The notes under the pieces are model-generated. The model saw only the letters and a program-made list of their open reading frames with translations, made no database searches and was not told where the DNA came from. A program made the position numbers and the translations under genes. DNA of 64,000 bases. Source: Tractidigestivibacter scatoligenes (GTDB lineage: Bacteria; Actinomycetota; Coriobacteriia; Coriobacteriales; Atopobiaceae). The stretch spans positions 868,001 through 932,000 of the forward strand of contig NZ_LOJF01000001.1 of NCBI RefSeq assembly GCF_001494635.1, given 5' to 3'. Shown piece after piece: positions 1 to 64,000 of the stretch. Within the stretch, counting starts at the first letter, position 1. Every line of letters begins with the position of its first letter.

Positions 1-514
1 TTGGCAAGTAGCGTGGTTCTCAAATACCGCTAAAGCATGGCGAGGAGCGAGAGCAAAAGAGGTCCAAGCTCTCTTGTGCGGGACCCTGCTGCACCAAAAA
101 CGAGACTATTCAGTACTTTTACCGCGAGTTGCCGAGTACATGGGCCGAACTATTTACGGAGACGCAGGTAGGGAAAAGCGACCAGTGAGGTGATACCAAG
201 AGTAACCGAAAAAAGTACTGAGAAGTGCCGATTTTGGTGCAGCGCCCCCGTATCCCCCTAGCCCCGTGCATCCGCAATTTCCTCCGCCCACCGTTCTTTA
301 GCGGTTTCTGGGAATCGGCCGTTGCATTTGCCCAGTTGGCAGGAAACACGATTCTCAAATACCGCTAAAGAACACGAGGGGGAGGGGGAGTGGAGGTATA
401 CCGCCCCCGAAAAAGTCGAAATTTCCGCTTGCAATCCTTTATCAACTGTTGATAATAAGTCCCAGTACCAATAGGGGTACGCAGACAACCACCATCACAG
501 AGAAGGAGCGTCAC
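1..514. repeat. Gene-free 5' region with nested inverted repeats
   Basis: No convincing gene is visible in this stretch. It contains two nested pairs of inverted repeats. The outer motif (core ATACCGCTAAAG) occurs at 17-40, in reverse at 293-317, and again at 349-373. The inner motif (GCACCAAAAA ... CAGTACTTTT) occurs at 91-123 and in reverse at about 207-240. The hairpin 293-373 carries a loop with CAGTTGGCAG that recurs in hairpins near 20.1 kb. Two short open frames here overlap the repeats, have no ribosome binding site and are not called. Confidence 0.6.
439..455. promoter_or_regulatory. Candidate operator upstream of ahpC
   Basis: TTATCAACTGTTGATAA is a 17-bp palindrome with 8-bp perfect arms around one central base, about 60 bp before the ahpC start. 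Its TTA...TAA ends and A/T content resemble sites of Fur/PerR-type repressors, which often control peroxide-defence genes. The regulator is inferred; no Fur/PerR gene lies in this window. Confidence 0.5.
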
Positions 515-1078
515 ATGTCCCTCATCAACAAGGAAATCGGCGATTTTACCGTCCAGGCATTCCGGAACGGCGAGTTCAAGACTGTCACCAAGGCTGACGT
601 CCTGGGCAAGTGGGCCCTGTTCTTCTTCTATCCCGCGGACTTCACCTTTGTGTGCCCCACCGAGCTCGAGGAGCTGGCCGAGAACTACGACGCGTTCAAG
701 GCCGAGGGCTGCGAGGTCTACTCCGTGTCCTGCGACACCCACTTTGTGCACAAGGCCTGGCACGACGAGTCCGAGCGCATCTCCAAGGTGACCTACCCCA
801 TGCTCGCTGACCCCGCCCACGTCTTGGCCGAGGACTTCGAAGTCCTGATTCCCGCCGATGGCCTTGCGGAGCGCGGCGCCTTCATTGTCGATCCCGACGG
901 CAAGATCCAGGTCTATGAGGTCACCGCTGGCGGAATCGGCCGCAACGCCGAGGAGCTCCTGCGTCTTGTCCAGGCAGCCAAGTTCGTGCGCGAGCACGGC
1001 GACCAGGTGTGCCCAGCCAAGTGGCAGCCGGGCGCCGAGACCCTCAAGCCCTCGCTTGACCTCGTCGGCCAGCTCTAA
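515..1078 (+). CDS. ahpC: Peroxiredoxin AhpC (2-Cys, typical)
   Basis: Cytosolic peroxidase that reduces hydrogen peroxide and organic hydroperoxides. The 187-residue product has the family's usual length. The peroxidatic Cys47 lies in FVCPTELEEL and the resolving Cys166 in VCPAKW near the C terminus. I chose ATG 515 because GAAGGAG sits just upstream and the protein then starts MSLINKEIGDF as in other AhpC proteins; the longer frame from 449 has no ribosome binding site. The next gene encodes the probable electron donor, so the two form a peroxide-reduction module. A 17-bp palindrome upstream is a candidate operator. Confidence 0.97.
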   Translation: MSLINKEIGDFTVQAFRNGEFKTVTKADVLGKWALFFFYPADFTFVCPTELEELAENYDAFKAEGCEVYSVSCDTHFVHKAWHDESERISKVTYPMLADPAHVLAEDFEVLIPADGLAERGAFIVDPDGKIQVYEVTAGGIGRNAEELLRLVQAAKFVREHGDQVCPAKWQPGAETLKPSLDLVGQL

Positions 1079-1179
1079 TCACACGGGGGAGCAGAGCCCA
1101 GACACATTCCGGAGCCCGCCGCACTGGCTCGGCGGGCTCCATCCATGATTCGCCGCGCGCGGCGGAGGAGGTTAGGCAC

Positions 1180-2844
1180 ATGAGCGAGAACAACATCGAC
1201 AACGTATACGACGCGGTGGTGATTGGCGGCGGCCCGGCCGGGCTCACGGCCGCGCTCTACCTGGCCCGCGCGCGCTACCGCGTGCTGGTGGTCGAGCGCG
1301 AGCACTTTGGTGGCCAGATCACCATCACCTCCGAGGTCGTGAACTACCCTGGCGTGCTCACGGCAAGCGGCGAGCAGCTCACGGATACCATGCGCCGTCA
1401 GGCGGAGGCCTTTGGCGCCGAGATGCTGCTTGCAACCGTGGAATCGCTCGACCTTGCGGCAGACGTCAAGGTGGTGCACACCTCGCGCGGCGACATCCGC
1501 TGCCTGGCGGTTCTTCTCGCCACCGGCGCCTCGCCGAGAAGCGCCGGCTTCGAGGGCGAGGAGGACTTCCGCGGCCACGGCGTGGCGTACTGCGCCACCT
1601 GCGACGGCGAGTTCTTCACCGGTCGCGAGGTCTTCGTGGTGGGCGGCGGCTTTGCCGCGGCAGAGGAGGCAGTCTTTCTCACCACGTACGCCTCGCATGT
1701 GACCATCCTGGTCTACACGGATGACTTCACCTGCGCAAAGGCCACGGCTGACGCGGCCTATGCCAACGAGAAGATCACCGTGCGGACAAACGCGCAGCTT
1801 CTGGCCGTGGAGGGCGACTCCGTGGTGCGGGGCGTCCGCTGGCTTGACCGCGCCACGGGCGAGGAGCACGAGTTCTCCTCGGCAGACGGCGGCCCGGTGG
1901 GCGTCTTTGTCTTTGTGGGCTACGCGCCGGCAACCTCGCTGGTGGCGGGCGTGGCCGAGCTTGACCCGCAGGGCTACGTGATCACGGACGATCGCCAGAT
2001 GACGAGCGTCGACGGCCTCTTTGCCGCGGGTGACGTGTGCCAGAAGCGCCTGCGCCAGGTTGCCACCGCCGTGGGAGAGGGCGCGGCAACGGCAACCGAG
2101 ATGGAGCGCTATCTCAAGGCAGCGCGCGAGCGCACTGGCATCATGCCCAAGCAACCTGCCAGCCGCACGCGTGACGTCGCTGAGAAGCCCGCGTCTACGG
2201 CGGTCGCCGCACCTGCCTCGACGCCCGGCTCTCCCATTGACGACGCGATGGCGGCCCAGCTCCAGGCGGTCTTCTCGCGCATGCAGAACCCGCTGGTGCT
2301 GCGCCTGCACCTCGATGGCGGCGAAGTCTCGGCCGAGCTGCGCTCCTATATGGACGCGCTGGCAGCGCAGACGGAGCTGCTCCGCGTGGAGGAGGCGGAC
2401 GCCTCTGTCGATGACCCCGCCGAGCTGCCCTTTGTTGAGGTTGTGCGGGCTGATGGCACGCCTTCTGGCCTTGCCTTCCACGGCGTTCCCGGCGGCCACG
2501 AGTTCACGTCCTTTGTGCTGGGGCTCTACAACGCCTCGGGTCCCGGCCAGCCCATCGCGGACGCCGACCGCCAGGGCATCGCAGACATTGCGCGCCCGGT
2601 GAGCCTGCGCGTGCTGGTGGGGCTCTCGTGCACCATGTGCCCGGACGTGGTGGTGGCGTGCCAGCGCATGGCGGCGGACAACCCGCTGGTTACGGCCAAC
2701 GTTTACGACGTCAACCGCTTCCCAGAGCTGCGCGAGCGCTACGACGTGATGAGCGTGCCGTGCCTCGTGATTGATGACGGCACGGGCGAGCGCGTGAGCT
2801 TTGGCAAGAAGGGGCTTTCAGAGATCCTTGCCCTAGTGGGCTAG
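1180..2844 (+). CDS. AhpF-like thioredoxin reductase with C-terminal redox domain
   Basis: FAD-dependent NAD(P)H dehydrogenase expected to recycle the AhpC encoded just upstream. The 554-residue protein starts with a thioredoxin-reductase core: FAD-binding GGGPAG at 16-21, redox pair C138-A-T-C141 and a second nucleotide-binding GGGFAAAEE segment near 155. A linker at about 315-345 leads to a glutaredoxin/thioredoxin-like domain with a second pair, C484-T-M-C487. E. coli AhpF carries its extra redox domain at the N terminus; here it is at the C terminus. ATG 1180 follows GGAGGAGG. A hairpin follows the stop. The pairing with AhpC is inferred from adjacency and known AhpC/AhpF biochemistry. 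Confidence 0.93.
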   Translation: MSENNIDNVYDAVVIGGGPAGLTAALYLARARYRVLVVEREHFGGQITITSEVVNYPGVLTASGEQLTDTMRRQAEAFGAEMLLATVESLDLAADVKVVHTSRGDIRCLAVLLATGASPRSAGFEGEEDFRGHGVAYCATCDGEFFTGREVFVVGGGFAAAEEAVFLTTYASHVTILVYTDDFTCAKATADAAYANEKITVRTNAQLLAVEGDSVVRGVRWLDRATGEEHEFSSADGGPVGVFVFVGYAPATSLVAGVAELDPQGYVITDDRQMTSVDGLFAAGDVCQKRLRQVATAVGEGAATATEMERYLKAARERTGIMPKQPASRTRDVAEKPASTAVAAPASTPGSPIDDAMAAQLQAVFSRMQNPLVLRLHLDGGEVSAELRSYMDALAAQTELLRVEEADASVDDPAELPFVEVVRADGTPSGLAFHGVPGGHEFTSFVLGLYNASGPGQPIADADRQGIADIARPVSLRVLVGLSCTMCPDVVVACQRMAADNPLVTANVYDVNRFPELRERYDVMSVPCLVIDDGTGERVSFGKKGLSEILALVG

Positions 2845-2864
2845 CCGGTTTGACGTAGTTGCGC

Positions 2865-2897
2865 TGGCGTCTCGCAATCGCGGGACGCCAACATTTT
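2865..2897 (+). terminator. Terminator after ahpC-ahpF
   Basis: An 11-bp stem (2865-2875 with 2880-2890, one G-U pair) has an AATC loop and is followed by ACATTTT. It separates the peroxide module from the pilus operon. Confidence 0.7.
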
Positions 2898-2957
2898 ATG
2901 CGTCGACTGGAAATCGCGCGATTTTGTGAGCCCCTTAGGATGTTATTGCCTTATATT

Positions 2958-2977
2958 GCAATACAAAATTGTATTGC
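2958..2977. promoter_or_regulatory. Palindromic operator upstream of pilus operon
   Basis: GCAATACAA-AA-TTGTATTGC is a perfect 20-bp palindrome about 40 bp before the first pilus gene, in a locally A/T-rich stretch likely to hold the promoter. It is a candidate regulator site; the cognate regulator is unknown. Confidence 0.55.
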
Positions 2978-3015
2978 TACCAAATGCGTAACATAGATAC
3001 CTTAACGGAGCCTAA

Positions 3016-5742
3016 ATGAGAAGAACAAAACGAGCCTATGTACCTGCGCTTTTCATTATGGCAATCGTGGGGCTCGTGTTGGCGCTGTGCTTACCTGTTG
3101 GGGCATTTGCTGACAGTACAGCAGCAGCTGAAGCCTCGACGAGTACTAGTTCTTCAACTACCGAGACAGGCGCGTCCAGCGCGACCGGCACCACGTTAAC
3201 AACGGGAGAGACAGGCAGGCCCACTGGCTCGGATGCGGGCGCGAGCGAGTCCAGTGCGAGCAGCGCCAGCGAAGACTCAGCTACAACTGCCACGACGCTT
3301 CTCTCAAACGGAGCGGCCTCTTCTTCCGAACCAAGCGGCGCCCAGGGGCTTCTCGCAACGCTTCAGGCCGACGAGGCCACCGCTGTTGCGGCTGCGTCCA
3401 CGGACGCGACGGTGACCGAGAAGATCTACTACGACACCACCACGGGCATCCACTCGGTGTACAGCACGCCCAATGACACGTCGAGCACCAGGATCATCCT
3501 TTATTGCATGAACAACCAGGCCCACTGGCCGCATGCGACGAATGAAATACCCACTGTTCCAGATTACACGCAAGGCTATCTCACCGAGGCAAGCTTTACC
3601 TCGAAAGAGGAGTACGAAGCCTGCATGCACAAACTGGAGGCAATCCTCTATGCGGGCTATAACTATAACGGGCTTAACCTTTACAAGGTCGTTTTTGGTA
3701 CACCAAGAGCAACGCTCCAGGAATTCAATGATGCCCTGCAGGCACCAGACAACCTGAGGAGCGATTATCCAACTATCCTCGGGGACACCGTTTTTACCTA
3801 TGAGAACAGCAAGGATTCAAGCTCCGAGAATTATCAGAAGCTCGTTGAATTCATGCAGCAAGTCTTTTCCCTGTACTTTACAGGGGGGACCACTGCGTCT
3901 GGCCTAACGTACAACGACATCATTGCGACAAAGTTTTACAAGGCGGTTTATGCCCTCATCAATAGCGAGGATCCGTTCGTGACGTATGCCTCGCAGGCGT
4001 CGGACTACTACGTTACCGAGCAGGGCGCATATGACGCCACGCAGAATGCCATCTGGGTTACCCTCGCCAGCTATGGAGTCCCTAATAACGATATGACCAG
4101 GGAAGCTGCCGTCTCGGTGACCCCGCTTACGGCAACGCTTCTCGACAACGCTGACTACAGCAGGCTTCTCCGCCAGGAGCCGCAGGACTCGCAGATAAGC
4201 ATTACCTCCTCGGATGCGAAGTTCACCTACGATCCCGCCACGAAAACTTGGTGCACGGGAGTCCTTACCCTCAGCGAAGGCGCAAACTACAACGGCGAAT
4301 ACGCGCTCACCCTCCCGTCCGGCGTTACTGCCTACTCCGATGCGCTTGGGACTGCGACGGCTGTGTCGACAGTGTCAGCGGGAGAGCAGTTCTACCTCGT
4401 GTCGTCGACGAAACCCACCAGCAGCGTCACCGTGACTGCTAGCGACGCTCTCACCTGGATTGAGGAGACGCGCCAGTACTCTCCAGACCCGGAGACCTAT
4501 ACCGCGCCCGATGGCAAGAGCTTCCAGCACATGATTGGTGCAGTCATCAAGCAAAAGACTGTCAAGGCATCACTCGAGGCAGCCCCCGCCTCCGACGGTG
4601 ACCTTACCGTGTCCAAGACCGTCGAAGGCGAGACGAACTCTCAGACCGACTTCACCTTCACGGTCGCGTTGGACAACACGAGCATCAACGGCACCTACGG
4701 CGACATGACCTTCACCAACGGCGTGGCCACCATCACGCTTAAGGGCGGCCAGAGCGCCACGGCAAAGTACCTGCCGGGCGGCACGGGCTACACGGTCACT
4801 GAAACGTCGAATAGCGACTACGCGGCGTCGTCCAGCACGCTTGCGGGCACGGTGCCAAGCGACGGCACCGCCGCCACGGCTGCCTTCACCAACACGCGCC
4901 TCTACAAGCTCACGCTGAGCAAGACCGTCTCGGGCCAGGCCGCAAGCACCTCTCAGCAGTTCACCATGCGCATCACGCTGAAGGACGCCTCCGGCAACCC
5001 GCTTTCGGGCACCTACTCCTACACAGGCGGAGCGGTCGACGGCTCCAGCGCCACGGTCCCTGCTAGCGGCACGATCACGCTCGACGCCAACGGTACGGGC
5101 TCGGTTCAGCTCAGCGCTGGCCAGCAGGTGACGATTGCTGGCATCCCCTCGGGCACCACCTACACGGTAGAGGAGGTCACGAGCACCGCTGAAGACGCGC
5201 TGCTCTACGACGTGGCCTACAACGGCAGCACCACCGCTGCCACGGGCGCACTTACCGCCGACGCCACGGTCGCCGTGACCAACGCCGTGCAGGAAGGCTC
5301 CCTCTCCGTGACAAAACACGTAAAGGGCGAGGTGGGCTCTACCCAGGCATTCACCTTCACGGTGAAGCTCGGCGGTTCGGGCGCCACTCTTACCGGCCAG
5401 TACGGCGACATGCTCTTCTCCAACGGCCAGGCCACCTTCACGCTCAAAGACGGCGAAACCAAGACCGCGAGCGCCCTACCCGCCGGTGCCACTTACGAGG
5501 TGATCGAGGAGTCTAACGACAAGTACGCCACTACGTCCGAGAACGCCACGGGCACAATCGCCAAGGGCGAAACGGCACGGGCAAGCTTCACCAACACGCG
5601 CGGCATGACGACGCTTCCGCTCTCCGGAGGCGCGGGCTTTGGCGCAACCTATGCGATTGGCTTGGGTGCGCTTGTCGCAGCGGCGCTCTGGATGCACGCC
5701 CGTCGCCACGCGGCAGGGAAGGGTGGCGATGGCCGTGACTAA
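3016..5742 (+). CDS. Sortase-anchored thioester-domain pilus adhesin (tip pilin)
   Basis: A 908-residue secreted surface protein. It has a signal peptide (about 1-32), a Ser/Thr/Ala-rich stretch to about 125, then a domain with the signature of a thioester domain: Cys164 in YCMNN and Gln343 in TQNAIW. In that family Cys and Gln form an internal thioester that attaches covalently to host amines. Three Spy0128-like domains follow from about 525, two ending in FTNTR, and the protein ends with LPLSG, a hydrophobic helix and a basic tail. It is first in an operon with two pilins and a sortase C, matching the tip position of thioester adhesins in streptococcal pili. The stop overlaps the next gene by 14 bp. 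The tip role is inferred. Confidence 0.88.
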   Translation: MRRTKRAYVPALFIMAIVGLVLALCLPVGAFADSTAAAEASTSTSSSTTETGASSATGTTLTTGETGRPTGSDAGASESSASSASEDSATTATTLLSNGAASSSEPSGAQGLLATLQADEATAVAAASTDATVTEKIYYDTTTGIHSVYSTPNDTSSTRIILYCMNNQAHWPHATNEIPTVPDYTQGYLTEASFTSKEEYEACMHKLEAILYAGYNYNGLNLYKVVFGTPRATLQEFNDALQAPDNLRSDYPTILGDTVFTYENSKDSSSENYQKLVEFMQQVFSLYFTGGTTASGLTYNDIIATKFYKAVYALINSEDPFVTYASQASDYYVTEQGAYDATQNAIWVTLASYGVPNNDMTREAAVSVTPLTATLLDNADYSRLLRQEPQDSQISITSSDAKFTYDPATKTWCTGVLTLSEGANYNGEYALTLPSGVTAYSDALGTATAVSTVSAGEQFYLVSSTKPTSSVTVTASDALTWIEETRQYSPDPETYTAPDGKSFQHMIGAVIKQKTVKASLEAAPASDGDLTVSKTVEGETNSQTDFTFTVALDNTSINGTYGDMTFTNGVATITLKGGQSATAKYLPGGTGYTVTETSNSDYAASSSTLAGTVPSDGTAATAAFTNTRLYKLTLSKTVSGQAASTSQQFTMRITLKDASGNPLSGTYSYTGGAVDGSSATVPASGTITLDANGTGSVQLSAGQQVTIAGIPSGTTYTVEEVTSTAEDALLYDVAYNGSTTAATGALTADATVAVTNAVQEGSLSVTKHVKGEVGSTQAFTFTVKLGGSGATLTGQYGDMLFSNGQATFTLKDGETKTASALPAGATYEVIEESNDKYATTSENATGTIAKGETARASFTNTRGMTTLPLSGGAGFGATYAIGLGALVAAALWMHARRHAAGKGGDGRD

Positions 5743-7402
5743 GACCCTCTCGCGCGCCATTGCGACCTGCCTTGCCAGCTGCCTGGCCGTCGCCGTGCTT
5801 GCGCTCTGCTCGCCCGCCCGCGCGCTTGCCGAGCAGACCGGGCATCTCACCGTCACTGCAACCGAGAGCGCGTCCACCGCGCTTGACGCCTACCAGCTCT
5901 TTTCGGCAGACGTGAGCGATGCCGTGAGTGGCCACAAGATCCTTGCTAACGTCTCGTGGGCTAGCGACGCCGCCGAGAAGGCCGTCACCTCCGCCATCAA
6001 GTCTGCCGACCCCTCCTACAGCGGCGCCACCGCCCAGGATGCCGCCGACTGGCTAAACGAGAACGTCGAGAGCGACGCGGCCTTGGCGCCAACTGCCTCC
6101 TCTGTGCCCGCCGCCATTGCGCGTACGCTTGCAGGTAGCACGCCTACGGCGAGCGTTACCGCAGGTACGCAGGCTACGCTCCCGGCGGGCTACTGGCTTC
6201 TCAACGCCAATAGCGACTCCGTGGGTACGGGCCAGTCCGGCACTGCGGCGATTCTCGTTGCCGTGGGCGGCGCGGACGTAACCGCAACCACCAAGACCTC
6301 GGTTCCCTCGGTCGAGAAGCACGTGCTGGAGGACTCGTCCAACAGCTGGCAGAAGCAGGCCGACGCCACCGTGGGAGACGAGCTTGACTGGCGCCTTTTT
6401 GCCACCGTGCCCATGAACCTCTCGCCCAACTCCGCCTACAAGGCATACTCGATCACCTTCCATGACGTGCTATCCGCGGGCCTTGAGCGGCCCAGCAATG
6501 TGCACGTGTACATTGCCCCCGCGGGCGTCTCGACGTGGGCGCAGGGGACCGAGCCCGGCGACGGGTGGGTCGAGCTGGACGAGAAGGAATACGCAACCAC
6601 CTACGCCGCGGGTGAGAATGGCTCAACCTTTGATGTTGCCGTGAAGGACCTTATCGTCTCTGCCTCCAACCACAGCGTCTACGCCGACCAGGGCCTTGAG
6701 GTCTGCGTGGTCTATGACGCGCCACTTGCGCAGGACGCCGATCGCGGAGCGGCGCATGGTAACCCCAACACGGTGACGCTTCGCTATCCAAGCACGCCGT
6801 ACTCGAAGATGCTGACCGAGACGCAGGAGGACGAGGCCATTGCCTACACGTGGGACCTCAACCTGGTCAAGCGTGACGCTACGAGCGAGTTTGCCCTGGC
6901 TGGCGCGGTACTGCGCGTGACCGACGATCGCGGCCGTCACCTCACGCAGGATGGCGTCTGGACCACGGACGACGCCACCGTGACCACGGACCAGAACGGG
7001 GCCATCGCGGTTGCTGGCGTCGATTCCGGCACCTTCGCGGTTGAGGAGGTCCAGGCGCCCGAGGGCTACGAGTCCTTCTCGGGCATGCCTTCCATCACGC
7101 TGACGGTGGGGCTTGATCCCCAGATTATCCGTTCGACCAATGATGAGCGCCTTTCTGCCGAATCCCCCTTGAGGGCGGACAGCTTTGACAAGGACTCGGG
7201 GGAGGCCGATGTCTCGGTGCTGAACGGCGCGGTAACCGTTCCGAGCGAGGTCAAGGACATCCTGCAAACGCTCGGTGGTTCCTTCCCCTTCACCGGGGAC
7301 TCAACGTCGTACCTGCCTGCCATCTGCCTTGCAGTGGTCGGTGTGGCACTGATCGTGTTTGCAATCCGGCGAAGGAAGGGAGACCCAAAGCGCCGGTCCT
7401 GA
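5729..7402 (+). CDS. LPXTG-type pilin (minor or basal pilin)
   Basis: A 557-residue secreted pilin with a signal peptide ending at ARALA. A fimbrial D2-type isopeptide domain covers about 170-370, and a SpaA-like domain with an E-box-like EEVQAPEGY follows. The sorting signal is FPFTG, then a hydrophobic helix and RRRKGDPKRR. Only ATG 5729 is followed directly by a signal peptide and preceded by AGGGAAGGG; the frame extends upstream to 5639 but that part is a shadow of the previous gene. The FPFTG motif differs from LPLTG of the next pilin, which suggests a different attachment step, perhaps the base. It is paralogous to the next gene in domain plan. Confidence 0.87.
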   Translation: MAVTKTLSRAIATCLASCLAVAVLALCSPARALAEQTGHLTVTATESASTALDAYQLFSADVSDAVSGHKILANVSWASDAAEKAVTSAIKSADPSYSGATAQDAADWLNENVESDAALAPTASSVPAAIARTLAGSTPTASVTAGTQATLPAGYWLLNANSDSVGTGQSGTAAILVAVGGADVTATTKTSVPSVEKHVLEDSSNSWQKQADATVGDELDWRLFATVPMNLSPNSAYKAYSITFHDVLSAGLERPSNVHVYIAPAGVSTWAQGTEPGDGWVELDEKEYATTYAAGENGSTFDVAVKDLIVSASNHSVYADQGLEVCVVYDAPLAQDADRGAAHGNPNTVTLRYPSTPYSKMLTETQEDEAIAYTWDLNLVKRDATSEFALAGAVLRVTDDRGRHLTQDGVWTTDDATVTTDQNGAIAVAGVDSGTFAVEEVQAPEGYESFSGMPSITLTVGLDPQIIRSTNDERLSAESPLRADSFDKDSGEADVSVLNGAVTVPSEVKDILQTLGGSFPFTGDSTSYLPAICLAVVGVALIVFAIRRRKGDPKRRS

Positions 7403-7489
7403 TGCCGGAAGCCACTACGGCTTGTAGAGGGAGACGAAAAAAGCTTATGTGACCTGGGCAAAGCGCCCGCAGGTTAGAGAGGAAAGACA

Positions 7490-9169
7490 ATGAGAAAGCA
7501 CAACATCGCACGCATGGCAGCAACTGCTGGTCTGGCGCTTGCGATGGCGTTGGGCCCGGTTGTGGTGCCGGTCGCCGCATTTGCGGACGACACGACAACC
7601 ACCTCCGCCAATGGCAGCGTGACCATCTTGCAGAACGCCAACAACAAGTCCGACGCAACGACTACGCTTGGCTATCAGATTTTCAAGGCCGACGTGGTGG
7701 ACAACGGGACCTCGAAGACCGCCTCGAACATCACTTGGGCAAGTGAGGAAGTCGGTAAGGTGGTCGTGGAGCAGATCAAGGCGCTTGACAGTAGCTATGC
7801 GGGAACGACGGCTCAGGACGCGGCTGATTACCTGAGCACCCACCTGCCCGCAGAGGGCAGTTCCGGCACGAGCACGATCATCGAGAGCAACAAGCTCTAC
7901 TCCAACATCGCCAACGCCCTGCGCGAAGATACGAACCTCACTCCGACGGAGCTGACCATCGGTGTTGCGCAGGACCTCTCTACCGGCTATTGGCTTTTCC
8001 TCACTAACACGACTTCCACCGACACTGGCACGAACCAGGTTGGTTCCGCTCCCATCTATGCGGTGGTCGGCGGCGGTGCCCTTACCGTCTCACCCAAGAC
8101 CACCCTTCCTACGGTGACCAAGCAAGTGAAGAACGATGCGACGGGCGCCAATTGGTCCAACGTTGCCGATTCTCAGGTGGGGCAGAGCCTGCAGTACCGC
8201 CTGATTGGTTCGGTTGCCGACCCCATCCCCAGCTACACCACCTACTACTACAAGTTCACCGATACCCTTTCGGCTGGGCTTACCGCCGATAGCTCAACCG
8301 TTGCGGTTACGGTGGAGACCGATGGCACAAGCTACATGGTCCCGGCGACGGTCACGACGACGGACGGCATCCACACGAACTACACGACGACGCTCACGAC
8401 CAACACCGACAACACGAGTGTGCTTGGGGTTGAGTTCACCGACTTGAAGAGCCTCAAGGATGCATCTGGTACGGCGATTCCGGTGAACGGCACTACCAAG
8501 GTGTACGTGACCTACAGCGCTGCCCTCAATTCGAACGCCGTGGTGGCGAACGGCTATAACGACAACAGCGTCATGCTCACCTACTCCAACAACCCCGGCA
8601 CCGACAGCAAGGGCTACTCCACTCCGTCGAGCGTGCGCGACTACACTTTCAAGCTCAACCTGGTCAAGGTCGACAGCTCCAAGCAGTCCACGAAGCTTGC
8701 GGGTGCCAAGTTCACCATTCAGGCGACGACCCCCGATGAAGGCGCCGGCACGAAGTACGTGCAGGCCGATGGTTCGCTGGGCGATTCCGCCTACGAATTC
8801 ACGACGGACAGCACCGGCAACATCTCCGTATCTGGTCTCGACGTGGGAAAGTACACGGTAGTCGAGACCCAGGCGCCGAGCAGCTACAACACGGTCGCGA
8901 GCTTCGACTTCGAGATCAGGGCGACGTATGACACCGCGGGCGCACTCACCAAGGTAGAAGCGAGTTCCTCTAACTCCACAGCTGCCGACGCGAGCACCGA
9001 TACTAACGGATTGGTCACCGTTACGGTTAAGGATAAGCCGGGCATGTCTCTGCCCCTTACTGGCCAGGCGGGCGTGACCATTACCTGGATCGCTGGCGGC
9101 GCCGTTCTCGCACTGGGCATCACGCATCTCGTGCGCTCCCGCAAGAACTCCGAGGACAACGCGGAGTAG
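7490..9169 (+). CDS. Major pilin, fimbrial isopeptide D2 family, LPLTG
   Basis: A 559-residue secreted protein, the probable shaft subunit polymerised by the adjacent sortase C. It has a signal peptide (about 1-32), an N-terminal domain, a D2-type domain beginning near TTLPTVTKQVKND whose lysines are candidates for inter-subunit linkage, a SpaA-like domain with E-box VVETQAPSSY, sorting motif LPLTG, a hydrophobic helix and the tail RSRKNSEDNAE. ATG 7490 follows GAGAGGAAAG. A small hairpin in the 87-bp gap before it (about 7449-7474) and a strong one after it may adjust mRNA levels of shaft, base and sortase. Its role as the major subunit is inferred from position and the typical LPXTG motif. 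Confidence 0.88.
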   Translation: MRKHNIARMAATAGLALAMALGPVVVPVAAFADDTTTTSANGSVTILQNANNKSDATTTLGYQIFKADVVDNGTSKTASNITWASEEVGKVVVEQIKALDSSYAGTTAQDAADYLSTHLPAEGSSGTSTIIESNKLYSNIANALREDTNLTPTELTIGVAQDLSTGYWLFLTNTTSTDTGTNQVGSAPIYAVVGGGALTVSPKTTLPTVTKQVKNDATGANWSNVADSQVGQSLQYRLIGSVADPIPSYTTYYYKFTDTLSAGLTADSSTVAVTVETDGTSYMVPATVTTTDGIHTNYTTTLTTNTDNTSVLGVEFTDLKSLKDASGTAIPVNGTTKVYVTYSAALNSNAVVANGYNDNSVMLTYSNNPGTDSKGYSTPSSVRDYTFKLNLVKVDSSKQSTKLAGAKFTIQATTPDEGAGTKYVQADGSLGDSAYEFTTDSTGNISVSGLDVGKYTVVETQAPSSYNTVASFDFEIRATYDTAGALTKVEASSSNSTAADASTDTNGLVTVTVKDKPGMSLPLTGQAGVTITWIAGGAVLALGITHLVRSRKNSEDNAE

Positions 9170-9207
9170 CGCGTCTGCAATAGCAAGGTGCTAGGGTAGG
9201 TTAGTCG

Positions 9208-9232
9208 TGGGCCCCGCCGCGTGCGGGGCCCA
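9208..9232 (+). terminator. GC-rich hairpin between major pilin and sortase
   Basis: A perfect 10-bp stem (9208-9217 with 9223-9232) with a 5-nt loop. No U-run follows, so it may be a partial terminator or an mRNA-stability element that lowers sortase relative to pilin. Confidence 0.55.
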
Positions 9233-9250
9233 TCTAGTAGGGAGGCGCGC

Positions 9251-10114
9251 GTGGGCACGCATGCCAAGCACAACGGGAAGCGACGCCGGCTGCCGCGATG
9301 GGCAGACCGTCTCATCACGCTGCTGCTGATCCTTGTCGGCGTGGGCCTCATGGTGTGGCCGTGGGTGGTCGACATGCTCGAGGAGTACGGCGTGGGAGCG
9401 ACCATCTCTGAGGTGTCGTCGCGTGTCGACTCGATGCCAGCCGAAGAGAAGCAGTGGTATCTCGACCAGGCCAACGCGTACAACAAGGTGCTTGCCGGCG
9501 AGGAGCCGGATATGGACGCCTCGCAGATCGTTGATTACAACGGGCAGCTAACCTATGACCGCGACCCCATGATGAGCTGGGTCGAGATTCCCTCCATCGA
9601 CGTGAGCATGCCTATATACCATGGCACGGGTGATGCTGCGCTTATGGCTGGCGTTGGGCATCTTGAGGGCACGAGCCTTCCCGTGGGCGGGGAGTCGACT
9701 CACTGCGTGATTACGGCTCACTCCGGCATGCGAAACCTCCGCATGTTCGACGATATCCGGCAGCTTGAGCCCGGTGACCTGGTGCTGATTCACACCATGG
9801 TCGACGTGTACGCGTATCGCGTTACCTCCTCCGAGGTCGTGTGGCCAGATGAGACCTCGTCACTTGAGGTTGTGCCGGGCGAGGACTTGCTCACGCTGGT
9901 CACCTGCACGCCGTATGGCGTGAACGACCACAGGCTGCTGGTCCACTGCGAGCGCACGGACTATGTTCCCGAGGAGGCGGAGGAGCAGGCCTCCGTCACT
10001 GAGCGCCACTGGGGTGCGCGCGAGTGGGCAGTTGTGGTGGTAGCCGTGGCGCTAGTCGGCGTTGCCGTGGACGTGGTGGTGCACCATGCGCGCAAGCGGC
10101 ACCAAAAGGGATAG
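9251..10114 (+). CDS. Class C sortase (pilin polymerase)
   Basis: Membrane cysteine transpeptidase that links pilin subunits through their LPXTG-like motifs. The 287-residue protein has an N-terminal membrane helix (WADRLITLLLILVGVGLMVW), a sortase fold with catalytic His in ITAHSGM, catalytic Cys in TLVTCTPYG, Arg in HRLLVHCER, and a C-terminal membrane helix typical of class C. I chose GTG 9251 because GGGAGG lies 6-7 bases upstream; the alternative GTG at 9221 is inside the hairpin. A canonical DPF/DPW lid is not obvious; DRDP near 100 may correspond. It is last in the pilus operon. Confidence 0.92.
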   Translation: MGTHAKHNGKRRRLPRWADRLITLLLILVGVGLMVWPWVVDMLEEYGVGATISEVSSRVDSMPAEEKQWYLDQANAYNKVLAGEEPDMDASQIVDYNGQLTYDRDPMMSWVEIPSIDVSMPIYHGTGDAALMAGVGHLEGTSLPVGGESTHCVITAHSGMRNLRMFDDIRQLEPGDLVLIHTMVDVYAYRVTSSEVVWPDETSSLEVVPGEDLLTLVTCTPYGVNDHRLLVHCERTDYVPEEAEEQASVTERHWGAREWAVVVVAVALVGVAVDVVVHHARKRHQKG

Positions 10115-10161
10115 GGTGTGGCCCACCGCCCTGCAGTGCCTTTTCTGCAGAGCGGGGTTAC

Positions 10162-10420
10162 CGCCGCTGCTGCATGAAAACGTCCTATCGAACATCGTTT
10201 TCGCCGCTGCTGCATGAAAATGCCCTATCGAACGGTGCCTTAAGTGGTGATTCATCAATTCTTCAACTACATATGCACTACATTGCATAGTTTAATGAAA
10301 ATATGCACCTTGTTGAAAATAAAGTTTGATCCTTGATGACAAGTCCAGAGAGGCGCCGTTCGATAGAGCACTTTTGTGCAGGGACACGCTAAATTCCGTT
10401 CGATAGAACGTTTTTGTGCA
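10162..10420. repeat. Two direct plus two inverted 23-bp repeats around an A/T-rich core
   Basis: This is essentially the whole gap between the sortase and YdcF-like genes. Copies TGCATGAAAACGTCCTATCG... lie at 10171-10193 and 10211-10233. Inverted copies lie at 10358-10380 and 10398-10420. Spacing is exactly 40 bp on each side. The core between them (about 124 bp) is A/T-rich and contains ATATGCACTACATTGCAT. The locus at 12941-13186 has the same plan and a related core. Confidence 0.8.
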
Positions 10421-10430
10421 TCCTGCGCCG

Positions 10431-11514
10431 CTACGCTAACGCCGCATTGAATCCGCTTGCCACCAGGTAGACCACCAGCAGCGCGATGGTGAGCTTGGTG
10501 TAGAAGTTCCGGCGCAGCGAAACGTACGCCACCCACTCGCGCACCAGCGCGTTGAGCGAGAAGTACAGGCGTACGTGCGCGCCAACGCCATCCGCGGGAA
10601 TGCCCAGCTCGCGGGTGATGAGCAGCGCCCGGAAGACGTGGTAGTCGTCGGTCACAACAAGGATGCGGCCGGCGTTGCCTCCGTCCTTCTCGGCAAGCAG
10701 CCGAGCGCAATGCTTCAGGTTCTCCTGCGTGTTTGTGGACTTGTCCTCAACGAGAATCGCCTCTGACGGCACGCCGAGCGATTCGGCGTACGCGCGATTC
10801 GGCGTACGCGCGCATGGCGTGGGATTCTGGCTGCGCCTCGTCTGCGCCCTGGCCACCCGACATGAGCAACTTGGAGCCGGGGTTCCTTCGCCACATCTCC
10901 ACGCCGCGCTCAACGCGGTGAGCTAGGAGCGGGGTTACCGAGCCGTCGGGCATGAGGCCGGAGCCAAGCACAACAATCCGCTGGTAGCGGCGGTATCGGT
11001 GGGGGATTTGCGCCACCAGGCCGCTCACGGTATAGAGCGTGAACGCCACGCCGGCGATGCCCAGGAGTATCGCCGCAAAGCCAAAGACCAGGTCGAGCAC
11101 GCGACCGAGCACGGGCACGCTGGTAAGGGCGCTGCGCACCTGCGGCCAAACGATCACGTAGGCAACCATGAGGATGCCCAGCCCCAGTGAGAGCATGTTG
11201 CGCGGGTTTGTGCCCTCGCGTCGGATGAGCCGCACCCCCGAGGCAACGAGCGTCACCACCAGCGCAACGGGAAACGCCAGGAGTGCCACAGCCATGACGC
11301 CAATGACCACAAGGTTTATCTGCTCGGCAACGGGGTGACTCTCGAGCGAGAACGCCTGCAGGAGGGTTACCTCGATGGCCATGACGGCCGTCCCCACGGC
11401 AACGAGGAACGACAGCCCATACCAAAGGCTGCGCTGCTCGTGCGTGTGAAGGCGCCAAAACCAGAGCTGCCCTGCGACAGCAAGGCAGACGGCGGCAAGG
11501 GCGAAGGCTTCCAC
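10431..11514 (-). pseudogene. YdcF/DUF218-family membrane protein, frameshifted by a 16-bp tandem duplication
   Basis: Two overlapping minus-strand frames together encode one protein of the YdcF/SanA/ElyC (DUF218) family. The 5' part has about six membrane helices and then VVLGSGLMPDGSVTPLLAHR and LLMSGGQGADE. The 3' part has EDKSTNTQENL and VVTDDYHVFRA and ends with a final helix. The break falls where GATTCGGCGTACGCGC is repeated in tandem (10780-10795 and 10796-10811). Removing one copy restores a 355-codon frame. GTG 11514 follows AGGATAGGAG. Family members act in envelope maintenance, but substrates are poorly known. The upstream frame ends at 10747 in this state. Confidence 0.85.
10778..10812. 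repeat. 16-bp tandem duplication inside the YdcF-like gene
   Basis: Two perfect copies of a 16-bp unit, with periodicity extending over 35 bp. Because 16 is not a multiple of three, it shifts the frame. Confidence 0.93.
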
Positions 11515-11522
11515 GGTGGCTC

Positions 11523-12782
11523 CTATCCTGCGAGAGATATCACGTTTATTGCGGTAACCACGATACCCGTTGCCAGCAGCAATGCGTTGGCGAGGCGCGA
11601 GTTGGCGTAGCGGCCCATGACGCGCTTCGAGCTCGTGAGGCGAATCTGCGTGAAGATCGTGATGGGCAGCTGCAGTGAGAGCAGCGCCTGCGAGAGGACC
11701 AGCCCCTGGAAGGTGTTCTCCACCAGCAGGCACGCCAGCGTTGCCAGGCCCATGCACAGCGCCACGCCCACGGAGGAGTGGCGGTCGTGGATGTCGTACT
11801 CCTCGCCAAACATGCCCGCGCTGATGGTGCCCGACGCCATGCCCGCCGTGACGGAGGACGAGAGGCCCGCCAGCAGCAGCGCCACGGCAAAGATGACCGT
11901 CGCCGCCGAGCCCAGGATGGGGGAGAGCGTCGCCGCCGCGGTCGCGAGGTCGTCCACCACAACGCCGCGCGTGAAGAACGTCGTGGCCGCCAGAATCACC
12001 ATGGCGGAGTTTATCGCCCAGCCAACGCCCATCGAGAAGAGCGTGTCGAAGAGCTCATAGCGCAGGCGTTCGCGGATGACCTTCTCGCCCTGCTGCTCGT
12101 AGTGAACGCTCTGGATAACCTCGGAGTGCAGGAACAGGTTGTGTGGCATGACCACGGCGCCCAGCACGCTCATCACGATGGCCGCGGAGCCGACGGGGAA
12201 GCTCGGCGTGACCCACGAGACCGCGGCCTGCGGCCAGTCAACGTTCACCAGCGCAAGCTCGGCAAGGAAGGCCAGGCCAATGAGCGAGACAAACGCGATG
12301 ATCCAGCGCTCGATGCGCTTGTATGAGTTGGTGGCCAGCATGGCAACCGAGAAGGCGCCCACAATGACGCTGCCCACGCGGACGGGCAGCCCAAAGAGCA
12401 TTTGGAGTGCGATGGCGCCGCCAAGGACCTCGGCCATCGCGGTGGCGACGGTGGCCGCGTACGCGGTGGCGAGAATGGCGGTGCCCAGCCAGCGCGGGAA
12501 GTGCTTATGCGTTGCCTCGGCAAGACATTCGCCGGTGGCAATACCCAGGTGGGCGGCGTTGTGCTGCAGCAGGATGAGCATCAGGGTCGAAAGCGTCACT
12601 ACCCACAGCAACCCGTAGCCAAACTGCGAGCCCGCCGCCATGTTCGATGCCCAGTTGCCTGGGTCGATGAAGCCCACCGTCACCAGCAAGCCGGGGCCAA
12701 TGTGCTTGAGAATCTCGAGGCCCCCGTGGCCGCCGGTCTTCTCGGCGCCAAATTGCCTGGTCATCTCCTCACGAATGTCCAT
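11523..12782 (-). CDS. mntH: NRAMP divalent metal (Mn/Fe) transporter
   Basis: Proton-coupled importer of manganese and iron in the cytoplasmic membrane. The product has about 419 residues and around 11 hydrophobic segments. The family motif DPGN lies in GFIDPGNWAS in the first helix, and MPHNLFLHS in the sixth helix holds the metal-binding Met and the conserved His. I chose ATG 12782 because GTGGAGGAAACT provides a good ribosome binding site; ATG 12800 would place that site inside the gene. The gene runs just ahead of the YdcF-like gene with an 8-bp gap, so they are probably cotranscribed. A palindrome upstream is a candidate metal-responsive operator. Confidence 0.95.
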   Translation of the reverse strand: MDIREEMTRQFGAEKTGGHGGLEILKHIGPGLLVTVGFIDPGNWASNMAAGSQFGYGLLWVVTLSTLMLILLQHNAAHLGIATGECLAEATHKHFPRWLGTAILATAYAATVATAMAEVLGGAIALQMLFGLPVRVGSVIVGAFSVAMLATNSYKRIERWIIAFVSLIGLAFLAELALVNVDWPQAAVSWVTPSFPVGSAAIVMSVLGAVVMPHNLFLHSEVIQSVHYEQQGEKVIRERLRYELFDTLFSMGVGWAINSAMVILAATTFFTRGVVVDDLATAAATLSPILGSAATVIFAVALLLAGLSSSVTAGMASGTISAGMFGEEYDIHDRHSSVGVALCMGLATLACLLVENTFQGLVLSQALLSLQLPITIFTQIRLTSSKRVMGRYANSRLANALLLATGIVVTAINVISLAG

Positions 12783-12839
12783 AGTTTCCTCCACGTGCAT
12801 CGAGGTGCGCCGACCGCGTGCGGCGCGTTGCTATTATTA

Positions 12840-12850
12840 GTATCAGATAC
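12840..12850. promoter_or_regulatory. Candidate operator for mntH
   Basis: GTATCAGATAC, a perfect 11-bp palindrome with one central base, lies next to a TAATAAT-like -10 segment reading toward mntH. An MntR/DtxR-type regulator is plausible but the site is not a recognised consensus. Confidence 0.4.
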
Positions 12851-12869
12851 CATTATGCTCTCATTTGCG

Positions 12870-13240
12870 GCGCGGTAGTCATGCGGTGGGAATTTTGAGG
12901 GGTGACTTTTGAGGGCAAAGGGAAGCGCGGCGTCCCCAAAGTGCATCGAACTGCCCTTGGTTACATAAAATTTGGGAATTCTGCGCCGAAGTGGCCTTCG
13001 TTGCACTAGGTTTTGTCGGGGATCTGAGTATTGGCTCATACATCTTGCTATATGATTCAAAATACGCACTACATATTGTATGTGGGGGCAACCTCCTACT
13101 TGGGAGGTTCTCAAAACAACGTGTAACGAAGGCCACTTCGGCGCAACAAACCGAAAATTAGTGTAACGAAGGGGGTTTCGGTGCACGCGACAGCCATTCG
13201 CCGCAGCCGAACAATGCCCTAACAACATCTGCCAGCGCGG
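12870..13240. repeat. Nested inverted repeats around an A/T-rich core
   Basis: Gene-free. A 25-bp repeat at 12982-13006 recurs inverted at 13121-13145 with one mismatch. A diverged outer pair lies at 12941-12966 and 13161-13186. Spacing within each side is about 40 bp and the core of about 114 bp includes ATACGCACTACATATTGTAT. A small hairpin (AACCTCC/GGGAGGTT, 13090-13109) sits in the core. The rest of the gap to the LysR gene shows nothing further. Confidence 0.75.
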
Positions 13241-13520
13241 CTAATGGTTGCTTCCGCCCGCAATATCTCCGCCGGCTACCCTTGTTCTCGAACAACACGA
13301 CCAATGACCCCTCCTCGCGCGGGCCCAGTCCGGTGGCATAACCCCTGGCTGGGCCCGTCCCCTTTGCTTGGCGCTGTTGTACCTGCCGTGACCCCGCTTC
13401 CAGAAACATGTGCTCTTTCCGCCGAGGACTGGCCGTGCCCCTTTGCAGCGCGCTCGTCAGGTACCATCGGTCGACGTGCGCCGAGCCAAAGTCGCCGGCC
13501 AGGGGGAGGGGAGCACCGCC

Positions 13521-14450
13521 ATGACACTGCAGCAGCTTCGCTACGTGGTCGAGGTCGCCACGGCCGGATCGATCACCGCCGCGTCGCAGCGACTCTTCAT
13601 TGCCCAGCCGTCGCTCTCCAAGGCCATCTCAGAGCTCGAATCCGAGATGGGGATCACGATTTTCGAGCGCTCCAGCAAGGGCGTCGTGCCTACGGAGGAC
13701 GGCACGCGGTTCCTCTCGTACGCGCGGCAGGTGGTCGAGCAGGCCGACCTCCTCGAGGCCCAGTACAAGCACGGCATGCCGCCGCGCCGCGTCTTTGGCG
13801 TCTCGAGCCAGCACTACGCATTCGTGGTCAATGCCTTCGCCGAGTTGGTGCGCGAACATGGCGAGAGCCGCTACGAGTTCAGCCTGCGCGAGGGAACCAC
13901 CTTTGGCACCATCGAGGACGTGCGCCTGCAGCGTTCCGAGCTGGGCGTGCTCTACCGGAACGACTTCAACCGAGAGGTGCTCACCAGCGCCATCCGCGAT
14001 GCCGAGCTGCGCTTCGAGCCGCTCTTCGAGGCCCGCGAGCACGTCTTTGTGAGCAGGACCAACCCGCTGGCCGCGCGTGACTCCGTGACGCTGGCGGACC
14101 TGGCGCCGTACCCACGCCTCTCCTACGACCAGGGCTCGCGCAACTCGTTCTACTTTGCCGAGGAGCCCCACATCACCGAGCAGGTGGACAAGGCCGTGGT
14201 GGTCACGGACCGCGCGACCCTGTTCAACCTGCTCATTGGTCTTGACGGCTACACCATCTCCTCCGGCATCCTGAGCGTGGACCTGAACGGCGAGAACATC
14301 GTGGCCGTTCCGCTCGAGGATGGCGGCACGATGGAGCTGGGCTACATCCACCAGCCGCGCCGGCCCCTCTCGCCCATGGCGGAGCGATACCTCGAGCACC
14401 TGAGCGCCTACGTTGCGAAGTACATAGCCTCTGGCTATGGCAGGCAATAG
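13521..14450 (+). CDS. LysR-family transcriptional regulator
   Basis: A 309-residue regulator. Residues 1-60 form the winged helix-turn-helix typical of the family (LQQLRYVVEVATAGSITAA, AQPSLSKAISELE). About 90-300 form the periplasmic-binding-like effector domain. ATG 13521 follows GGGGGAGGGGAG; the longer frame from 13410 has a non-homologous N terminus. It lies 73 bp ahead of a MetE-like methyltransferase on the same strand, so control of methionine or one-carbon metabolism is plausible but unproven. Confidence 0.92.
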   Translation: MTLQQLRYVVEVATAGSITAASQRLFIAQPSLSKAISELESEMGITIFERSSKGVVPTEDGTRFLSYARQVVEQADLLEAQYKHGMPPRRVFGVSSQHYAFVVNAFAELVREHGESRYEFSLREGTTFGTIEDVRLQRSELGVLYRNDFNREVLTSAIRDAELRFEPLFEAREHVFVSRTNPLAARDSVTLADLAPYPRLSYDQGSRNSFYFAEEPHITEQVDKAVVVTDRATLFNLLIGLDGYTISSGILSVDLNGENIVAVPLEDGGTMELGYIHQPRRPLSPMAERYLEHLSAYVAKYIASGYGRQ

Positions 14451-14523
14451 CACATCGATAGTTCCTTTGACTTCTCGCAAGGGGCACCATTGCTCTTGTC
14501 AACGGCAAGAGAAAGGTAACCCC

Positions 14524-15651
14524 ATGAGCATCGCATATGACAAGAAGACCCCGCACCGCTTTGACGTGGTTGGCAGCTTCCTGCGTCCCGCCCGCCTGAA
14601 GCAGGCGCGCGTCGACTGGAAGGCCGGGCGCATCTCGGCCGAAGAGCTTTCGGCCATCGAGGACGAGTGCATCCGTGACCTGGTGGCAAAGGAGAAGGCC
14701 GCCGGCCTGGGCGTGATCACCGACGGCGAGTTTCGTCGCGAGACCTGGCACCTCGACTTTATGTGGGCGTTCGACGGCGTGGCGCACAAGCCCACCGAGA
14801 CTGGCCTGCCCTTCCACGACGAGGCCGCAAAGATCGATGACACCTACCTCACCGGCAAGATTGTCTACCGCGGCGGCCATCCCTTCATCGACCACTTCCG
14901 CTTCGTGCAGGACCTCGAGGACGAGAAGTGCGTGGCCAAGCTCACCATCCCGGCACCGGCGCAGTTCTTCGAGCAGTTCGCGATGCCCTTCAACCTGGAG
15001 GCAACGCGCCGCTACTACAAGACTGACGAGGAGCTGGCGGACGACATCGTTGCTGCGTATCGTGCGTTCATCGCCGACGTCTACGCTGCGGGCTGCCGCA
15101 ACCTGCAGTTTGACGACTGCTCTTGGGGCATGGTCGTGGACCCGCACGCCGAGCAGTTCTTTGGCACCGACGCCGCTGGCCTGGAGCGCGTGAAGGAGGC
15201 CCTGCTCGACGTCAACAACCGAGCGCTGGAGGGCCGCCCCGCCGACCTCACGGTGAACACGCACGTGTGCCGCGGCAACTTCCACTCTACGTGGGCCTGC
15301 GAGGGCGGCTACGACGAAGTGGCGGACTTCCTTCTGGCGCGCGAGAATGTCGACGCCTTCTTCCTGGAGTTTGACGACGCGCGCTCGGGCGGCTTTGAGC
15401 CGCTGGCAAAGGTGCCGGCGGGCAAGAAGGTCGTGCTGGGGCTGGTGACCACCAAGTCTCCTGCGCTTGAGGATCCCGAGGCCGTGGTCGCGCGCATCCA
15501 CGAGGCCGAGAAGTATGTGCCGCTTGAGAGCCTGTGCCTCTCGCCCCAGTGCGGCTTTGCGTCGTGCGAGATTGGTAACAAGCTGACCGAGGACGAGCAG
15601 TGGGCAAAGGTCCGCCTGGTGCACGAGGTGGCCGAGCAGGTCTGGGGGTAG
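14524..15651 (+). CDS. MetE-like cobalamin-independent methyltransferase (single catalytic domain)
   Basis: A 375-residue protein matching only the C-terminal catalytic half of MetE, the B12-independent methionine synthase, which is about 750 residues. Zinc ligands are visible as His247 and Cys249 in NTHVCRGNFH and Cys343 in LSPQCGFAS. The N terminus reads FDVVGSFLRP, as in stand-alone MetE-like proteins. Such short forms transfer methyl groups to a thiol; the methyl donor and exact acceptor are not settled. ATG 14524 follows GAGAAAGG. The LysR gene upstream is a candidate regulator. Confidence 0.88.
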   Translation: MSIAYDKKTPHRFDVVGSFLRPARLKQARVDWKAGRISAEELSAIEDECIRDLVAKEKAAGLGVITDGEFRRETWHLDFMWAFDGVAHKPTETGLPFHDEAAKIDDTYLTGKIVYRGGHPFIDHFRFVQDLEDEKCVAKLTIPAPAQFFEQFAMPFNLEATRRYYKTDEELADDIVAAYRAFIADVYAAGCRNLQFDDCSWGMVVDPHAEQFFGTDAAGLERVKEALLDVNNRALEGRPADLTVNTHVCRGNFHSTWACEGGYDEVADFLLARENVDAFFLEFDDARSGGFEPLAKVPAGKKVVLGLVTTKSPALEDPEAVVARIHEAEKYVPLESLCLSPQCGFASCEIGNKLTEDEQWAKVRLVHEVAEQVWG

Positions 15652-17395
<1,744 letters not shown>

Positions 17396-17398
<3 letters not shown>

Positions 17399-17424
17399 GA
17401 CAAAGGGAGTTTCCCTTTGTCTCA
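17396..17424. repeat. 29-bp palindrome copy 1 (overlaps eno stop)
   Basis: TGAGACAAAGGGA, a GTT centre, then the exact reverse complement. The leading TGA is the eno stop codon. Confidence 0.95.
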
Positions 17425-17425
17425 T

Positions 17426-17463
17426 CGGCGCGGGGAGGGTGGCCTCTCCGCGCCGTTTTTTCT
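17426..17463 (+). terminator. Rho-independent terminator after eno
   Basis: Stem CGGCGCGG (17426-17433) with CCGCGCCG (17448-17455), extended inward, followed by TTTTTTCT. Confidence 0.92.
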
Positions 17464-18631
17464 AGTCCGCGATGTCGCTGTCGAGCGCGGCGCGCACGGT
17501 GTAGTCGGGGAAGGCCTCCTCGACCTCGCGCACGATCTGGTGGTACTCGCCCTGACGGTCAGGCGCCTCAAACGCGATGATAACGTCGAATTCCAGCAGG
17601 TGGCGCGCCTCGTCCACGTGGAAGCCGTGGAACTGCAGCACGTGGTCGTGCGCCGCCACGATGCGGCGCACACGCTCGCGCATGCTTGCAACGTCCTTGC
17701 TGGTGTTTCTCGAGTAGATTCCCACTGCCGCGATGATGACCTGGCCGTCCGTTCGCGCAAAGACGCGCTCGGCCACACGCCGCGAGAGCTCGTCGATCTC
17801 CTCGGCGGTGGTGGTGTCGGCCACCTCCACGTGGACCGAGCCAACCCTGCGCTCTGGTCCGTAGCTGCTGAGGAAGAGGTCGTAGACGCCCAGGACGCAG
17901 TCATCCTCGGCCACGATGCTCTTGACCTTCTCTGCAAGATCGGGGCTCACGCGCTCGCCCAGAATCTGGCTGAGCGTCTGCCAGAGCATCTCGAGGCCGG
18001 CCTTTACGATGAACGCCGAGATCACGGCGCCCACCCAGGCCTCAAGCGAGACGCCCCACACCAGGTAGACCACGGCGGCGCCCAGCGTCGACACCGAGAG
18101 CACGGCGTCCGAGAGCGCGTCCTGCCCCGAGGCCACCAGCGAGTCTGCGTTCACGCGCCTGCCAACAGACTGCACATGGCGGCCGAGAAGCACCTTGGCC
18201 ACGACGCCGGCGGCAACAACCACCAGTGCGGCGGCGGAGTAGTCTGGCGCCTCGGGCGAGACGATCTTCTGCACGGATTCCACGGCCGAGGTGATGCCGG
18301 CGTAGAGCACGATGATCGAGATGACCATGGCCGTGAGGTACTCGATGCGCCCGTAGCCCATGGGGTGGCGCTTGTCCGGCGCGCGCCCGGCGAGCTTGGT
18401 GCCCACGATCGTGATGACCGACGAAAGCGCGTCGGAGAGGTTGTTCACTGCGTCGAGGGTGATGGCGATGGAGTTAGAGACCACGCCCACCACGGCCTTG
18501 AATGCGGCGAGCAGCACGTTGGCCACGATGCCGAGGATGCTGGTACGGACGATGGTCTTCTCGCGCTCGGTGGTGGGGATGGGCGCGGTCGCCTGGCTCT
18601 TCTCGGCGCTTCTGTCCTGCTTATTGCTCAC
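17462..18631 (-). CDS. Cation diffusion facilitator (CDF) metal exporter
   Basis: A 389-residue metal/proton antiporter that exports divalent cations. About six membrane helices precede a cytoplasmic domain of roughly 180 residues, longer than in minimal CDFs and possibly with a duplicated metal-binding fold. Metal-site Asp residues are visible in LDAVNNLSDALSS and SGQDALSDAVLS; the D-x3-D pattern in place of H-x3-D suggests Mn or Fe rather than Zn, which is an inference. I chose GTG 18631, which overlaps the stop of the upstream ohrR-like gene by one base, with GGAAG upstream. It is the third gene of a coupled redox/metal operon. Confidence 0.9.
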   Translation of the reverse strand: MSNKQDRSAEKSQATAPIPTTEREKTIVRTSILGIVANVLLAAFKAVVGVVSNSIAITLDAVNNLSDALSSVITIVGTKLAGRAPDKRHPMGYGRIEYLTAMVISIIVLYAGITSAVESVQKIVSPEAPDYSAAALVVVAAGVVAKVLLGRHVQSVGRRVNADSLVASGQDALSDAVLSVSTLGAAVVYLVWGVSLEAWVGAVISAFIVKAGLEMLWQTLSQILGERVSPDLAEKVKSIVAEDDCVLGVYDLFLSSYGPERRVGSVHVEVADTTTAEEIDELSRRVAERVFARTDGQVIIAAVGIYSRNTSKDVASMRERVRRIVAAHDHVLQFHGFHVDEARHLLEFDVIIAFEAPDRQGEYHQIVREVEEAFPDYTVRAALDSDIAD

Positions 18632-19176
18632 TAGTTGTCGCTTCCTTCTGTCTGTGCGCATGCGTTGCTGCCGGTCGGCTCGCCATTGCGCACGCTGACG
18701 AGCACCTTTGCGAGGAGCCGCTTGAGCTCTGCGGCCTCGTCTGCCGAGAGGTGCACGTGGCACGCCATGGCCACCGGCACGGATGCCGCGCGGTCGCGAA
18801 GGTCGCGGCCCTTGGGCGTGAGGCGTACCTCAAGCACGCGCGCGTCCGCCACGCTTCTCTCGCGCGTGATGTAGCCGCTCTTCTCGAGCTTCTTCAGGAC
18901 CGGCGTAAGCGTGCCCGAGTCCAGGTAGAGCCGCTCTCCGAGGTGGCTCACGGTTGCCGCGCCCTCCTCCCAGAGGACCATCATGCAGAGGTACTGCGTG
19001 TAGGTGAGGCCGAGCGGACCAAGCAGCGGCTGGTAGCTGCGGACGACCTCCTTGGAGCAGGCGTAGAGCGGAAAGCACAGCTGGTTGTCTAGGCGCAGGA
19101 GCTCGGCTGGGGAGGCCCCCTCCGTTGTGAAGGAGGCCTCCTGCGGTGACGCCTGCGACGATGCCGAGGCATCCAC
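18631..19176 (-). CDS. MarR-family regulator, OhrR-type peroxide sensor
   Basis: A 181-residue winged-helix repressor. The segment LDNQLCFPLYACSKEV matches the sensing motif of OhrR proteins, so Cys34 is the likely peroxide-reactive cysteine; Cys40 is a second nearby thiol. The DNA-binding region contains HLGERLYLDSGTLTPVLKKLE. GTG 19176 shares its first base with the last base of the upstream TAG, indicating translational coupling. Being encoded with a peroxidase, it probably autoregulates the operon through the dyad at 19837-19852. Confidence 0.88.
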   Translation of the reverse strand: MDASASSQASPQEASFTTEGASPAELLRLDNQLCFPLYACSKEVVRSYQPLLGPLGLTYTQYLCMMVLWEEGAATVSHLGERLYLDSGTLTPVLKKLEKSGYITRERSVADARVLEVRLTPKGRDLRDRAASVPVAMACHVHLSADEAAELKRLLAKVLVSVRNGEPTGSNACAQTEGSDN

Positions 19177-19736
19177 TAGAGTTGCGCCTCGATTGCGCGC
19201 TCGACCTCGTCCATGCTGGTGGTGGGCTCGAAGCGCGCCACAAGGTGGCCGTTGCGGTCGATGAGGAACTTGGTGAAGTTCCACATGATGTAGGCCTTCT
19301 CGCCGAACTTCTTGTTGTTGGCCTTGGCAAACTTGTCGAGCGCCGCCGCCTTGAGGCCGCTGCCAAAGCCCTGGAAGGGGCGCTCGGTGGCAAGCGCGGC
19401 AAAGAGCGGGTCCGCGGTGTCGCCGTTCACGTCGAGCTTCTTGAAGCGCGGGAACTCGGTGTTGAACTTGAGCGAGCAGAACTGGTTGATCTGGTCGTCG
19501 GACTCGGGCGCCTGGCCGGCAAACTGGTTGCAGGGGAAGTCCAGGATCTCGAGGCCCTGGTCCTTGTGGGCGGCGTAGATGCGCTCGAGGTCCTCATACT
19601 GGGGCGTGAAGCCGCAGCCGGTGGCTGTGTTCACAACGAGCAGGACCTTGCCGGCGTAGGTGCTCAGAGGGACGGTGCTGCCGTCCTGTGCGGTAACAGA
19701 AAAGTCCAGGTAGTTGGTGGTGTTCTCGGATGCCAT
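19176..19736 (-). CDS. Glutathione-peroxidase-family (thioredoxin-dependent) peroxidase
   Basis: A 186-residue cytosolic peroxidase. The peroxidatic Cys41 lies in NTATGCGFTPQY, a second Cys in FPCNQFAGQAP, a third (likely resolving) in FCSLKFNTEFP, and the conserved Trp in WNFTKFLIDR. The Cys rather than selenocysteine and the third Cys point to a thioredoxin-dependent enzyme. ATG 19736 follows GGAGGGAG. It leads an operon with an OhrR-type regulator and a metal exporter, linking peroxide stress to metal efflux. Confidence 0.93.
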   Translation of the reverse strand: MASENTTNYLDFSVTAQDGSTVPLSTYAGKVLLVVNTATGCGFTPQYEDLERIYAAHKDQGLEILDFPCNQFAGQAPESDDQINQFCSLKFNTEFPRFKKLDVNGDTADPLFAALATERPFQGFGSGLKAAALDKFAKANNKKFGEKAYIMWNFTKFLIDRNGHLVARFEPTTSMDEVERAIEAQL

Positions 19737-19836
19737 GATGGCTCCCTCCTCTGGGCGTTGCGGCCCGGTGTTGTTGGTAACGGCTTCAGTATGGCGCGAA
19801 CTGGCGGGCTGGCGGCGCTAATCGATTGAGTACAAC

Positions 19837-19852
19837 CAATTGCACACAATTG
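19837..19852. promoter_or_regulatory. Candidate OhrR-type operator
   Basis: CAATTG-CACA-CAATTG, a dyad about 100 bp upstream of the peroxidase gene. A/T-rich AATT dyads are typical of OhrR sites, and the operon encodes such a regulator. Confidence 0.5.
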
Positions 19853-19879
19853 ATTTGTGATGCTTCTTGCGATGGCAGA

Positions 19880-19997
19880 GGAGATGGGCCCAACCGTTCG
19901 GAATCCGCGACATCTCTGACATGCCGCGCAATCTCGCCGTTTAGAGGCCTCTAACCGTTCGGAAAATTCCTAAATGGCGAAATCCTGCGGCAAGATG
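19880..19997. repeat. Palindromic element with CCGAACGG/CCGTTCGG half-sites
   Basis: An imperfect hairpin pairs TGCCGCGCAATCTCGCC (about 19922) with its complement near 19990. It contains TAACCGTTCGG and related half-sites. Similar elements occur at 45597-45657 and 51811-51964. Confidence 0.7.
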
Positions 19998-20045
19998 TTG
20001 CCGCCGAGAGGGACTGCCCGCCGAGAGGGGCGTCAGCCCGTTCGT

Positions 20046-20211
20046 TGTTACCGGCTCGACGCGAGCCGGCGGCGTCCGCCGAGTTGGCAGTCGAGAACCT
20101 CGATGCGCCGGTAACAAGCCTCCGGCGGTGCAGCTCCGCTATTCCCGGCTCGTCACAGGCTCGTCGCATCTGCCCAGTTGGCAGCCGAGATGCACGACGA
20201 GCCGGGAATAG
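20046..20211. repeat. Two adjacent hairpins with a shared loop motif
   Basis: Hairpin 1 spans 20046-20116 with arms TGTTACCGG/CCGGTAACA. Hairpin 2 spans 20139-20211 with perfect 16-bp arms CTATTCCCGGCTCGTC and complement. Both carry (C/G)AGTTGGCAG in the loop, as does the hairpin at 293-373, although the stems are unrelated. Confidence 0.8.
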
Positions 20212-20228
20212 CGGGATGCCCAGAAAAC

Positions 20229-20262
20229 CAAAAAAGAGGGGTCCCGGCATAGCCGAGACCCC
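20229..20262 (-). terminator. Terminator after choloylglycine hydrolase gene
   Basis: On the minus strand GGGGTCTCGG pairs with CCGGGACCCC around a short loop, followed by TCTTTTTTGG. Confidence 0.9.
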
Positions 20263-20287
20263 ATACCTCGCAGCAAGCAAGCCCGCG

Positions 20288-21250
20288 CTACGCCCTCGGG
20301 TCCGCCACCTGCACCAGCTCGGTGCCCTCGGTGTCGTAGTCGTCCATGGTAACGCTACGAATTGCGGGGTCCTCGTAGGTGTTGAAGTAGTACGTGCGCG
20401 TGGCCGCGGAGTAGCCGCCAGTGTACACGGTGCGCTCAAACTCGCCGTTGGTCATGCGGGCCGCGCCGTCGATCATGGCAACGCCCTCAAGCTCGTGGAA
20501 CATGCGGCTCACGTTTGCCTTCTCGCCCGACTGCACCGGATAGTGCGAGTTGAGATACGCAACGCGCACAAAGCGCGAGGTAGAGTAGTAGTCACCGGGA
20601 ATCCCGCGCATGCCTGCGCCGGAGCCATAGGGGAGAAGCTCGGCCTTGTCCCACACCACGTTCTGCGGCAGCTCGTTGGAGACGTTCATGTAGTTGCGCA
20701 GGTTCTCGCGGTGCCAGGCAAAGCCAGGCTGGTTGGCCAGGACGTCCACGTCGTCGTGATAGACCTCCATGCCCTGGGCCGTCTGCTCGACCACAATGCT
20801 CCTCGTGGCGTCGCCAATGATCCAGTGCAGCAGCGACACGGGGTACTTATCGTTGATGGGCTTGCCAACAATCACCAGGTCATCAAGGGTGCGCTCGACC
20901 TCGTCAACGGTCGTGAAGTTGGCCACAACCCACAGTGGGAACTCGTAGGCGGCAACGTTGGTCTTGCCCTCAACCGGGGCGTCAGCGTACTGCGCATAGC
21001 CCGGGAAGTTGAGGCCGGCCACGCCCAGCCCAGAGGCGTTGGCGCAGTCAAAGTAGAGCGGCATTCCCTCCTCGACAATGCCCATGCCAATCACGGGCTC
21101 GCGCATGCCCGTAACGGCGCCAAACGGGGAGTTGGGCTTGAAGCCGCGCGGCGTCACCACGACGCGCTCGCCGTACCCGCAGCTCCAGTCGAGGTTTCGC
21201 GCGAGGTACATCTGACCCTTGTCGTCTGTGAACCTGATTGCCGTGCACAT
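20288..21250 (-). CDS. Choloylglycine hydrolase family (bile salt hydrolase-like)
   Basis: An Ntn-hydrolase of 320 residues that cleaves amide bonds, in most gut relatives those of conjugated bile salts. The nucleophile is Cys2, exposed after removal of Met1 (MCTAIRF). Arg18 and Asp21 lie in LARNLDWS, and NQPGFAWHREN matches the conserved Asn region. ATG 21250 follows CAGGAGG. Penicillin V acylases and other amidases share these residues, so the bile-salt substrate is likely but not proven. The gene is followed by its own terminator and sits 75 bp after the M18 aminopeptidase gene on the same strand. Confidence 0.9.
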   Translation of the reverse strand: MCTAIRFTDDKGQMYLARNLDWSCGYGERVVVTPRGFKPNSPFGAVTGMREPVIGMGIVEEGMPLYFDCANASGLGVAGLNFPGYAQYADAPVEGKTNVAAYEFPLWVVANFTTVDEVERTLDDLVIVGKPINDKYPVSLLHWIIGDATRSIVVEQTAQGMEVYHDDVDVLANQPGFAWHRENLRNYMNVSNELPQNVVWDKAELLPYGSGAGMRGIPGDYYSTSRFVRVAYLNSHYPVQSGEKANVSRMFHELEGVAMIDGAARMTNGEFERTVYTGGYSAATRTYYFNTYEDPAIRSVTMDDYDTEGTELVQVADPRA

Positions 21251-21325
21251 GACAATGCCTCCTGGTTCCTAGGAACGAGCCCGGCCTGCATGGACCAGTG
21301 CCGAGACCGTCCAAACGAGTGCCTG

Positions 21326-22693
21326 CTAGACCATGTCTACCCGCTCCGCACCAGTAATTCTCAGGTAAGCCGAGAAGAACTCGCGTAACGCACGAATGGT
21401 CCACGTGGTGTCGCGCGTGCCCGCCGTCTCGTAGCTGGAGTGCATTGCCAGCTGCGGCAGCCCAATGTCCACGGCGTGAACGCTCACTTGCGTGTTCGAG
21501 AGGTTGCCAAGCGTGGACCCGCCGGCCATATCCGAGCGGTTGGCAAAGGTCTGGTGCGGCACGTCGGCCTTCTCGCACAGTGACACAAAGACGGCCCGGC
21601 TAAAGGCGTCGGTCGTGTACTTCTGGTTGGCGGCCTCCTTCACCACCGGCCCGCCGTTGAGGCGGCAGCGGTTCTCGGCATCGTAGAGCTCGGGGTGGTT
21701 GGGGTGCAATGCGTGGGCGTTGTCGCAGCTCACAAGGAAGGAGCGCGAGAGGGCGCGCAGGTAGTCCTCCTCGCCCATGCCCAGCGCCGCGTTGGCGCGC
21801 ACCAGCGTGTCGTGGAGCAGCGTGGACATGGCCCCCTGCTTGGTGTTGGAGCCAACCTCCTCGTTGTCGAAGCACGCAAAGACGGTGACGCAGCGGCGGT
21901 TCTTCTCGGCGACAAACGCCTCGAGCGACGCGAAGGCGCACTGTAGGTCGTCGAGCTTGGGGGACGAGACAAACTCGTCTGCCATGCCCCAGACGCACGG
22001 GCGCTCGCGGTTCACGAGGAAGAGGTCGCGCGCCAGGATGTCCTCGGGGCTGGCGCCCACGCCCTCGGCAACCATGCGGTCGAAGTCCTCCTCGTGCAGG
22101 CGACCGGCCGAGAAGAGCGGGCAGAGGTCGACGGCCTTGTTGAACGCCTTGCCGTCGTTCACGGAGCGATTGAGGTGGATGGCCACGCTGGGAATGAGCA
22201 GCAGGTCGCGGTCGGGGGCGAAGAGGCGGCTCTCGATGCCCGTGGCTGTGCGCACCAGGACGCGGCCGGCGAGCGACAGAGGCTTGTCGAGCCAGGTGTA
22301 GTCAATCATGCCGCCGTAGCCCTCGACGTTAAGACGCAGGTACTTCTCGGGTCCCTCGAGCACGGGCACGGATTTCACCTTGTAGGTGGGGGAGTCCGCG
22401 TGGGCCGCCGTCATCTGGAAGTGGTAGGTGTCACGGTCGAGGGCGTCCTCACCCACGCGAAAGGCGATGACGCTGGAGCCGTTGCGGGTGGTGTAGTACG
22501 AGCCGCCGGGCTTGACCTCCCAGGCGTCGCCCTCGGGCAGGCGAGTGAATCCGGCCTGGTCAAGGCAGGTGCTGATGGTTGCCGCCGTGTGGAACATGCT
22601 GGGGCAGCGATGGATGAAGTCGATGAGGCGCTCCGAGGTCTCAAGGTCCTCGGCTGTTGCGCCTTCTGCGGTGGGGTGCTTCTCGTCTGGCAT
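21326..22693 (-). CDS. M18-family aminopeptidase
   Basis: Cytosolic zinc aminopeptidase of 455 residues removing N-terminal, often acidic, residues from peptides. Metal-binding and catalytic motifs are TAAHADSPTYKVK, FDNEEVGSNTKQGA and SCDNAHALHPNHPE, followed by NQKYTTDA and the C-terminal SVHAVDIGLPQLAMHSSYE region. I chose ATG 22693 (MPDEKHP) because GAGAGG precedes it; the longer frame to 22852 runs into the upstream repeat region. Confidence 0.94.
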   Translation of the reverse strand: MPDEKHPTAEGATAEDLETSERLIDFIHRCPSMFHTAATISTCLDQAGFTRLPEGDAWEVKPGGSYYTTRNGSSVIAFRVGEDALDRDTYHFQMTAAHADSPTYKVKSVPVLEGPEKYLRLNVEGYGGMIDYTWLDKPLSLAGRVLVRTATGIESRLFAPDRDLLLIPSVAIHLNRSVNDGKAFNKAVDLCPLFSAGRLHEEDFDRMVAEGVGASPEDILARDLFLVNRERPCVWGMADEFVSSPKLDDLQCAFASLEAFVAEKNRRCVTVFACFDNEEVGSNTKQGAMSTLLHDTLVRANAALGMGEEDYLRALSRSFLVSCDNAHALHPNHPELYDAENRCRLNGGPVVKEAANQKYTTDAFSRAVFVSLCEKADVPHQTFANRSDMAGGSTLGNLSNTQVSVHAVDIGLPQLAMHSSYETAGTRDTTWTIRALREFFSAYLRITGAERVDMV

Positions 22694-23043
22694 GCGCGTC
22701 CTCTCTGTTGGTCGTAGCGAGTTGAGCGTAGCACGCGGGCGCGCACGACGCTGGGGACGCGATTTTCGCAGCGGTCCCGTACGAAGTCGCTGCTCGGGCA
22801 TCAAATCGGCGCCGGAGGGTACGTTATCGCAGGAGCTCCGTACAAAACCCACGTTCGGGCGTCTAAATATTTGCGATTATCAGACATTTTTGTACATTCG
22901 GGCCATAGATCAGGTTGCCTGCCTGCTTGCCTGCCGCTCTGCTGCCCCACCGGCGGCTCGCCGGCCTACCGCCCAACCGGCGTGCGGCCGGAGCCACCGT
23001 CAAACCCTACGAAGCAACGTACGCGGCCACAGGTATCGCAAGC
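22694..23043. repeat. Two 61-bp degenerate tandem units in a gene-free gap
   Basis: Units at 22753-22813 and 22814-22874 share the pattern GGRGG..ACG..TTCGCAG...CCGTAC.AA...TCGGGCRTC.AAAT. The same unit recurs at 28373-28554 and 51696-51756. The rest of the gap is GC-rich without a gene. Confidence 0.75.
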
Positions 23044-23973
23044 TCACTTATTGCTCGGGGGCGTCTCTTTGCCCTTGCTCGGCTGGCACATGCCCTCCGG
23101 CCTTCCATTCTCGTCTTCGTCGACGGCCGTGGCATCGACCGCTAGGCCAGAGCCGCACGAGGCACTCGCCAGTCCGTCCGAAGTGCCCGCAGGTCCACCT
23201 AGGGCGTTAGAGATCGTTGAGAGAATAAGGCTGCGAATGGCGGTGGATTGCCTGACAGGGATGGGTACCCGCTCGCCGTTAGTGAGGTTTATCTCGTCTC
23301 TGCCTATGCTCGACACCATGAGCGCATTGACCGCGTAGCTGCGATGTACGCGCACAAAGTAGGAGGGGAAGCGCCCCAGCGTGCTAGTTAGCGACTCACG
23401 CATCTTGAAGGGCTCGGGCGCCGTGTGAACCATGCTGTACTGGTGCCTGGCTTCAAGATAACTTGTGCGGGCGGGATCAACCACGTGATTCCTGCCACTG
23501 CTGTCTTTCATTACGAGCGGGCGTTTCTCCCACGTTGGGAGGTTAGCCAGAGCAATGGCCGATCCCATTGAGCGGCCGTAGTCGGTATCCATGAAATTGA
23601 CGCCTACGGGGACGGATATGATTAGTTGAGCCAGCTTGATGCCGGCGAGAGTGTCTTTCCATACGGCTACGCTGGTTAGCTTGGTCTCGTGCTTCGCATC
23701 ATTCGATACCGAAACAACGACAAAACATATTGATGTATTTGCGTCGCGGTAGGTTACCTCGCATCGCTGCGTCTCGTACTCAAGGCGCTGGAACAGTGGC
23801 TGCAGCTTAATGCGAAGCTCGACGAATTTGGAGGCGCCAATCCCAAGAGATCCTTCAAAAGGACCCACAAAGAAAAAGTCGGTTGCCAGCATGTCCGCGC
23901 ACGCACTCATGTTTCCCTTCCATAGCTGGAGGAGAAAATCCTTCGTGGAAGCGATGAGATTAAATTCCCGCAC
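23044..23973 (-). CDS. LytTR-type regulator with N-terminal SnoaL/NTF2-like domain
   Basis: About 309 residues. The N-terminal half (KDFLLQLWKGNMSACADMLA, then FFFVGPF) looks like a SnoaL/NTF2-like small-molecule fold rather than a response-regulator receiver. Residues about 165-255 form a LytTR DNA-binding domain (DPARTSYLEARHQYSMVHT, FVRVHRSYAVNALMV, ERVPIPVRQS). The C-terminal 50 residues are low-complexity. GTG 23973 has AAAAGG upstream; TTG 23997 is an alternative without one. No histidine kinase is adjacent. LytTR proteins often control surface or virulence factors, and a surface-protein remnant lies upstream. Confidence 0.75.
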   Translation of the reverse strand: MREFNLIASTKDFLLQLWKGNMSACADMLATDFFFVGPFEGSLGIGASKFVELRIKLQPLFQRLEYETQRCEVTYRDANTSICFVVVSVSNDAKHETKLTSVAVWKDTLAGIKLAQLIISVPVGVNFMDTDYGRSMGSAIALANLPTWEKRPLVMKDSSGRNHVVDPARTSYLEARHQYSMVHTAPEPFKMRESLTSTLGRFPSYFVRVHRSYAVNALMVSSIGRDEINLTNGERVPIPVRQSTAIRSLILSTISNALGGPAGTSDGLASASCGSGLAVDATAVDEDENGRPEGMCQPSKGKETPPSNK

Positions 23974-24415
23974 GGACAGAGCCTTTTCGTGAACCAATGG
24001 AGCCGAGAAAGAACCGGGTACTCAACTGATGCGTCAAGCCATGGAGCAGCTTTACGGGCCCAAGCCACAAATGATAATGACGCTATGATTAAGCAGCCAT
24101 TATATAATACCGAAAACGCAGGAACACAAAATGACTTGTCTGTTGAGACTCGATAAGCATCCATTCGGTCATTTTATTCGCTGCCGCCTTAGCACGTCTG
24201 TCTTCAGCGAAAGCAAGGGACTCGCACATCGGGTGCGGGCTGGCGAAAGGTGCGCTTCAGGCCAGCGCCAGGCCACTAACGAATTGCGACGGGTTCCAAC
24301 ATAAACGCGTGTCGCTTGAGCTTGGGATATGGGGTAGCGCGGAGAGAGCTGATACAAAACCGCATGGAGTAATGTCAAAGCTGCCATATAGCCGTCTGGT
24401 TGTCGTCAGATGTAA
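23974..24415. other. A/T-richer gene-free stretch between regulator and surface-protein remnant
   Basis: No intact gene. It is visibly richer in A/T than its surroundings. ATTATATAAT at 24099-24108 gives a good -10 element toward the LytTR gene. The remainder may be scar sequence from the event that removed the 5' part of the surface-protein gene. Confidence 0.5.
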
Positions 24416-24901
24416 GGGCCGGAATTCGGTGATGCTCCTTCCTCAAAGCAGACGTTTACGTTTGACTTCGAGGCGCTTGATGGTGCTCCGCTTCCCGGGG
24501 GCGCCCAGAACGGCAAGCTCGTGGTGACCATCTACGGCGAGGGAACCGTCGAGCTTGGTCAGGTTAGCTTCGCTAAGCCCGGCTACGTATACCGCTGTTA
24601 CGAGGAGACGGGCGATGCCGAAGGCTATACCTACGACCAGACCGTGTATACCGTTACCTATGAGGTGACCGAGACCGTTGATGGCCTCGATTACACACGC
24701 ACCATTACCAAGGACAACGGCGAGCAGGCAGAGGGTCTTGACTTCACGAACTCCTATAAGAAGCCCGTTGAAGTGGCAAAGAACCCTAATACCTCAGATG
24801 CAACTCCTGTTGGTACCATGCAGGTGATCGCAGCCTTGGGCGTTGCGGCTATCGCGATTGCCCTTGTCGCCCGCTTTGGAAAGCAGAAGAAGCAGAACTA
24901 G
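24416..24901 (+). pseudogene. Decapitated LPXTG-like surface protein (C-terminal fragment)
   Basis: An open frame starting right after a stop at 24413 encodes one Spy0128-like isopeptide domain (QTFTFDFEALDGAPLPGG, VSFAKPGYVYRCYEE, YDQTVYTVTYEV, LDFTNSYK), then NPNTSD, a hydrophobic helix and GKQKKQN. This is the C terminus of a sortase-anchored protein. No signal peptide or plausible start precedes the domain, so the 5' part is missing; the GTG at 24521 lies in the middle of the domain. It is followed by an intact terminator, which supports descent from a functional gene. Confidence 0.8.
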
Positions 24902-24926
24902 CACTAGATAACAATTTGATTCACCT

Positions 24927-24963
24927 GAACCGCCCCTCTTGAAAGAGGGGCGGTTCTCCTTTA
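24927..24963 (+). terminator. Terminator after surface-protein remnant
   Basis: 13-bp stem (24927-24939 with 24944-24956), TGAA loop, then TCCTTTA. Confidence 0.88.
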
Positions 24964-25068
24964 GGCTACCTTACGTTGTATGAAAGACGGGCTGGCCTTT
25001 GGCAAGCCGCCCGAGAGACGGGAGAGGACCTTGCGCAACTAGACGCTGCCCCATTGGGCGAGAAGTAC

Positions 25069-25110
25069 ATGCCCACCCGCCGGCGCGTTGCGCTGGCCCT
25101 GCGTCTGTGA
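25069..25110 (+). CDS. Possible leader peptide upstream of ABC-F gene
   Basis: A 13-codon frame, MPTRRRVALALRL, ends 7 bp before the ABC-F start, with GCGAGAAG upstream. Leader peptides that sense stalled ribosomes often precede ABC-F resistance genes. The evidence here is position only. Confidence 0.25.
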   Translation: MPTRRRVALALRL

Positions 25111-25117
25111 GGTCTTT

Positions 25118-26635
25118 ATGCAACTTAACCTTACCAACATCCACTACAGCTATGCCGGGAGTCCGCGTGAAGTGCTTCACGGCGTTACCTTAAGCCTGCC
25201 CACTGGCTGGACCGGCGTGGTTGGCGACAACGGCTGCGGCAAGTCCACGCTTGCTCGGATTGCCACGGGCGAGTTGCGTCCTACGTCGGGGAGCGTGGGG
25301 CCCACAGGCCTTGTCGCCGCATACTGCGAGCAGGACAGCGCGCTTGCTCCTGCGGGGCTTCTCGACTTTGCCGCTGCTTGGGACCGCGATTCCGTGCGCC
25401 TGCGCGACGCGCTGGGCATTGGCGACGATTGGGCATGGCGCTTTGGCGAGCTCTCCTCCGGGCAGCAGAAGCGCCTTCAGGTGGCGGTGGCACTCTGGAG
25501 CCGACCGGACGTGCTGGTGCTGGATGAGCCCACAAACCACCTTGATGCGCCTACGCGCAAGGCGGTCCTACTCGCGCTGCGTTCCTTCTCTGGCGTGGGA
25601 ATTCTCATCTCGCACGACCGAGACCTTCTCGACGCGTTGGTGGAGAGATGTGTCTCCTTTGAGGGAGGAGAGGTGCTCGTACGGCCTGGCAATTACTCGC
25701 ATGCCTTTGAGCAGCGGCAGCGCGAGAGTGCGGCAGCCGCAGACGCTCAGGCGCGTGCGAGGCGAGAGGAGCGTCGCCTGGCGGCCGAGCGCCAGCGACG
25801 GGTGGAGGCTGCCTCGCGTGCGGGCGGCCTGCGGAGCAGGCGCGGCCTTGACCCGCGTGACCATGACGCACGCGAGAAGATTGGCCGCGCGATTGTCTCG
25901 GGCAAGGACGGGCGCGCCACGCATCTTGCCACAACACTTGATGCACGTATTAGGGGCGAGCGCGACCGTGTGCAGGCGTCATACGTCGAGCGGTGCTATG
26001 ACGGCAACGTTCCTTCGTTTGGCGAGCGGTCGAGAAGGTCGGTCATTGCGCGGTTGCCGGGGGGGACGGTGCGCTATGGTGGGGTTCCAGATGCCCCGGG
26101 TGTTGCTGTGCCGGAGCTGTTCCTTGGTTCGGCGGACCATGTTGGCGTTGTTGGTCCCAATGGATCAGGTAAGTCGACGCTGGTCAGGGCACTTGTCGCA
26201 GCGGTTCCCAAGGATGTTCCCATGCTTTATGTGCCTCAGGAGATTGGCGTGGATGCGGCAAGGCGTGCCCGCGCTCGGCTGAAGGACCTTGCCGCCGATG
26301 AGAAGGGGCAGGTACTCTCCGTTGTGGCGCAGCTCAATTCTCGGCCTGATGCGCTGCTTGAGGAGGGCGAGCTAAGCCCTGGTGAGTTGCGTAAACTCGT
26401 GCTGGCGGAGGCGGTTCTCACAAAGCCGCAGCTCTTGGTGATGGACGAGCCAACAAATCACCTCGACCTGCACTCAATTGAGGCGCTGGAGCGTTTGCTC
26501 TCCGACTTCCCTGGCGCGGTGGTTCTGGTTTCGCACGATGCGCGGGTGGTGCGGTCGAGCTGCGGGAGAATCTGGGAACTGCTGCCGGCGAGTGGTGACG
26601 ACTTTACCAGCGGTGCGGTTCTGGTGGAGCGCTGA
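25118..26635 (+). CDS. ABC-F family ATPase (ribosome protection or translation factor)
   Basis: A 505-residue cytosolic protein with two ABC nucleotide-binding domains and no membrane helices. Domain 1 has Walker A GDNGCGKST, signature LSSGQQKR and Walker B VLVLDEPTNHLD. A charged, Arg/Ala-rich linker (about 205-290) follows. Domain 2 has GPNGSGKST, LSPGELRKL and LLVMDEPTNHLD. DEPTNHLD in both domains is diagnostic of ABC-F. ATG 25118 follows GTGAGG. Members either protect ribosomes from antibiotics (Lsa/Vga/Msr types) or act as translation factors; sequence alone does not settle which. Confidence 0.92.
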   Translation: MQLNLTNIHYSYAGSPREVLHGVTLSLPTGWTGVVGDNGCGKSTLARIATGELRPTSGSVGPTGLVAAYCEQDSALAPAGLLDFAAAWDRDSVRLRDALGIGDDWAWRFGELSSGQQKRLQVAVALWSRPDVLVLDEPTNHLDAPTRKAVLLALRSFSGVGILISHDRDLLDALVERCVSFEGGEVLVRPGNYSHAFEQRQRESAAAADAQARARREERRLAAERQRRVEAASRAGGLRSRRGLDPRDHDAREKIGRAIVSGKDGRATHLATTLDARIRGERDRVQASYVERCYDGNVPSFGERSRRSVIARLPGGTVRYGGVPDAPGVAVPELFLGSADHVGVVGPNGSGKSTLVRALVAAVPKDVPMLYVPQEIGVDAARRARARLKDLAADEKGQVLSVVAQLNSRPDALLEEGELSPGELRKLVLAEAVLTKPQLLVMDEPTNHLDLHSIEALERLLSDFPGAVVLVSHDARVVRSSCGRIWELLPASGDDFTSGAVLVER

Positions 26636-26691
26636 GCGTGGTTTGGGGCGCCCTACATGGGGACGCTTGAGCTTATTGCCAAGATAGAAGT

Positions 26692-26723
26692 GGCCGCCCG
26701 GCACGTGGGGGTGCCGGGCGGCC
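26692..26723. terminator. Hairpin between convergent genes
   Basis: A perfect 13-bp GC stem (26692-26704 with 26711-26723) lies between the convergent ABC-F and FMN-reductase genes. No clear U-run follows, so termination is inferred. Confidence 0.55.
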
Positions 26724-26747
26724 TGCTTGCAGCGTATTTCTCGCGTC

Positions 26748-27302
26748 TTACGCGATGAACTCAAGGAAGGCTTCTGCCTGGGCGGAAAGGGCGGCCTCGT
26801 CTTCGGGGGAGAGGGTCAGCGTGCCGGACATCCAGGACTCGCCGGAGAGGGCGATGCCGGTCTCCTTCTCGGTCATGACCTGCGCACCCACAAAGGCGAG
26901 AAGCGCGTCGAGCGCGGCACGCATCTCGGCGGTGGCGGTGCGGCCACCCGCGCCGGAGACGGTTGCGCGCATGCCGCCGGAAACGGCGGTGTCGCGACCC
27001 TTGCCGGGGAGCGGCCTGCTCAGCCAGTCGACCAGGTTCTTCACGTGGCCGGGGAACGAGGCGTTGTACTGCGGGCTCACAAACCACACGCCGTCGGCCT
27101 GACGAACGGCCTCGCGCACGGCTGCGACCTCCGGGCGCTCGGGATCCTCGAGGTCCTGGTTCATGAGGGGCAGTGCCGAGTAGTAGAGCCTGCTCACGTT
27201 GGCACGGCCCTCAAGCAGCGCCTCGATGCGCTGGGCCAGCTGCTCGTTGAAGCCGTTCTTGCGGAGGGTCCCCACCACGATGAGGACGTTCTTCTCTGCC
27301 AT
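26748..27302 (-). CDS. NADPH-dependent FMN reductase family protein
   Basis: A 184-residue flavodoxin-fold oxidoreductase. It starts with the flavin-phosphate loop VVGTLRKNGFNEQLA and has the family's SPQYNASFPGHVKNLVDW segment, which lines the flavin site. Relatives reduce quinones, azo dyes, nitro compounds or chromate; the substrate is unknown. It is divergent from an HxlR regulator gene, a common arrangement in which the regulator senses electrophilic or redox stress and controls the reductase. Confidence 0.9.
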   Translation of the reverse strand: MAEKNVLIVVGTLRKNGFNEQLAQRIEALLEGRANVSRLYYSALPLMNQDLEDPERPEVAAVREAVRQADGVWFVSPQYNASFPGHVKNLVDWLSRPLPGKGRDTAVSGGMRATVSGAGGRTATAEMRAALDALLAFVGAQVMTEKETGIALSGESWMSGTLTLSPEDEAALSAQAEAFLEFIA

Positions 27303-27335
27303 TGCTCTCTCCTGTTCAGTCGGGTGTGTCGACTT

Positions 27336-27426
27336 GGTAGCAACTCTGTACTAAAATCAGTGTACCCAATATATGTGAGTGTTTGTATAACGTTTTTTCT
27401 CGATACTTGGTATTAGTTGAGATACC
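27336..27426. promoter_or_regulatory. Candidate HxlR operator region
   Basis: The divergent intergenic region has GGTATTAGTTGAGATACC (27409-27426), with GGTAT/ATACC arms, and a related ACTTGGTAGCAAC...GTAC stretch at about 27332-27351. Both genes could be controlled from here. Confidence 0.45.
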
Positions 27427-27457
27427 ATCTGCTACCAGCAGGAAGGGACGGCATCGC

Positions 27458-27808
27458 ATGCGAAGCACACCCAAAGACTTTGGTGTCTGTCCATTTGTGA
27501 CCGCACAGTGGCTGCTTCAGGGCAAATGGTCGATCGTGATTCTCCATCACCTCAGCGAGGGCAAGCTGCGCTTTGGCGAACTTGAGCGCCGCATGCCCGA
27601 GCTTACGCACTCCACGCTCTCCTCGCAGCTCAAGCGGCTGGAGACAGAGGGGCTGGTGCGCCGCGAGGTCTTCCCGGAGGTGCCGCCGCGCGTGGAGTAC
27701 TCGCTCACGCAGGTGGGGGAGGACTTTGTTCCGGTGCTCTCGAGCATTGAGACGTGGGGCGAGGGCTACATCGAGCACCTGCACAAGGGGGATGTCGAGC
27801 TGCGATAG
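27458..27808 (+). CDS. HxlR-family transcriptional regulator
   Basis: A 116-residue winged-helix regulator. The motif CPFVTAQWLLQGKWSIVILHHL is the family hallmark, with an N-terminal Cys that in relatives senses thiol stress. RRMPELTHSTLSSQLKRLE is the recognition region. ATG 27458 follows GGAAGGG; the upstream frame from 27383 lacks a ribosome binding site. It is divergent from the FMN reductase gene. Confidence 0.93.
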   Translation: MRSTPKDFGVCPFVTAQWLLQGKWSIVILHHLSEGKLRFGELERRMPELTHSTLSSQLKRLETEGLVRREVFPEVPPRVEYSLTQVGEDFVPVLSSIETWGEGYIEHLHKGDVELR

Positions 27809-27877
27809 GGACGGGGCGAGTGACCGTCGCGGGTGCGTGTAGCCGCGGTGGCGACTGCGGCGGTCGCCGGCGCGGCG

Positions 27878-28234
27878 CTAGTCCTTGGCGCCGAGAAGCC
27901 CGCTCACTACGCTTACGATGAGCGCGACAAAGAGTGTGCCCCAGAATCCCGTGACAACCACGCCCATGCCAAAGACGCTTGAGGCGAGGTTGGACGCGAG
28001 CGACACCATGAGCGCGTCGATCACAAACGTGAAAAGCCCCAACGTGAGGATTGTCGCTGGGATTGAGAGAATCTGAATGATGGGCTTCACGATTGCGTTC
28101 ATCACGCAGAGCATGAGAGCAAAGGCCAGGTACGCCGCCCATTGCGGTTGGCCAATCACGTGCGCCGAGGGGACAAGGGCAACCGCGACAAATGACGCTA
28201 TGGCGGTCGCAAGTACGGACATAAGCGTTCTCAT
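27878..28234 (-). CDS. Small four-helix membrane protein, phage holin family IV (YvlD-like)
   Basis: A 118-residue hydrophobic protein with four predicted membrane helices and the conserved NAIVKPIIQILSIPATILTLGLF segment of the superfamily IV holin-like/YvlD proteins. No phage genes lie nearby and such proteins are widespread on chromosomes, so a lysis role is unlikely. The true function is unknown. Confidence 0.85.
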   Translation of the reverse strand: MRTLMSVLATAIASFVAVALVPSAHVIGQPQWAAYLAFALMLCVMNAIVKPIIQILSIPATILTLGLFTFVIDALMVSLASNLASSVFGMGVVVTGFWGTLFVALIVSVVSGLLGAKD

Positions 28235-28289
28235 GGCTGCTCCTCGCGTTCCAGGGCCGGTGTTGGTTGTTCCATGATACCCGAGCCCG

Positions 28290-28368
28290 CCGCGGGATTA
28301 AGTTGCCCGGTAATGGGATCCCGTTACCGGGCAAACGAATCCCATGGCCAGGCAAGTTAATCCCGCGG
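28290..28368. repeat. CCCGGTAA/GGAATCCC palindromic element, copy 1
   Basis: Perfect 12-bp outer arms CCGCGGGATTAA and complement enclose alternating TTGCCCGG / CCGGGCAA and GGGATCCC-like pieces. Related elements lie at 36130-36228 and 39669-39765. Confidence 0.8.
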
Positions 28369-28372
28369 CGCC

Positions 28373-28554
28373 GGAGGACGCGTTTCCGCAGCAAGTGCGT
28401 ACAATAGCGGCTCTCCGGCGTCATTTTGGCGCCGGAGGGACCATCTCGTACGTGATCCCGTCGAGAACCCTCGTTCAGGCGTCATATTCTCTCCGGAGGG
28501 CACGTTTTGGCAGTAACGACCCTAGAACCTTCGCTCCAGCGTCATTTTGGCGCC
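28373..28554. repeat. Three tandem 61-bp degenerate units
   Basis: Units 28373-28433, 28434-28494 and 28495-28554 (61, 61 and 60 bp), each starting GGAGG and ending near GCGTCATTTTGGCGCC. A partial fourth follows. The same unit occurs in two other gaps of this window. Confidence 0.82.
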
Positions 28555-28639
28555 GTAAGGACGATTTTCTCCGGTTGTTCTCGGGGCAGGGTCGAAAGGG
28601 TATGCGGCGCGAGACTCCCGGAGGCCGAAAGAACCGTGG

Positions 28640-28800
28640 ACACACTGAGAAGTTCAATTTCTCGCAGTACGCCGTGATGGGCAGTGCTACTCTGTCAATA
28701 AATTGAACTTCTCGTTCTAGAAATTGAACTTTTGAGGTCCAACGTATTGGCGGCCGAGAAGAGAAATTGAACTTCTCGCACCACGCCCAGCGGGCACCCG
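28640..28800. repeat. Repeated GAGAAATTGAACTTCTCG motifs upstream of HTH-aminotransferase
   Basis: AGAAGTTCAATTTCTCGC at about 28649 and inverted GAAATTGAACTT copies at about 28703, 28719 and 28763 lie in the 160 bp before the gene. They could be another dispersed palindrome family or operators for the XRE domain encoded immediately downstream. Confidence 0.55.
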
Positions 28801-28813
28801 GAAGGGAGAGGTC

Positions 28814-30346
28814 GTGGAAGGCCAGAACCACAAGGACTTCTCGGCGCGCCTTGGCCAGGCCATGGACGAACGCGGCCTGCGTCAGGCAGACCTCGTTCGC
28901 ATGGCAGCAGCCGATGGCGTCAAGCTGGGAAAGTCGCAGCTCAGCCAGTACCTAAGTGGCAAGACAGAACCGAGAAAGGCAACGCTCGCATTTCTCGCTA
29001 CCGCCCTCGGCGTGAGCGCCGAGTGGCTCTCGGGCGAGACCGATAACGCCGCCGCGCCACCAGAAATGAGACAAAGGGACAGTCCCTTTGTCTCATCCAC
29101 CCCCACCAAGAAGAAGGAATCCACCATGCCTCGTCGCCAGTTCAAGAAGTCATCCAAGCTCGACAACGTCCTCTACGACATTCGCGGGCCCGTGCTGGAC
29201 GAGGCGTACCGCATGGAGGACCAGGGCATCCACGTGCTCAAGTTGAACATTGGCAACCCCGCGCCGTTTGGCTTCCGCACGCCGGACGAGGTCGTGAAGG
29301 ACATGCAGGACCAGCTCACGGAGTGCGAGGGCTACTCCAACAGCCGCGGCCTCTTCTCCGCGCGCAAGGCCATCATGCAGTACGACCAGCTCAAGGGCAT
29401 CCCCAACGTGGACGTGGAGGACATCTACACCGGCAACGGCGCCTCGGAGCTCATCCAGCTTGCGATGAACGCCTTCATGAACGAGGGCGACGAGATTCTC
29501 GTCCCCAGCCCGGACTACCCGCTGTGGACCGCCTGCGCCACGCTGGCTGGCGGCACCGCCGTGCACTACATCTGCGACGAGAAGGCCAACTGGTACCCTG
29601 ACATCGATGACATCCGCAGCAAGGTCACGCCGCGCACCAAGGGCATCGTCGTGATTAACCCCAACAACCCCACGGGCGCCCTGTACCCGCGCGAGGTGCT
29701 GGAGCAGATCGTGGACGTGGCGCGCGAGAACCAGCTGGTCATCTTTGCGGACGAGATTTACGACCGCCTGGTGATGGACGGCAAACAGCACGTCTCCATC
29801 GCGAGCCTTGCACCGGACCTGTTCTGCATCACGTTCAACGGACTTTCCAAGAGCCACATGGTGGCGGGCTACCGCATTGGCTGGATGAGCCTTTCGGGCA
29901 ACAAGCGCATCGCAAAGGACCTCATCGACGGCATCAACATGCTCTCGAACATGCGCCTGTGCTCCAACGTGCCAGCGCAGTCCATCGTGCAGACGTGCCT
30001 GGGCGGCATCCAGCGCAGCCAGGGGCTTCTCGTTCCCGGCGGGCGCATCTACGAGCAGCGCGAGTACGTCTACGAGCGGCTTTCCAACATGGACGGCGTC
30101 ACGGTGACCAAGCCCGAGGCCGCGTTTTACATCTTCCCGAGGCTTGACCCGGACAAGTTCCACATCACCGACGACGACCAGTTCGCGCTCGACCTGCTCA
30201 AGGACGAGCACGTCCTTATCACCGCGGGCAAGGGTTTCAACTGGGAGAAGCCCGGCTACTTCCGCATTGTCTACCTGCCGCGCAAGCACACGCTGCACGA
30301 GGCGATGGACAAGCTCGAGGACTTCCTGAGCTACTACCAGCAGTAG
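28814..30346 (+). CDS. XRE-type HTH fused to class I/II aminotransferase (AlaA-like)
   Basis: A 510-residue open frame. Residues 1-70 form an XRE helix-turn-helix (LGQAMDERGLRQADLVR, KSQLSQYLSGKTEPRKATL). About 85-95 are encoded by a 29-bp palindrome (MRQRDSPFVSS), and 105-510 are a PLP-dependent aminotransferase of the alanine/aspartate type, with GNGASELIQLAM and PLP Lys346 in GLSKSH. GTG 28814 follows GGGAGAGG. An internal ATG at 29126 with AAGAAGGAAT upstream would give the aminotransferase alone, so the locus may make a fusion, a separate enzyme or both. MocR-type HTH-aminotransferase fusions use a GntR HTH; this combination is different. Confidence 0.82.
   Translation: MEGQNHKDFSARLGQAMDERGLRQADLVRMAAADGVKLGKSQLSQYLSGKTEPRKATLAFLATALGVSAEWLSGETDNAAAPPEMRQRDSPFVSSTPTKKKESTMPRRQFKKSSKLDNVLYDIRGPVLDEAYRMEDQGIHVLKLNIGNPAPFGFRTPDEVVKDMQDQLTECEGYSNSRGLFSARKAIMQYDQLKGIPNVDVEDIYTGNGASELIQLAMNAFMNEGDEILVPSPDYPLWTACATLAGGTAVHYICDEKANWYPDIDDIRSKVTPRTKGIVVINPNNPTGALYPREVLEQIVDVARENQLVIFADEIYDRLVMDGKQHVSIASLAPDLFCITFNGLSKSHMVAGYRIGWMSLSGNKRIAKDLIDGINMLSNMRLCSNVPAQSIVQTCLGGIQRSQGLLVPGGRIYEQREYVYERLSNMDGVTVTKPEAAFYIFPRLDPDKFHITDDDQFALDLLKDEHVLITAGKGFNWEKPGYFRIVYLPRKHTLHEAMDKLEDFLSYYQQ
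29067..29095. repeat. 29-bp palindrome copy 2 (inside HTH-aminotransferase frame)
   Basis: TGAGACAAAGGGA, CAG centre, exact reverse complement. It is read in a frame that avoids its TGA and encodes the linker between the two domains. Confidence 0.95.
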
Positions 30347-30447
30347 GCAAGGCCAGGGGATAGGCCCCTGGGCTAGGGCATCTGGGCTGATGGGTTCGTG
30401 CAACCGAATTCCTTGTGGTATTGGCTGCGATATGTACCGGCTGCGGT

Positions 30448-30478
30448 TTGTACCCAAAATGGGTACAATATGGGTACA
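30448..30478. promoter_or_regulatory. Operator of the toxin-antitoxin operon
   Basis: TTGTACCC-N5-GGGTACAA (30448-30468), then a further GGGTACAA half-site at 30472-30479. It overlaps a TACAAT -10-like sequence about 20-30 bp before the antitoxin start, as expected for antitoxin autorepression. Confidence 0.65.
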
Positions 30479-30496
30479 ACAAGAAGGAGGTATTCT

Positions 30497-30775
30497 ATGG
30501 CAACCGCAGCAGTGACAAGGCGCGCGGAGATCAAGACGCGCACATCCGCCGAGGTGAAGAAGGGTGCGACGGAGGTATATGCGCGCTGGGGTCTTAGTCT
30601 CAACGACGCAATCAACACTTTCCTCATTAAGTCAATTGAGGTTGGGGGGCTTCCGTTCGACCTGCGGCCGGAGGCGCCTTCATACGACGCCATCGCAGCG
30701 ATAGCCTATAAACCGGAGTTGAACACCGAGGGCGTCGCCATGCTGCCAGCGGAATGGGACGACGGCGATGAGTGA
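30497..30775 (+). CDS. RelB/DinJ-family antitoxin
   Basis: A 92-residue protein with an N-terminal ribbon-helix-helix region (AEIKTRTSAEVKKGATEVYA, LSLNDAINTFL) of RelB/DinJ type and an acidic C terminus likely to wrap the toxin. ATG 30497 follows AAGAAGGAGG. The stop overlaps the toxin gene by 8 bp. RelB/DinJ antitoxins usually pair with RelE/YafQ toxins, but here the partner looks like PemK/MazF, so the pair is a hybrid. Confidence 0.88.
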   Translation: MATAAVTRRAEIKTRTSAEVKKGATEVYARWGLSLNDAINTFLIKSIEVGGLPFDLRPEAPSYDAIAAIAYKPELNTEGVAMLPAEWDDGDE

Positions 30776-31106
30776 GCATGTCCCGCAACCGTGGGAAGTG
30801 TGGCACGCCCGCTTTGACTTCTCCGAGGGTCATGGCTACAAGTACCGGCCCGTCATTGTGCTCGCGACGCGGCCAGACGGGTTGCTCGTAGCCATGGTGA
30901 CGGGTTCCAGCAACAAGCTTGCTCTTGAGCACGACTACCCCATACGAGAGTGGGAGGCCGCCGGGCTCGACAAGCCCTCCATCGCGCGCCTTGACCGCAT
31001 TGCCGAGATACCTGCCGGATACCTAGGCAACGCAGGACGCTTCGGTCGCCTTGCCGACTCTGACATCGCTGCTATCAAAACGATACTTGCCGAAATCACA
31101 CGATAG
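30768..31106 (+). CDS. PemK/MazF-like toxin
   Basis: A 112-residue protein resembling the MazF/PemK ribonuclease fold: PWEVWHARFDF, YKYRPVIVLATR, VAMVTGSSNK, ARLDRIAEIPAGYLGNAG and a C-terminal helix. These toxins cleave mRNA at short motifs and block growth until neutralised. It overlaps the antitoxin gene by 8 bp. It is the first element of a run of defence-like genes. Confidence 0.82.
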   Translation: MSEHVPQPWEVWHARFDFSEGHGYKYRPVIVLATRPDGLLVAMVTGSSNKLALEHDYPIREWEAAGLDKPSIARLDRIAEIPAGYLGNAGRFGRLADSDIAAIKTILAEITR

Positions 31107-31210
31107 GGTTTCATGGTGCCAGAGTCAGATTGCTGGCTATTGATTGATGCTTTGTATGGGCAGCTGCGAATGACGCATACGCCGACGAAACCGGAAGACG
31201 ATGGAAAAAC

Positions 31211-32104
31211 ATGGACAAGCTCGCATACCTTGCGAAAACGCTCTCGCGCACTACTCGTAAGGACTATGAGAACTACGTCGTAAACGCTGTATGGAATCGC
31301 TTGGGGGATGACACACTAAAGCCGGTGTCGCAGCAGTGGCTTGCAAGGCCTGATGGCAAAGGCTACTTCATCGACCTGTACTTTCCGCAGGTGAACCTTG
31401 GTGTAGAGTGTGACGAGCCATTCCATCACAATCAAAAAGCTGCCGATAGGGCACGCGAGCTTGACCTGATGGACATTCTCAATCAGATCGATGCAAATCA
31501 TGGCTACAAAGCTTTACATATTGATATCTCCAAGGGCTATGACAGCGTAAATGCCCAGATAGATATGGCTGTAGAAGAGATTCGCAGTGAGGCCCAGAGG
31601 CGTAAAGACGCCGGAGACTTTACTGAGTGGTCTCCTGACGCGGGAGATGAGACAAAGCTGGATGGTCGACAGTCAATCTCCGTGGGAGATGGGCTGTCAT
31701 TTCGGACTATCTGCGATGTCTGCAATGAGGTGTTCGACTCGGGCTATCAAGGGCAGCAGCATGCATATTTCAGGCCACAAGGCCCATTCCGTAAGAGTTA
31801 TCCCTCGTATATGGCGTGGTTTCCCACAAAGATGGCGGTTGAGGGAAAGGGGAGAAAGGGTTGGCTCAACATTGTCTCCCCGGACGGATCTGTAATCTGT
31901 GAAGGCCGTGAAGGCGAGAACTACGAAGGCGATGGAGATAGTTCTGCTCGAGTGGTGTTCGTCATGGTAAAAGATCCCATCACTGGCGTGAGCGGCTATC
32001 ACTTTCTCGGAGTGTTTGAACCTCGTGGAACGAAGGAAGTCAACGGCCAACAATATAGGCTCTACCGCCGCATTGCTGAGAGCTTTCCCATTCTGAGGGG
32101 ATAA
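31211..32104 (+). CDS. PvuRts1I/AbaSI-family modification-dependent restriction endonuclease
   Basis: A 297-residue protein, the length of PvuRts1I. The N-terminal part (TRRKDYENYV-like TRKDYENYVVNAVW, then FIDLYFPQVNLGVECDEPFHH) matches the Vsr-like nuclease domain; Asp55, Glu66 and Asp68 are the likely metal ligands. From about 150, ISVGDGLSFRT, GYQGQQHAYF, AWFPTKM, NIVSPDGSVI, RVVFVMVKDP and YHFLGVFEPRG match the SRA-like base-reading domain in order. Characterised members cut DNA containing 5-hydroxymethylcytosine, some also its glucosylated form, and spare unmodified DNA, so no methylase is needed. ATG 31211 follows GGAAAAAC. A preceding short frame at 31113 is not called. Confidence 0.85.
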   Translation: MDKLAYLAKTLSRTTRKDYENYVVNAVWNRLGDDTLKPVSQQWLARPDGKGYFIDLYFPQVNLGVECDEPFHHNQKAADRARELDLMDILNQIDANHGYKALHIDISKGYDSVNAQIDMAVEEIRSEAQRRKDAGDFTEWSPDAGDETKLDGRQSISVGDGLSFRTICDVCNEVFDSGYQGQQHAYFRPQGPFRKSYPSYMAWFPTKMAVEGKGRKGWLNIVSPDGSVICEGREGENYEGDGDSSARVVFVMVKDPITGVSGYHFLGVFEPRGTKEVNGQQYRLYRRIAESFPILRG

Positions 32105-32240
32105 GTTCTGGTCACTGGCGGATGGCTGTGGCGACAATGGCTTTGTCACGCATAATGGTTCTAACCAGCCAAGTGTCGGGATGGACGAAGCGGCGTTGGC
32201 GGTGTGGTGCGGCGCAACAAACGTGGGGGAGGCCATGCTC

Positions 32241-32585
32241 ATGGGCAAGTACGACTACCAGGAGACAATCGACAGGCTGCGCGCCTTTCGCGACCAGCGA
32301 GAATGGCGCCAGTTCCACAACCCCAAGGACCTCGCCATTTCGATAAGCCTCGAGTCGGCGGAGCTGCTCGAGGCGTTCCAGTGGTCCGGCGCAGACACCT
32401 CGGCGGACGGCCGCCTGGATACGATCTCGGAGGAGCTGGCGGATGTCCTCATATACTGCCTGTTCATGGCCGACGCCTGTGGGCTTGACCCGCTCCAGAT
32501 CGTGAACGAGAAAATCGACGCCAACGCCAAGAAGTATCCCGTCGAGCTAAGCCGCGGCAACGCCAAAAAGTACACGGAGCTGTGA
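32241..32585 (+). CDS. DCTPP1-like dCTP pyrophosphatase (MazG superfamily)
   Basis: A 114-residue all-alpha nucleotide pyrophosphohydrolase. The order FRDQREWRQFHNPKDLAI, LESAELLEAFQW, EELADVLIY and KYPVELSRGNAKKYTEL corresponds closely to the dCTP pyrophosphatase DCTPP1/RS21-C6 rather than to generic MazG. ESAELLEAF and EELADV supply the acidic Mg site. DCTPP1 enzymes hydrolyse dCTP and prefer several 5-modified dCTPs. ATG 32241 is 8 bases after GGGGGAGG; ATG 32235 is possible. The TGA stop is the start of a palindrome. It lies between a cytosine-modification-dependent nuclease and a DUF2075 ATPase. Confidence 0.85.
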   Translation: MGKYDYQETIDRLRAFRDQREWRQFHNPKDLAISISLESAELLEAFQWSGADTSADGRLDTISEELADVLIYCLFMADACGLDPLQIVNEKIDANAKKYPVELSRGNAKKYTEL

Positions 32586-32611
32586 GACAAAGGGACTGTC
32601 CCTTTGTCTCA
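32583..32611. repeat. 29-bp palindrome copy 3 (overlaps dCTPase stop)
   Basis: TGAGACAAAGGGA, CTG centre, exact reverse complement. Its leading TGA ends the dCTP pyrophosphatase gene. Confidence 0.95.
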
Positions 32612-32635
32612 TGCAGCAAGGTAGGGGAGAAACCC

Positions 32636-34726
32636 ATGTCGGTCAGGCAACCCGTTGTCATAGACGTTCCGTTCCATGAGGACGACATCCAGATTGAGCA
32701 GAGCATCGATCAGGTGCAGCGCGAGGTTGATGGCCGCGAGCTCTCAAACAGCGCGCGGATGCTCCTCAAGACCTACCCCACTGTCTACATCATTCGCGGC
32801 AAGCAGCACAGGCGCGCTCGTAGCGGCTATGAGTTCGACGAGTTCGTGCTCTATGTGGGCGAGACAAACTCCATTGTGCGGCGAACCAAGGAGCACTACA
32901 CCGACGATGTCACATATCGCACCGAGCAGGGCAAGCGGGTGTGGCAGCAGCTCAATCGGCCCGGCAGCCGCATGCTGGTCATTGGGCAGGACCACTTCAA
33001 CAAGTCGCTTACCCTTGACCTCGAGAACAACTTCCTAAGCTACCTTCTCGCTTCCGGCGCAGAGCACGTGACCTTGGCAAACGGTCGTGGCAATCCGCAG
33101 GCAAACTACTACACCAAGCCTGAGCTGCCGATAATCACCTCTGCCGTGTGGCGCAAGCTCAACCACTACGAGCCGGAGCTCTTCCCGGCCGAGTCTGTCA
33201 TCCGGGACTCCGCCATCTTCAAGGCATCGCCGTTTCGCGCGCTGGGCAAAGACCAGATTGCGGCGGAAGATGCAATTCTCGGCCGACTGCGCGACCTCAT
33301 GGACGGCTGGGCCGCCGCGTCGCAGCCGCAAGACCCCAGCGCTCCCGTCGAGAACGGCGAGCTCATCGTTGTCGAAGGCATGGCAGGAACCGGCAAGACG
33401 GTTCTTCTCAGCCATCTGTTCCTGCGTATCATGAACGAGCTGGGGGTCCAAGAGGCCGGCGGCGTCTCCGCGGGGCCCCGCCGTCCCGTCAACGCCTGCC
33501 TTCTGGTGAACCACAACGAGCAGCTCACGGTCTACAACGCCATCATGAAGCGCCTTGGCCTCCAGAACAGGGACAACGTGGTGGTGGACAAGCCGACGCC
33601 TTTCATCAACAAGCATAGCGAGGCCGGGCACGGCAACGGCCTAGCGCGCCAGGACTATCCCTGCAGCCCGGTCGATATTGCCCTTGTCGACGAGGCCCAC
33701 CTCCTTCTCACCCAGGGCAACCAGGGCTACGCGGGCAGCAGGAACATGCTCGTTGACATCATGCGTCGTGCGCGTGTGGTGGTTGCCGTCTACGACCTTG
33801 AGCAGGTGCTGAGAAAGTCGCAGGAGCTTGATGCCTCGATGAAGTGTGCACTCTTTCCCGACGGGCGCTTCTCGGGTGGGAAGGTTCTTTGCGCGAGAAG
33901 GGCCGCCGACGTGTCCGGGTTCCCGTTCCACGTGGAGAACCTGCTTCTGCGACAGCAGTACCGGATTGATGCCTGCGACGAGATCGTGCGCTGGATTGAT
34001 GACTTTGCCAACGGACGGGGAGTGGGGCCGATTCCTCACGACCCACCGCGTGAGGGGCATAGGCCCTACGAGATCAAGGTCTTTGACTCGCCGTACGACC
34101 TGAAGTTGGCAATCGAGGACCATGCTTCGACCTTTGATCCGGCTACGGGAGAGATTGTGGACGATACCTCGCACGGGCTCTCGCGCGTGCTGGCAACGTA
34201 TGACTGGCCGTACTCGAGCAAGTCCAAGCCGGCATCGGGTGTGTGGGAGGTTCGCATTTATCGCGAGCAGAGCGGCTGGGTGTCTCTGGACAAGAACGGG
34301 GACGTGAGCGAGATGCGGCACGGGCGGGCATCCGTTGCGGCCGAGGAGCCCCCGCACACGGAGTACTTCCACATGCCGTGGAACTACGAGACGTCTGCCA
34401 CCGAGGAAGAGGCGGCAGACGAACGCGGCAAGGCTTGGGCTGAGCAGGGCCACACGCTGGGGGAATGCGGCTCGATTTACACTATCCAGGGGTTCGACCT
34501 CAACTACGCGGGCGTGATTATTGGGCCATCTGTTTGCTGGCGAGAAGGGCGGCTGGTGTTCGATCCGTCAAAGAGCTGCAACTCGCAGGCGATTAACGGC
34601 AGCGAGGACCCAGAGGCGAACCTCCGACATGAGCTCAACGTACTGCTCAAGCGAGGCGTTCACGGACTGTACCTCTTTGCCGTGGATGGCGCGCTCGAGC
34701 ATCACCTGCTAGAGATGCAGGCATGA
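32636..34726 (+). CDS. GIY-YIG nuclease fused to DUF2075 ATPase/helicase
   Basis: A 696-residue protein. Residues about 45-130 resemble a GIY-YIG nuclease (YPTVYIIRG, FVLYVGETNSIVRRTKEH). From about 240 comes a P-loop ATPase of the DUF2075 type related to superfamily 1 helicases and Schlafen ATPases: Walker A VEGMAGTGKTVLL near 247-258, Walker B LVDEAHLL with Asp352-Glu353, then YDLEQVL, LLRQQYRIDA, TIQGFDLNYAGVIIGP and LNVLLKRGVHGLY. ATG 32636 follows GTAGGGGAG. DUF2075 proteins are frequent in defence loci but the mechanism is unresolved. It probably shares a transcript with the dCTP pyrophosphatase. The TGA stop is again supplied by a palindrome. Confidence 0.85.
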   Translation: MSVRQPVVIDVPFHEDDIQIEQSIDQVQREVDGRELSNSARMLLKTYPTVYIIRGKQHRRARSGYEFDEFVLYVGETNSIVRRTKEHYTDDVTYRTEQGKRVWQQLNRPGSRMLVIGQDHFNKSLTLDLENNFLSYLLASGAEHVTLANGRGNPQANYYTKPELPIITSAVWRKLNHYEPELFPAESVIRDSAIFKASPFRALGKDQIAAEDAILGRLRDLMDGWAAASQPQDPSAPVENGELIVVEGMAGTGKTVLLSHLFLRIMNELGVQEAGGVSAGPRRPVNACLLVNHNEQLTVYNAIMKRLGLQNRDNVVVDKPTPFINKHSEAGHGNGLARQDYPCSPVDIALVDEAHLLLTQGNQGYAGSRNMLVDIMRRARVVVAVYDLEQVLRKSQELDASMKCALFPDGRFSGGKVLCARRAADVSGFPFHVENLLLRQQYRIDACDEIVRWIDDFANGRGVGPIPHDPPREGHRPYEIKVFDSPYDLKLAIEDHASTFDPATGEIVDDTSHGLSRVLATYDWPYSSKSKPASGVWEVRIYREQSGWVSLDKNGDVSEMRHGRASVAAEEPPHTEYFHMPWNYETSATEEEAADERGKAWAEQGHTLGECGSIYTIQGFDLNYAGVIIGPSVCWREGRLVFDPSKSCNSQAINGSEDPEANLRHELNVLLKRGVHGLYLFAVDGALEHHLLEMQA

Positions 34727-34752
34727 GACAAAGGGACAGTCCCTTTGTCTCA
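34724..34752. repeat. 29-bp palindrome copy 4 (overlaps DUF2075 stop)
   Basis: TGAGACAAAGGGA, CAG centre, exact reverse complement. Its leading TGA ends the DUF2075 gene. Confidence 0.95.
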
Positions 34753-34768
34753 TCGGCGGTTGTGGCTG

Positions 34769-34981
34769 CTACCTGTCCCAGCCGTCGTCCCAGCTGTCTC
34801 GCGGGGAGTCGTCCCAGTTCTCGTTGTTGGCATAGAGGCCGCCCTCGTTGCAGTAGCCCCGAGATGAGCCGCCCTTGGAGAACCCGCGCGTGAGGAACGG
34901 GTTCGGCCTGGTGTCCACAAACTCGTCGGGGTCGTACGCGGCGCGCTTGCGGCGCTTCTTCCTGCCAAAGACGAGTCCCAC
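34769..34981 (-). CDS. Small hypothetical protein
   Basis: A 70-residue protein, not recognised. It begins with a basic stretch (GLVFGRKKRRKRAAYDPDEF) and ends in a Gly/Asn/Asp/Trp-rich tail (NENWDDSPRDSWDDGWDR), suggesting a disordered protein. GTG 34981 has GGGAGG 6 bases upstream. A longer start at 35026 has no ribosome binding site. It is convergent with the DUF2075 gene. Confidence 0.55.
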   Translation of the reverse strand: MGLVFGRKKRRKRAAYDPDEFVDTRPNPFLTRGFSKGGSSRGYCNEGGLYANNENWDDSPRDSWDDGWDR

Positions 34982-35161
34982 GGCGAGCCTCCCATAACGT
35001 GGTTTTCCTTGCTGAAACAATAGCACGAGACAAGGGGTTCCCCGTCCCCTTTAGAGGAATCTCGTTGCGCAGAGACATCGGGCAGGCCTCAAGCTGGCTT
35101 CCGAGCAACCCGCGGATGCCGAAATCGCGCGATGGCACCATCCACGAAGGCCGTGCAACTG

Positions 35162-35665
35162 TCACTCCAACGGGAAACACGCCCTAAAGCCGCGCGCCGC
35201 GTAATAGGAGTCGGCTCCGTTGCAGTAGATGAACGTGCGGTCGTATCGCCTGCTGCCAAAGAGGGCGCCGCCCTGGGCGCGCATGTCTTCCGGAGTCTTG
35301 ATCCAGCTGCTAGTCCTTGCGTCGAGAGGGTCCAGCTCCTGCATGGCGAGGTAGATCTTCTCGTCCACAAGCTCCAGACCATTCGACTCCGCCAGCTCGC
35401 AGGCGCTGGTTGCCGGCGGGTTACGCTTCCTGCCCAGGCGGGCGGCCCTGTCGTAGCAGACGGACCGGCGTTGCGGGGACTCGGGCGAGAAGTCCGCAAC
35501 GTAGAGGAGCTCTTGGTAGAGGAGGACGTCCGGCTCACCACACGTCTCCTCGCGGTAGGCAAGGGCGCGCAGGCGCGCGTCGTCGAGCTGTCGTGCGACG
35601 TCTTCCCAGGTAACGCCGGGGTGTCTCTCGGGGTGGCTTTCGAAGCGGGCCTTGAGGGCGTCCAT
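35162..35665 (-). CDS. DUF4256 family protein
   Basis: A 167-residue cytosolic protein. Features typical of the family are HPERHPGVTWEDVARQL, the GEPDV element, SPQRRSVCYDRAA, TSSWIKTPEDMRAQGGALFG, RRYDRTFIYCNGADSYYA and RGFRA near the C terminus. ATG 35665 follows ATAAGGAGG. The function of the family is unknown; the conserved polar pattern suggests an enzyme. It lies beside the defence-like genes but on the opposite strand. Confidence 0.85.
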   Translation of the reverse strand: MDALKARFESHPERHPGVTWEDVARQLDDARLRALAYREETCGEPDVLLYQELLYVADFSPESPQRRSVCYDRAARLGRKRNPPATSACELAESNGLELVDEKIYLAMQELDPLDARTSSWIKTPEDMRAQGGALFGSRRYDRTFIYCNGADSYYAARGFRACFPLE

Positions 35666-35704
35666 GGGCCTCCTTATTCGAGTGCGGCCAGACGGGCTGA
35701 GGCA

Positions 35705-36040
35705 TCAACCAAAGAGAGACCCATTGCGCCTCACGACGACTCGGCAGGTCATGATGATGGCCGCAAACAACGCGATTATTAGGACAATTGCAGCAGCATC
35801 TGCCGCCGGACTGGGCAGCAGAAGCGAGAACCCCAGAAGCACCACGCACGCGCCAGTTGCGGCAAGCCAGCGACCGCTTTCGCGCGCGAGGGCAGGGCGG
35901 TCGGCGGCGGGAACGTTCACGTAGTGGTAGCTGTGCAGGAAACGCACGCTGCCGGTGCGCATCTGCCATACGGCAAGCACGAGGACGAGGCCGCCGACAA
36001 CAGCGCAGACAACGCAGCCGAGAACCACATTTCCGTCCAT
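35705..36040 (-). CDS. Small three-helix membrane protein, DUF3784-like
   Basis: A 111-residue protein with three predicted membrane helices. The segment between the first two, TGSVRFLHSYHYVNVPAAD, matches the conserved loop of DUF3784 proteins. Function unknown. ATG 36040 follows CAGGAGG. It is 39 bp upstream of, and in line with, the DUF4256 gene, so the two may be cotranscribed. Confidence 0.75.
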   Translation of the reverse strand: MDGNVVLGCVVCAVVGGLVLVLAVWQMRTGSVRFLHSYHYVNVPAADRPALARESGRWLAATGACVVLLGFSLLLPSPAADAAAIVLIIALFAAIIMTCRVVVRRNGSLFG

Positions 36041-36391
36041 GCGATACCTCCTGTTTGCGTGCGGTGGAGTTACCGTGCCTGGTGACGCAATTATGCTTCA
36101 ACTTTGCGTAGGTGCGATTGCATTTTGGGCCTTCTCGCCATGCCCCGGAATGGGATTCATTTGCCGGGCAACGGAATCCCATTACCGGGTAACGGAATCC
36201 CGTTGCGCGGTAACTAAATCCCATATCGGTTTGGGTGGCAGCTGTCGCGCTTTGCTCAAGGCGCCTTGAGGTCTTCAACATTGGGACAGAAAGGTTGCGC
36301 AACAAATTCAGCAACATGGGAGTCAGCATCAACCTGACCTGAAAGCAAGGTCAGGCTTCTGTACCTAACCAAGAGTCGGAGGTTGATGCTG
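36041..36391. other. Gene-free gap upstream of large surface protein
   Basis: It contains the palindromic direct repeat at 36130-36228 and, nearer the gene, AAGCAAGGTCAGGCTTCTG (about 36340-36360), which could form a small hairpin around the promoter or leader. No gene is seen. Confidence 0.5.
36130..36228. repeat. CCCGGTAA/GGAATCCC element, copy 2 (left flank of surface-protein gene)
   Basis: The first 50 or so bases, from CCTTCTCGCCATGCCCCGG, are identical to those at 39669, and the similarity continues to about 80 bp. The two copies are in direct orientation and flank the surface-protein gene. Confidence 0.88.
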
Positions 36392-39300
36392 ATGAAGGAA
36401 CGCACCGCACAACATCTTGCGAAAAGCAACAAAGTCCGAGGGGTTGGCCTTCGAGCCTCAATTATTGCCGCCAGCGCGGCCGCGATGATAGCCACATCAA
36501 CCGCCGCTCCAGCGCTTGCCGAAGAGGCGGATGGTGTGGCGGGAAGCGACACTCCCTCGACTACATCTACGAACGCCGCAGACAATAAGGCCGAGCTGGA
36601 AAATGCTCAGAAGGCGGCCGACCAAGCGCAGGCGCAGCTCGAATTCGACAAAGCAAAGCAGGCCCAGGATCAGAAGGAGGCCGTCGATAAGACCGAGACG
36701 GCGCGGAACGACTCTGCCGAGCAGGCGTCCGATGCAAGAAACGCTGTGGATGCCGCCAACAAGGCTTCTGGCGATGCCTCAAATGCGCTAAATAACGCCG
36801 AGAAGAACGAGGCAGACGCCGAGGCGAAGAGCGATGCGGCAAACGAGGCGGCCCAAGGCATAACCAACGCCGACGTCAGCAGGGCGAAGAGCGATGCCGA
36901 GCAGGCTGCGGACAACGCCGACCAAGCTGAAGCGGCCGTGAAAGACGCCGAGTCAAATGCCCAAAAAGCACAGTCTGACGCTGACGTCGCGAAGGAACGG
37001 CAGGATTCCGCTACTGCAGACGTTGAGGCAAAGCAGGACGAGAAAAACGCTGCCGACACCGATGTGACGAAGGCGCAGTCCGCCCTGGATTCTGCAAACG
37101 CTAAGCTGGACGAAGCGAAGAAGAACGCTACGGATACTGCCGCAGCTATCGACAATGCTCAGAAAGCGCTTGACGCTGCAAATGACGCGCTTGCCAAGGC
37201 GCAGGCCGACGCATCCAATGCAAGCTCGAAGTACACGAATGCCATTACCGCCGCCGGCAATGCCCAGAGTGCCGTGGACTCCGCGAAGAGCGCCCTTGAC
37301 GCGGCAACCGAGCGTCAGAAGAAGGCGGCCGATGCCGTAACCGCTGCTCAGAATGCCCTCGATGCCGCTAGGGCCAACGCTGGCGTTGACTTCGCTACCA
37401 CGGACGCCGGAAAGCAGGCCCAGGGCGCGTTTGACGCCGCGAGGGCAGAGCTTGCAGACGCGCAGGCACAGCAGGCCGCGGCGCAGAAGAACCTCTCTGA
37501 CGCGAATGCCACCCTTTCTGCAGCCGAGGAAAACCTGCAGAAGCTCCTGAAGGCAAGCGAGGATGCGGCTCAGTACGAGCAGAACACCCTTGGCTTCTTC
37601 AAGTGGATGGGGAACGAGACGGCGGCCAAGCTGCTGACCGATTCGAAGTACACCGGTACAGACATCAACGGGCATACATTCCTGTCATACACGGATTTGA
37701 TTAGCTCTGAGGATGCGACTTCTCTGAAGAACTTCGCTAGGGCTCTGAACTACATCGACGAGTGCAACAAGATTCGCACTGAGCGCGTTAAGACATCGGC
37801 ATTGAAAGTTGACCTTATCCTCATGGCCCTTGCTGAGATTAATGCCAACTATTCATACGTGGATACTGATAATCATGCCGTTAATTTGGGCGAGAAAGCG
37901 TATTACGAATACTACGACGAGGATCTAGGGGAGCGGACGAGGTATATCGCCGCGAATGAGAACTTGGCCGGATATGGCCGATACGATCCTGACAAGAACC
38001 CTTATGAGCCGTTCCAATACTGGTATGACGATGAAGAGGCAGAGGGCGGTGGCGGCCACTACTACAACATTAGAAATCGAGCAGTTGACTTCACCGGATT
38101 TGGGTGCAACACATCCGGAAACGCAAACGGAATGTATGTTGCTGTGCAAAACTTTTATGGTGGCTATGCATATGGCGCGAATGCTTCAGAACGCGTGCTT
38201 TACACCACCAGCGACCTTCGCGCCAAGCTCCAAGAGTACCTGGCCCTCTGCACCACGCCGAGCGCCGATGAGCTTGCTGCCGCCAAGCAGGCCGTAACGG
38301 ATGCCAAGGCTGCCGTCACCACGGCGACAACTGCCCTGTCCATGGCAAACGCCAACGTCACCGCCAAGAAGGCAGCCGCCACATCTGCGCAGGACGCCTA
38401 CGCTTCCGCCAAGCAGGCATACGAGTCCGATGCCGCGGCAAAGGTGTCTGCGGCTCAGCAGGCGCTCGCTTCCGCCAACAGCGAGAAGTCGGATGCCGAT
38501 GCTGCGGTGACGTCCGCGCAGGACTCCCTCTCCGCCGCACGTGATGCGCTCACGGTGAAAAACGCCGAGTTTGACCGGGCAAAGCAGACAAAGGACACCG
38601 CCGATGCGAACGTCTCCGCAAGGCAGGCGGATGTCGACGCAGCAACCAAGAAGCTCGCGTCCATTCAGCGCGGTACAGAAATCGAGGATGCTCAGAAGGC
38701 CGTGGATGCCGCGAACAGCGCGCTTTCTGTCGCAAAGTCCAAGGCAACGCAGGCGGCGGAGGTCCTGTCGGCGGCACAGGAGAAGTCCGCCGATGCGAAG
38801 GCCGCATATGAGGCGGCAACCGAAAGGCTCGCCTCTGCTCAGTCCGCCGCTTCCGCAGCCAAGCAGAAGGCGGGTGCCGCCAATGCAAAGCTCGAGCAGG
38901 CGAAGAACGCCTACACCGACCTTAAGTCTCGTGCCGACACTCGCGATGCGGCAAACAAGGCGCTCGCGGATGCCAAGGCTGCGCTGAAGCAGGCAGAGGC
39001 AGACCTTGCATCCGCCGAGGCTGCGGTTCCTGGCCTTGAGAGGCAGGCCGAGCAGTACGGCGATGTCGCTGCCATTCTCGCCAAGCTCCTGGGCGCGGAC
39101 GAGTACCTTGCGAACCCCGATGTGCTCCTCGCCGCGAAGGATGAGCTTGTCGCATATGGCGCGTCCGATGGCCTTACCCAAGCGACGAAGGATGCTCTTT
39201 CTCGCTACGAGCAGCTTCTCGATGACGCGTACAGGCTTGCCACCGAAGCCAGTGCCCTTGATCCTGTGATTCAGCTTGACCAGGAGGCCGCCAACGCGGC

Positions 39301-39571
39301 GGATGCCCAGCTTGCCTCCGCGAAGGCGGACTGCGAGCTGCAGCAGCAGATTGAGGAACAGCTCCGTCAGGCAGCTGCCGCCCGCGAGTCGAGTGCGGGA
39401 CAGGCAAATTCCGTGCGGGTTGGGCGTGCGACCTATGTGCCCGAGCACATGGCGACGCTTGGAACCCCGAGCACCGGCGATGAGCGGAACCCCTATCTGC
39501 CGCTTGGTGTTGCCGGCGTGGGCTCTCTTGCCGTGTTTGCCGGCGGAAGGCGCCGCCGTCGCGAGGACTAG
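36392..39571 (+). CDS. Large coiled-coil surface protein with central CAP-like domain
   Basis: A 1059-residue secreted protein. The signal peptide ends near residue 43 (APALA). Residues about 60-395 and 615-1000 are long Ala/Asp/Lys/Gln-rich coiled coils with heptad-like repeats (AQKALDAANDALAKAQ). Between them lies a compact domain resembling a CAP/SCP fold (LALAEINANY, NENLAGYG, WYDDEEAEGG, GHYYNIRNRAVDFTGFGC, MYVAVQNFYGG). The C terminus is TPSTGD, a weak hydrophobic helix and GRRRRRED, a likely sortase signal. The plan is like SEC10/PgrA-type surface proteins. ATG 36392 is 9 bases after GGAGG; ATG 36386 is too close. A stalk that projects the CAP-like head is plausible; its ligand is unknown. 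Confidence 0.85.
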   Translation: MKERTAQHLAKSNKVRGVGLRASIIAASAAAMIATSTAAPALAEEADGVAGSDTPSTTSTNAADNKAELENAQKAADQAQAQLEFDKAKQAQDQKEAVDKTETARNDSAEQASDARNAVDAANKASGDASNALNNAEKNEADAEAKSDAANEAAQGITNADVSRAKSDAEQAADNADQAEAAVKDAESNAQKAQSDADVAKERQDSATADVEAKQDEKNAADTDVTKAQSALDSANAKLDEAKKNATDTAAAIDNAQKALDAANDALAKAQADASNASSKYTNAITAAGNAQSAVDSAKSALDAATERQKKAADAVTAAQNALDAARANAGVDFATTDAGKQAQGAFDAARAELADAQAQQAAAQKNLSDANATLSAAEENLQKLLKASEDAAQYEQNTLGFFKWMGNETAAKLLTDSKYTGTDINGHTFLSYTDLISSEDATSLKNFARALNYIDECNKIRTERVKTSALKVDLILMALAEINANYSYVDTDNHAVNLGEKAYYEYYDEDLGERTRYIAANENLAGYGRYDPDKNPYEPFQYWYDDEEAEGGGGHYYNIRNRAVDFTGFGCNTSGNANGMYVAVQNFYGGYAYGANASERVLYTTSDLRAKLQEYLALCTTPSADELAAAKQAVTDAKAAVTTATTALSMANANVTAKKAAATSAQDAYASAKQAYESDAAAKVSAAQQALASANSEKSDADAAVTSAQDSLSAARDALTVKNAEFDRAKQTKDTADANVSARQADVDAATKKLASIQRGTEIEDAQKAVDAANSALSVAKSKATQAAEVLSAAQEKSADAKAAYEAATERLASAQSAASAAKQKAGAANAKLEQAKNAYTDLKSRADTRDAANKALADAKAALKQAEADLASAEAAVPGLERQAEQYGDVAAILAKLLGADEYLANPDVLLAAKDELVAYGASDGLTQATKDALSRYEQLLDDAYRLATEASALDPVIQLDQEAANAADAQLASAKADCELQQQIEEQLRQAAAARESSAGQANSVRVGRATYVPEHMATLGTPSTGDERNPYLPLGVAGVGSLAVFAGGRRRRRED

Positions 39572-39597
39572 TACACCGGCGTGCTATCGAGGTCTGT

Positions 39598-39634
39598 GGG
39601 CGGGACGCGAATTGCAGCGTCCCGCCCCTTTTTG
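39598..39634 (+). terminator. Terminator after surface-protein gene
   Basis: Perfect 11-bp stem (39598-39608 with 39617-39627), 8-nt loop, then CTTTTT. Confidence 0.93.
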
Positions 39635-39668
39635 TGCCTGGCGGCTCTTGGCTGCGAATGCGTTGCGA

Positions 39669-39765
39669 CCTTCTCGCCATGCCCCGGAATGGGATTCATT
39701 TGCCGGGCAACGGAATCCCACTGCCCGGTAACGGAATTCCGTTGCCCGGCAAAATAATCCCGCAG
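39669..39765. repeat. CCCGGTAA/GGAATCCC element, copy 3 (right flank of surface-protein gene)
   Basis: Direct repeat of the element at 36130, lying just upstream of the thiamine operon promoter and ending in AATAATCCCGC. Confidence 0.88.
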
Positions 39766-39770
39766 GGCGC

Positions 39771-39776
39771 TATACT
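39771..39776 (+). promoter_or_regulatory. Probable -10 element of thiamine operon
   Basis: TATACT lies about 25 bp before the conserved riboswitch core. A -35 box at proper spacing is not clear. Confidence 0.4.
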
Positions 39777-39796
39777 AGACCGCGCAAAGGGGAGCT

Positions 39797-39880
39797 GGGA
39801 TATCGGCCCGGCTGAGAGGCGACACCAATGCCGCGACCCATAGAACCTGTCCGGGTAATGCCGGCGTAGGGACCAGAGCG
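39797..39880 (+). promoter_or_regulatory. TPP riboswitch (THI element)
   Basis: The THI-box core is visible: GGCTGAGAGG at about 39810, GCGACCC, then GAACCTGTCCGGGTAATGCC and GGCGTAGGGA at 39843-39871. This element binds thiamine pyrophosphate. It is followed by a terminator and a thiamine-type transport operon, so TPP should switch the operon off. Confidence 0.96.
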
Positions 39881-39889
39881 CACAGTTCG

Positions 39890-39920
39890 GGCACCTACGG
39901 AAGACGTGGGTGCCTTTTTT
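39890..39920 (+). terminator. Riboswitch-controlled terminator
   Basis: GGCACCTACG (39890-39899) pairs with CGTGGGTGCC (39905-39914), followed by TTTTTT. The 3' arm can instead pair with GGCACCC at 39921-39927, giving an alternative fold without a terminal U-run. Confidence 0.88.
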
Positions 39921-39941
39921 GGCACCCGGAAGGGAGGGTGC

Positions 39942-40280
39942 ATGGACTGCTCCGTCGCGATACAGTTCCTGCCCATGGACGCCCAGACCGACGAGGAGGT
40001 CTGCCGCGTGGTTGACGCGGTGATCGCCTACATCGACTCGACGGGCGTCGACTACTTTGTTGGCCCGTTCGAGACCGCCATCGAGGCGGACTACGACACC
40101 TGCATGGAGATTGTCAAGAACTGCCAGCTCGTGGGTGCCAAGGCGGGCTGCAAGAAGATGGCCACCTACGTGAAGATCGACTACCGCCCCAACGGCGACG
40201 TGATGACCACCGAGCACAAGGTGGGCAAGTACCACCCCACCGACACCGAGTTTGCCCAGAAGGCCGAGGAGGTCGCGTAG
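39942..40280 (+). CDS. Thiamine-binding protein (MTH1187/YkoF-like)
   Basis: A 112-residue cytosolic ferredoxin-fold protein of the thiamine-binding (PF01910-type) family. Conserved segments are VAIQFLPMDA, STGVDYFVGPFETAIEADYD and MATYVKIDYRPNGD. Relatives such as YkoF bind thiamine or its pyrimidine moiety. ATG 39942 follows GGAAGGGAGGG. It is the first gene after the TPP riboswitch and is followed by a complete ABC importer, where it may buffer or hand over the imported pyrimidine. Confidence 0.9.
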   Translation: MDCSVAIQFLPMDAQTDEEVCRVVDAVIAYIDSTGVDYFVGPFETAIEADYDTCMEIVKNCQLVGAKAGCKKMATYVKIDYRPNGDVMTTEHKVGKYHPTDTEFAQKAEEVA

Positions 40281-40283
40281 CCG

Positions 40284-41141
40284 GTGTCGCGCCAGCAAGA
40301 CACGCCGAGAAACGCCGCCGAGCCGGCGAGCAGCGCCGCCCCCGCGCCGCACGCCGCCCCCGCCCCGCGCGCCGGGGCATCCCGCATGCGCCGCGTGCTC
40401 ACGCCGCTCCTCACGGTGGTAGGCCTTCTCGTGGTGTGGGAGCTTGTCGTTGACCTGGGAATCATTCCCAACTTCCTGCTCCCCACGCCCGTCCAGGTGG
40501 TCCAGGCCCTCGTGGCCGATATCTCGCTCATCGTGGGCCACGCGGCAACCACGCTGGTAGAGACGGCCATAGGCCTTCTCATCGGCGTGGCACTCGGCTT
40601 TGCCATCGCGGTGCTCATGGACCGCTTCGAGGGCTTCTACCTGGCCCTCCAGCCGCTCGTGACCATCTCGCAGACCATCCCCACCATCGCCATCGCTCCG
40701 CTTCTGGTGCTGTGGTTTGGCTACGGCCTGGCACCCAAGGTGATTCTCATCGTGATCACCACGTTCTTCCCCATCACGGTGTCGCTGATTTCGGGCTTCC
40801 GTTCGGTTGACCCCGACGTCATCGACCTCATGCGCACCATGAACGCCTCGCGCTGGCAGATCTTTCGCTACGCCAAGCTGCCCGCCGCGGCCGACCAGTT
40901 CTTCAGCGGCCTGCGCATCAGCGCGACCTACGCCATCGTGGGCGCGGTGATTGCCGAGTGGCTCGGAGGCAACTCCGGCCTGGGCGTCTACATGACGCGC
41001 GTGCGCAAGTCCTTCTCGTACGACCGCATGTTCGCGGTCATCATTGTCATCTCTGCACTGTCGCTTGGTCTCATGAAGCTTGTTGACCTGCTGCAGCGCG
41101 TCTGTATGCCCTGGAAGAGGGCAGAAGGGAACAAACGATAA
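40284..41141 (+). CDS. thiX: ABC transporter permease for thiamine precursor
   Basis: A 285-residue membrane protein with about six helices after a disordered Ala/Pro-rich N terminus of some 35 residues. It belongs to the SsuC/TauC/ThiX permease group; the EAA-like loop is visible around MRTMNASRWQIFRYAKLPAA. GTG 40284 lies 3 bp after the previous gene's stop. Its last base overlaps the start of the binding-protein gene. The thiamine assignment rests on the riboswitch and operon partners, since this group also transports sulfonates and nitrate. Confidence 0.88.
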   Translation: MSRQQDTPRNAAEPASSAAPAPHAAPAPRAGASRMRRVLTPLLTVVGLLVVWELVVDLGIIPNFLLPTPVQVVQALVADISLIVGHAATTLVETAIGLLIGVALGFAIAVLMDRFEGFYLALQPLVTISQTIPTIAIAPLLVLWFGYGLAPKVILIVITTFFPITVSLISGFRSVDPDVIDLMRTMNASRWQIFRYAKLPAAADQFFSGLRISATYAIVGAVIAEWLGGNSGLGVYMTRVRKSFSYDRMFAVIIVISALSLGLMKLVDLLQRVCMPWKRAEGNKR

Positions 41142-42223
41142 TGGCTTCCAACTCCGTGTTTTCCGGCGGCGTCTCTCGCCGCTCGTTCCTCCGTGGCTCC
41201 GTTGCCGCCTCCGCCGCCCTGGCGCTTGCCGGCTGCGGCCAGGCGTCCCAGTCCGGATCGTCTAACGCCGCCGCGTCGAGCGACTCGTCCAGCGCGAGCA
41301 GCTCCAGCTCCAGCGACCTCGCCAAGATCTCCTTCGTGCTTGACTACACCCCCAACACCAACCACACGGGCATCTACGTGGCCCAGTCCAAGGGCTACTT
41401 CGCCGACGAGGGCCTGGACGTCGAGATTGTCCAGCCGCCCGAGGACGGTGCGGACGCCCTCATCGGCGCGGGCGGCGCCCAGATGGGCGTCTCGTACCAG
41501 GACGTTATGGCCAACAGCTTCTCGTCCGACCAGCCCATGCCCTACACTGCCGTTGCCGCCATCATCCAGCACAACACCTCCGGCATCATGAGCCGCCAGG
41601 CCGACGGCATCACGCGCCCCAAGCTCATGGAGAACCACACCTACGCCACGTGGGACCAGCCCGTCGAGCAGGCCACCATCAAGGACGTGGTCGAGGCCGA
41701 CGGCGGCGACTACTCCAAGATCAGCCTGGTGCCCTACAACGTGGACGACGAGGTCTCGGGCCTCAGGGCCAACATGTTCGACACCGTGTGGGTCTACGAG
41801 GGCTGGGCTGTCCAGAACGCCAAGGTCCAGAATTACGACGTGAACTACTTCTCGTTCATCTCGATCGACGACGTCTTTGACTACTACACGCCGGTCATCG
41901 CCGCTAACGACGACTTTGCCAAGGAGAACCCCGACCAGGTCAAGGCCTTCCTGCGTGCCGCCAAGAGGGGCTACGAGTTCTGCGTCGAGAATCCCAGCGA
42001 CGCCGCCGACATCCTCTGCGACGCCGTGCCCGAGCTTGACTCGGACCTCGTCCACGCAAGCCAGGACTACCTCAAGGACCAGTACGTTGCCGACGCCTCT
42101 GCCTGGGGCGTCATCGACGCCAACCGCTGGTCCAAGTTCTACCAGTGGCTGAACGACCAGAACTTGGTCGAGAACAAGCTCGACGTGAACAAGGGCTACG
42201 ACCTCTCGTACCTGGAGGCGTAG
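41141..42223 (+). CDS. thiY: Thiamine-precursor binding lipoprotein (NMT1/THI5-like)
   Basis: A 360-residue lipoprotein that should capture hydroxymethylpyrimidine-type precursors outside the cell. The N terminus combines a twin-arginine motif (SRRSFLRG) with a lipobox (LALAGCG), so it is probably exported by Tat and lipidated at Cys28. A Ser/Ala-rich linker leads to the periplasmic-binding fold: FVLDYTPNTNHTGIYVA, GYFADEGLDVEIVQPP and NSFSSDQPMPYTAVAA are typical of NMT1/THI5 proteins. It overlaps the permease gene by one base. Confidence 0.9.
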   Translation: MASNSVFSGGVSRRSFLRGSVAASAALALAGCGQASQSGSSNAAASSDSSSASSSSSSDLAKISFVLDYTPNTNHTGIYVAQSKGYFADEGLDVEIVQPPEDGADALIGAGGAQMGVSYQDVMANSFSSDQPMPYTAVAAIIQHNTSGIMSRQADGITRPKLMENHTYATWDQPVEQATIKDVVEADGGDYSKISLVPYNVDDEVSGLRANMFDTVWVYEGWAVQNAKVQNYDVNYFSFISIDDVFDYYTPVIAANDDFAKENPDQVKAFLRAAKRGYEFCVENPSDAADILCDAVPELDSDLVHASQDYLKDQYVADASAWGVIDANRWSKFYQWLNDQNLVENKLDVNKGYDLSYLEA

Positions 42224-42225
42224 CG

Positions 42226-43032
42226 TTGGGCGCAGGCGTTACAGCTGCCGAGAAGAACGCGGCCTCGGGCACCGGCCACGCGCCAGCGCTCGAGGCGCGA
42301 TCGCTCACGCTCTCGTGGGATGGCCAGACCACGGTCGTCGACCGGATCTCGCTTGCCGTGGCTGCGGGCGAGGTCGTGTGCCTGGTGGGGCGCTCTGGCT
42401 GTGGCAAGACCACCATCCTGCACGCGCTCTCCGGCCTCACGCGGCCGCTCTCCGGCCAGGTGCTGCTCCACGGCGAGGACATTACTGGCACGCCCGGCCA
42501 CGTGAGCTACATGCTGCAGAAGGACCTGCTGCTGCCCAGCCGTCGCATCATCGACAACGTGTGCCTGCCCATGCTCCTGGCGGGCGTCCCGCGCGCCGAG
42601 GCCCGCGCCAAGGCCGAGCCGCTCTTCGAGCGCTTTGGCCTTGCGGGCACGGAGGAGAAGTGGCCGGCCGAGCTCTCCGGCGGAATGCGCCAGCGCGCCG
42701 CGTTCATGCGCACCTACCTCATGGGGGCAGACGTCACGCTGCTGGACGAGCCCTTCTCGGCGCTTGATGCCATCACGCGCGTCGAGGTGCGTCGCTGGTT
42801 CTGCGATATGGCCCGCGAGCTGGGCCTTTCCGCGCTGGTGATCACGCACGACGTGGACGAGGCGGTCTCTATGGCAAGCCGCGTATACGTGCTGGCCGGA
42901 CGCCCCTCCGAAGGCGAGCCAAGCCACATTGCCGGCGAGGTGCGCGTTGATCACGGTACCGGAAAGGGCGACTTTGCCCTGACGCCGGAGTTTCTCGCCG
43001 CAAAGCGAGAGGTGCTCGCGCTCCTGGGATAG
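42226..43032 (+). CDS. thiZ: ABC transporter ATP-binding protein for thiamine precursor
   Basis: A 268-residue ATPase that powers the ThiXYZ importer. Walker A is GRSGCGKTT, the signature LSGGMRQRAAF, Walker B LLDEPFSALD, and the switch His lies in VITHDVDEA. TTG 42226 is preceded by GGAGG at 7 bases, with only 2 bp between the previous stop and this start; the longer frame from 42145 is inside the upstream gene. It closes the operon. Confidence 0.9.
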   Translation: MGAGVTAAEKNAASGTGHAPALEARSLTLSWDGQTTVVDRISLAVAAGEVVCLVGRSGCGKTTILHALSGLTRPLSGQVLLHGEDITGTPGHVSYMLQKDLLLPSRRIIDNVCLPMLLAGVPRAEARAKAEPLFERFGLAGTEEKWPAELSGGMRQRAAFMRTYLMGADVTLLDEPFSALDAITRVEVRRWFCDMARELGLSALVITHDVDEAVSMASRVYVLAGRPSEGEPSHIAGEVRVDHGTGKGDFALTPEFLAAKREVLALLG

Positions 43033-43069
43033 AAAAAGCGGCGCGCAGCCGATCGAGGCCGCGCGCCGC
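43032..43069 (-). terminator. Terminator for the Ser/Thr/Asn-rich gene
   Basis: GCGGCGCGC (43038-43046) pairs with GCGCGCCGC (43061-43069). On the minus strand it is followed by TTTTTC. Confidence 0.85.
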
Positions 43070-43116
43070 GTACGCGATGTGCCGCAGGCTCCCGTTGCGG
43101 GGCTTGTGGCCGCTTC

Positions 43117-44184
43117 TTATTTGTTGCCGGCGCTGCTTGTGGTGGCGCCGGAGCCGTTCGAGCTGCCCGTTCCAGATGTGGTGGACGTGGAGCTGTTGTT
43201 CTTGGTGGCGTCGTTGCTACTCGAGCTGTTCGACGAGTCGCCGTTGGTGCCTGAGCCAGACCCCGTCGAGTTGGTCGTGGAGCCTGTGCCCGAGTTGCTG
43301 GTGCCGGAGTTGTTGCTGGTAGTCGAGCTGGAGGTGCTGCTCGAGCTGCCGTTGCCGGTGCTCGAGGACGACGAGCCGGAGTTGGTTGCGGTCGAGTCGG
43401 TGGTGCCGCTTGTCGTGTTGGAGTTCGTGTCTGTGGTCTGGGCGGACTCGGACTCCGTGGTCTTCTCGGGCTGGGCCTTTTCCTCGGGCTTCTCTGCCTC
43501 GCTCTGCTCCTGGGTGGTCTGGGTCTGCTCGGTGCTTACCGGCTCCTGCGTGCGGCCGGGGGTGGTGCCAATGCCCTTGCCCTGGGTGAGCGTGTTGACG
43601 AGAAGGGCCGAGATGAGAACGGCTGCCACGCCAGCAATCACGGACGCCACAACGAGGCGCTTTCTTGTGTCGCGACGCTGGCTCTCGTGCACGGCGCGGC
43701 GCAGGCTGGCAGGCGCGATGCGCGTTCCGGAGGGTGCGAACTTGACCTCGGTGTCGTCGGCGGAGGCGGCCGCCGCGCTCTGGGTTGCGGCCGCGGCTGG
43801 CGCGGCGGCTACGGTCTTGTCTGCGTCAACCGGGTGGGGCATGAGCTTTGTCTGCCCTGCGGCAGAGGCGCCTGCGGGCTTCTCGGCTTCTGGCTCGCCG
43901 CTGTCGTCGGGGCCAACGGCGCCCCTGATCGCCTCGGCAGACTTCGAGAAGAGGTTGTTGAGCACCGAGGACGACACCGTTGCCGCGGCAGCGCCCACGA
44001 TGGCTCCAATGAGCGAGCCTGCCACGCCTATCTGCGACGAGAGCGAGAACGACACGCCTGCGGCAAGCGCGCTGGCGAGTATCTGCGCAAACGAGAGGTC
44101 GCCAAACACGCCTCCGGCGCGTTCGTCCTGCTCGTTCCTCTCGTCATCCTTATCGTTACCATACGTCTTGGATTCCTGCGCCAA
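43117..44184 (-). CDS. Membrane protein with long Ser/Thr/Asn/Gly-rich tail
   Basis: A 355-residue protein, not assigned to a family. An N-terminal hydrophobic, Ala/Gly-rich stretch (ILASALAAGVSFSLSSQ, GVAGSLIGAIVGAAAATV) is followed by a linker, a second hydrophobic helix (LVVASVIAGVAAVLISALLV), an acidic Glu/Gln/Thr stretch and about 120 residues almost only of Ser, Thr, Asn and Gly. The tail probably crosses or sits in the wall and could be glycosylated. TTG 44184 follows AAGGAGGGA; the frame to 44280 lacks such a site. The minus strand is preferred over a similarly long plus frame because of the ribosome binding site and the terminator. Confidence 0.75.
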   Translation of the reverse strand: MAQESKTYGNDKDDERNEQDERAGGVFGDLSFAQILASALAAGVSFSLSSQIGVAGSLIGAIVGAAAATVSSSVLNNLFSKSAEAIRGAVGPDDSGEPEAEKPAGASAAGQTKLMPHPVDADKTVAAAPAAAATQSAAAASADDTEVKFAPSGTRIAPASLRRAVHESQRRDTRKRLVVASVIAGVAAVLISALLVNTLTQGKGIGTTPGRTQEPVSTEQTQTTQEQSEAEKPEEKAQPEKTTESESAQTTDTNSNTTSGTTDSTATNSGSSSSSTGNGSSSSTSSSTTSNNSGTSNSGTGSTTNSTGSGSGTNGDSSNSSSSNDATKNNSSTSTTSGTGSSNGSGATTSSAGNK

Positions 44185-44459
44185 GACCCATCCCTCCTTC
44201 GGTCGCGTCTCCCGCGCGGCCACTCCACTTTTGGGATACCCGAGTATAGGCTGCGGCCAACGCGTCGCACCCATCCTCACGAATAAGAGACAAGCCTTCT
44301 TGAAAGCACGGCCTTTCTCGTGCAGGGTGGCCTGGCAGGGTTTGTAAGGCCTTTGGGAATCAGCGTTCTTGCAGCCCTTCTAGGGTGTGAAGGTTCTCAC
44401 ATCGGGTATGATTGTCGGAGTACCACATCGTTCAGCTTCCAACAGATGGAGGTCACACT

Positions 44460-45332
44460 ATGCTCGTCAATGCAACCGCAATGCTTCAGAGCGCCGAGAA
44501 GGGCCACTATGGTATTGGTGCCTTCAACACCAACAACCTCGAGTGGGCTTCTTCCATTCTGGACGCTGGCGAGGAGCTGCAGTCGCCGCTCATCATCCAG
44601 TGCACCAGCGGTGCCGCCAAGTGGCAGACTTCCTTCAAGCTCGTCGCCGACATGGTGAAGGACCTCGTCGAGGCCAAGAACATCACCGTGCCCGTTGCCC
44701 TTCACCTCGATCACGGCTCCTACGAGGCCGCTCTTGAGTGCATCGACGCCGGCTTCACCTCCGTCATGTACGACGGCTCGCACGAGAAGGACTTCGAGAC
44801 CAACCTTGCCCACACTGCCGAGATCGTGAAGCTTGCCCACAGCAAGGGCATCTCCGTCGAGGCCGAGGTCGGCGGCATTGGCGGCACCGAGGACGGCGTT
44901 ACCGCCAAGGGCGAGCTGGCCGACCCCGAGCAGTGCAAGGCCATCGCCGACCTGGGCGTTGACTTCCTTGCCTGTGGCATTGGCAACATTCACGGCATCT
45001 ATCCTGCCAACTGGGAGGGCCTGTCCTTCGACCGCCTGCAGGAGATCAAGGATAAGACGGGCGATCTGCCGCTCGTCCTCCACGGCGGCACCGGCATCCC
45101 CGTTGACCAGGTGAAGAAGGCCATCTCGCTGGGCATCTCCAAGATCAACGTCAACACCGACCTGCAGCTGGTCTTTGCGGCCGCTACCCGCAAGTACATC
45201 GAGGAGGGCCTCGACAAGGAGGGCAAGGGCTACGATCCCCGCAAGCTCCTCAAGCCTGGTCGCGAGGCCATCAAGGCTCGTACCGAGGAGCTCATCAAGG
45301 AGTTTGGCTCCGACGGCAAGGGCTGGAACTAG
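44460..45332 (+). CDS. fba: Class II fructose-bisphosphate aldolase
   Basis: Zinc-dependent glycolytic enzyme cleaving fructose 1,6-bisphosphate. The 290-residue product shows the zinc-binding LHLDHGS motif, EAEVGGIGG with the second metal-binding Glu, CGIGNIHGIYP, the phosphate-binding LVLHGGTGIP and KINVNTDLQ. ATG 44460 follows GATGGAGG; the frame extends to 44412 without a site. A terminator follows. The tagatose-bisphosphate aldolase GatY/KbaY is the only close alternative. Confidence 0.94.
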   Translation: MLVNATAMLQSAEKGHYGIGAFNTNNLEWASSILDAGEELQSPLIIQCTSGAAKWQTSFKLVADMVKDLVEAKNITVPVALHLDHGSYEAALECIDAGFTSVMYDGSHEKDFETNLAHTAEIVKLAHSKGISVEAEVGGIGGTEDGVTAKGELADPEQCKAIADLGVDFLACGIGNIHGIYPANWEGLSFDRLQEIKDKTGDLPLVLHGGTGIPVDQVKKAISLGISKINVNTDLQLVFAAATRKYIEEGLDKEGKGYDPRKLLKPGREAIKARTEELIKEFGSDGKGWN

Positions 45333-45375
45333 CGTCTACGTGTTGCGAGAGTTTCTCGCCGCATAGCGTTGATGA

Positions 45376-45408
45376 GGCCCGTCCGGCATGTCCGGACGGG
45401 CCTTTTTG
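45376..45408 (+). terminator. Terminator after fba
   Basis: Perfect 11-bp stem (45376-45386 with 45392-45402) followed by TTTTTG. Confidence 0.95.
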
Positions 45409-45447
45409 TGTGCGCAGCGGGTGCTGGGGCTGGCTGATCCGAGCAAA

Positions 45448-45542
45448 CCTGCGGCTTAATAGCAGTGCCGAGAATAGCTGCAGGCCTGCTACCTGCGGTT
45501 CTTCTCGGCAGCGGCTCTTGAGGACTGCTACTAAGCCGCAGG
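45448..45542. repeat. 95-nt cruciform-like hairpin
   Basis: 19-nt arms (45448-45466 and 45524-45542) differ at one position; a second stem GCCGAGAA/TTCTCGGC (45467-45474, 45502-45509) continues inside. It lies between the fba terminator and the suf operon end. Confidence 0.8.
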
Positions 45543-45596
45543 TCTCCGTGGCGGCCGTGATGGTACCGTGGCGTCTCCCGCAATCGCCTTGAGAAC

Positions 45597-45657
45597 GCGC
45601 GTTATTTCGCCGTTTAGGAAAAATCCGAACGTTTAAGGTGGCCGGGGATGCGGCATT
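45597..45657. repeat. CCGAACG palindromic element, copy 2
   Basis: TTTCGCCGTTTAGGAAAAATCCGAACG lies here in part (45605-45631), sharing pieces with 19889-19990 and 51811-51964. Confidence 0.7.
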
Positions 45658-45668
45658 GCTGAGAAGAA

Positions 45669-45697
45669 TGAGACAAAGGGAAACTCCCTTTGTCTCA
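45669..45697. repeat. 29-bp palindrome copy 5 (overlaps rrf2 stop on minus strand)
   Basis: TGAGACAAAGGGA, AAC centre, exact reverse complement. Its right end, read on the minus strand, provides the TGA of the Rrf2 gene (45695-45697). Confidence 0.95.
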
Positions 45698-46144
45698 TTC
45701 GTCGCGGTTGAGGCGGGCGGCGTCTTCGTTCACGTCGGTGGGCTCGAGAAGGTCCGCCAGGGTCTTGCTGTCAAGGTATGCCGAGGTCACGCGGCCAAGG
45801 TCGCGCCACACGCCCACGGTGGTGCAAGTGTCCATCTGCGAGCAGAACGTGTCGTTGGTGCACTGCAGGCAGGCCACGGGCGCAAGCGACCCCTCGGCCG
45901 CACGCAAGAGTTCGCCCAGCGTGTACTCCTCGGGCTTGCGCGTGAGGCGGTAGCCGCCGCCCTTCCCGCGCTGGCTCTCCACGTAGCCTGCCTTGTGCAT
46001 AAGAGAGATGACCTGCTCAAGGTACTTGCGCGAGATGTTCTGCCGCTTCGAGACGTCGCCCAGGGACACCCACCCGTCGTGGGATGCGAGGTCGGCCATC
46101 GCGCGCAGGGCGTACATGCCCTTTGTCGAGAACATCCCGGCCAT
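45695..46144 (-). CDS. Rrf2-family regulator, IscR/SufR-like
   Basis: A 149-residue winged-helix regulator at the end of the suf operon. The N-terminal half (GMFSTKGMYALRAMADLA, SKRQNISRKYLEQVISLM, GYVESQRGKGGGYRL) is the DNA-binding region. Four cysteines in CLQCTNDTFCSQMDTC (about 97-112) are candidate ligands of an Fe-S cluster, as in IscR, though the spacing differs. ATG 46144 follows GGGGGCC and is 2 bp after the SufU stop. It probably senses Fe-S status and feeds back on sufC transcription. Confidence 0.9.
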   Translation of the reverse strand: MAGMFSTKGMYALRAMADLASHDGWVSLGDVSKRQNISRKYLEQVISLMHKAGYVESQRGKGGGYRLTRKPEEYTLGELLRAAEGSLAPVACLQCTNDTFCSQMDTCTTVGVWRDLGRVTSAYLDSKTLADLLEPTDVNEDAARLNRDE

Positions 46145-46146
46145 GG

Positions 46147-46644
46147 CTAGGCCCCCTTCTCGTCCTTGGCAGCGGTCGCGCCAGCTGCGCCAGCACCGGC
46201 CGCGCCGTCGCCCTCGCGCGCCTCGAGCATCTCCTTGAGCGTGCGCCACGCAAGCTCGGCGCACTTCACGCGCGCCGGCATGTGCGAGATGTCCTTGAGC
46301 ATCTCGGCGTCCTCCAGCGGCTCGAGCTCGGCCTCGTCGGTGACCTCGCCGCGCACCATGCGCTCGAAGAGGTCGCACAGCTTGATGGCCTCCTCTGGGG
46401 TCCTGCCCACCATAAGGTCGCTCATGATGTCCGCAGACGCCTGCGAGATGGCGCAGCCGTGCCCGGTGAATGCGGCCTCGTCGATGGTGCCATCGTCCGC
46501 CAGGCGCACGGAGAACTTCAGCTCGTCGCCGCAGGAGGGGTTCACGCCCTCGTGCGTGCAGGTGGGATTCTCCATCTGGTACTTGTAGTCGGGATGGGCC
46601 ACGTGGTCCATGAACTCGGCGTTGTAGAGGCTAGTCACGTCCAT
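46147..46644 (-). CDS. sufU: Fe-S assembly sulfur-transfer protein SufU
   Basis: A 165-residue zinc-dependent sulfurtransferase that accepts sulfur from SufS. The conserved cysteines lie in NPSCGDEL, GHGCAISQASADIM and RVKCAELAW, with the Asp of CGD as a further zinc ligand. An Ala/Gly-rich tail of about 25 residues ends the protein. ATG 46644 follows GGAGG; the longer frame is a shadow. It overlaps the sufS gene by 14 bp, as is common in Gram-positive suf operons. Confidence 0.95.
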   Translation of the reverse strand: MDVTSLYNAEFMDHVAHPDYKYQMENPTCTHEGVNPSCGDELKFSVRLADDGTIDEAAFTGHGCAISQASADIMSDLMVGRTPEEAIKLCDLFERMVRGEVTDEAELEPLEDAEMLKDISHMPARVKCAELAWRTLKEMLEAREGDGAAGAGAAGATAAKDEKGA

Positions 46645-47902
46645 GGAAGACCTCCCAGACCTTCCCCAGGCCGTCGACAAGGGCGTCGACGTCGGACTTG
46701 TCGTTGTAGAAGGCGATGCTCGCACGGCACGTGGCACCGTTCTCCACGCCCAGGTAGGCGAGAAGCGGCTGCGCGCAGTGGTGGCCGGCACGGATGCACA
46801 CGTTGCTCATGTCGAGGATCGACGCCACGTCGTGCGGGTGGATTCCTCGCACGTTGAAGGCCACGGATCCCACGTGGCGCTCGCCCTCGGCGGGACCAAT
46901 CACGTCCACGTAGGGGAGAGCGGCCAGCGAGTCCGTGAGGTAGCGAGCAAGCAGGCGCTCGCGGGCCTCAAGGGCATCGAAGCCCTTCTCGTTGAGGTAG
47001 TCCAGGCAGGCGCCAAACGCGTACGCGCCAGCGGCGTCCTGCGTGCCGGCCTCGAACTTCTGCGGCACCGGCGCCCAGACGGCGTCCGTCTCGGTCACGG
47101 AGTCGATCATCTCTCCGCCGGTGAGGAATGGCGGCATGGCGTCGAGCACCTCGGGCTTGCCCCAAAGCACGCCAATGCCCATGGGGCCACCCATCTTGTG
47201 TGCCGAGAAGGCGAGAAGGTCGCAGCCAAGCTCGCGCACGTCTACGCGCACGTGCGGCACGGACTGCGCGCCGTCGACCACCATGTAGGCGCCCATCTCG
47301 TGCGCGCGCTTGGCGATCATGGGGATGTCATTCTCGACGCCCAGGACGTTGGAGACCTGCGTCACCGAGACGATTTTGGCGCGCGGGCCAACCTTTGCGG
47401 CAACCTCCTCGGGCGTGATGCGGTAGTTCTCGTCCATGCGCAGGTAGACCAGGTTGGCGCCGGTCTCGCGGCAGATCTGCTGCCACGGGATGAGGTTGGA
47501 GTGGTGCTCCATGATGGAGATGACCACGTCGTCGCCGGGCTTGAGCACAGAGCGCCCCAGCGTGCGGGCCACAAGGTTCAAGGACTCGCTGGCGTTTCTC
47601 GTGAAGACCACCTGGTTGCCGCAGGGCTTGCCGCCCTCGTCGACGGCGCCCAGAAAGGTGGCGACCTTGTCGCGCGTCTGCGCGATGGCCTCGGTGGCCT
47701 CGACCGAGAGGCGATAGAGGCCACGCAGCGGGTTGGCGTTCATGGTCTCGTAGAAGCGGCGCTGCGCGTCGAGAACCGCGGCCGGGCGCTGCGCGGTGGC
47801 GGCGCTGTCGAGAAAGGCCAGGTCAGGGTTGCCTGCAAGCAGCGGGAAGTCCGCCTTGTAGGGGCTCTGCTCGATGGTGGAGAGCTCGTCTTGTGTCAGC
47901 AT
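46631..47902 (-). CDS. sufS: Cysteine desulfurase SufS
   Basis: PLP-dependent enzyme releasing sulfur from cysteine for Fe-S cluster assembly. The 423-residue product has the PLP lysine in FSAHKMGGPMGIG, TEAIAQTRDKVATFLGA, FTRNASESLNLVA, MEHHSNLIPWQ, and the catalytic Cys in IRAGHHCAQPLL. ATG 47902 is 11 bases after GAGGAG; a GTG at 47914 is too close to it. The gene begins 8 bp after the sufD stop. Confidence 0.96.
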   Translation of the reverse strand: MLTQDELSTIEQSPYKADFPLLAGNPDLAFLDSAATAQRPAAVLDAQRRFYETMNANPLRGLYRLSVEATEAIAQTRDKVATFLGAVDEGGKPCGNQVVFTRNASESLNLVARTLGRSVLKPGDDVVISIMEHHSNLIPWQQICRETGANLVYLRMDENYRITPEEVAAKVGPRAKIVSVTQVSNVLGVENDIPMIAKRAHEMGAYMVVDGAQSVPHVRVDVRELGCDLLAFSAHKMGGPMGIGVLWGKPEVLDAMPPFLTGGEMIDSVTETDAVWAPVPQKFEAGTQDAAGAYAFGACLDYLNEKGFDALEARERLLARYLTDSLAALPYVDVIGPAEGERHVGSVAFNVRGIHPHDVASILDMSNVCIRAGHHCAQPLLAYLGVENGATCRASIAFYNDKSDVDALVDGLGKVWEVFHGRD

Positions 47903-47910
47903 GGGTGACT

Positions 47911-49008
47911 TCACTCCTCGCCTTCTGCGAGCTGCGCGCTCGCGTCGAAGTCGTGTGCCACCTCGGCGCCCAGCACGAGCTCGGCCTGGCGCACGGCGAC
48001 GTCGTGCGCGTGCGACTCGGGCGCATTGATGATGGCGTCCTCGAAGAGGGCGCGCACGAAGAGCGCCTCGGCATCCTTGCGAGAGAGGCCGCGATCGGCC
48101 AGGTAGTCCATCTGCTCGGGGCCAACGGTGCCAATGGTGGCGCCGTGGTTGCCCTGGACGTCGTCCTCGTCGCAGAGAATCACGGGCACGGTCTTGTTGA
48201 CCACGTCATCGCCAAAGACCAGCACGTTCTCGGCCTCGTCGCCCTTGGAGCCGCGGGCGCCGTGGACAAGGTCGATGGTGGCGCGCAGGGCCTTCTCAGC
48301 AGCGTCGTCCAGGATGCCGTTCTCGCGCACGTGGGAGATGGTGTTCTTGCCGCGCTGGCGCACCACGTGGTTCACGTCCAGGCGGTCCTTGCCGTCTGCG
48401 AAGTAGCGCAGCCCAATGTTGGCGCGTGCACGGTCGCCGGAGAGCGAGACCGCCGTGCCAAAGGCCACGGTGCCGCCGCCCAGCGCGTACTGGCGAACCT
48501 CCACGCGGGCGTCGTCGTCTGCGTCCACGCCCACGCTCTCGAGGTGCTGCTGAGTGGAGCCAACGCCCACGACCTCGGTGATCGTGACGTGTGCGCCCTC
48601 CTCGGCAACCACGCGCAGGAGCGAGGCCGAGGTGGTGTCAGCGGCGCCCGTGCCGCCCGCGGCAACCACGATCGAGACCGTGGCGCCCGCGCGTACCATG
48701 ACGCCGGTGTCCGCGACCTCGCCTTTGTCGGTGTCGATGGCTACCACGATGGGCTCCTCGCGCTTCTCGCCCGCGCGAACCTCCACGTAGCGGGCGTCGG
48801 CGGCCTGCGAGGTCACCCAGTTGGTGACTTTCTCGCCCATGCCGCACTCAACGCGCGAGAAGAGCTGGGGGAGCGCAAAGTACACGTCGCCCTTGCGAGA
48901 GATCTTGGGCACCGTGAGCGTGATGTCATTGGCGCGCAGGCGGTTCCAGGTCTGCGCGGGGGGCTCGTTCACGCGGTCGAGCACGACGGAGGTGTTCTCG
49001 TCTGCCAT
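47911..49008 (-). CDS. sufD: Fe-S cluster assembly protein SufD
   Basis: A 365-residue beta-helix scaffold subunit that with SufB and SufC forms the SufBC2D complex. Family features are the repetitive beta-strand core (VEVRQYALGGGTVAFG, LRYFADGKDRLDVNHVVRQR) and the C-terminal GATIGTVGPEQMDYLADRGLSRKDAEAL-like segment in pieces. The ATG at 49008 overlaps the sufB stop (TAATG). It is shorter than E. coli SufD (about 420). Confidence 0.93.
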   Translation of the reverse strand: MADENTSVVLDRVNEPPAQTWNRLRANDITLTVPKISRKGDVYFALPQLFSRVECGMGEKVTNWVTSQAADARYVEVRAGEKREEPIVVAIDTDKGEVADTGVMVRAGATVSIVVAAGGTGAADTTSASLLRVVAEEGAHVTITEVVGVGSTQQHLESVGVDADDDARVEVRQYALGGGTVAFGTAVSLSGDRARANIGLRYFADGKDRLDVNHVVRQRGKNTISHVRENGILDDAAEKALRATIDLVHGARGSKGDEAENVLVFGDDVVNKTVPVILCDEDDVQGNHGATIGTVGPEQMDYLADRGLSRKDAEALFVRALFEDAIINAPESHAHDVAVRQAELVLGAEVAHDFDASAQLAEGEE

Positions 49009-50423
49009 TAGCCGATCGCCCCTTCCATCTCGAGCTTGATGAGGTTGTTCATCTCGACGGCGTACTCCATGGGGAGCTCCTTCGAGACCGGGTTGGCAAA
49101 GCCGTTCACCACGAGCGTGCGCGCCTCCTGCTCGGAGCAGCCGCGGCTCATGAGGTAGAGGATCGTGTCGTCCGAGATGCGGCCGATGGTGGCCTCGTGG
49201 CCAACCGAGGCGGTAGGGTTGCGCACGTCCATCGCCGGGATGGTGTCGGAACGGCTGATGTTGTCGAGCATGAGCGACTGGCAGCTCACGGTGCAGCGCG
49301 CGTTGTCCGCGTGGCGGCCCACAACCACCGAGCTCCTGAAGGTATTGATGCCGCCGTCCTTGGAGATGGACTTGGTGCTCACCGAGGCGGTGGTGTCACG
49401 GCCATTCAGGATGACCTTGCAGCCGGTGTCGAGGTCCTGCGTGGCGCCGGAGAACGTGATGCCGGTGAACTCGCAGCTGGAGCGGTCACCCGCGAGGATC
49501 GTGGTGGGGTAGAGGTAGGAGACGTGGCTGCCAAAGCTGCCCGAGACCCACTCCATCTTGGCGTCTGCGCCCACGGTGGCGCGCTTGGTGTTGAGGTTGT
49601 ACATGTTCTTGGACCAGTTCTCGATCGTGGAGTAGCGCAGGCGCGCGCCGTCCTTCACGAAGAGCTCCACGGCGCCGGCGTGGAGGTTGGCCTCGTAGTA
49701 CTTGGGCGCCGAGCAGCCCTCGATGAAGTGCAGGTTGGCGCCGGGCTCAACGATGATGAGCGTGTGCTCGAACTGGCCTGCGCCCTGGGCGTTGAGGCGG
49801 AAGTAGCTCTGCAGCGGGTAGTCGAGGCTGACGTCTGCGGGCACGTAGACAAACGAGCCGCCCGACCACACGGCGTAGTGGAGCGCCGCAAACTTGTGGT
49901 CGGTCATGGGGATGAGGGTGCCAAAGTACTCGTGCACCACGGGCTCCCACTTGGGGTCGTGGAGCGCGTCCTCGATCGTGGTGTAGACCACGCCCTGCTT
50001 GGCGACCTCCTCGCGCATGTTGTGGTAGACAATCTCCGAGTCGTACTGGGCGCCCACGCCGGCGAGGCTCTCGCGCTCCGCCTCGGGGATGCCTAGGCGC
50101 TCGAAGGTGTCCTTGATGTCTGCCGGCACGTCGTCCCAGCTCGAGGCCTGCTTGGTCTTGGGCGAGACATACGTGGAGATGTGGTCGAGGTCAAGGCCTG
50201 CGATCGAGGGGCCCCAGTTGGTGGCCATGGGACGGCGGTGGTACTCGTCGAGCGCCTTCAGGCGCAGGTCGAGCATCCACTGGGGCTCGTCCTTCTTGGC
50301 CGAGATTGCGCGCACGATGTCCGGCGTGAGGCCGTCGGCGTAGCGCTCGTATCCCTCCTCGGACTTGGTGAAGTCGTAGAGGGAGCGGTCGACGTCTGCG
50401 ACCTGCGTCCTCTCCTTTGTCAC
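49008..50423 (-). CDS. sufB: Fe-S cluster assembly protein SufB
   Basis: A 471-residue scaffold protein on which the nascent cluster is built. Characteristic segments are NWGPSIAGLDLDHISTY, the long beta-helix, YFRLNAQGAGQFEHTLIIVE, EGCSAPKYYEANLHAGAVEL, and the C-terminal VGHEATIGRISDDTILYLMSRG. GTG 50423 overlaps the sufC TGA. It is the most conserved component of the operon. Confidence 0.97.
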   Translation of the reverse strand: MTKERTQVADVDRSLYDFTKSEEGYERYADGLTPDIVRAISAKKDEPQWMLDLRLKALDEYHRRPMATNWGPSIAGLDLDHISTYVSPKTKQASSWDDVPADIKDTFERLGIPEAERESLAGVGAQYDSEIVYHNMREEVAKQGVVYTTIEDALHDPKWEPVVHEYFGTLIPMTDHKFAALHYAVWSGGSFVYVPADVSLDYPLQSYFRLNAQGAGQFEHTLIIVEPGANLHFIEGCSAPKYYEANLHAGAVELFVKDGARLRYSTIENWSKNMYNLNTKRATVGADAKMEWVSGSFGSHVSYLYPTTILAGDRSSCEFTGITFSGATQDLDTGCKVILNGRDTTASVSTKSISKDGGINTFRSSVVVGRHADNARCTVSCQSLMLDNISRSDTIPAMDVRNPTASVGHEATIGRISDDTILYLMSRGCSEQEARTLVVNGFANPVSKELPMEYAVEMNNLIKLEMEGAIG

Positions 50424-51190
50424 CTTGCATCACCCTCGCCCGCGGCCTGGCTCTCGAAGCGCTCGAAGCCGTTCTTGTCGATGTCGTCGATGAGGCTTGC
50501 GGGGCCCTCGGCAACCAGGTGGCCCTTGACCATCACGTGCGTGCGGTCCACGGTGAGGCGCTCGAGGATGCGCGTGTTGTGCGTGATCATGATGAGCGCA
50601 CCACCCACGGTCTCGCGGTAGCGCTGGATGCCGTGCGAGACGGTGGCCAGCGCGTCGACGTCGAGGCCGGAGTCCGTCTCGTCGAGAATTGCCAGCTTGG
50701 GCTGGAGAAGCAGCAGCTGGAGCATCTCGATCTTCTTCTTCTCGCCGCCCGAGAAGCCTACGTTGAGCTCGCGCATGAGGAAGCTCTGGTCGAGGTTGAG
50801 CTCGTCGGCGATGGCGCCCACGCGACGACGGAACTCGCGCGCGGTGCACTTGAGCTCGGGGCGCATCTGCGAGATGGAGCGCAGGAAGCTGTAGAGGGGC
50901 ACGCCGGGGACCTCGACGGGGGCCTGATAGGACAGGAAGACGCCTGCGAGCGAGCGCTTGTCGGGCGAGAGCTCGGTGATGTCCTGACCGTCGAAAGTGA
51001 TGGTGCCCGTGGTGACCTTGTAGGTGGGGTCGCCCATGATCACGTGGCCGAGCGTCGACTTGCCGGCGCCGTTGGGGCCCATGAGGACGTGGGTCTCGCC
51101 TGCGCCAACCTTGAGGTTGACGTCGTGGAGGATGGGCTTGTCCTCCGTACCTGCGGAGATGCCGCTCACGTCGAGAAGCGTGTCTGCCAT
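50420..51190 (-). CDS. sufC: Fe-S cluster assembly ATPase SufC
   Basis: A 256-residue ABC-type ATPase that drives SufBD. Walker A is GPNGAGKST, the signature VGFSGGEKKKIEML, Walker B LAILDETDSGLDVDAL, all in the Suf-specific form. ATG 51190 follows TAGGAG. It leads the operon sufC-B-D-S-U-rrf2; the promoter must lie in the following 250 bp on the minus strand. Confidence 0.97.
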   Translation of the reverse strand: MADTLLDVSGISAGTEDKPILHDVNLKVGAGETHVLMGPNGAGKSTLGHVIMGDPTYKVTTGTITFDGQDITELSPDKRSLAGVFLSYQAPVEVPGVPLYSFLRSISQMRPELKCTAREFRRRVGAIADELNLDQSFLMRELNVGFSGGEKKKIEMLQLLLLQPKLAILDETDSGLDVDALATVSHGIQRYRETVGGALIMITHNTRILERLTVDRTHVMVKGHLVAEGPASLIDDIDKNGFERFESQAAGEGDAR

Positions 51191-52162
51191 GCTGTTCTCC
51201 TAGCTCGAATGCGCCTGCGGCTGTCTGGCTGCCGACGCAGGTTTCCTCTCACCGCACGGGGTCGGCGAGCCGGCGCGCGTGCGTTCCTTCCTAGTCGCGT
51301 TTGGCGGTTGGGCACTCGTGGGGTGCCTGGGGCTGCCTGCGGGGGACAAATTGGTCTGCCCGCGAAGGTGCCTTGGGTTGCTCGCGAGAGTGCTTTGGGC
51401 CACCTGTGGGGAGTGCCCCACGCGACCTAATTCGAGGGTACCCCTTGCGACCTAATTCATACTAGTTTGTAGGAAATAGAAGGCAAGGGTGAGGGACGGG
51501 TTTCTCGGCGGTTTCACAAATTCCTACGGCTAAGGGGGCATTTTGTAGGGGTCGGCGGCTTGTGGCGCGGCGGGGTGGCCGCGGTCGGCGCTTCTCGGCG
51601 CGCCGGCGTGCGACCGGTGGCCCTTATCGACGCACGGCTGGCGGCAGCTCTCGCCGATGCTGCGGAAACTCGCCCTCCGGCGAGAAAACGGCGCCGGAAG
51701 GCCCCTTTCGTACGCGATTGCATCGGTAACGCGCCCTCGGGCGCCAGAATCTCGCCCGAGCGAAGATTTTGGTCCTGTCCTTCCGGGCATCGTTGCCAGC
51801 TCTTTCTTCAATGCCGCGCCATTTCGCCGTTTAGGATTTTTCCGAACGGTTAAGGCCTTCTAACCGTCGGGAATGCGCGGCATCGCGGGAGGTGTCGCGG
51901 ATTCCGAACGTTTAGACCCCCCTAAACGTTCGGATTTTTCCTAACCGGCGAAATGGTGCGGCATCTTGGCGACATCGTTGCCGTGCGCCATTTCGGCGAC
52001 ACCATTGCCGCGTGGCGTTCCAGCGGCGCAGTTATCGCGCGCCGCGAGACGTGTGCCGAGAAGTGCCGCACGCATTGCGCTAGGGTAGTCATCCGGGAAG
52101 GGCGTGCGCGCGGCCACAGCAGCCGCGGCCTGCCGTAAGCGCTAGGGGAGAGGTACCACCGC
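51191..52162. repeat. 970-bp gene-free gap: suf promoter region plus palindromic elements
   Basis: No supported gene. It holds the suf upstream region with the GCGACCTAATTC repeats, one 61-bp degenerate unit at 51696-51756, and two CCGAACG elements (51811-51882, arms ATGCCGCGC/GCGCGGCAT; and 51884-51964, containing CCGAACGTTTAG/CTAAACGTTCGG). An open frame at 51514-51853 overlaps these repeats and is rejected. Confidence 0.7.
51422..51458. promoter_or_regulatory. Direct repeats upstream of suf operon
   Basis: GCGACCTAATTC occurs at 51422-51433 and 51447-51458, 25 bp apart. The second copy is next to TATGAAT-like -10 sequence on the minus strand. It is a candidate site for the Rrf2 regulator. 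Confidence 0.45.
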
Positions 52163-53446
52163 ATGGGACGCAAGGCGACAAGTGACGTGCTCGAGAGGTT
52201 CGTGAGGTATTGCGAGGTTCCCTCGCAGTCGGATCCGCGCACCGCGCAAACGGTGCCCTCGACCCCGGCCCAATTCGACATGGCGCGCGTTGTTGCCGCT
52301 GACCTGCGTGACCTTGGCGCCCAAGACGTCACGCTCGACGAGCACGCCTACGTCACGGCCCACTGGCCCGCAAGCGTCGGCGCCGAGAAGCGCCCCGCGC
52401 TCGCGTTCTGCTGCCACCTCGACACCGCGTGGCAGACATATGGCAGCCCGGTCCACCCGCAGGTCAAGCGCTACGAGGGTGGACGGCTTGTCCTGGGCAG
52501 CGGCCGCGACGGCGCCGAAGTCGCCCTCGACCCCGCCACAAACCCGGAGCTCAAAGACCTCATTGGCGAGGATCTTGTGACCTCGGACGGCACGTCGCTT
52601 CTCGGCGGAGACGACAAGGCGGCCGTGGCCATGGCCGTCTCGCTTCTCGCACGCCTTGCCGAGAACCCCGCCATCCCGCATCCGGCGCTCGCGCTGGCGT
52701 TTGTCCCTGACGAGGAGATCGGCCATGGCGCAGCGCTGCTCGACCTTGACGCGCTGGGTGCTGCCTACGGCTACACCATCGACGCCGGCCCCCTGGGCGA
52801 GTTTTGCTACGAGACGTTCAACGCTGCCGAGGCGACCATCCGCGCCAACGGACGCTCGGTCCACACCGGCACCGCGAAGGACGTGATGGTCAACGCCTCC
52901 GAGGCGTTGCTCCGTGTGCACCAACTCATTCCGCCCCAGGACCGCCCGGAGTTCACGCAGGACCGCGAAGGCTTCTTCTACCTGGAGCGCATTGAGGGCA
53001 ACTGCGAGGATGCCCGTGCGGACTACATCATCCGCGACCACGACCGCAACCGCTTTGAGGCGAGAAAGGACCTGCTCCGCTCGGCCGTGGCCCAGGTGAA
53101 CGAGGAGTACGCGCTGCGCCCGTCCGCGGCAGCCGCCCAGCCCGTGCTCTCCATCGAGATCCGCGACCAGTATCGCAACATGGCCGAGGTCATAACCCGC
53201 CCCGAGAACGCGCACCTCATCGAGTCCGCGCGTCGGGCGTATGCTGCCTGCGGCGTCACCATGCGGACGGTCCCCATGCGTGGCGGCACCGATGGCGCGC
53301 AGCTCTCTTTCCGCGGCCTGCCGTGCGCGAACCTCTCGGCCTGCTACCACAACGCTCACGGCGTGACCGAGTTCGTGCCGGTGCGCGAGCTGGAGACCAT
53401 GGTTGACGTGCTCCAGGCGCTTATGGGCATCTACGCGGAGGGCTAA
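52163..53446 (+). CDS. pepT: Peptidase T (tripeptide aminopeptidase)
   Basis: Cytosolic zinc exopeptidase of 427 residues releasing N-terminal residues from tripeptides (M20B). Metal-binding and catalytic motifs are FCCHLDTAW, SLLGGDDKAA, FVPDEEIGHGA, GPLGEFCYETFNAAEA, the dimerisation GRSVHTGTAKDVMVNA, and YHNAHGVTEFVPV. ATG 52163 follows GGGGAGAGG. Lengths and motif order match PepT. Confidence 0.96.
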   Translation: MGRKATSDVLERFVRYCEVPSQSDPRTAQTVPSTPAQFDMARVVAADLRDLGAQDVTLDEHAYVTAHWPASVGAEKRPALAFCCHLDTAWQTYGSPVHPQVKRYEGGRLVLGSGRDGAEVALDPATNPELKDLIGEDLVTSDGTSLLGGDDKAAVAMAVSLLARLAENPAIPHPALALAFVPDEEIGHGAALLDLDALGAAYGYTIDAGPLGEFCYETFNAAEATIRANGRSVHTGTAKDVMVNASEALLRVHQLIPPQDRPEFTQDREGFFYLERIEGNCEDARADYIIRDHDRNRFEARKDLLRSAVAQVNEEYALRPSAAAAQPVLSIEIRDQYRNMAEVITRPENAHLIESARRAYAACGVTMRTVPMRGGTDGAQLSFRGLPCANLSACYHNAHGVTEFVPVRELETMVDVLQALMGIYAEG

Positions 53447-53501
53447 TACCCCAACCACCTCCTTGCGCGGCAAGCGGCACGCGCGTAACATTGTGCGAAC
53501 G

Positions 53502-53513
53502 TTGGTTAACCAA
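53502..53513. promoter_or_regulatory. Palindrome overlapping leader ribosome binding site
   Basis: TTGGTTAACCAA is a perfect 12-bp palindrome; its right end forms part of the AAGGAGG site of the leader peptide. It may be an operator or may hide the site in RNA. Confidence 0.45.
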
Positions 53514-53523
53514 GGAGGCACTC

Positions 53524-53559
53524 ATGGCAGGGATCGCAGGAGGACAGCTCGCAAAGTAG
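53524..53559 (+). CDS. Probable leader peptide upstream of MFS exporter
   Basis: An 11-codon frame, MAGIAGGQLAK, with a near-perfect AAGGAGG 6 bases before ATG 53524. It ends 63 bp before the exporter gene. A small GC hairpin (GCCCC-AAGAC-GGGGC, about 53571-53585) follows. Leaders of this kind can couple expression of a drug exporter to ribosome stalling. It is too short for homology evidence. Confidence 0.5.
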   Translation: MAGIAGGQLAK

Positions 53560-53622
53560 CGATGCATCGTCCGCCCCAAGACGGGGCAACGTCCTTCTCG
53601 CCGCCAAACCCTTGGAGACCTC

Positions 53623-54918
53623 ATGCCTTCCCGTTCTCGCTATGCTCGGCGCCCGCTCTTTACGCCCACGCGCCGCCTTGTCCTTGCAAATTTCCTGCTT
53701 GTTGTGTGCTTCACTGCCACGTACTTTGTGGGGCTCATCGGTTGCGCCACCTACCAGCTTGGCGCCGGCGCCGCCGAGGTTTCCGCCCTGGTCATTCTTC
53801 TCAATGTTGCCCTGGTGGTGGGCGGCGCCCTCGCTGGCGTGGTCACAGACCGCGTGGGCCCGCGCCTTACCCTTGCGACCTCGCTCGCGGGCTTTGCGCT
53901 TCTCGGCATCTTTGCTCTGCTCATGCCCCTGAGCTATCCCATGCTCGCCATCGTCTCGACACTCGAGGGACTGGCCGACGGCTTCTGCGGCACCACCGTG
54001 AGCGCCTACCCGCGCTTCCTCACCGCTCGCCCGCGCGAGCTCAAGCGCATGAACAGCCTGTGCGGCACCGCCGTCTCGGTGGCGGTCATCGTGGGGCCGC
54101 TCATCGGCGGCTTCGTGACCACGCTTTCCACCAACCAGGCCTGCTTTGTCACCATCCCCGTTGCGTCGCTTCTCGCCGCCGCGCTTGTCTGGGCAACGCC
54201 TGAGGCACCGGGTACCGTGGGCGAGCAGCGCGCGGATCGCGCAGCAGGCGAGAAGACCGCCGCTCACGGTGGCTTCTGGCACCAGCTTGCCGAGGGCTTT
54301 CGCGTGACCTTCTCGCACAGAACCCTGTGCATGCTCTTCCTCCTCTACTTCCTGGGCTTCTTTGCCTACGGAGCGTTTGACTCGCTCGAGTCGCTCTTCT
54401 ACCGCGACGTGCTGCGCGTGAGCGGCGATTGGATGGGCTGGCTCTCCGCCTGCGCCGGCGTGGGCGCAACGGCAGGGTCGCTGCTGGTTCTGCGTTTTCC
54501 AACAAGGCAGCTTACGCTGGGGACGCTTTCCGTCTTGCTGCTGGTGACAGGAGTGGGCTCCATGATCTACGTTGGCACGGCGAACGTGGCCATTGCCGTG
54601 GTGGGCCAGCTCGTGACCGGTCTTGGCTTTGGCGCCATGCGGCCCGTGAAGGACACCATCCTGCAGCGCAGCTGCGACGTCTCGTACGTGGGGCGCGTGA
54701 CCTCGGTTATGAACGCGGGCACCAACAGCGCGGGGACCCTGCCGTTGCTTGTGGCGCCGCTGGTGGCAAACGTGCTGGGGGTGCAGGGGACGCTCTTTGT
54801 CGCCTCGGCGGTGGTGGCAGTTCTCGCACTCGCGTTTCTCCTGCTCACGCGCCGTGACGGCGAGAAGGACGCGCAAGCGGTGCCTGGTGCCGGCCAAGCC
54901 CCCGGCGAGAATCGCTAA
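53623..54918 (+). CDS. MFS transporter
   Basis: A 431-residue permease with 12 predicted helices and a central loop of about 35 residues (about 195-230). The first loop, GVVTDRVGPRLTL, is the MFS motif A. The composition suggests a drug or metabolite exporter; substrate unknown. ATG 53623 has TTGGAG upstream. The stop codon lies within the first of three GCTAAC...TTAA repeats that precede the MarR gene. Confidence 0.88.
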   Translation: MPSRSRYARRPLFTPTRRLVLANFLLVVCFTATYFVGLIGCATYQLGAGAAEVSALVILLNVALVVGGALAGVVTDRVGPRLTLATSLAGFALLGIFALLMPLSYPMLAIVSTLEGLADGFCGTTVSAYPRFLTARPRELKRMNSLCGTAVSVAVIVGPLIGGFVTTLSTNQACFVTIPVASLLAAALVWATPEAPGTVGEQRADRAAGEKTAAHGGFWHQLAEGFRVTFSHRTLCMLFLLYFLGFFAYGAFDSLESLFYRDVLRVSGDWMGWLSACAGVGATAGSLLVLRFPTRQLTLGTLSVLLLVTGVGSMIYVGTANVAIAVVGQLVTGLGFGAMRPVKDTILQRSCDVSYVGRVTSVMNAGTNSAGTLPLLVAPLVANVLGVQGTLFVASAVVAVLALAFLLLTRRDGEKDAQAVPGAGQAPGENR

Positions 54919-55024
54919 CTCCGTTAATAAATGTAGACCTTATGTAAGCCCGCTGCTTCTCGCTAACGCCATTAACTAACACGCTCGAGCGGGGTAGCAT
55001 CTCCAACTGTTTAACGGCATTAGC
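54914..55024. promoter_or_regulatory. Three-copy operator upstream of MarR/ABC exporter operon
   Basis: GCTAACTCCGTTAA (54914-54927), GCTAACGCCATTAA (54962-54975) and, on the other strand, GCTAATGCCGTTAA (55011-55024). Spacing is 48-49 bp start to start. These are probable binding sites of the MarR protein encoded immediately downstream. Confidence 0.72.
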
Positions 55025-55046
55025 AATCAATCGAGAGGAGCAGAGC

Positions 55047-55550
55047 ATGCCGAACGTCGAGAAGACGGACTGGGACGGCCTTGCCCAGCAGCTCATGACC
55101 TCGATTCATGGCCTTAGGGCCGGCCATGGGGCGCACTCCAAGGACATGGAGATGCGCGGCGAGATTAACGCCCTGCACGCGCTCCACCACCAGCCCGAGG
55201 GCATGACCCCAACTGCCCTGGCGCGCGCGTGCCAGGTGTCTACGGCGCGCATCACCAAGACGATCGACCAGCTCGAGGGTCGCAGCCTGGTGGAGCGGCA
55301 CGCCAGTCCCCATGACCGCCGCAGCGTGATCGTGCGCCTTACCGACAAGGGCGAGGCCGAGGTCCAGCAACGCATCGACGGCATCAACGGCTACGTGGCG
55401 GGGGTCCTTTGCGAGCTGGGCGAGCACGACGCGCGTGAGCTGGTGCGCATTTCGGGTCGCCTGGTCGAGGTTGTCACCAGGCGCGTTGAGGGAGCCGGCT
55501 CTCAGACCGGCTGCCCCATGGAGGGGGATGGCGCGCATGAGGCTCGCTAA
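55047..55550 (+). CDS. MarR-family regulator of ABC exporter
   Basis: A 167-residue winged-helix protein. GEINALHALHHQPEGMTPTALARACQVSTARITKTIDQLE contains the recognition helix in pieces, and HASPHDRRSVIVRLTDKGE is the wing typical of MarR. ATG 55047 follows GAGAGGAGCAGAG. Its gene overlaps the first exporter gene by 14 bp, so it probably represses its own operon through the repeats at 54914-55024. Confidence 0.93.
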   Translation: MPNVEKTDWDGLAQQLMTSIHGLRAGHGAHSKDMEMRGEINALHALHHQPEGMTPTALARACQVSTARITKTIDQLEGRSLVERHASPHDRRSVIVRLTDKGEAEVQQRIDGINGYVAGVLCELGEHDARELVRISGRLVEVVTRRVEGAGSQTGCPMEGDGAHEAR

Positions 55551-57291
55551 GCTCCTTCGCGGGCACGTGGGCGAGGTCGTGGCGGTGTTCGTGCTGCTCT
55601 TGGTGCAGGCGCTCTGCGAGCTGTCGCTGCCGCGCTACATGTCCGACATCGTGAACGTGGGCGTGGTTGGGTCCGAGGCGGGCAACTCCGCCTACCTGGG
55701 ACACATGGCGCTCGTGATGTTTGGCTTCTGCGTGGGCTCGCTCGCGGCTGCAGTGCTCTCGGGGCTCATCTCGTCCCGCGTGGCGGCGGCCGTTGCGCGC
55801 GACCTGCGCCGCGACGTCTTCGCAAAGGTGATGTCCTTCTCGCCTGCGGAGGTCAACCGGTTCTCGCAGTCGTCGCTTATCACGCGCTGCACCAACGACG
55901 TGCAGCAGATCCAGAACATGATCGTGATTATGCTGCGCATGGTGATGTTTGCCCCGGTCATGGGCGTGGTCGCCGTGGTCCAGGTGATGACCATGGGAGG
56001 CGGCCTCACGTGGATTGTGGGCGCGGCGCTTCTCGCCGTGCTGGGGATTGTGGCGGTGCTCTTCACGCTCACCATGCCGCGCTTCAAGGTCATGCAGTCG
56101 CTGGTAGACCGCGTGAACCTGCTTGCGCGAGAGATGCTCGACGGCATAATGACCATCCGCGCCTTTGGTCGCCAGAGCCACGAGCTCAAGCGCTTTGATG
56201 CAGCGTCCGGCGACCTTCGCGACGCGCAGCTCTTTGTGAACCGTGCCATGACCCTCATGATGCCGCTCATGATGCTCGTAATGAACGTGGCCACGGTCGC
56301 CATCGTGTGGTTTGGCTCGCACGGGGTGGCCGTCGGCGCCATGCAGGCGGGCGACATGATGGCCTTCATCAGTTACGCCATGATGATCGTGATGAGCTTC
56401 CTCATCGTCTCGATGGTGGCCGTGATCCTGCCGCGCGCCGAGGTCTCCGTTGGCCGCGTTCGGGAGGTGCTCGACGTCACGCCGGCCGTGGCGGAGCCAG
56501 AGCAGCCCGTCTCGCCGGCGGCAGACGCGCCGCGCGGCAGGCTGGTCTTTGACCACGTGGGCTTCCACTACCCGGACGCCGAGGGCAACGTGGTGAGCGA
56601 TGTGAGCTTTGCCACCATGCCCGGCAAGGTTACGGCAATCGTTGGCTCCACGGGCTCGGGCAAGTCGACGCTCGTGCAGCTGGTGCCGCGCCTCTACGAC
56701 CCCACGGCGGGCACCATTACGCTCGACGGCGTGGACACGTGCAAGATGTCCCTCGCCGACCTGCGCTCGCGCGTGGGCTACGTGCCCCAGCAGGGCTTTC
56801 TCTTCTCGGGCACCATCGCCAGCAACGTGGCCTTTGGCACAGATGGCGCCAGCGGGAAGGACCTGCTCCGCGCCATTGACGTGGCGCAGGCCACGGAGCT
56901 TGTGACCGAGAAGGAAGACGGCCTCCAGACGACGATCGCCCAGGGTGGCACCAACGTCTCCGGCGGGCAGCGCCAGCGCCTGGCCATAGCCCGCGCGCTT
57001 GCCACGCGTCCCGAGGTCCTGGTGCTGGACGATTCCTTCTCGGCGCTCGACTACGCCACGGATGCGCGGCTGCGCCAGGCGCTTGCCCGTGAGCAGACGG
57101 ACACCGCGGTCCTGGTGGTGGCGCAGCGCATCGCCACCGTCATGGGCGCGGACCAGATCATCGTGCTCGACGAGGGCCGTGTGGTGGGGCAGGGAACGCA
57201 CGAGGAGCTCCTGCGCAGCTGCCCCGAGTACCTGGAGACTGCAAAGAGCCAGCTCAGCGCCAAGGAGCTTGGCCTTGCGGAGGGGGAGTAG
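55537..57291 (+). CDS. Heterodimeric ABC exporter, subunit with degenerate Walker B
   Basis: A 584-residue protein with six membrane helices (about 1-310) and an ATPase domain. Walker A is GSTGSGKST, the signature VSGGQRQRL is intact, but the Walker B reads VLVLDDS, with Asp in place of the catalytic Glu. In heterodimeric exporters such as TM287/288 and BmrCD one subunit has this change. ATG 55537 is 9 bases after GGAGGGGG; ATG 55528 is too close to it. Partner gene starts 2 bp after the stop. Likely exports drugs or lipids; substrate unknown. Confidence 0.93.
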   Translation: MRLAKLLRGHVGEVVAVFVLLLVQALCELSLPRYMSDIVNVGVVGSEAGNSAYLGHMALVMFGFCVGSLAAAVLSGLISSRVAAAVARDLRRDVFAKVMSFSPAEVNRFSQSSLITRCTNDVQQIQNMIVIMLRMVMFAPVMGVVAVVQVMTMGGGLTWIVGAALLAVLGIVAVLFTLTMPRFKVMQSLVDRVNLLAREMLDGIMTIRAFGRQSHELKRFDAASGDLRDAQLFVNRAMTLMMPLMMLVMNVATVAIVWFGSHGVAVGAMQAGDMMAFISYAMMIVMSFLIVSMVAVILPRAEVSVGRVREVLDVTPAVAEPEQPVSPAADAPRGRLVFDHVGFHYPDAEGNVVSDVSFATMPGKVTAIVGSTGSGKSTLVQLVPRLYDPTAGTITLDGVDTCKMSLADLRSRVGYVPQQGFLFSGTIASNVAFGTDGASGKDLLRAIDVAQATELVTEKEDGLQTTIAQGGTNVSGGQRQRLAIARALATRPEVLVLDDSFSALDYATDARLRQALAREQTDTAVLVVAQRIATVMGADQIIVLDEGRVVGQGTHEELLRSCPEYLETAKSQLSAKELGLAEGE

Positions 57292-57293
57292 AC

Positions 57294-59168
57294 ATGGCCG
57301 AGAAAACACAACAGCTCCGGCAGACGCCGCGTCCGCACGGGCCTGGCAGCCGCATGGCGCCAGGAGAGAAGGCAAAGGACTTCAGGGGGACCATTCGAAA
57401 GCTCCTGCACTACATGGGGCCGTATCGCGTGGGGGTTGTGACGGCGGTGGTCCTGGCCATGGCGTCGGTGGTGTTCTCGGTTGTGGGGCCAAAGGTCCTG
57501 GGAAACGCAACCACCGAGGTCATCCGTGGCGTTCAGGCCGCGGCGGCCGGGACGGGCGGCATCGACTTTGGCCTCATCGAGAAGATCCTGGTGACCCTTC
57601 TCGTCATCTATGCGGCAAGCGCCGCGGCGTCTGGCCTCCAGAGCTGGATCATGACGGGCATCACGCAGAAGGTCGTGTTCCGCATGCGCGGCCAGATCGC
57701 CGACAAGATCTCCAAGGTGCCCCTCTCGTACTTTGACGGCAAGTCCATCTCTAAGGGCGACGTGCTCTCGCGCATGACCAACGACGTGGACACCCTGAGC
57801 CAGTCGCTCAACCAGGGCCTCATCCAGCTGGTGACCTCCGTCACTCAGGTGGTGGGCGTGGCCATCATGATGCTCACCATCTCGGTGCCGCTGGCGGGCG
57901 TGACCTTTGTGACGCTGCCGGTATCGGCGCTTGTCCTAGGCGCGCTCATCCGCCGCTCGCAGAAGTACTTCCGTCTGCAGCAGGAGCAGCTTGGTGCCGT
58001 GAACGGGCGCGTCGAGGAGGACTTCTCGGGGCAGGTGGTGATCCAGGCGTTCAACCGCGGCGGGCGTGCCGTGGAGCGCTTTGAGGAGGAGAACGACCAG
58101 CTCTTTGAGAGCGCGTGGAAGAGCCAGTTCCTCTCGGGCCTCATGCAGCCGCTCATGAACCTTGTGGGCAACATGGGTTACGTGGGCGTGGTTGTGGTTG
58201 GCGCTGGCCTTGCCGTGACGGGCGCCATCCAGCCGGGCGACATCCAGTCCTTCATCCAGTACGTCAAGAACTTCACGCAGCCCATTACGCAGCTGGCAAC
58301 GGTGTCCAACGTGCTGCAGCAGATGGCCGCCTGCGCCGAGCGCGTCTTTGAGTTCCTGGAGGCGCCGGAGGAGGAAGAGACTGCGGAGCTTGACCCCACC
58401 ACGGGCGCGCCGGTTGAGGCGATTGGCCATGCCACGGGCGCCGTGGACTTTGACCACGTGTCCTTTGGCTACCTGCCGGGGCAGACAATCATCCAGGACT
58501 TCTCGGCAGACGTTGAGCCTGGCCGCACGGTGGCCATTGTGGGGCCTACCGGCGCCGGCAAGACAACGCTCATGAAGCTCCTGCTGCGCTTCTATGACGT
58601 GAACGCGGGCTCGCTTTCCGTGGACGGCCACAACGTGCGCAACGTTGGGCGAGAGGACCTTCGCCAGAACTTCTCGATGGTCCTTCAGGACGCGTGGCTC
58701 TTCAAGGGCAGCATCCGCGAGAACATCCGCTTTGGGCGCCTTGACGCCACCGACGAGGAGGTGGAGGCCGCCGTGCGCTATGCGCACTGCGAGCACTTCA
58801 TCAAGACGCTGCCGGGCGGCTACGACTTCGAGCTGGATGAGGGTGCCGCCAACGTGAGCCAGGGCCAGCGCCAGCTGCTCACCATAGCCCGTGCGGTTCT
58901 CGCCGACAGACCCATCCTCATTTTGGACGAGGCCACCTCGAACGTGGACACGCGCACCGAGTGGCGCATCCAGCGCGCGATGGACAAGCTCATGGCAGGG
59001 CGTACGAGCTTTGTGATTGCGCACCGGCTCTCGACCATCAAGAACGCGGACACCATCCTGGTGCTGCGCGACGGCGACGTTGTGGAGAAGGGCACGCACG
59101 AGGAGCTTCTCGCCGCGGGCGGCTTCTATGCGCAGCTGTACCAGTCGCAGTTCGAGGAGGTTGCGTAG
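57294..59168 (+). CDS. Heterodimeric ABC exporter, catalytic subunit
   Basis: A 624-residue protein with a longer N-terminal cytosolic stretch (about 40 residues), six helices and an ATPase domain. Walker A is GPTGAGKTT and the Walker B LILDEATSNVD has the catalytic Glu. The signature reads VSQGQRQLL, with Gln for Gly, the complementary degeneracy to its partner. The competent ATP site is therefore made of this subunit's Walker motifs and the partner's signature. ATG 57294 follows GGAGGGGGAG. Confidence 0.93.
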   Translation: MAEKTQQLRQTPRPHGPGSRMAPGEKAKDFRGTIRKLLHYMGPYRVGVVTAVVLAMASVVFSVVGPKVLGNATTEVIRGVQAAAAGTGGIDFGLIEKILVTLLVIYAASAAASGLQSWIMTGITQKVVFRMRGQIADKISKVPLSYFDGKSISKGDVLSRMTNDVDTLSQSLNQGLIQLVTSVTQVVGVAIMMLTISVPLAGVTFVTLPVSALVLGALIRRSQKYFRLQQEQLGAVNGRVEEDFSGQVVIQAFNRGGRAVERFEEENDQLFESAWKSQFLSGLMQPLMNLVGNMGYVGVVVVGAGLAVTGAIQPGDIQSFIQYVKNFTQPITQLATVSNVLQQMAACAERVFEFLEAPEEEETAELDPTTGAPVEAIGHATGAVDFDHVSFGYLPGQTIIQDFSADVEPGRTVAIVGPTGAGKTTLMKLLLRFYDVNAGSLSVDGHNVRNVGREDLRQNFSMVLQDAWLFKGSIRENIRFGRLDATDEEVEAAVRYAHCEHFIKTLPGGYDFELDEGAANVSQGQRQLLTIARAVLADRPILILDEATSNVDTRTEWRIQRAMDKLMAGRTSFVIAHRLSTIKNADTILVLRDGDVVEKGTHEELLAAGGFYAQLYQSQFEEVA

Positions 59169-59191
59169 GGCGGGGGCAAGGCGAAGACTGG

Positions 59192-60295
59192 CTAGGCGCC
59201 GAGCTCTTCTCGAACGAACGCCCTGAACTCGGGAAGAGCGAAGCGCACCACCCCGCGGGCGACCTGCTCGATGACCCCCTCGGCAAGCAGCCTGCTTCGG
59301 TACTTCGAGGCGTAACGGCTCTCCACGCCCATGCGCTTTGCGATATCCGATATGCGGCTCTCGCGTTCGTCCTCGAGCATCGCTTCGACGAATTGCAGGT
59401 CAATCTCGGAGAGCTCCCGGAGCGTTGGCGCGAGGATATGCGCCCGAAAGTCTTCTTGCGCATCTTGGATTCCTCGGCGCGCCTCCTGTGCAGATATGAC
59501 GTCGTCCGTGCTGGTCGCCTGCCAGCATCTGAACCCCACGAGCTGGAGCATGTAGGGGAAGCCCCCGATCGCACGGACGCACGCTTCGAGCGCGTCGTCC
59601 GTGACGTCTTTTCCGCCGATTGCCGCTGTCTCCTTGAAGGCCTCCCTCACGTCGGCGTCGGGAATGGTTCCCAGGGTATGCCGCTGCGCTCTTCTCAGGA
59701 AGGAAACGCTCTTGTCGTTGAGAAGGGCGCTTATGTTGTGGGGGAGACCCGCCATCACCAGGGCTACTCGACGCTGCTCGCGCACGAAGAGCTGATAGAC
59801 AGCAGCGAGAGTGACCATCTCGTCGAGCGTGGCAACCACTTCGTCGACGGTGATGAGAAGGCCGTGTCCGGCGTCTTCGATTGTGCTCAAGAGCCTGCCC
59901 ATGCGGGTGCGCCAATTCTCGGAGGGGGCAGGCGCAGCCTCCCAGCTAGCGCTCACGGGTCCCACGCCAATGCCTGTAAGTCGAAGGGACTTTGCCTTCC
60001 CCTCGCCCAAGACGTCGGCGGATGCGAGAAGAGTCTGCTCGTATATGTCCTCGAGCATGCCGGGCATGGCAACGGAATGGACCGCGATCCACCCCTGGGC
60101 AGAGGCTTCTTTGCCAAGATACGTGAGAAGGGCGGTCTTTCCGGATCCTCGCGGGCCAACAAGAATGCTGGAGAGATTGGGGTTGCCCCTGCCCTGGACA
60201 AAGGCGTCGAACAGCTCTCTTCTTATTGACTGGCGGCCCGCCATTACCAGGGGGACACTGCCAAACTCGGGGGTGAAGGGGTTAATCGGTGGCAT
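59192..60295 (-). CDS. AAA/ORC-like ATPase with C-terminal winged helix
   Basis: A 367-residue protein resembling archaeal-type ATPases and STAND-like proteins. Residues about 40-50 hold Walker A (VGPRGSGKTALL); LLITVDEV near 155 is the Walker B, followed by a sensor-like VMAGLPHN. The C-terminal 80 residues look like a winged helix (ISDIAKRMGVESRYASKYRSRLLAEGVIE), suggesting DNA binding. ATG 60295 follows AAAGGCAC; the upstream frame runs through tandem repeats. Related proteins are often mobile or defence-associated, but function cannot be given. Three 19-bp repeats lie immediately upstream. Confidence 0.75.
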   Translation of the reverse strand: MPPINPFTPEFGSVPLVMAGRQSIRRELFDAFVQGRGNPNLSSILVGPRGSGKTALLTYLGKEASAQGWIAVHSVAMPGMLEDIYEQTLLASADVLGEGKAKSLRLTGIGVGPVSASWEAAPAPSENWRTRMGRLLSTIEDAGHGLLITVDEVVATLDEMVTLAAVYQLFVREQRRVALVMAGLPHNISALLNDKSVSFLRRAQRHTLGTIPDADVREAFKETAAIGGKDVTDDALEACVRAIGGFPYMLQLVGFRCWQATSTDDVISAQEARRGIQDAQEDFRAHILAPTLRELSEIDLQFVEAMLEDERESRISDIAKRMGVESRYASKYRSRLLAEGVIEQVARGVVRFALPEFRAFVREELGA

Positions 60296-60306
60296 GGTGG
60301 GTGCCT

Positions 60307-60363
60307 TTCGCCTTGTTCGCCTATTTTCGCCTTGTTCGCCTATTTTCGCCTTGTTCGCCTTTG
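60307..60363. repeat. Three tandem 19-bp repeats upstream of the ATPase gene
   Basis: The unit TTCGCCTTGTTCGCCTATT occurs at 60307, 60326 and 60345, the last ending differently. It begins 11 bp upstream of the ATPase start. It could be an iteron-like site for the encoded winged-helix protein. Confidence 0.85.
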
Positions 60364-60580
60364 CGGGCAAGCTGCATGGATTTCCTTTCTAGCGCTGGCC
60401 TTTTCTTGGCGGCTTGGATGTACTCTCGCACGTGTAGTGCGGGTGTCTTGGGAACGAAGGCTACCCTGCCAGAAATAAGGGCCGGGGAGCGGGACGTGGG
60501 TCCCTCTCCCCGTGGGAGGAAGGTGGGCGTTGTTGGGGTGCGGGCGCTTGTGGCAGGCGCTCTGCCAGCGGCGATTCGCG
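60364..60580. other. Gene-free region upstream of ATPase gene
   Basis: GC-rich, with a possible hairpin (GGGGAG ... CTCCCC, about 60483-60514). No gene supported on either strand. Confidence 0.4.
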
Positions 60581-60697
60581 CTAGCGGCGGCGATGGCTGA
60601 GGGGGCGCCGGTTGCGCTCGCCACTGTCGCCGATGATGACGATGAGGCTCAGTACGCACACGATAGCGATGAAGGCGATGTGCTCGAGGACGTTCAT
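60581..60697 (-). CDS. Small single-helix membrane protein
   Basis: A 38-residue frame, starting MNVLEHIAFIAIVC, then LSLIVIIGDSG and a basic tail ERNRRPLSHRRR. GGAAGGAG sits 5-6 bases before ATG 60697. The hydrophobic segment spans a membrane once, with an Arg-rich cytoplasmic end. Not assigned to a family; the ribosome binding site and composition support translation. Confidence 0.55.
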   Translation of the reverse strand: MNVLEHIAFIAIVCVLSLIVIIGDSGERNRRPLSHRRR

Positions 60698-60842
60698 GGT
60701 GACTCCTTCCGACGCGACGCTTGGTCGTTGCTTTTCGTTGACCATATACTCCCGCGAGCTGGGATTTGGTGCCATCGACCAGGCTTACGGCTGCCTTACG
60801 GTCCTGTAAGCTAGGGTTTCTCGGCAGAGCAGGGCCCTTCTC

Positions 60843-60927
60843 GCACGAATGTGTTGTAAGCGCGCCTGAACGCGCTACACATTCGTTGCCCGAATGTGTA
60901 TCGACCTGCGCGCGTCACACATTCGGG
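60843..60927. repeat. CGAATGTGT hairpin pair
   Basis: Hairpin 1 (60846-60885) has CGAATGTGT/ACACATTCG and inner AGCGCG/CGCGCT. Hairpin 2 (60889-60927) has CCCGAATGTGT/ACACATTCGGG. A further GAATCTGTATCGG follows at 60931. The rest of the gap 60698-61084 shows nothing else. Confidence 0.8.
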
Positions 60928-61084
60928 CACGAATCTGTATCGGCCCGGCGGTGGTCGGCCTCCCGCGCACCCGCCGTCCCGCGCCCCTCTCGCCCTCGTG
61001 TTGCGCCTTGGTAATGTGACGCCGCAGGTCGGCGCCTAGTCCCGTAGAATGGACGGCGTGACACAGCTCCAGACAGGAGGATCC

Positions 61085-61411
61085 ATGGCACTCAGCAGGG
61101 AAGACGTGCAGGGCATCGCGGGCTACGCGCGCATAGCCCTCACGGACGAGGAGCTCGACGAGATGACCGCCTACATGAACGAGGCAATCGACCTTCTCGA
61201 GCCCATCCGCCAGTACGACCTCGACGGGGTCGACCCCACCTTCCACCCCATCGGCGACCTCTCCAACGTGATGGGCGAGGACATCATCGACGATTCCGCC
61301 CGCGCGCTGCCCATCGACGTGGCGCTCAAGAACGCGGGCTCCACGCGCGACCGCTACTTCCGCGTGCCCTCGATCCTGGGCACCGACGAGGACGAGGGAG
61401 GCATCGCCTAA
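61085..61411 (+). CDS. gatC: Asp/Glu-tRNA amidotransferase subunit C
   Basis: A 108-residue subunit that stabilises GatAB. It shows the family pattern LSREDVQGIAGYARIALTDEE and DLDGVDPTFHP, and the C-terminal RDRYFRVPSIL. ATG 61085 follows ACAGGAGG. Its stop overlaps the gatA start. The complex converts misacylated Glu-tRNA(Gln) or Asp-tRNA(Asn). Confidence 0.95.
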   Translation: MALSREDVQGIAGYARIALTDEELDEMTAYMNEAIDLLEPIRQYDLDGVDPTFHPIGDLSNVMGEDIIDDSARALPIDVALKNAGSTRDRYFRVPSILGTDEDEGGIA

Positions 61412-62907
61412 TGGCCAACATCGACCAGCTCTCCGCCGCGCGCATCGCTGCCGGCGTGGCCGCGGGGGAGTTTAGCGCAACCGAGGTGGCCAAGGCCTCC
61501 CTCGATGCCATCGAAGCACGTGACGAGAAGGTCCAGGCATTCCTGCAGGTCTCGTCCGACCTTGCCCTTGCTGCCGCCGCCGAGACGGACCGCCTCCGCG
61601 CGGCGGGCGAGAAGCTCGGGCCCCTGGCCGGCGTGCCCGTGGCCTTCAAGGACAACATGCACCTGGTGGGCACGCGCACCACCTGCGCCTCTAAGATGCT
61701 CGAGAACTACGAGTCAACCTTCACCGCAACGTGCGTGCAGCGCATGCTCGACGCGGGCGCCACGCCCATGGGCAAGGCCAACATGGACGAGTTTGCGTTT
61801 GGCTCGTCCACCGAGTCCTCGGCCTTCCACCGCACGAACAACCCTTGGGACACCGAGCGCGTGCCCGGCGGCTCCTCGGGCGGCTCGGCTGCGGCCGTCG
61901 CCGCCGGCGAGGTCACCATCTCGCTGGGCTCCGACACGGGTGGCTCCATCCGCCAGCCAGCGAGCCTCTGCGGCGTGGTGGGCATGAAGCCCACGTACGG
62001 CGCCGTGAGTCGCTACGGCGTGGTTGCCTTTGGCTCCTCGCTCGACCAGGTTGGACCCTTTGGCCGTAGCGTGGAGGACGTGGCCCTTGCCATGAACGCC
62101 CTCACCGCTGCCGGCCGTGACCCGTATGACTCCACGAGCCAGCCCTGCGCCGTCGACTTCCTCGAGCACCTCGAAGATCCCGTCGAGGGTATGCGCGTGG
62201 GCGTGGTGCCCGCGCTCATGGAGGCCGCCGGCCTCACGACGGAGGTCCGCGCGGCCGTGGAAGGTGCGGCGAAGGCTCTTGAGAACGCCGGCGCCGAGCT
62301 GGTCGAGGTCGACCTCCCCAACATCAAGTCCGCAATCGCCGCATACTACGTGATCGCGCCGTGCGAGGCCTTCTCCAACCTCGCCCGCTTTGACGGCGTG
62401 CGCTACGGCTACCAGGAGGAGGGGTGCCTCTCGCTTGCCGAGCAAACGTCCAAGAGCCGCGCGCACGGCTTTGGCGAGGAGGCCAAGCGCCGTCAGATGC
62501 TGGGGGCCTACCTTCTCTCCAGCGGCGTCTACGACAAGTACTACTACCCGGCGCAGCAGGTGCGCACCCTCATCACGCAGGACTACAAGCGCGCATACGA
62601 GCAGTGCGACGTCATTCTCATGCCCGCCTCGCCGCGCACGGCGTTCAAGTTTGGCGAGATGAGCGACCCCACGCAGATGTACGCCTCGGACATGTTCACC
62701 ATCTCGAACAACATTGCCGGCAACGGCGGCATCTCGGTGCCGCTGGGCCTGGGGGCAGAGTCCCACCTGCCCGTCTCGGTCCAGCTGCAGGGGCCAGCCT
62801 TCTCAGACCGCAAGCTCCTGCGCTTTGCTCGCGCCGTCGAGAAGTCCTTCTCCGCGCGCGGTGCCGTTGCGCCCGAGTTTGCCGGGAAGGGGGGTGAGCT
62901 CTCGTGA
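61411..62907 (+). CDS. gatA: Asp/Glu-tRNA amidotransferase subunit A
   Basis: A 498-residue glutaminase/amidase subunit. The amidase catalytic triad is present: Lys in VAFKDNMH, Ser in GGSSGGSAAAVAAG and the second Ser in SDTGGSIRQPA. NMDEFAFGSSTE and KPTYGAVSRYG are typical of GatA. ATG 61411 overlaps the gatC stop (TAATG). The C-terminal tail overlaps gatB. Confidence 0.97.
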   Translation: MANIDQLSAARIAAGVAAGEFSATEVAKASLDAIEARDEKVQAFLQVSSDLALAAAAETDRLRAAGEKLGPLAGVPVAFKDNMHLVGTRTTCASKMLENYESTFTATCVQRMLDAGATPMGKANMDEFAFGSSTESSAFHRTNNPWDTERVPGGSSGGSAAAVAAGEVTISLGSDTGGSIRQPASLCGVVGMKPTYGAVSRYGVVAFGSSLDQVGPFGRSVEDVALAMNALTAAGRDPYDSTSQPCAVDFLEHLEDPVEGMRVGVVPALMEAAGLTTEVRAAVEGAAKALENAGAELVEVDLPNIKSAIAAYYVIAPCEAFSNLARFDGVRYGYQEEGCLSLAEQTSKSRAHGFGEEAKRRQMLGAYLLSSGVYDKYYYPAQQVRTLITQDYKRAYEQCDVILMPASPRTAFKFGEMSDPTQMYASDMFTISNNIAGNGGISVPLGLGAESHLPVSVQLQGPAFSDRKLLRFARAVEKSFSARGAVAPEFAGKGGELS

Positions 62908-64000
62908 AGAAGCTCGCCGAGGTTCTGAAGGACTGGGAGGCCGTCATTGGTCTTGAGGTCCACACCGAGCTCACCACGCTCGAAACCAAGATGTTCTGCA
63001 ACTGCAAGAACACGCACGACGACCCGCCCAACACCAACGTCTGCCCCGTGTGCCTGGGCATGCCGGGCGCGCTGCCGGTGCCCAACCGTGCGGCCATCCA
63101 GTCCATCGTGATGGCGGGTCTGGCCACAAACTGCCAGATCATGCGCCACTCGATGTTCTACCGCAAGCACTACTTCTATCCCGACATGGCCAAGAACTTC
63201 CAGACCACGCAGGGGCCGGTGGCCTTCTGCATGCACGGGCACCTTGACCTGGAGGTCTCCGGCGAGGGCGCGGCCGAGCGCCCGGCCTGGGAAGACGTGG
63301 CGGGCGACGGCGAGACGCCCATCTCGCGCGAGAAGGACGGCTCCTACGTGGCGCCCATCCGCATCCTGCGCATCCACATGGAGGAGGACGCCGCCAAGAT
63401 GGTGCACGTGGGCGGCGAGGAGGGCCGCATCACCGCGGCCACCGAGAGCCTCATCGACTACAACCGCTGCGGCACGCCGCTGATCGAGCTGGTCACCGAG
63501 CCCGACCTGCGCACGCCCGAGGAGGCCCGTCTCTTCATGGAGAAGCTGCAGCAGACGTTCAAGACGCTCGGCATCTCCGACTGCTCGCTGGAGAACGGCT
63601 CCATGCGCTGCGACGGCAACATCAGCCTGCGTCGCCGCGGCGAGACGCGCCTGGGCACCAAGACCGAGATGAAGAACATCAACTCGTTCAAGAGCCTGCA
63701 CGACGCGCTTGAGTACGAGATCTGCCGCCAGGCCGAGGTGCTCGAGGAGGGCGGCATCATCTACCAGGAGACGCGTCACTGGGAGCCCAGCCGTCGTCGC
63801 ACCGTGGTGATGCGCGTGAAGGAGACGGCGGACGACTACCGCTTGTTCCCCGACCCTGACCTGGCGCCATTCGACCTCACCGACGACTTCATCGAGGAGG
63901 CGCGCGAGAAGATCCCGGAGCTGCCGGACGCCAAGCGCGACCGCTACATGCACGACTACGGCCTGAAGCGCGCCGACGCCGCCCAGCTTGCGGGCGACCC
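62904..64000 (+). CDS. gatB: Asp/Glu-tRNA amidotransferase subunit B (partial, cut by window end)
   Basis: The 5' 365 codons of GatB, the kinase subunit that phosphorylates Glu- or Asp-tRNA before amidation. Recognisable segments are AVIGLEVHTELTT, MFCNCKN with its Cys pair, VCPVCLGMPGALP, the zinc-site cysteines, RIHMEEDAAKM, DYNRCGTPLIELVTEPD, KTEMKNINSF and TRHWEPSRRRT. GTG 62904 overlaps the gatA stop (GTGA). Between HLDLEV and RIHMEEDA there is about 45 residues, roughly 30 more than in many GatB proteins, which looks like an insertion in a surface loop. The gene continues past 64000. Confidence 0.95.
   Translation, partial: MKKLAEVLKDWEAVIGLEVHTELTTLETKMFCNCKNTHDDPPNTNVCPVCLGMPGALPVPNRAAIQSIVMAGLATNCQIMRHSMFYRKHYFYPDMAKNFQTTQGPVAFCMHGHLDLEVSGEGAAERPAWEDVAGDGETPISREKDGSYVAPIRILRIHMEEDAAKMVHVGGEEGRITAATESLIDYNRCGTPLIELVTEPDLRTPEEARLFMEKLQQTFKTLGISDCSLENGSMRCDGNISLRRRGETRLGTKTEMKNINSFKSLHDALEYEICRQAEVLEEGGIIYQETRHWEPSRRRTVVMRVKETADDYRLFPDPDLAPFDLTDDFIEEAREKIPELPDAKRDRYMHDYGLKRADAAQLAGD

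Follow-up and report, generated by a model that had tools for sequence, protein, structure and literature searches.

The locus examined here raises the question of whether three neighbouring genes form one anti-phage module, or whether only some of them belong together. The window is a stretch of 64,000 nucleotides from Tractidigestivibacter scatoligenes, of the class Coriobacteriia. Within it the initial annotation described three consecutive same-strand genes, encoding a PvuRts1I/AbaSI-family nuclease, a DCTPP1-like pyrophosphatase and a GIY-YIG/DUF2075 ATPase, which it proposed as a possible single module. The open reading frames and family searches confirm that genes 1, 2 and 3 are all intact and lie on the + strand within 31211-34726, and each of the three family calls was right.

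Gene 1 (31211..32104, + strand) encodes a protein of 297 aa that is predicted to be a modification-dependent nuclease of the PvuRts1I/AbaSI type. It matches the Pfam families PvuRts1I-like_N (PF21598, 111 bits) and SRA (PF18491, 76 bits), both far over cut-off, and its top PDB matches are AbaSI (4par, 4.7e-27) and PvuRts1I (3e-17). The PADLOC model mREase_II also matches it, at 218 bits. The two domains typical of these nucleases, a Vsr-like N-terminal nuclease and a C-terminal SRA domain, span the full length of the protein.

Gene 2 (32241..32585, + strand, 114 aa) probably encodes a MazG-like/DCTPP1-like NTP pyrophosphohydrolase. It matches the Pfam MazG-like family (PF12643) at 75 bits, over cut-off, and aligns with mouse DCTPP1/RS21-C6 at 43% identity over 113 aa. 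The catalytic residues E38, E41, E65 and D68 that are common to both proteins are retained, together with the aromatic residues W22, W48 and Y72. The ExxE ... ExxD metal site is likewise kept in the proteins that partner homologues of gene 3, with E38, E65 and D68 present in 50/50 and E41 in 49/50. The dCTP pocket of DCTPP1 includes the residues W47, W73, Y102 and H38. In the partner family the W/W/Y positions are kept whereas the H38 position is variable, and the base specificity of gene 2 therefore cannot be assumed. No PADLOC 2.0 model matches gene 2, which, in contrast to DCTPP1, is genetically linked to a nuclease-helicase.

That nuclease-helicase is the predicted product of gene 3 (32636..34726, + strand, 696 aa), in which, according to Pfam and an alignment of homologues, a GIY-YIG nuclease is fused to a Schlafen-group-3 SF1 helicase. 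The helicase domain (33362..34687, + strand; Walker A GMAGTGKT) matches PF09848, the former DUF2075 and now SLFN-g3_helicase, at 230 bits against a gathering score of 24, with the GxAGTGK motif present. Its structural comparison with SLFN11 gives a Z-score of 18.3 (3.5 Å over 272 residues), and further structural matches are UvrD, Dda, RecD2 and Dna2. The GIY-YIG Pfam model scores 17.5 bits on gene 3, under its cut-off of 22.6, while a homologue reaches 27.4. Within the GIY-YIG core (32786..33025, + strand; Y51-E130 of the 696-aa protein) residues Y51, Y73, G75, R83, H87 and E130 are invariant in 48 homologues, and the tyrosines, the catalytic Arg and the Glu of the motif are all present. A PDB search with the single domain sequence gave nothing useful; a profile built from the 48 sequences found endonuclease II (2wsh, E 0.005). 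The VIA-align comparison listed mostly helicases and barely probed the N-terminus, and Pfam recognised no SRA-like reader domain in gene 3. The human Schlafen group III helicases SLFN11 and SLFN14 have the PF09848 family and fold in common with gene 3, but its family differs from them by sequence in the GIY-YIG or PD-(D/E)XK N-terminal half, and also by having a hydrolase partner. The ATG at 32636 is the more likely start, given that translation from the GTG at 32582 would add 18 residues drawn largely from a dispersed palindromic repeat (32584..32610, + strand) between genes 2 and 3. A second copy of this repeat is found at the gene 3 stop codon (34725..34751, + strand). The dN/dS values of 0.08-0.19 obtained for genes 2 and 3 in the genus and one neighbouring genus indicate that both are under purifying selection.

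The distribution of gene 1 differs from that of the other two genes. It is found in 5/248 genomes of the class and lies beside genes 2 and 3 in this genome alone, that is in one of the 35 genomes that carry the pair and one of the five that carry gene 1 (Fisher p 0.54). None of 53 named pair loci from elsewhere has a gene 1 relative within the flanks examined (up to 8 kb), and in each of the four plasmid contexts examined the AbaSI gene is solitary. Gene 1 lies about 105 and 137 bp from its neighbours. All three genes lie in a variable spot, the left flank of which is conserved in the genus and contains a PLP-type aminotransferase frame, named by sequence inspection (28814..30346, + strand). 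The right flank (39734..45400) is syntenic in genomes G217, G235, G177 and G157. Further cargo of the spot consists of a RelB-like antitoxin (30398-30775, + strand) and a PemK/MazF-like toxin (30768-31106, + strand). At the same position three congeners carry genes 2 and 3 alone, and in another there is just gene 1, in split form, so that adjacency of the three families is not conserved. Gene 1 and the pair occupy this common spot of the genus independently of each other. The co-occurrence counts and the same-spot comparison lead us to reject the trio as a unit, and its conservation as such is mostly refuted. Gene 1 is, as far as sequence comparison tells, a separate type IV-like restriction gene and an independent passenger of the variable spot.

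The proposed coupling of a nuclease to a dCTP-type pyrophosphohydrolase is nevertheless real, although it runs through gene 3 and not through gene 1. A gene 3 homologue adjoins gene 2 in 35 of the 42 class genomes that have gene 2, a count made by reading two place tables for the set of 248 genomes. More widely, a hydrolase lies within 1 kb of 82/97 nuclease-fused helicases versus 1/16 helicase-only paralogues (Fisher p 1e-9, uncorrected for shared ancestry). The spacing is -50 to +30 bp in 62 of the 75 same-strand pairs; gene order varies, and the two genes are sometimes on opposite strands. In some of the helicases the GIY-YIG domain is swapped for PD-(D/E)XK and the hydrolase partner is retained. 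Protein distances of the two families covary (Mantel r 0.29, 0/1000 permutations), and the pair ranges over Actinomycetota, Bacillota, Bacteroidota, Pseudomonadota, candidate phyla and one archaeal MAG. No physical fusion of hydrolase and helicase occurs among the loci surveyed, and a PD-(D/E)XK-type pair from Pseudomonas has no DNA match in E. coli. Since 15 nuclease-fused helicases are without a hydrolase, the latter is not always required. On the evidence of gene order and family comparison, genes 2 and 3 form a unit that is kept together across phyla.

The surroundings of this unit resemble those of defence systems. PADLOC models among 137 neighbours of the pair include DRT2, DRT3, DRT6, Ietas, a type IV restriction endonuclease, a dGTPase and a type II methyltransferase, whereas 132 neighbours of the helicase-only paralogues, which sit among ordinary chromosomal genes, match only kinase-, UvrD- or exonuclease-like or candidate models. 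Plasmid-borne pairs adjoin type I restriction-modification genes and a type III-A CRISPR system. A PADLOC comparison within Coriobacteriia (136 families at E 1e-10 in pair neighbourhoods versus 64 in random regions) is suggestive but confounded, because many of the models are generic helicases. The patchy distribution (35/248 class genomes), the plasmid carriage, the variable spot and the defence-rich neighbours are together those expected of a defence system. Gene 3 itself matches the PADLOC models for Nhi (PDLC02372, Staphylococcus) and AbiO (PDLC02350) weakly and over short stretches (1.5e-3 and 6e-4, respectively), while the best-matching homologue, L095, reaches 2.9e-14 and 3.6e-13. The helicases of Nhi and AbiO are thus related to that of the pair, which differs by its separate N-terminal GIY-YIG or PD-(D/E)XK domain and by the conserved pyrophosphohydrolase neighbour. 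Genes 2 and 3 are therefore probably a two-gene, horizontally mobile, anti-phage module related to Nhi/AbiO, with gene 1 separate from it.

A similar arrangement is seen in SauUSI, a type IV PLD-SF2-SRA enzyme that cuts 5mC/5hmC DNA (PMC7913695). A MutT/CTP-pyrophosphohydrolase-like Nudix gene adjoins SauUSI in 10/11 Coriobacteriia loci, and also on plasmid records of Lactiplantibacillus, Latilactobacillus, Staphylococcus, Hymenobacter and Limosilactobacillus. SauUSI-like genes occur within 8 kb of 9/53 named pair loci versus 0/15 helicase-only loci, and SauUSI, its Nudix gene and the pair are sometimes in one operon (L130, L153 and L190). Both arrangements place a nuclease-helicase beside a (d)NTP pyrophosphohydrolase gene, but the components are unlike: a PLD nuclease, SF2 helicase, SRA reader and Nudix hydrolase in the one, and a GIY-YIG or PD-(D/E)XK nuclease, SF1 helicase and MazG-fold hydrolase in the other. 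Pfam finds no match of gene 3 to the SauUSI domains (PLD, SF2 ATPase, DUF3427/SRA), which places it outside that family, and a genome search found no DUF3427 in this genome. Cytosine-C5 methyltransferases are present in 27/35 pair genomes versus 109/213 others and 2/11 SauUSI genomes; the depletion in the last was expected and serves as a positive control for the census. As SauUSI host genomes avoid these methyltransferases and pair genomes do not, the nuclease of the pair is not simply 5mC-targeting. A 5-methylcytosine-dependent nuclease is accordingly disfavoured for the pair by the census, which bears on general 5-methylcytosine dependence and says nothing on hydroxymethylcytosine.

By analogy with Nhi, a single-gene nuclease-helicase that is thought to respond to phage SSB and that nicks and unwinds DNA (PMC12904381), the helicase of the pair would load on the invader's DNA ends or replication intermediates and the nuclease would cut where the helicase had loaded. 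The hydrolase would convert dCTP, or C5-modified dCTP, to the monophosphate. Of the roles that this could serve, a lowering of the dNTP pool, either starving phage synthesis or freeing an NTP-inhibited nuclease, is our tentative first choice. In Ppl, for comparison, NTPs inhibit the nuclease until the phage depletes them (PMC12904381). Ranked second, and somewhat unlikely, is that the hydrolase, by barring modified dNTPs from host DNA, leaves the host unharmed by the nuclease; destruction of the modified dNTP pool of the phage is ranked third and is rather unlikely. The hydrolase may also be a general house-cleaner that is simply co-selected with the nuclease-helicase.

Three other explanations of the locus bear on this choice. 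The two-layer module of the initial annotation, directed against hydroxymethylcytosine phages, would have the hydrolase drain hydroxymethyl-dCTP and gene 1 cut hydroxymethylated DNA, with the ATPase acting downstream. The consecutive genes on one strand, the good AbaSI-family match and the DCTPP1-type enzyme agree with it, as does the preference of human DCTPP1 for dCTP and 5-modified dCTPs (PMC4491611), but gene 1 accompanies the pair no more than by chance, relatives at the genus spot carry one or the other, the AbaSI genes of the four plasmids are solitary, and gene 1 is spaced more widely than the genes of most same-strand pairs; this reading is very improbable. An alternative that keeps only the pair has the nuclease-helicase attack modified-base DNA while the hydrolase keeps salvaged modified dCTP out of host DNA, in place of a restriction-modification methylase. 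The SauUSI-Nudix loci and their shared operons with the pair are consistent with it, as are the near absence of the hydrolase from helicase-only paralogues and the increase in 5-methyl-dCTP and DNA methylation when DCTPP1 is knocked down in human cells (PMC4491611). The undiminished C5-methyltransferases of pair genomes and the lack of a recognised SRA-like reader in gene 3 weigh against it, and we regard it as unlikely. As a house-keeping or repair pair the two genes would take no part in phage defence: intermediates of replication or recombination would be resolved by the nuclease-helicase, and oxidised pyrimidine dNTPs cleared by the hydrolase. This would fit the cleaning of 5-OH-dCTP by MazG enzymes (PMC10014863) and the presence of the repair helicases UvrD, RecD2 and Dna2 among the structural matches. 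The patchiness and mobility of the pair, its defence-rich neighbours and a decayed remnant in genome G171 make this quite unlikely, and ordinary chromosomal surroundings belong to the helicase-only paralogues instead.

The mobile and probably anti-phage pair also resembles Gabija, Hachiman and Ppl in being a helicase- or NTPase-coupled nuclease, a likeness of logic only, as it is not a member of these systems by sequence. Because its genes travel together, usually among defence genes, it looks like a defence unit absent from the catalogues: PADLOC 2.0 has no model for the pair, with only weak matches to gene 3, and no description of it was found in the open-access literature searched. If it is a defence system, nucleotide-pool chemistry would be joined to DNA cutting in one operon, which raises the question of whether the hydrolase protects the host from its own nuclease, starves the phage or releases the nuclease. 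A general design, which we consider doubtful, would couple nuclease-helicases that sense modification or replication (GIY-YIG- or PD-(D/E)XK-Schlafen, SauUSI) each to its own dNTP pyrophosphohydrolase, the folds of these hydrolases (MazG-like or Nudix) being unrelated. The hydrolase would give immunity through pool cleaning or act as a nuclease-releasing switch, in place of a restriction-modification methylase. The SauUSI-Nudix parallel would in turn mean that the most thoroughly studied type IV enzyme of Staphylococcus has a partner that has apparently escaped study.

The three genes are intact and lie on the + strand of the window, and the families to which the initial annotation assigned them are borne out by their domains, nearest structures and invariant GIY-YIG residues. 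Gene 1 (31211-32104) encodes a full-length PvuRts1I/AbaSI-type nuclease, with PF21598 at residues 5-124 and an SRA domain at residues 153-294, for which the nearest solved structures are AbaSI and PvuRts1I. Gene 2 (32241-32585) encodes a small MazG-like protein, the hydrolase, whose nearest relatives of solved structure are pyrophosphatase 4qgp and DCTPP1; it is 43% identical to mouse DCTPP1. Gene 3, most likely 32636-34726, joins an N-terminus assigned by sequence to the GIY-YIG type to a PF09848 helicase domain (formerly DUF2075, now Schlafen group 3). Its AlphaFold2 model is confident (mean pLDDT 88), with human SLFN11, UvrD and T4 Dda as matches for the helicase part. All 48 homologues compared keep the tyrosines of the GIY and YIG motifs, the arginine and the glutamate that binds metal, a plasmid homologue exceeds the GIY-YIG Pfam cut-off, and a profile of the N-terminus reaches endonuclease II. 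Gene 3 is flanked by two copies of a palindromic repeat, GAGACAAAGGGAC(A/T)GTCCCTTTGTCTC, both translated into spurious protein ends. The repeat occurs at 29068-29094, 32584-32610 and 34725-34751, with near copies at 17397 and 45670, and has 51 exact copies in the 2.47 Mb genome (reversed control, 0).

The proposal that the three genes form one anti-phage module is rejected. When each protein was searched against the same 248 genomes of the class Coriobacteriia, relatives of genes 1, 2 and 3 were found in 5, 42 and 45 genomes, respectively. Gene 1 adjoins the other two in the window's genome only, so adjacency of the three families is not conserved, and its overlap with them is no greater than chance (Fisher p 0.54). 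Nor were genes 2 and 3 found beside AbaSI-type genes on four plasmids. Comparison with four aligned congeners accounts for the layout: it reveals a variable spot bounded by an aminotransferase-like gene (28814-30346) and the block from 39734. This spot holds genes 2 and 3 alone in three congeners, gene 1 alone in one, and gene 1, the pair and a RelB/PemK toxin-antitoxin pair in the window's strain. The sole gene 1 relative in the genus (L048 9251-10431, genome G157) is broken into two frames near residue 128, where the nuclease and SRA domains meet. The spot in the window also encodes a long Ala-rich coiled-coil surface-type protein (36383-39571, 1062 aa) with a hydrophobic C-terminus followed by RRRRRED.

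The grouping holds for genes 2 and 3, which on sequence grounds form a unit. Their relatives adjoin in 35 of the 42 class genomes having gene 2 (counted by hand from tables), and one of the seven exceptions, G171, carries an apparent fused remnant of both. An alignment of 22 sequences, scanned against GTDB genomes, yielded 80 named loci in Actinomycetota, Bacillota, Bacteroidota, Pseudomonadota, Saccharibacteria, Parcubacteria and one Woesearchaeota MAG. Counting every locus, 58/72 GIY-YIG helicases and 24/25 PD-(D/E)XK helicases have the hydrolase within 1 kb, against 1/16 helicase-only paralogues, the one being truncated by a contig end. The hydrolase remains while the nuclease domain is swapped. 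It is upstream in 43 cases, downstream in 32 and on the opposite strand in 8, a variation which indicates that linkage is kept through rearrangement; spacing is -50 to +30 bp in 62 of 75 same-strand pairs. Hydrolase and helicase distances covary (Mantel r 0.29, 0/1000 permutations), although this statistic, like the adjacency counts, ignores shared ancestry. The hydrolase has a dN/dS of 0.08-0.10 between congeners, the helicase one of 0.14-0.18.

The pair lies in defence-rich surroundings. The 137 genes nearest to 23 diverse named loci (all with the pair except L096, which lacks the hydrolase) match 79 PADLOC models (E 1e-20), including DRT2, DRT3, DRT6, Ietas, type IV restriction enzymes, dGTPase and a type II methyltransferase. 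The 132 neighbours of helicase-only paralogues, by comparison, match 15, all kinase-, UvrD-, exonuclease-like or candidate families. On plasmids the gene 3 family adjoins a type I RM gene pair, a type III-A CRISPR locus and restriction genes; within Coriobacteriia, random stretches differ less clearly from the pair's surroundings. The hydrolase is not modelled in PADLOC 2.0, which gives only weak matches to the window's helicase, and no description of the pair was found in the open-access papers searched. We file the pair as a variant of nuclease-helicase defence, not as a separate category.

Of 53 named pair loci, 9 have a SauUSI-like gene (PLD-SF2-DUF3427) no more than 8 kb away, against 0/15 helicase-only loci, and at several of the 9 it belongs to the pair's gene run. 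The order is helicase, MazG, SauUSI, Nudix in Butyrivibrio (L130), and Nudix, SauUSI, MazG, helicase in Solobacterium (L153) and on a Lactiplantibacillus plasmid (L190). Of 11 SauUSI loci in Coriobacteriia, 10 have a MutT/CTP-pyrophosphohydrolase-like Nudix gene adjoining SauUSI itself, an arrangement that recurs on plasmid records of Staphylococcus, Latilactobacillus, Hymenobacter and Limosilactobacillus. On a Limosilactobacillus plasmid MazG follows Nudix and SauUSI; no Nudix partner was found in one Fusobacterium record. We know of no description of this pairing, seen at L190 (NZ_CP028230.1) 8258-13653, L210, L212-L220, L253-L255 and L257, a Staphylococcus aureus plasmid record among them. 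A common logic is suggested by the pairing of two unrelated nuclease-helicases with pyrophosphohydrolases whose folds are likewise unrelated.

SauUSI cuts DNA containing 5-methyl- or 5-hydroxymethylcytosine (PMC7913695), and DCTPP1 prefers dCTP and 5-methyl-dCTP, its knock-down raising 5-methyl-dCTP and DNA methylation in cells (PMC4491611). These activities suggest a possible role for the hydrolase in preventing modified dCTP from entering host DNA. A host with a 5mC-dependent nuclease should avoid C5-methyltransferases, and SauUSI genomes do so (2/11 positive versus 134/237 others, p 0.025), whereas pair-bearing genomes do not (27/35 versus 109/213). General dependence on 5mC is thus unlikely for the pair's nuclease, and sanitation of the pool would need another base, such as hydroxymethylcytosine. 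Alternatively, the hydrolase may deplete the dNTP pool or gate the nuclease through NTP. We rank this slightly higher, because the helicase is related to Nhi and AbiO and because nucleotide levels gate other defence nucleases such as Ppl (PMC12904381). We infer the pair's substrate, target and probable phage protection; only its anatomy, linkage and setting are directly observed.

Some loci depart from the usual arrangement. In a Corynebacterium MAG (L140 6270-10150) two family helicases stand back to back and have no MazG neighbour; the N-terminus is PD-(D/E)XK-like in one and GIY-YIG in the other. Lone MazG-like genes of another genus (L082 923-4142, L221 7381-10597) lack the helicase and have HIRAN-like and patatin-like genes, assigned by eye, nearby. 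L161 (4059-6592) encodes a divergent member of the helicase family, judged by eye to have a PD-(D/E)XK-like N-terminus, whose gene shares 4 bp with a Nudix gene. The two directly adjoin a MazG and helicase pair; here Nudix possibly takes the place of MazG.
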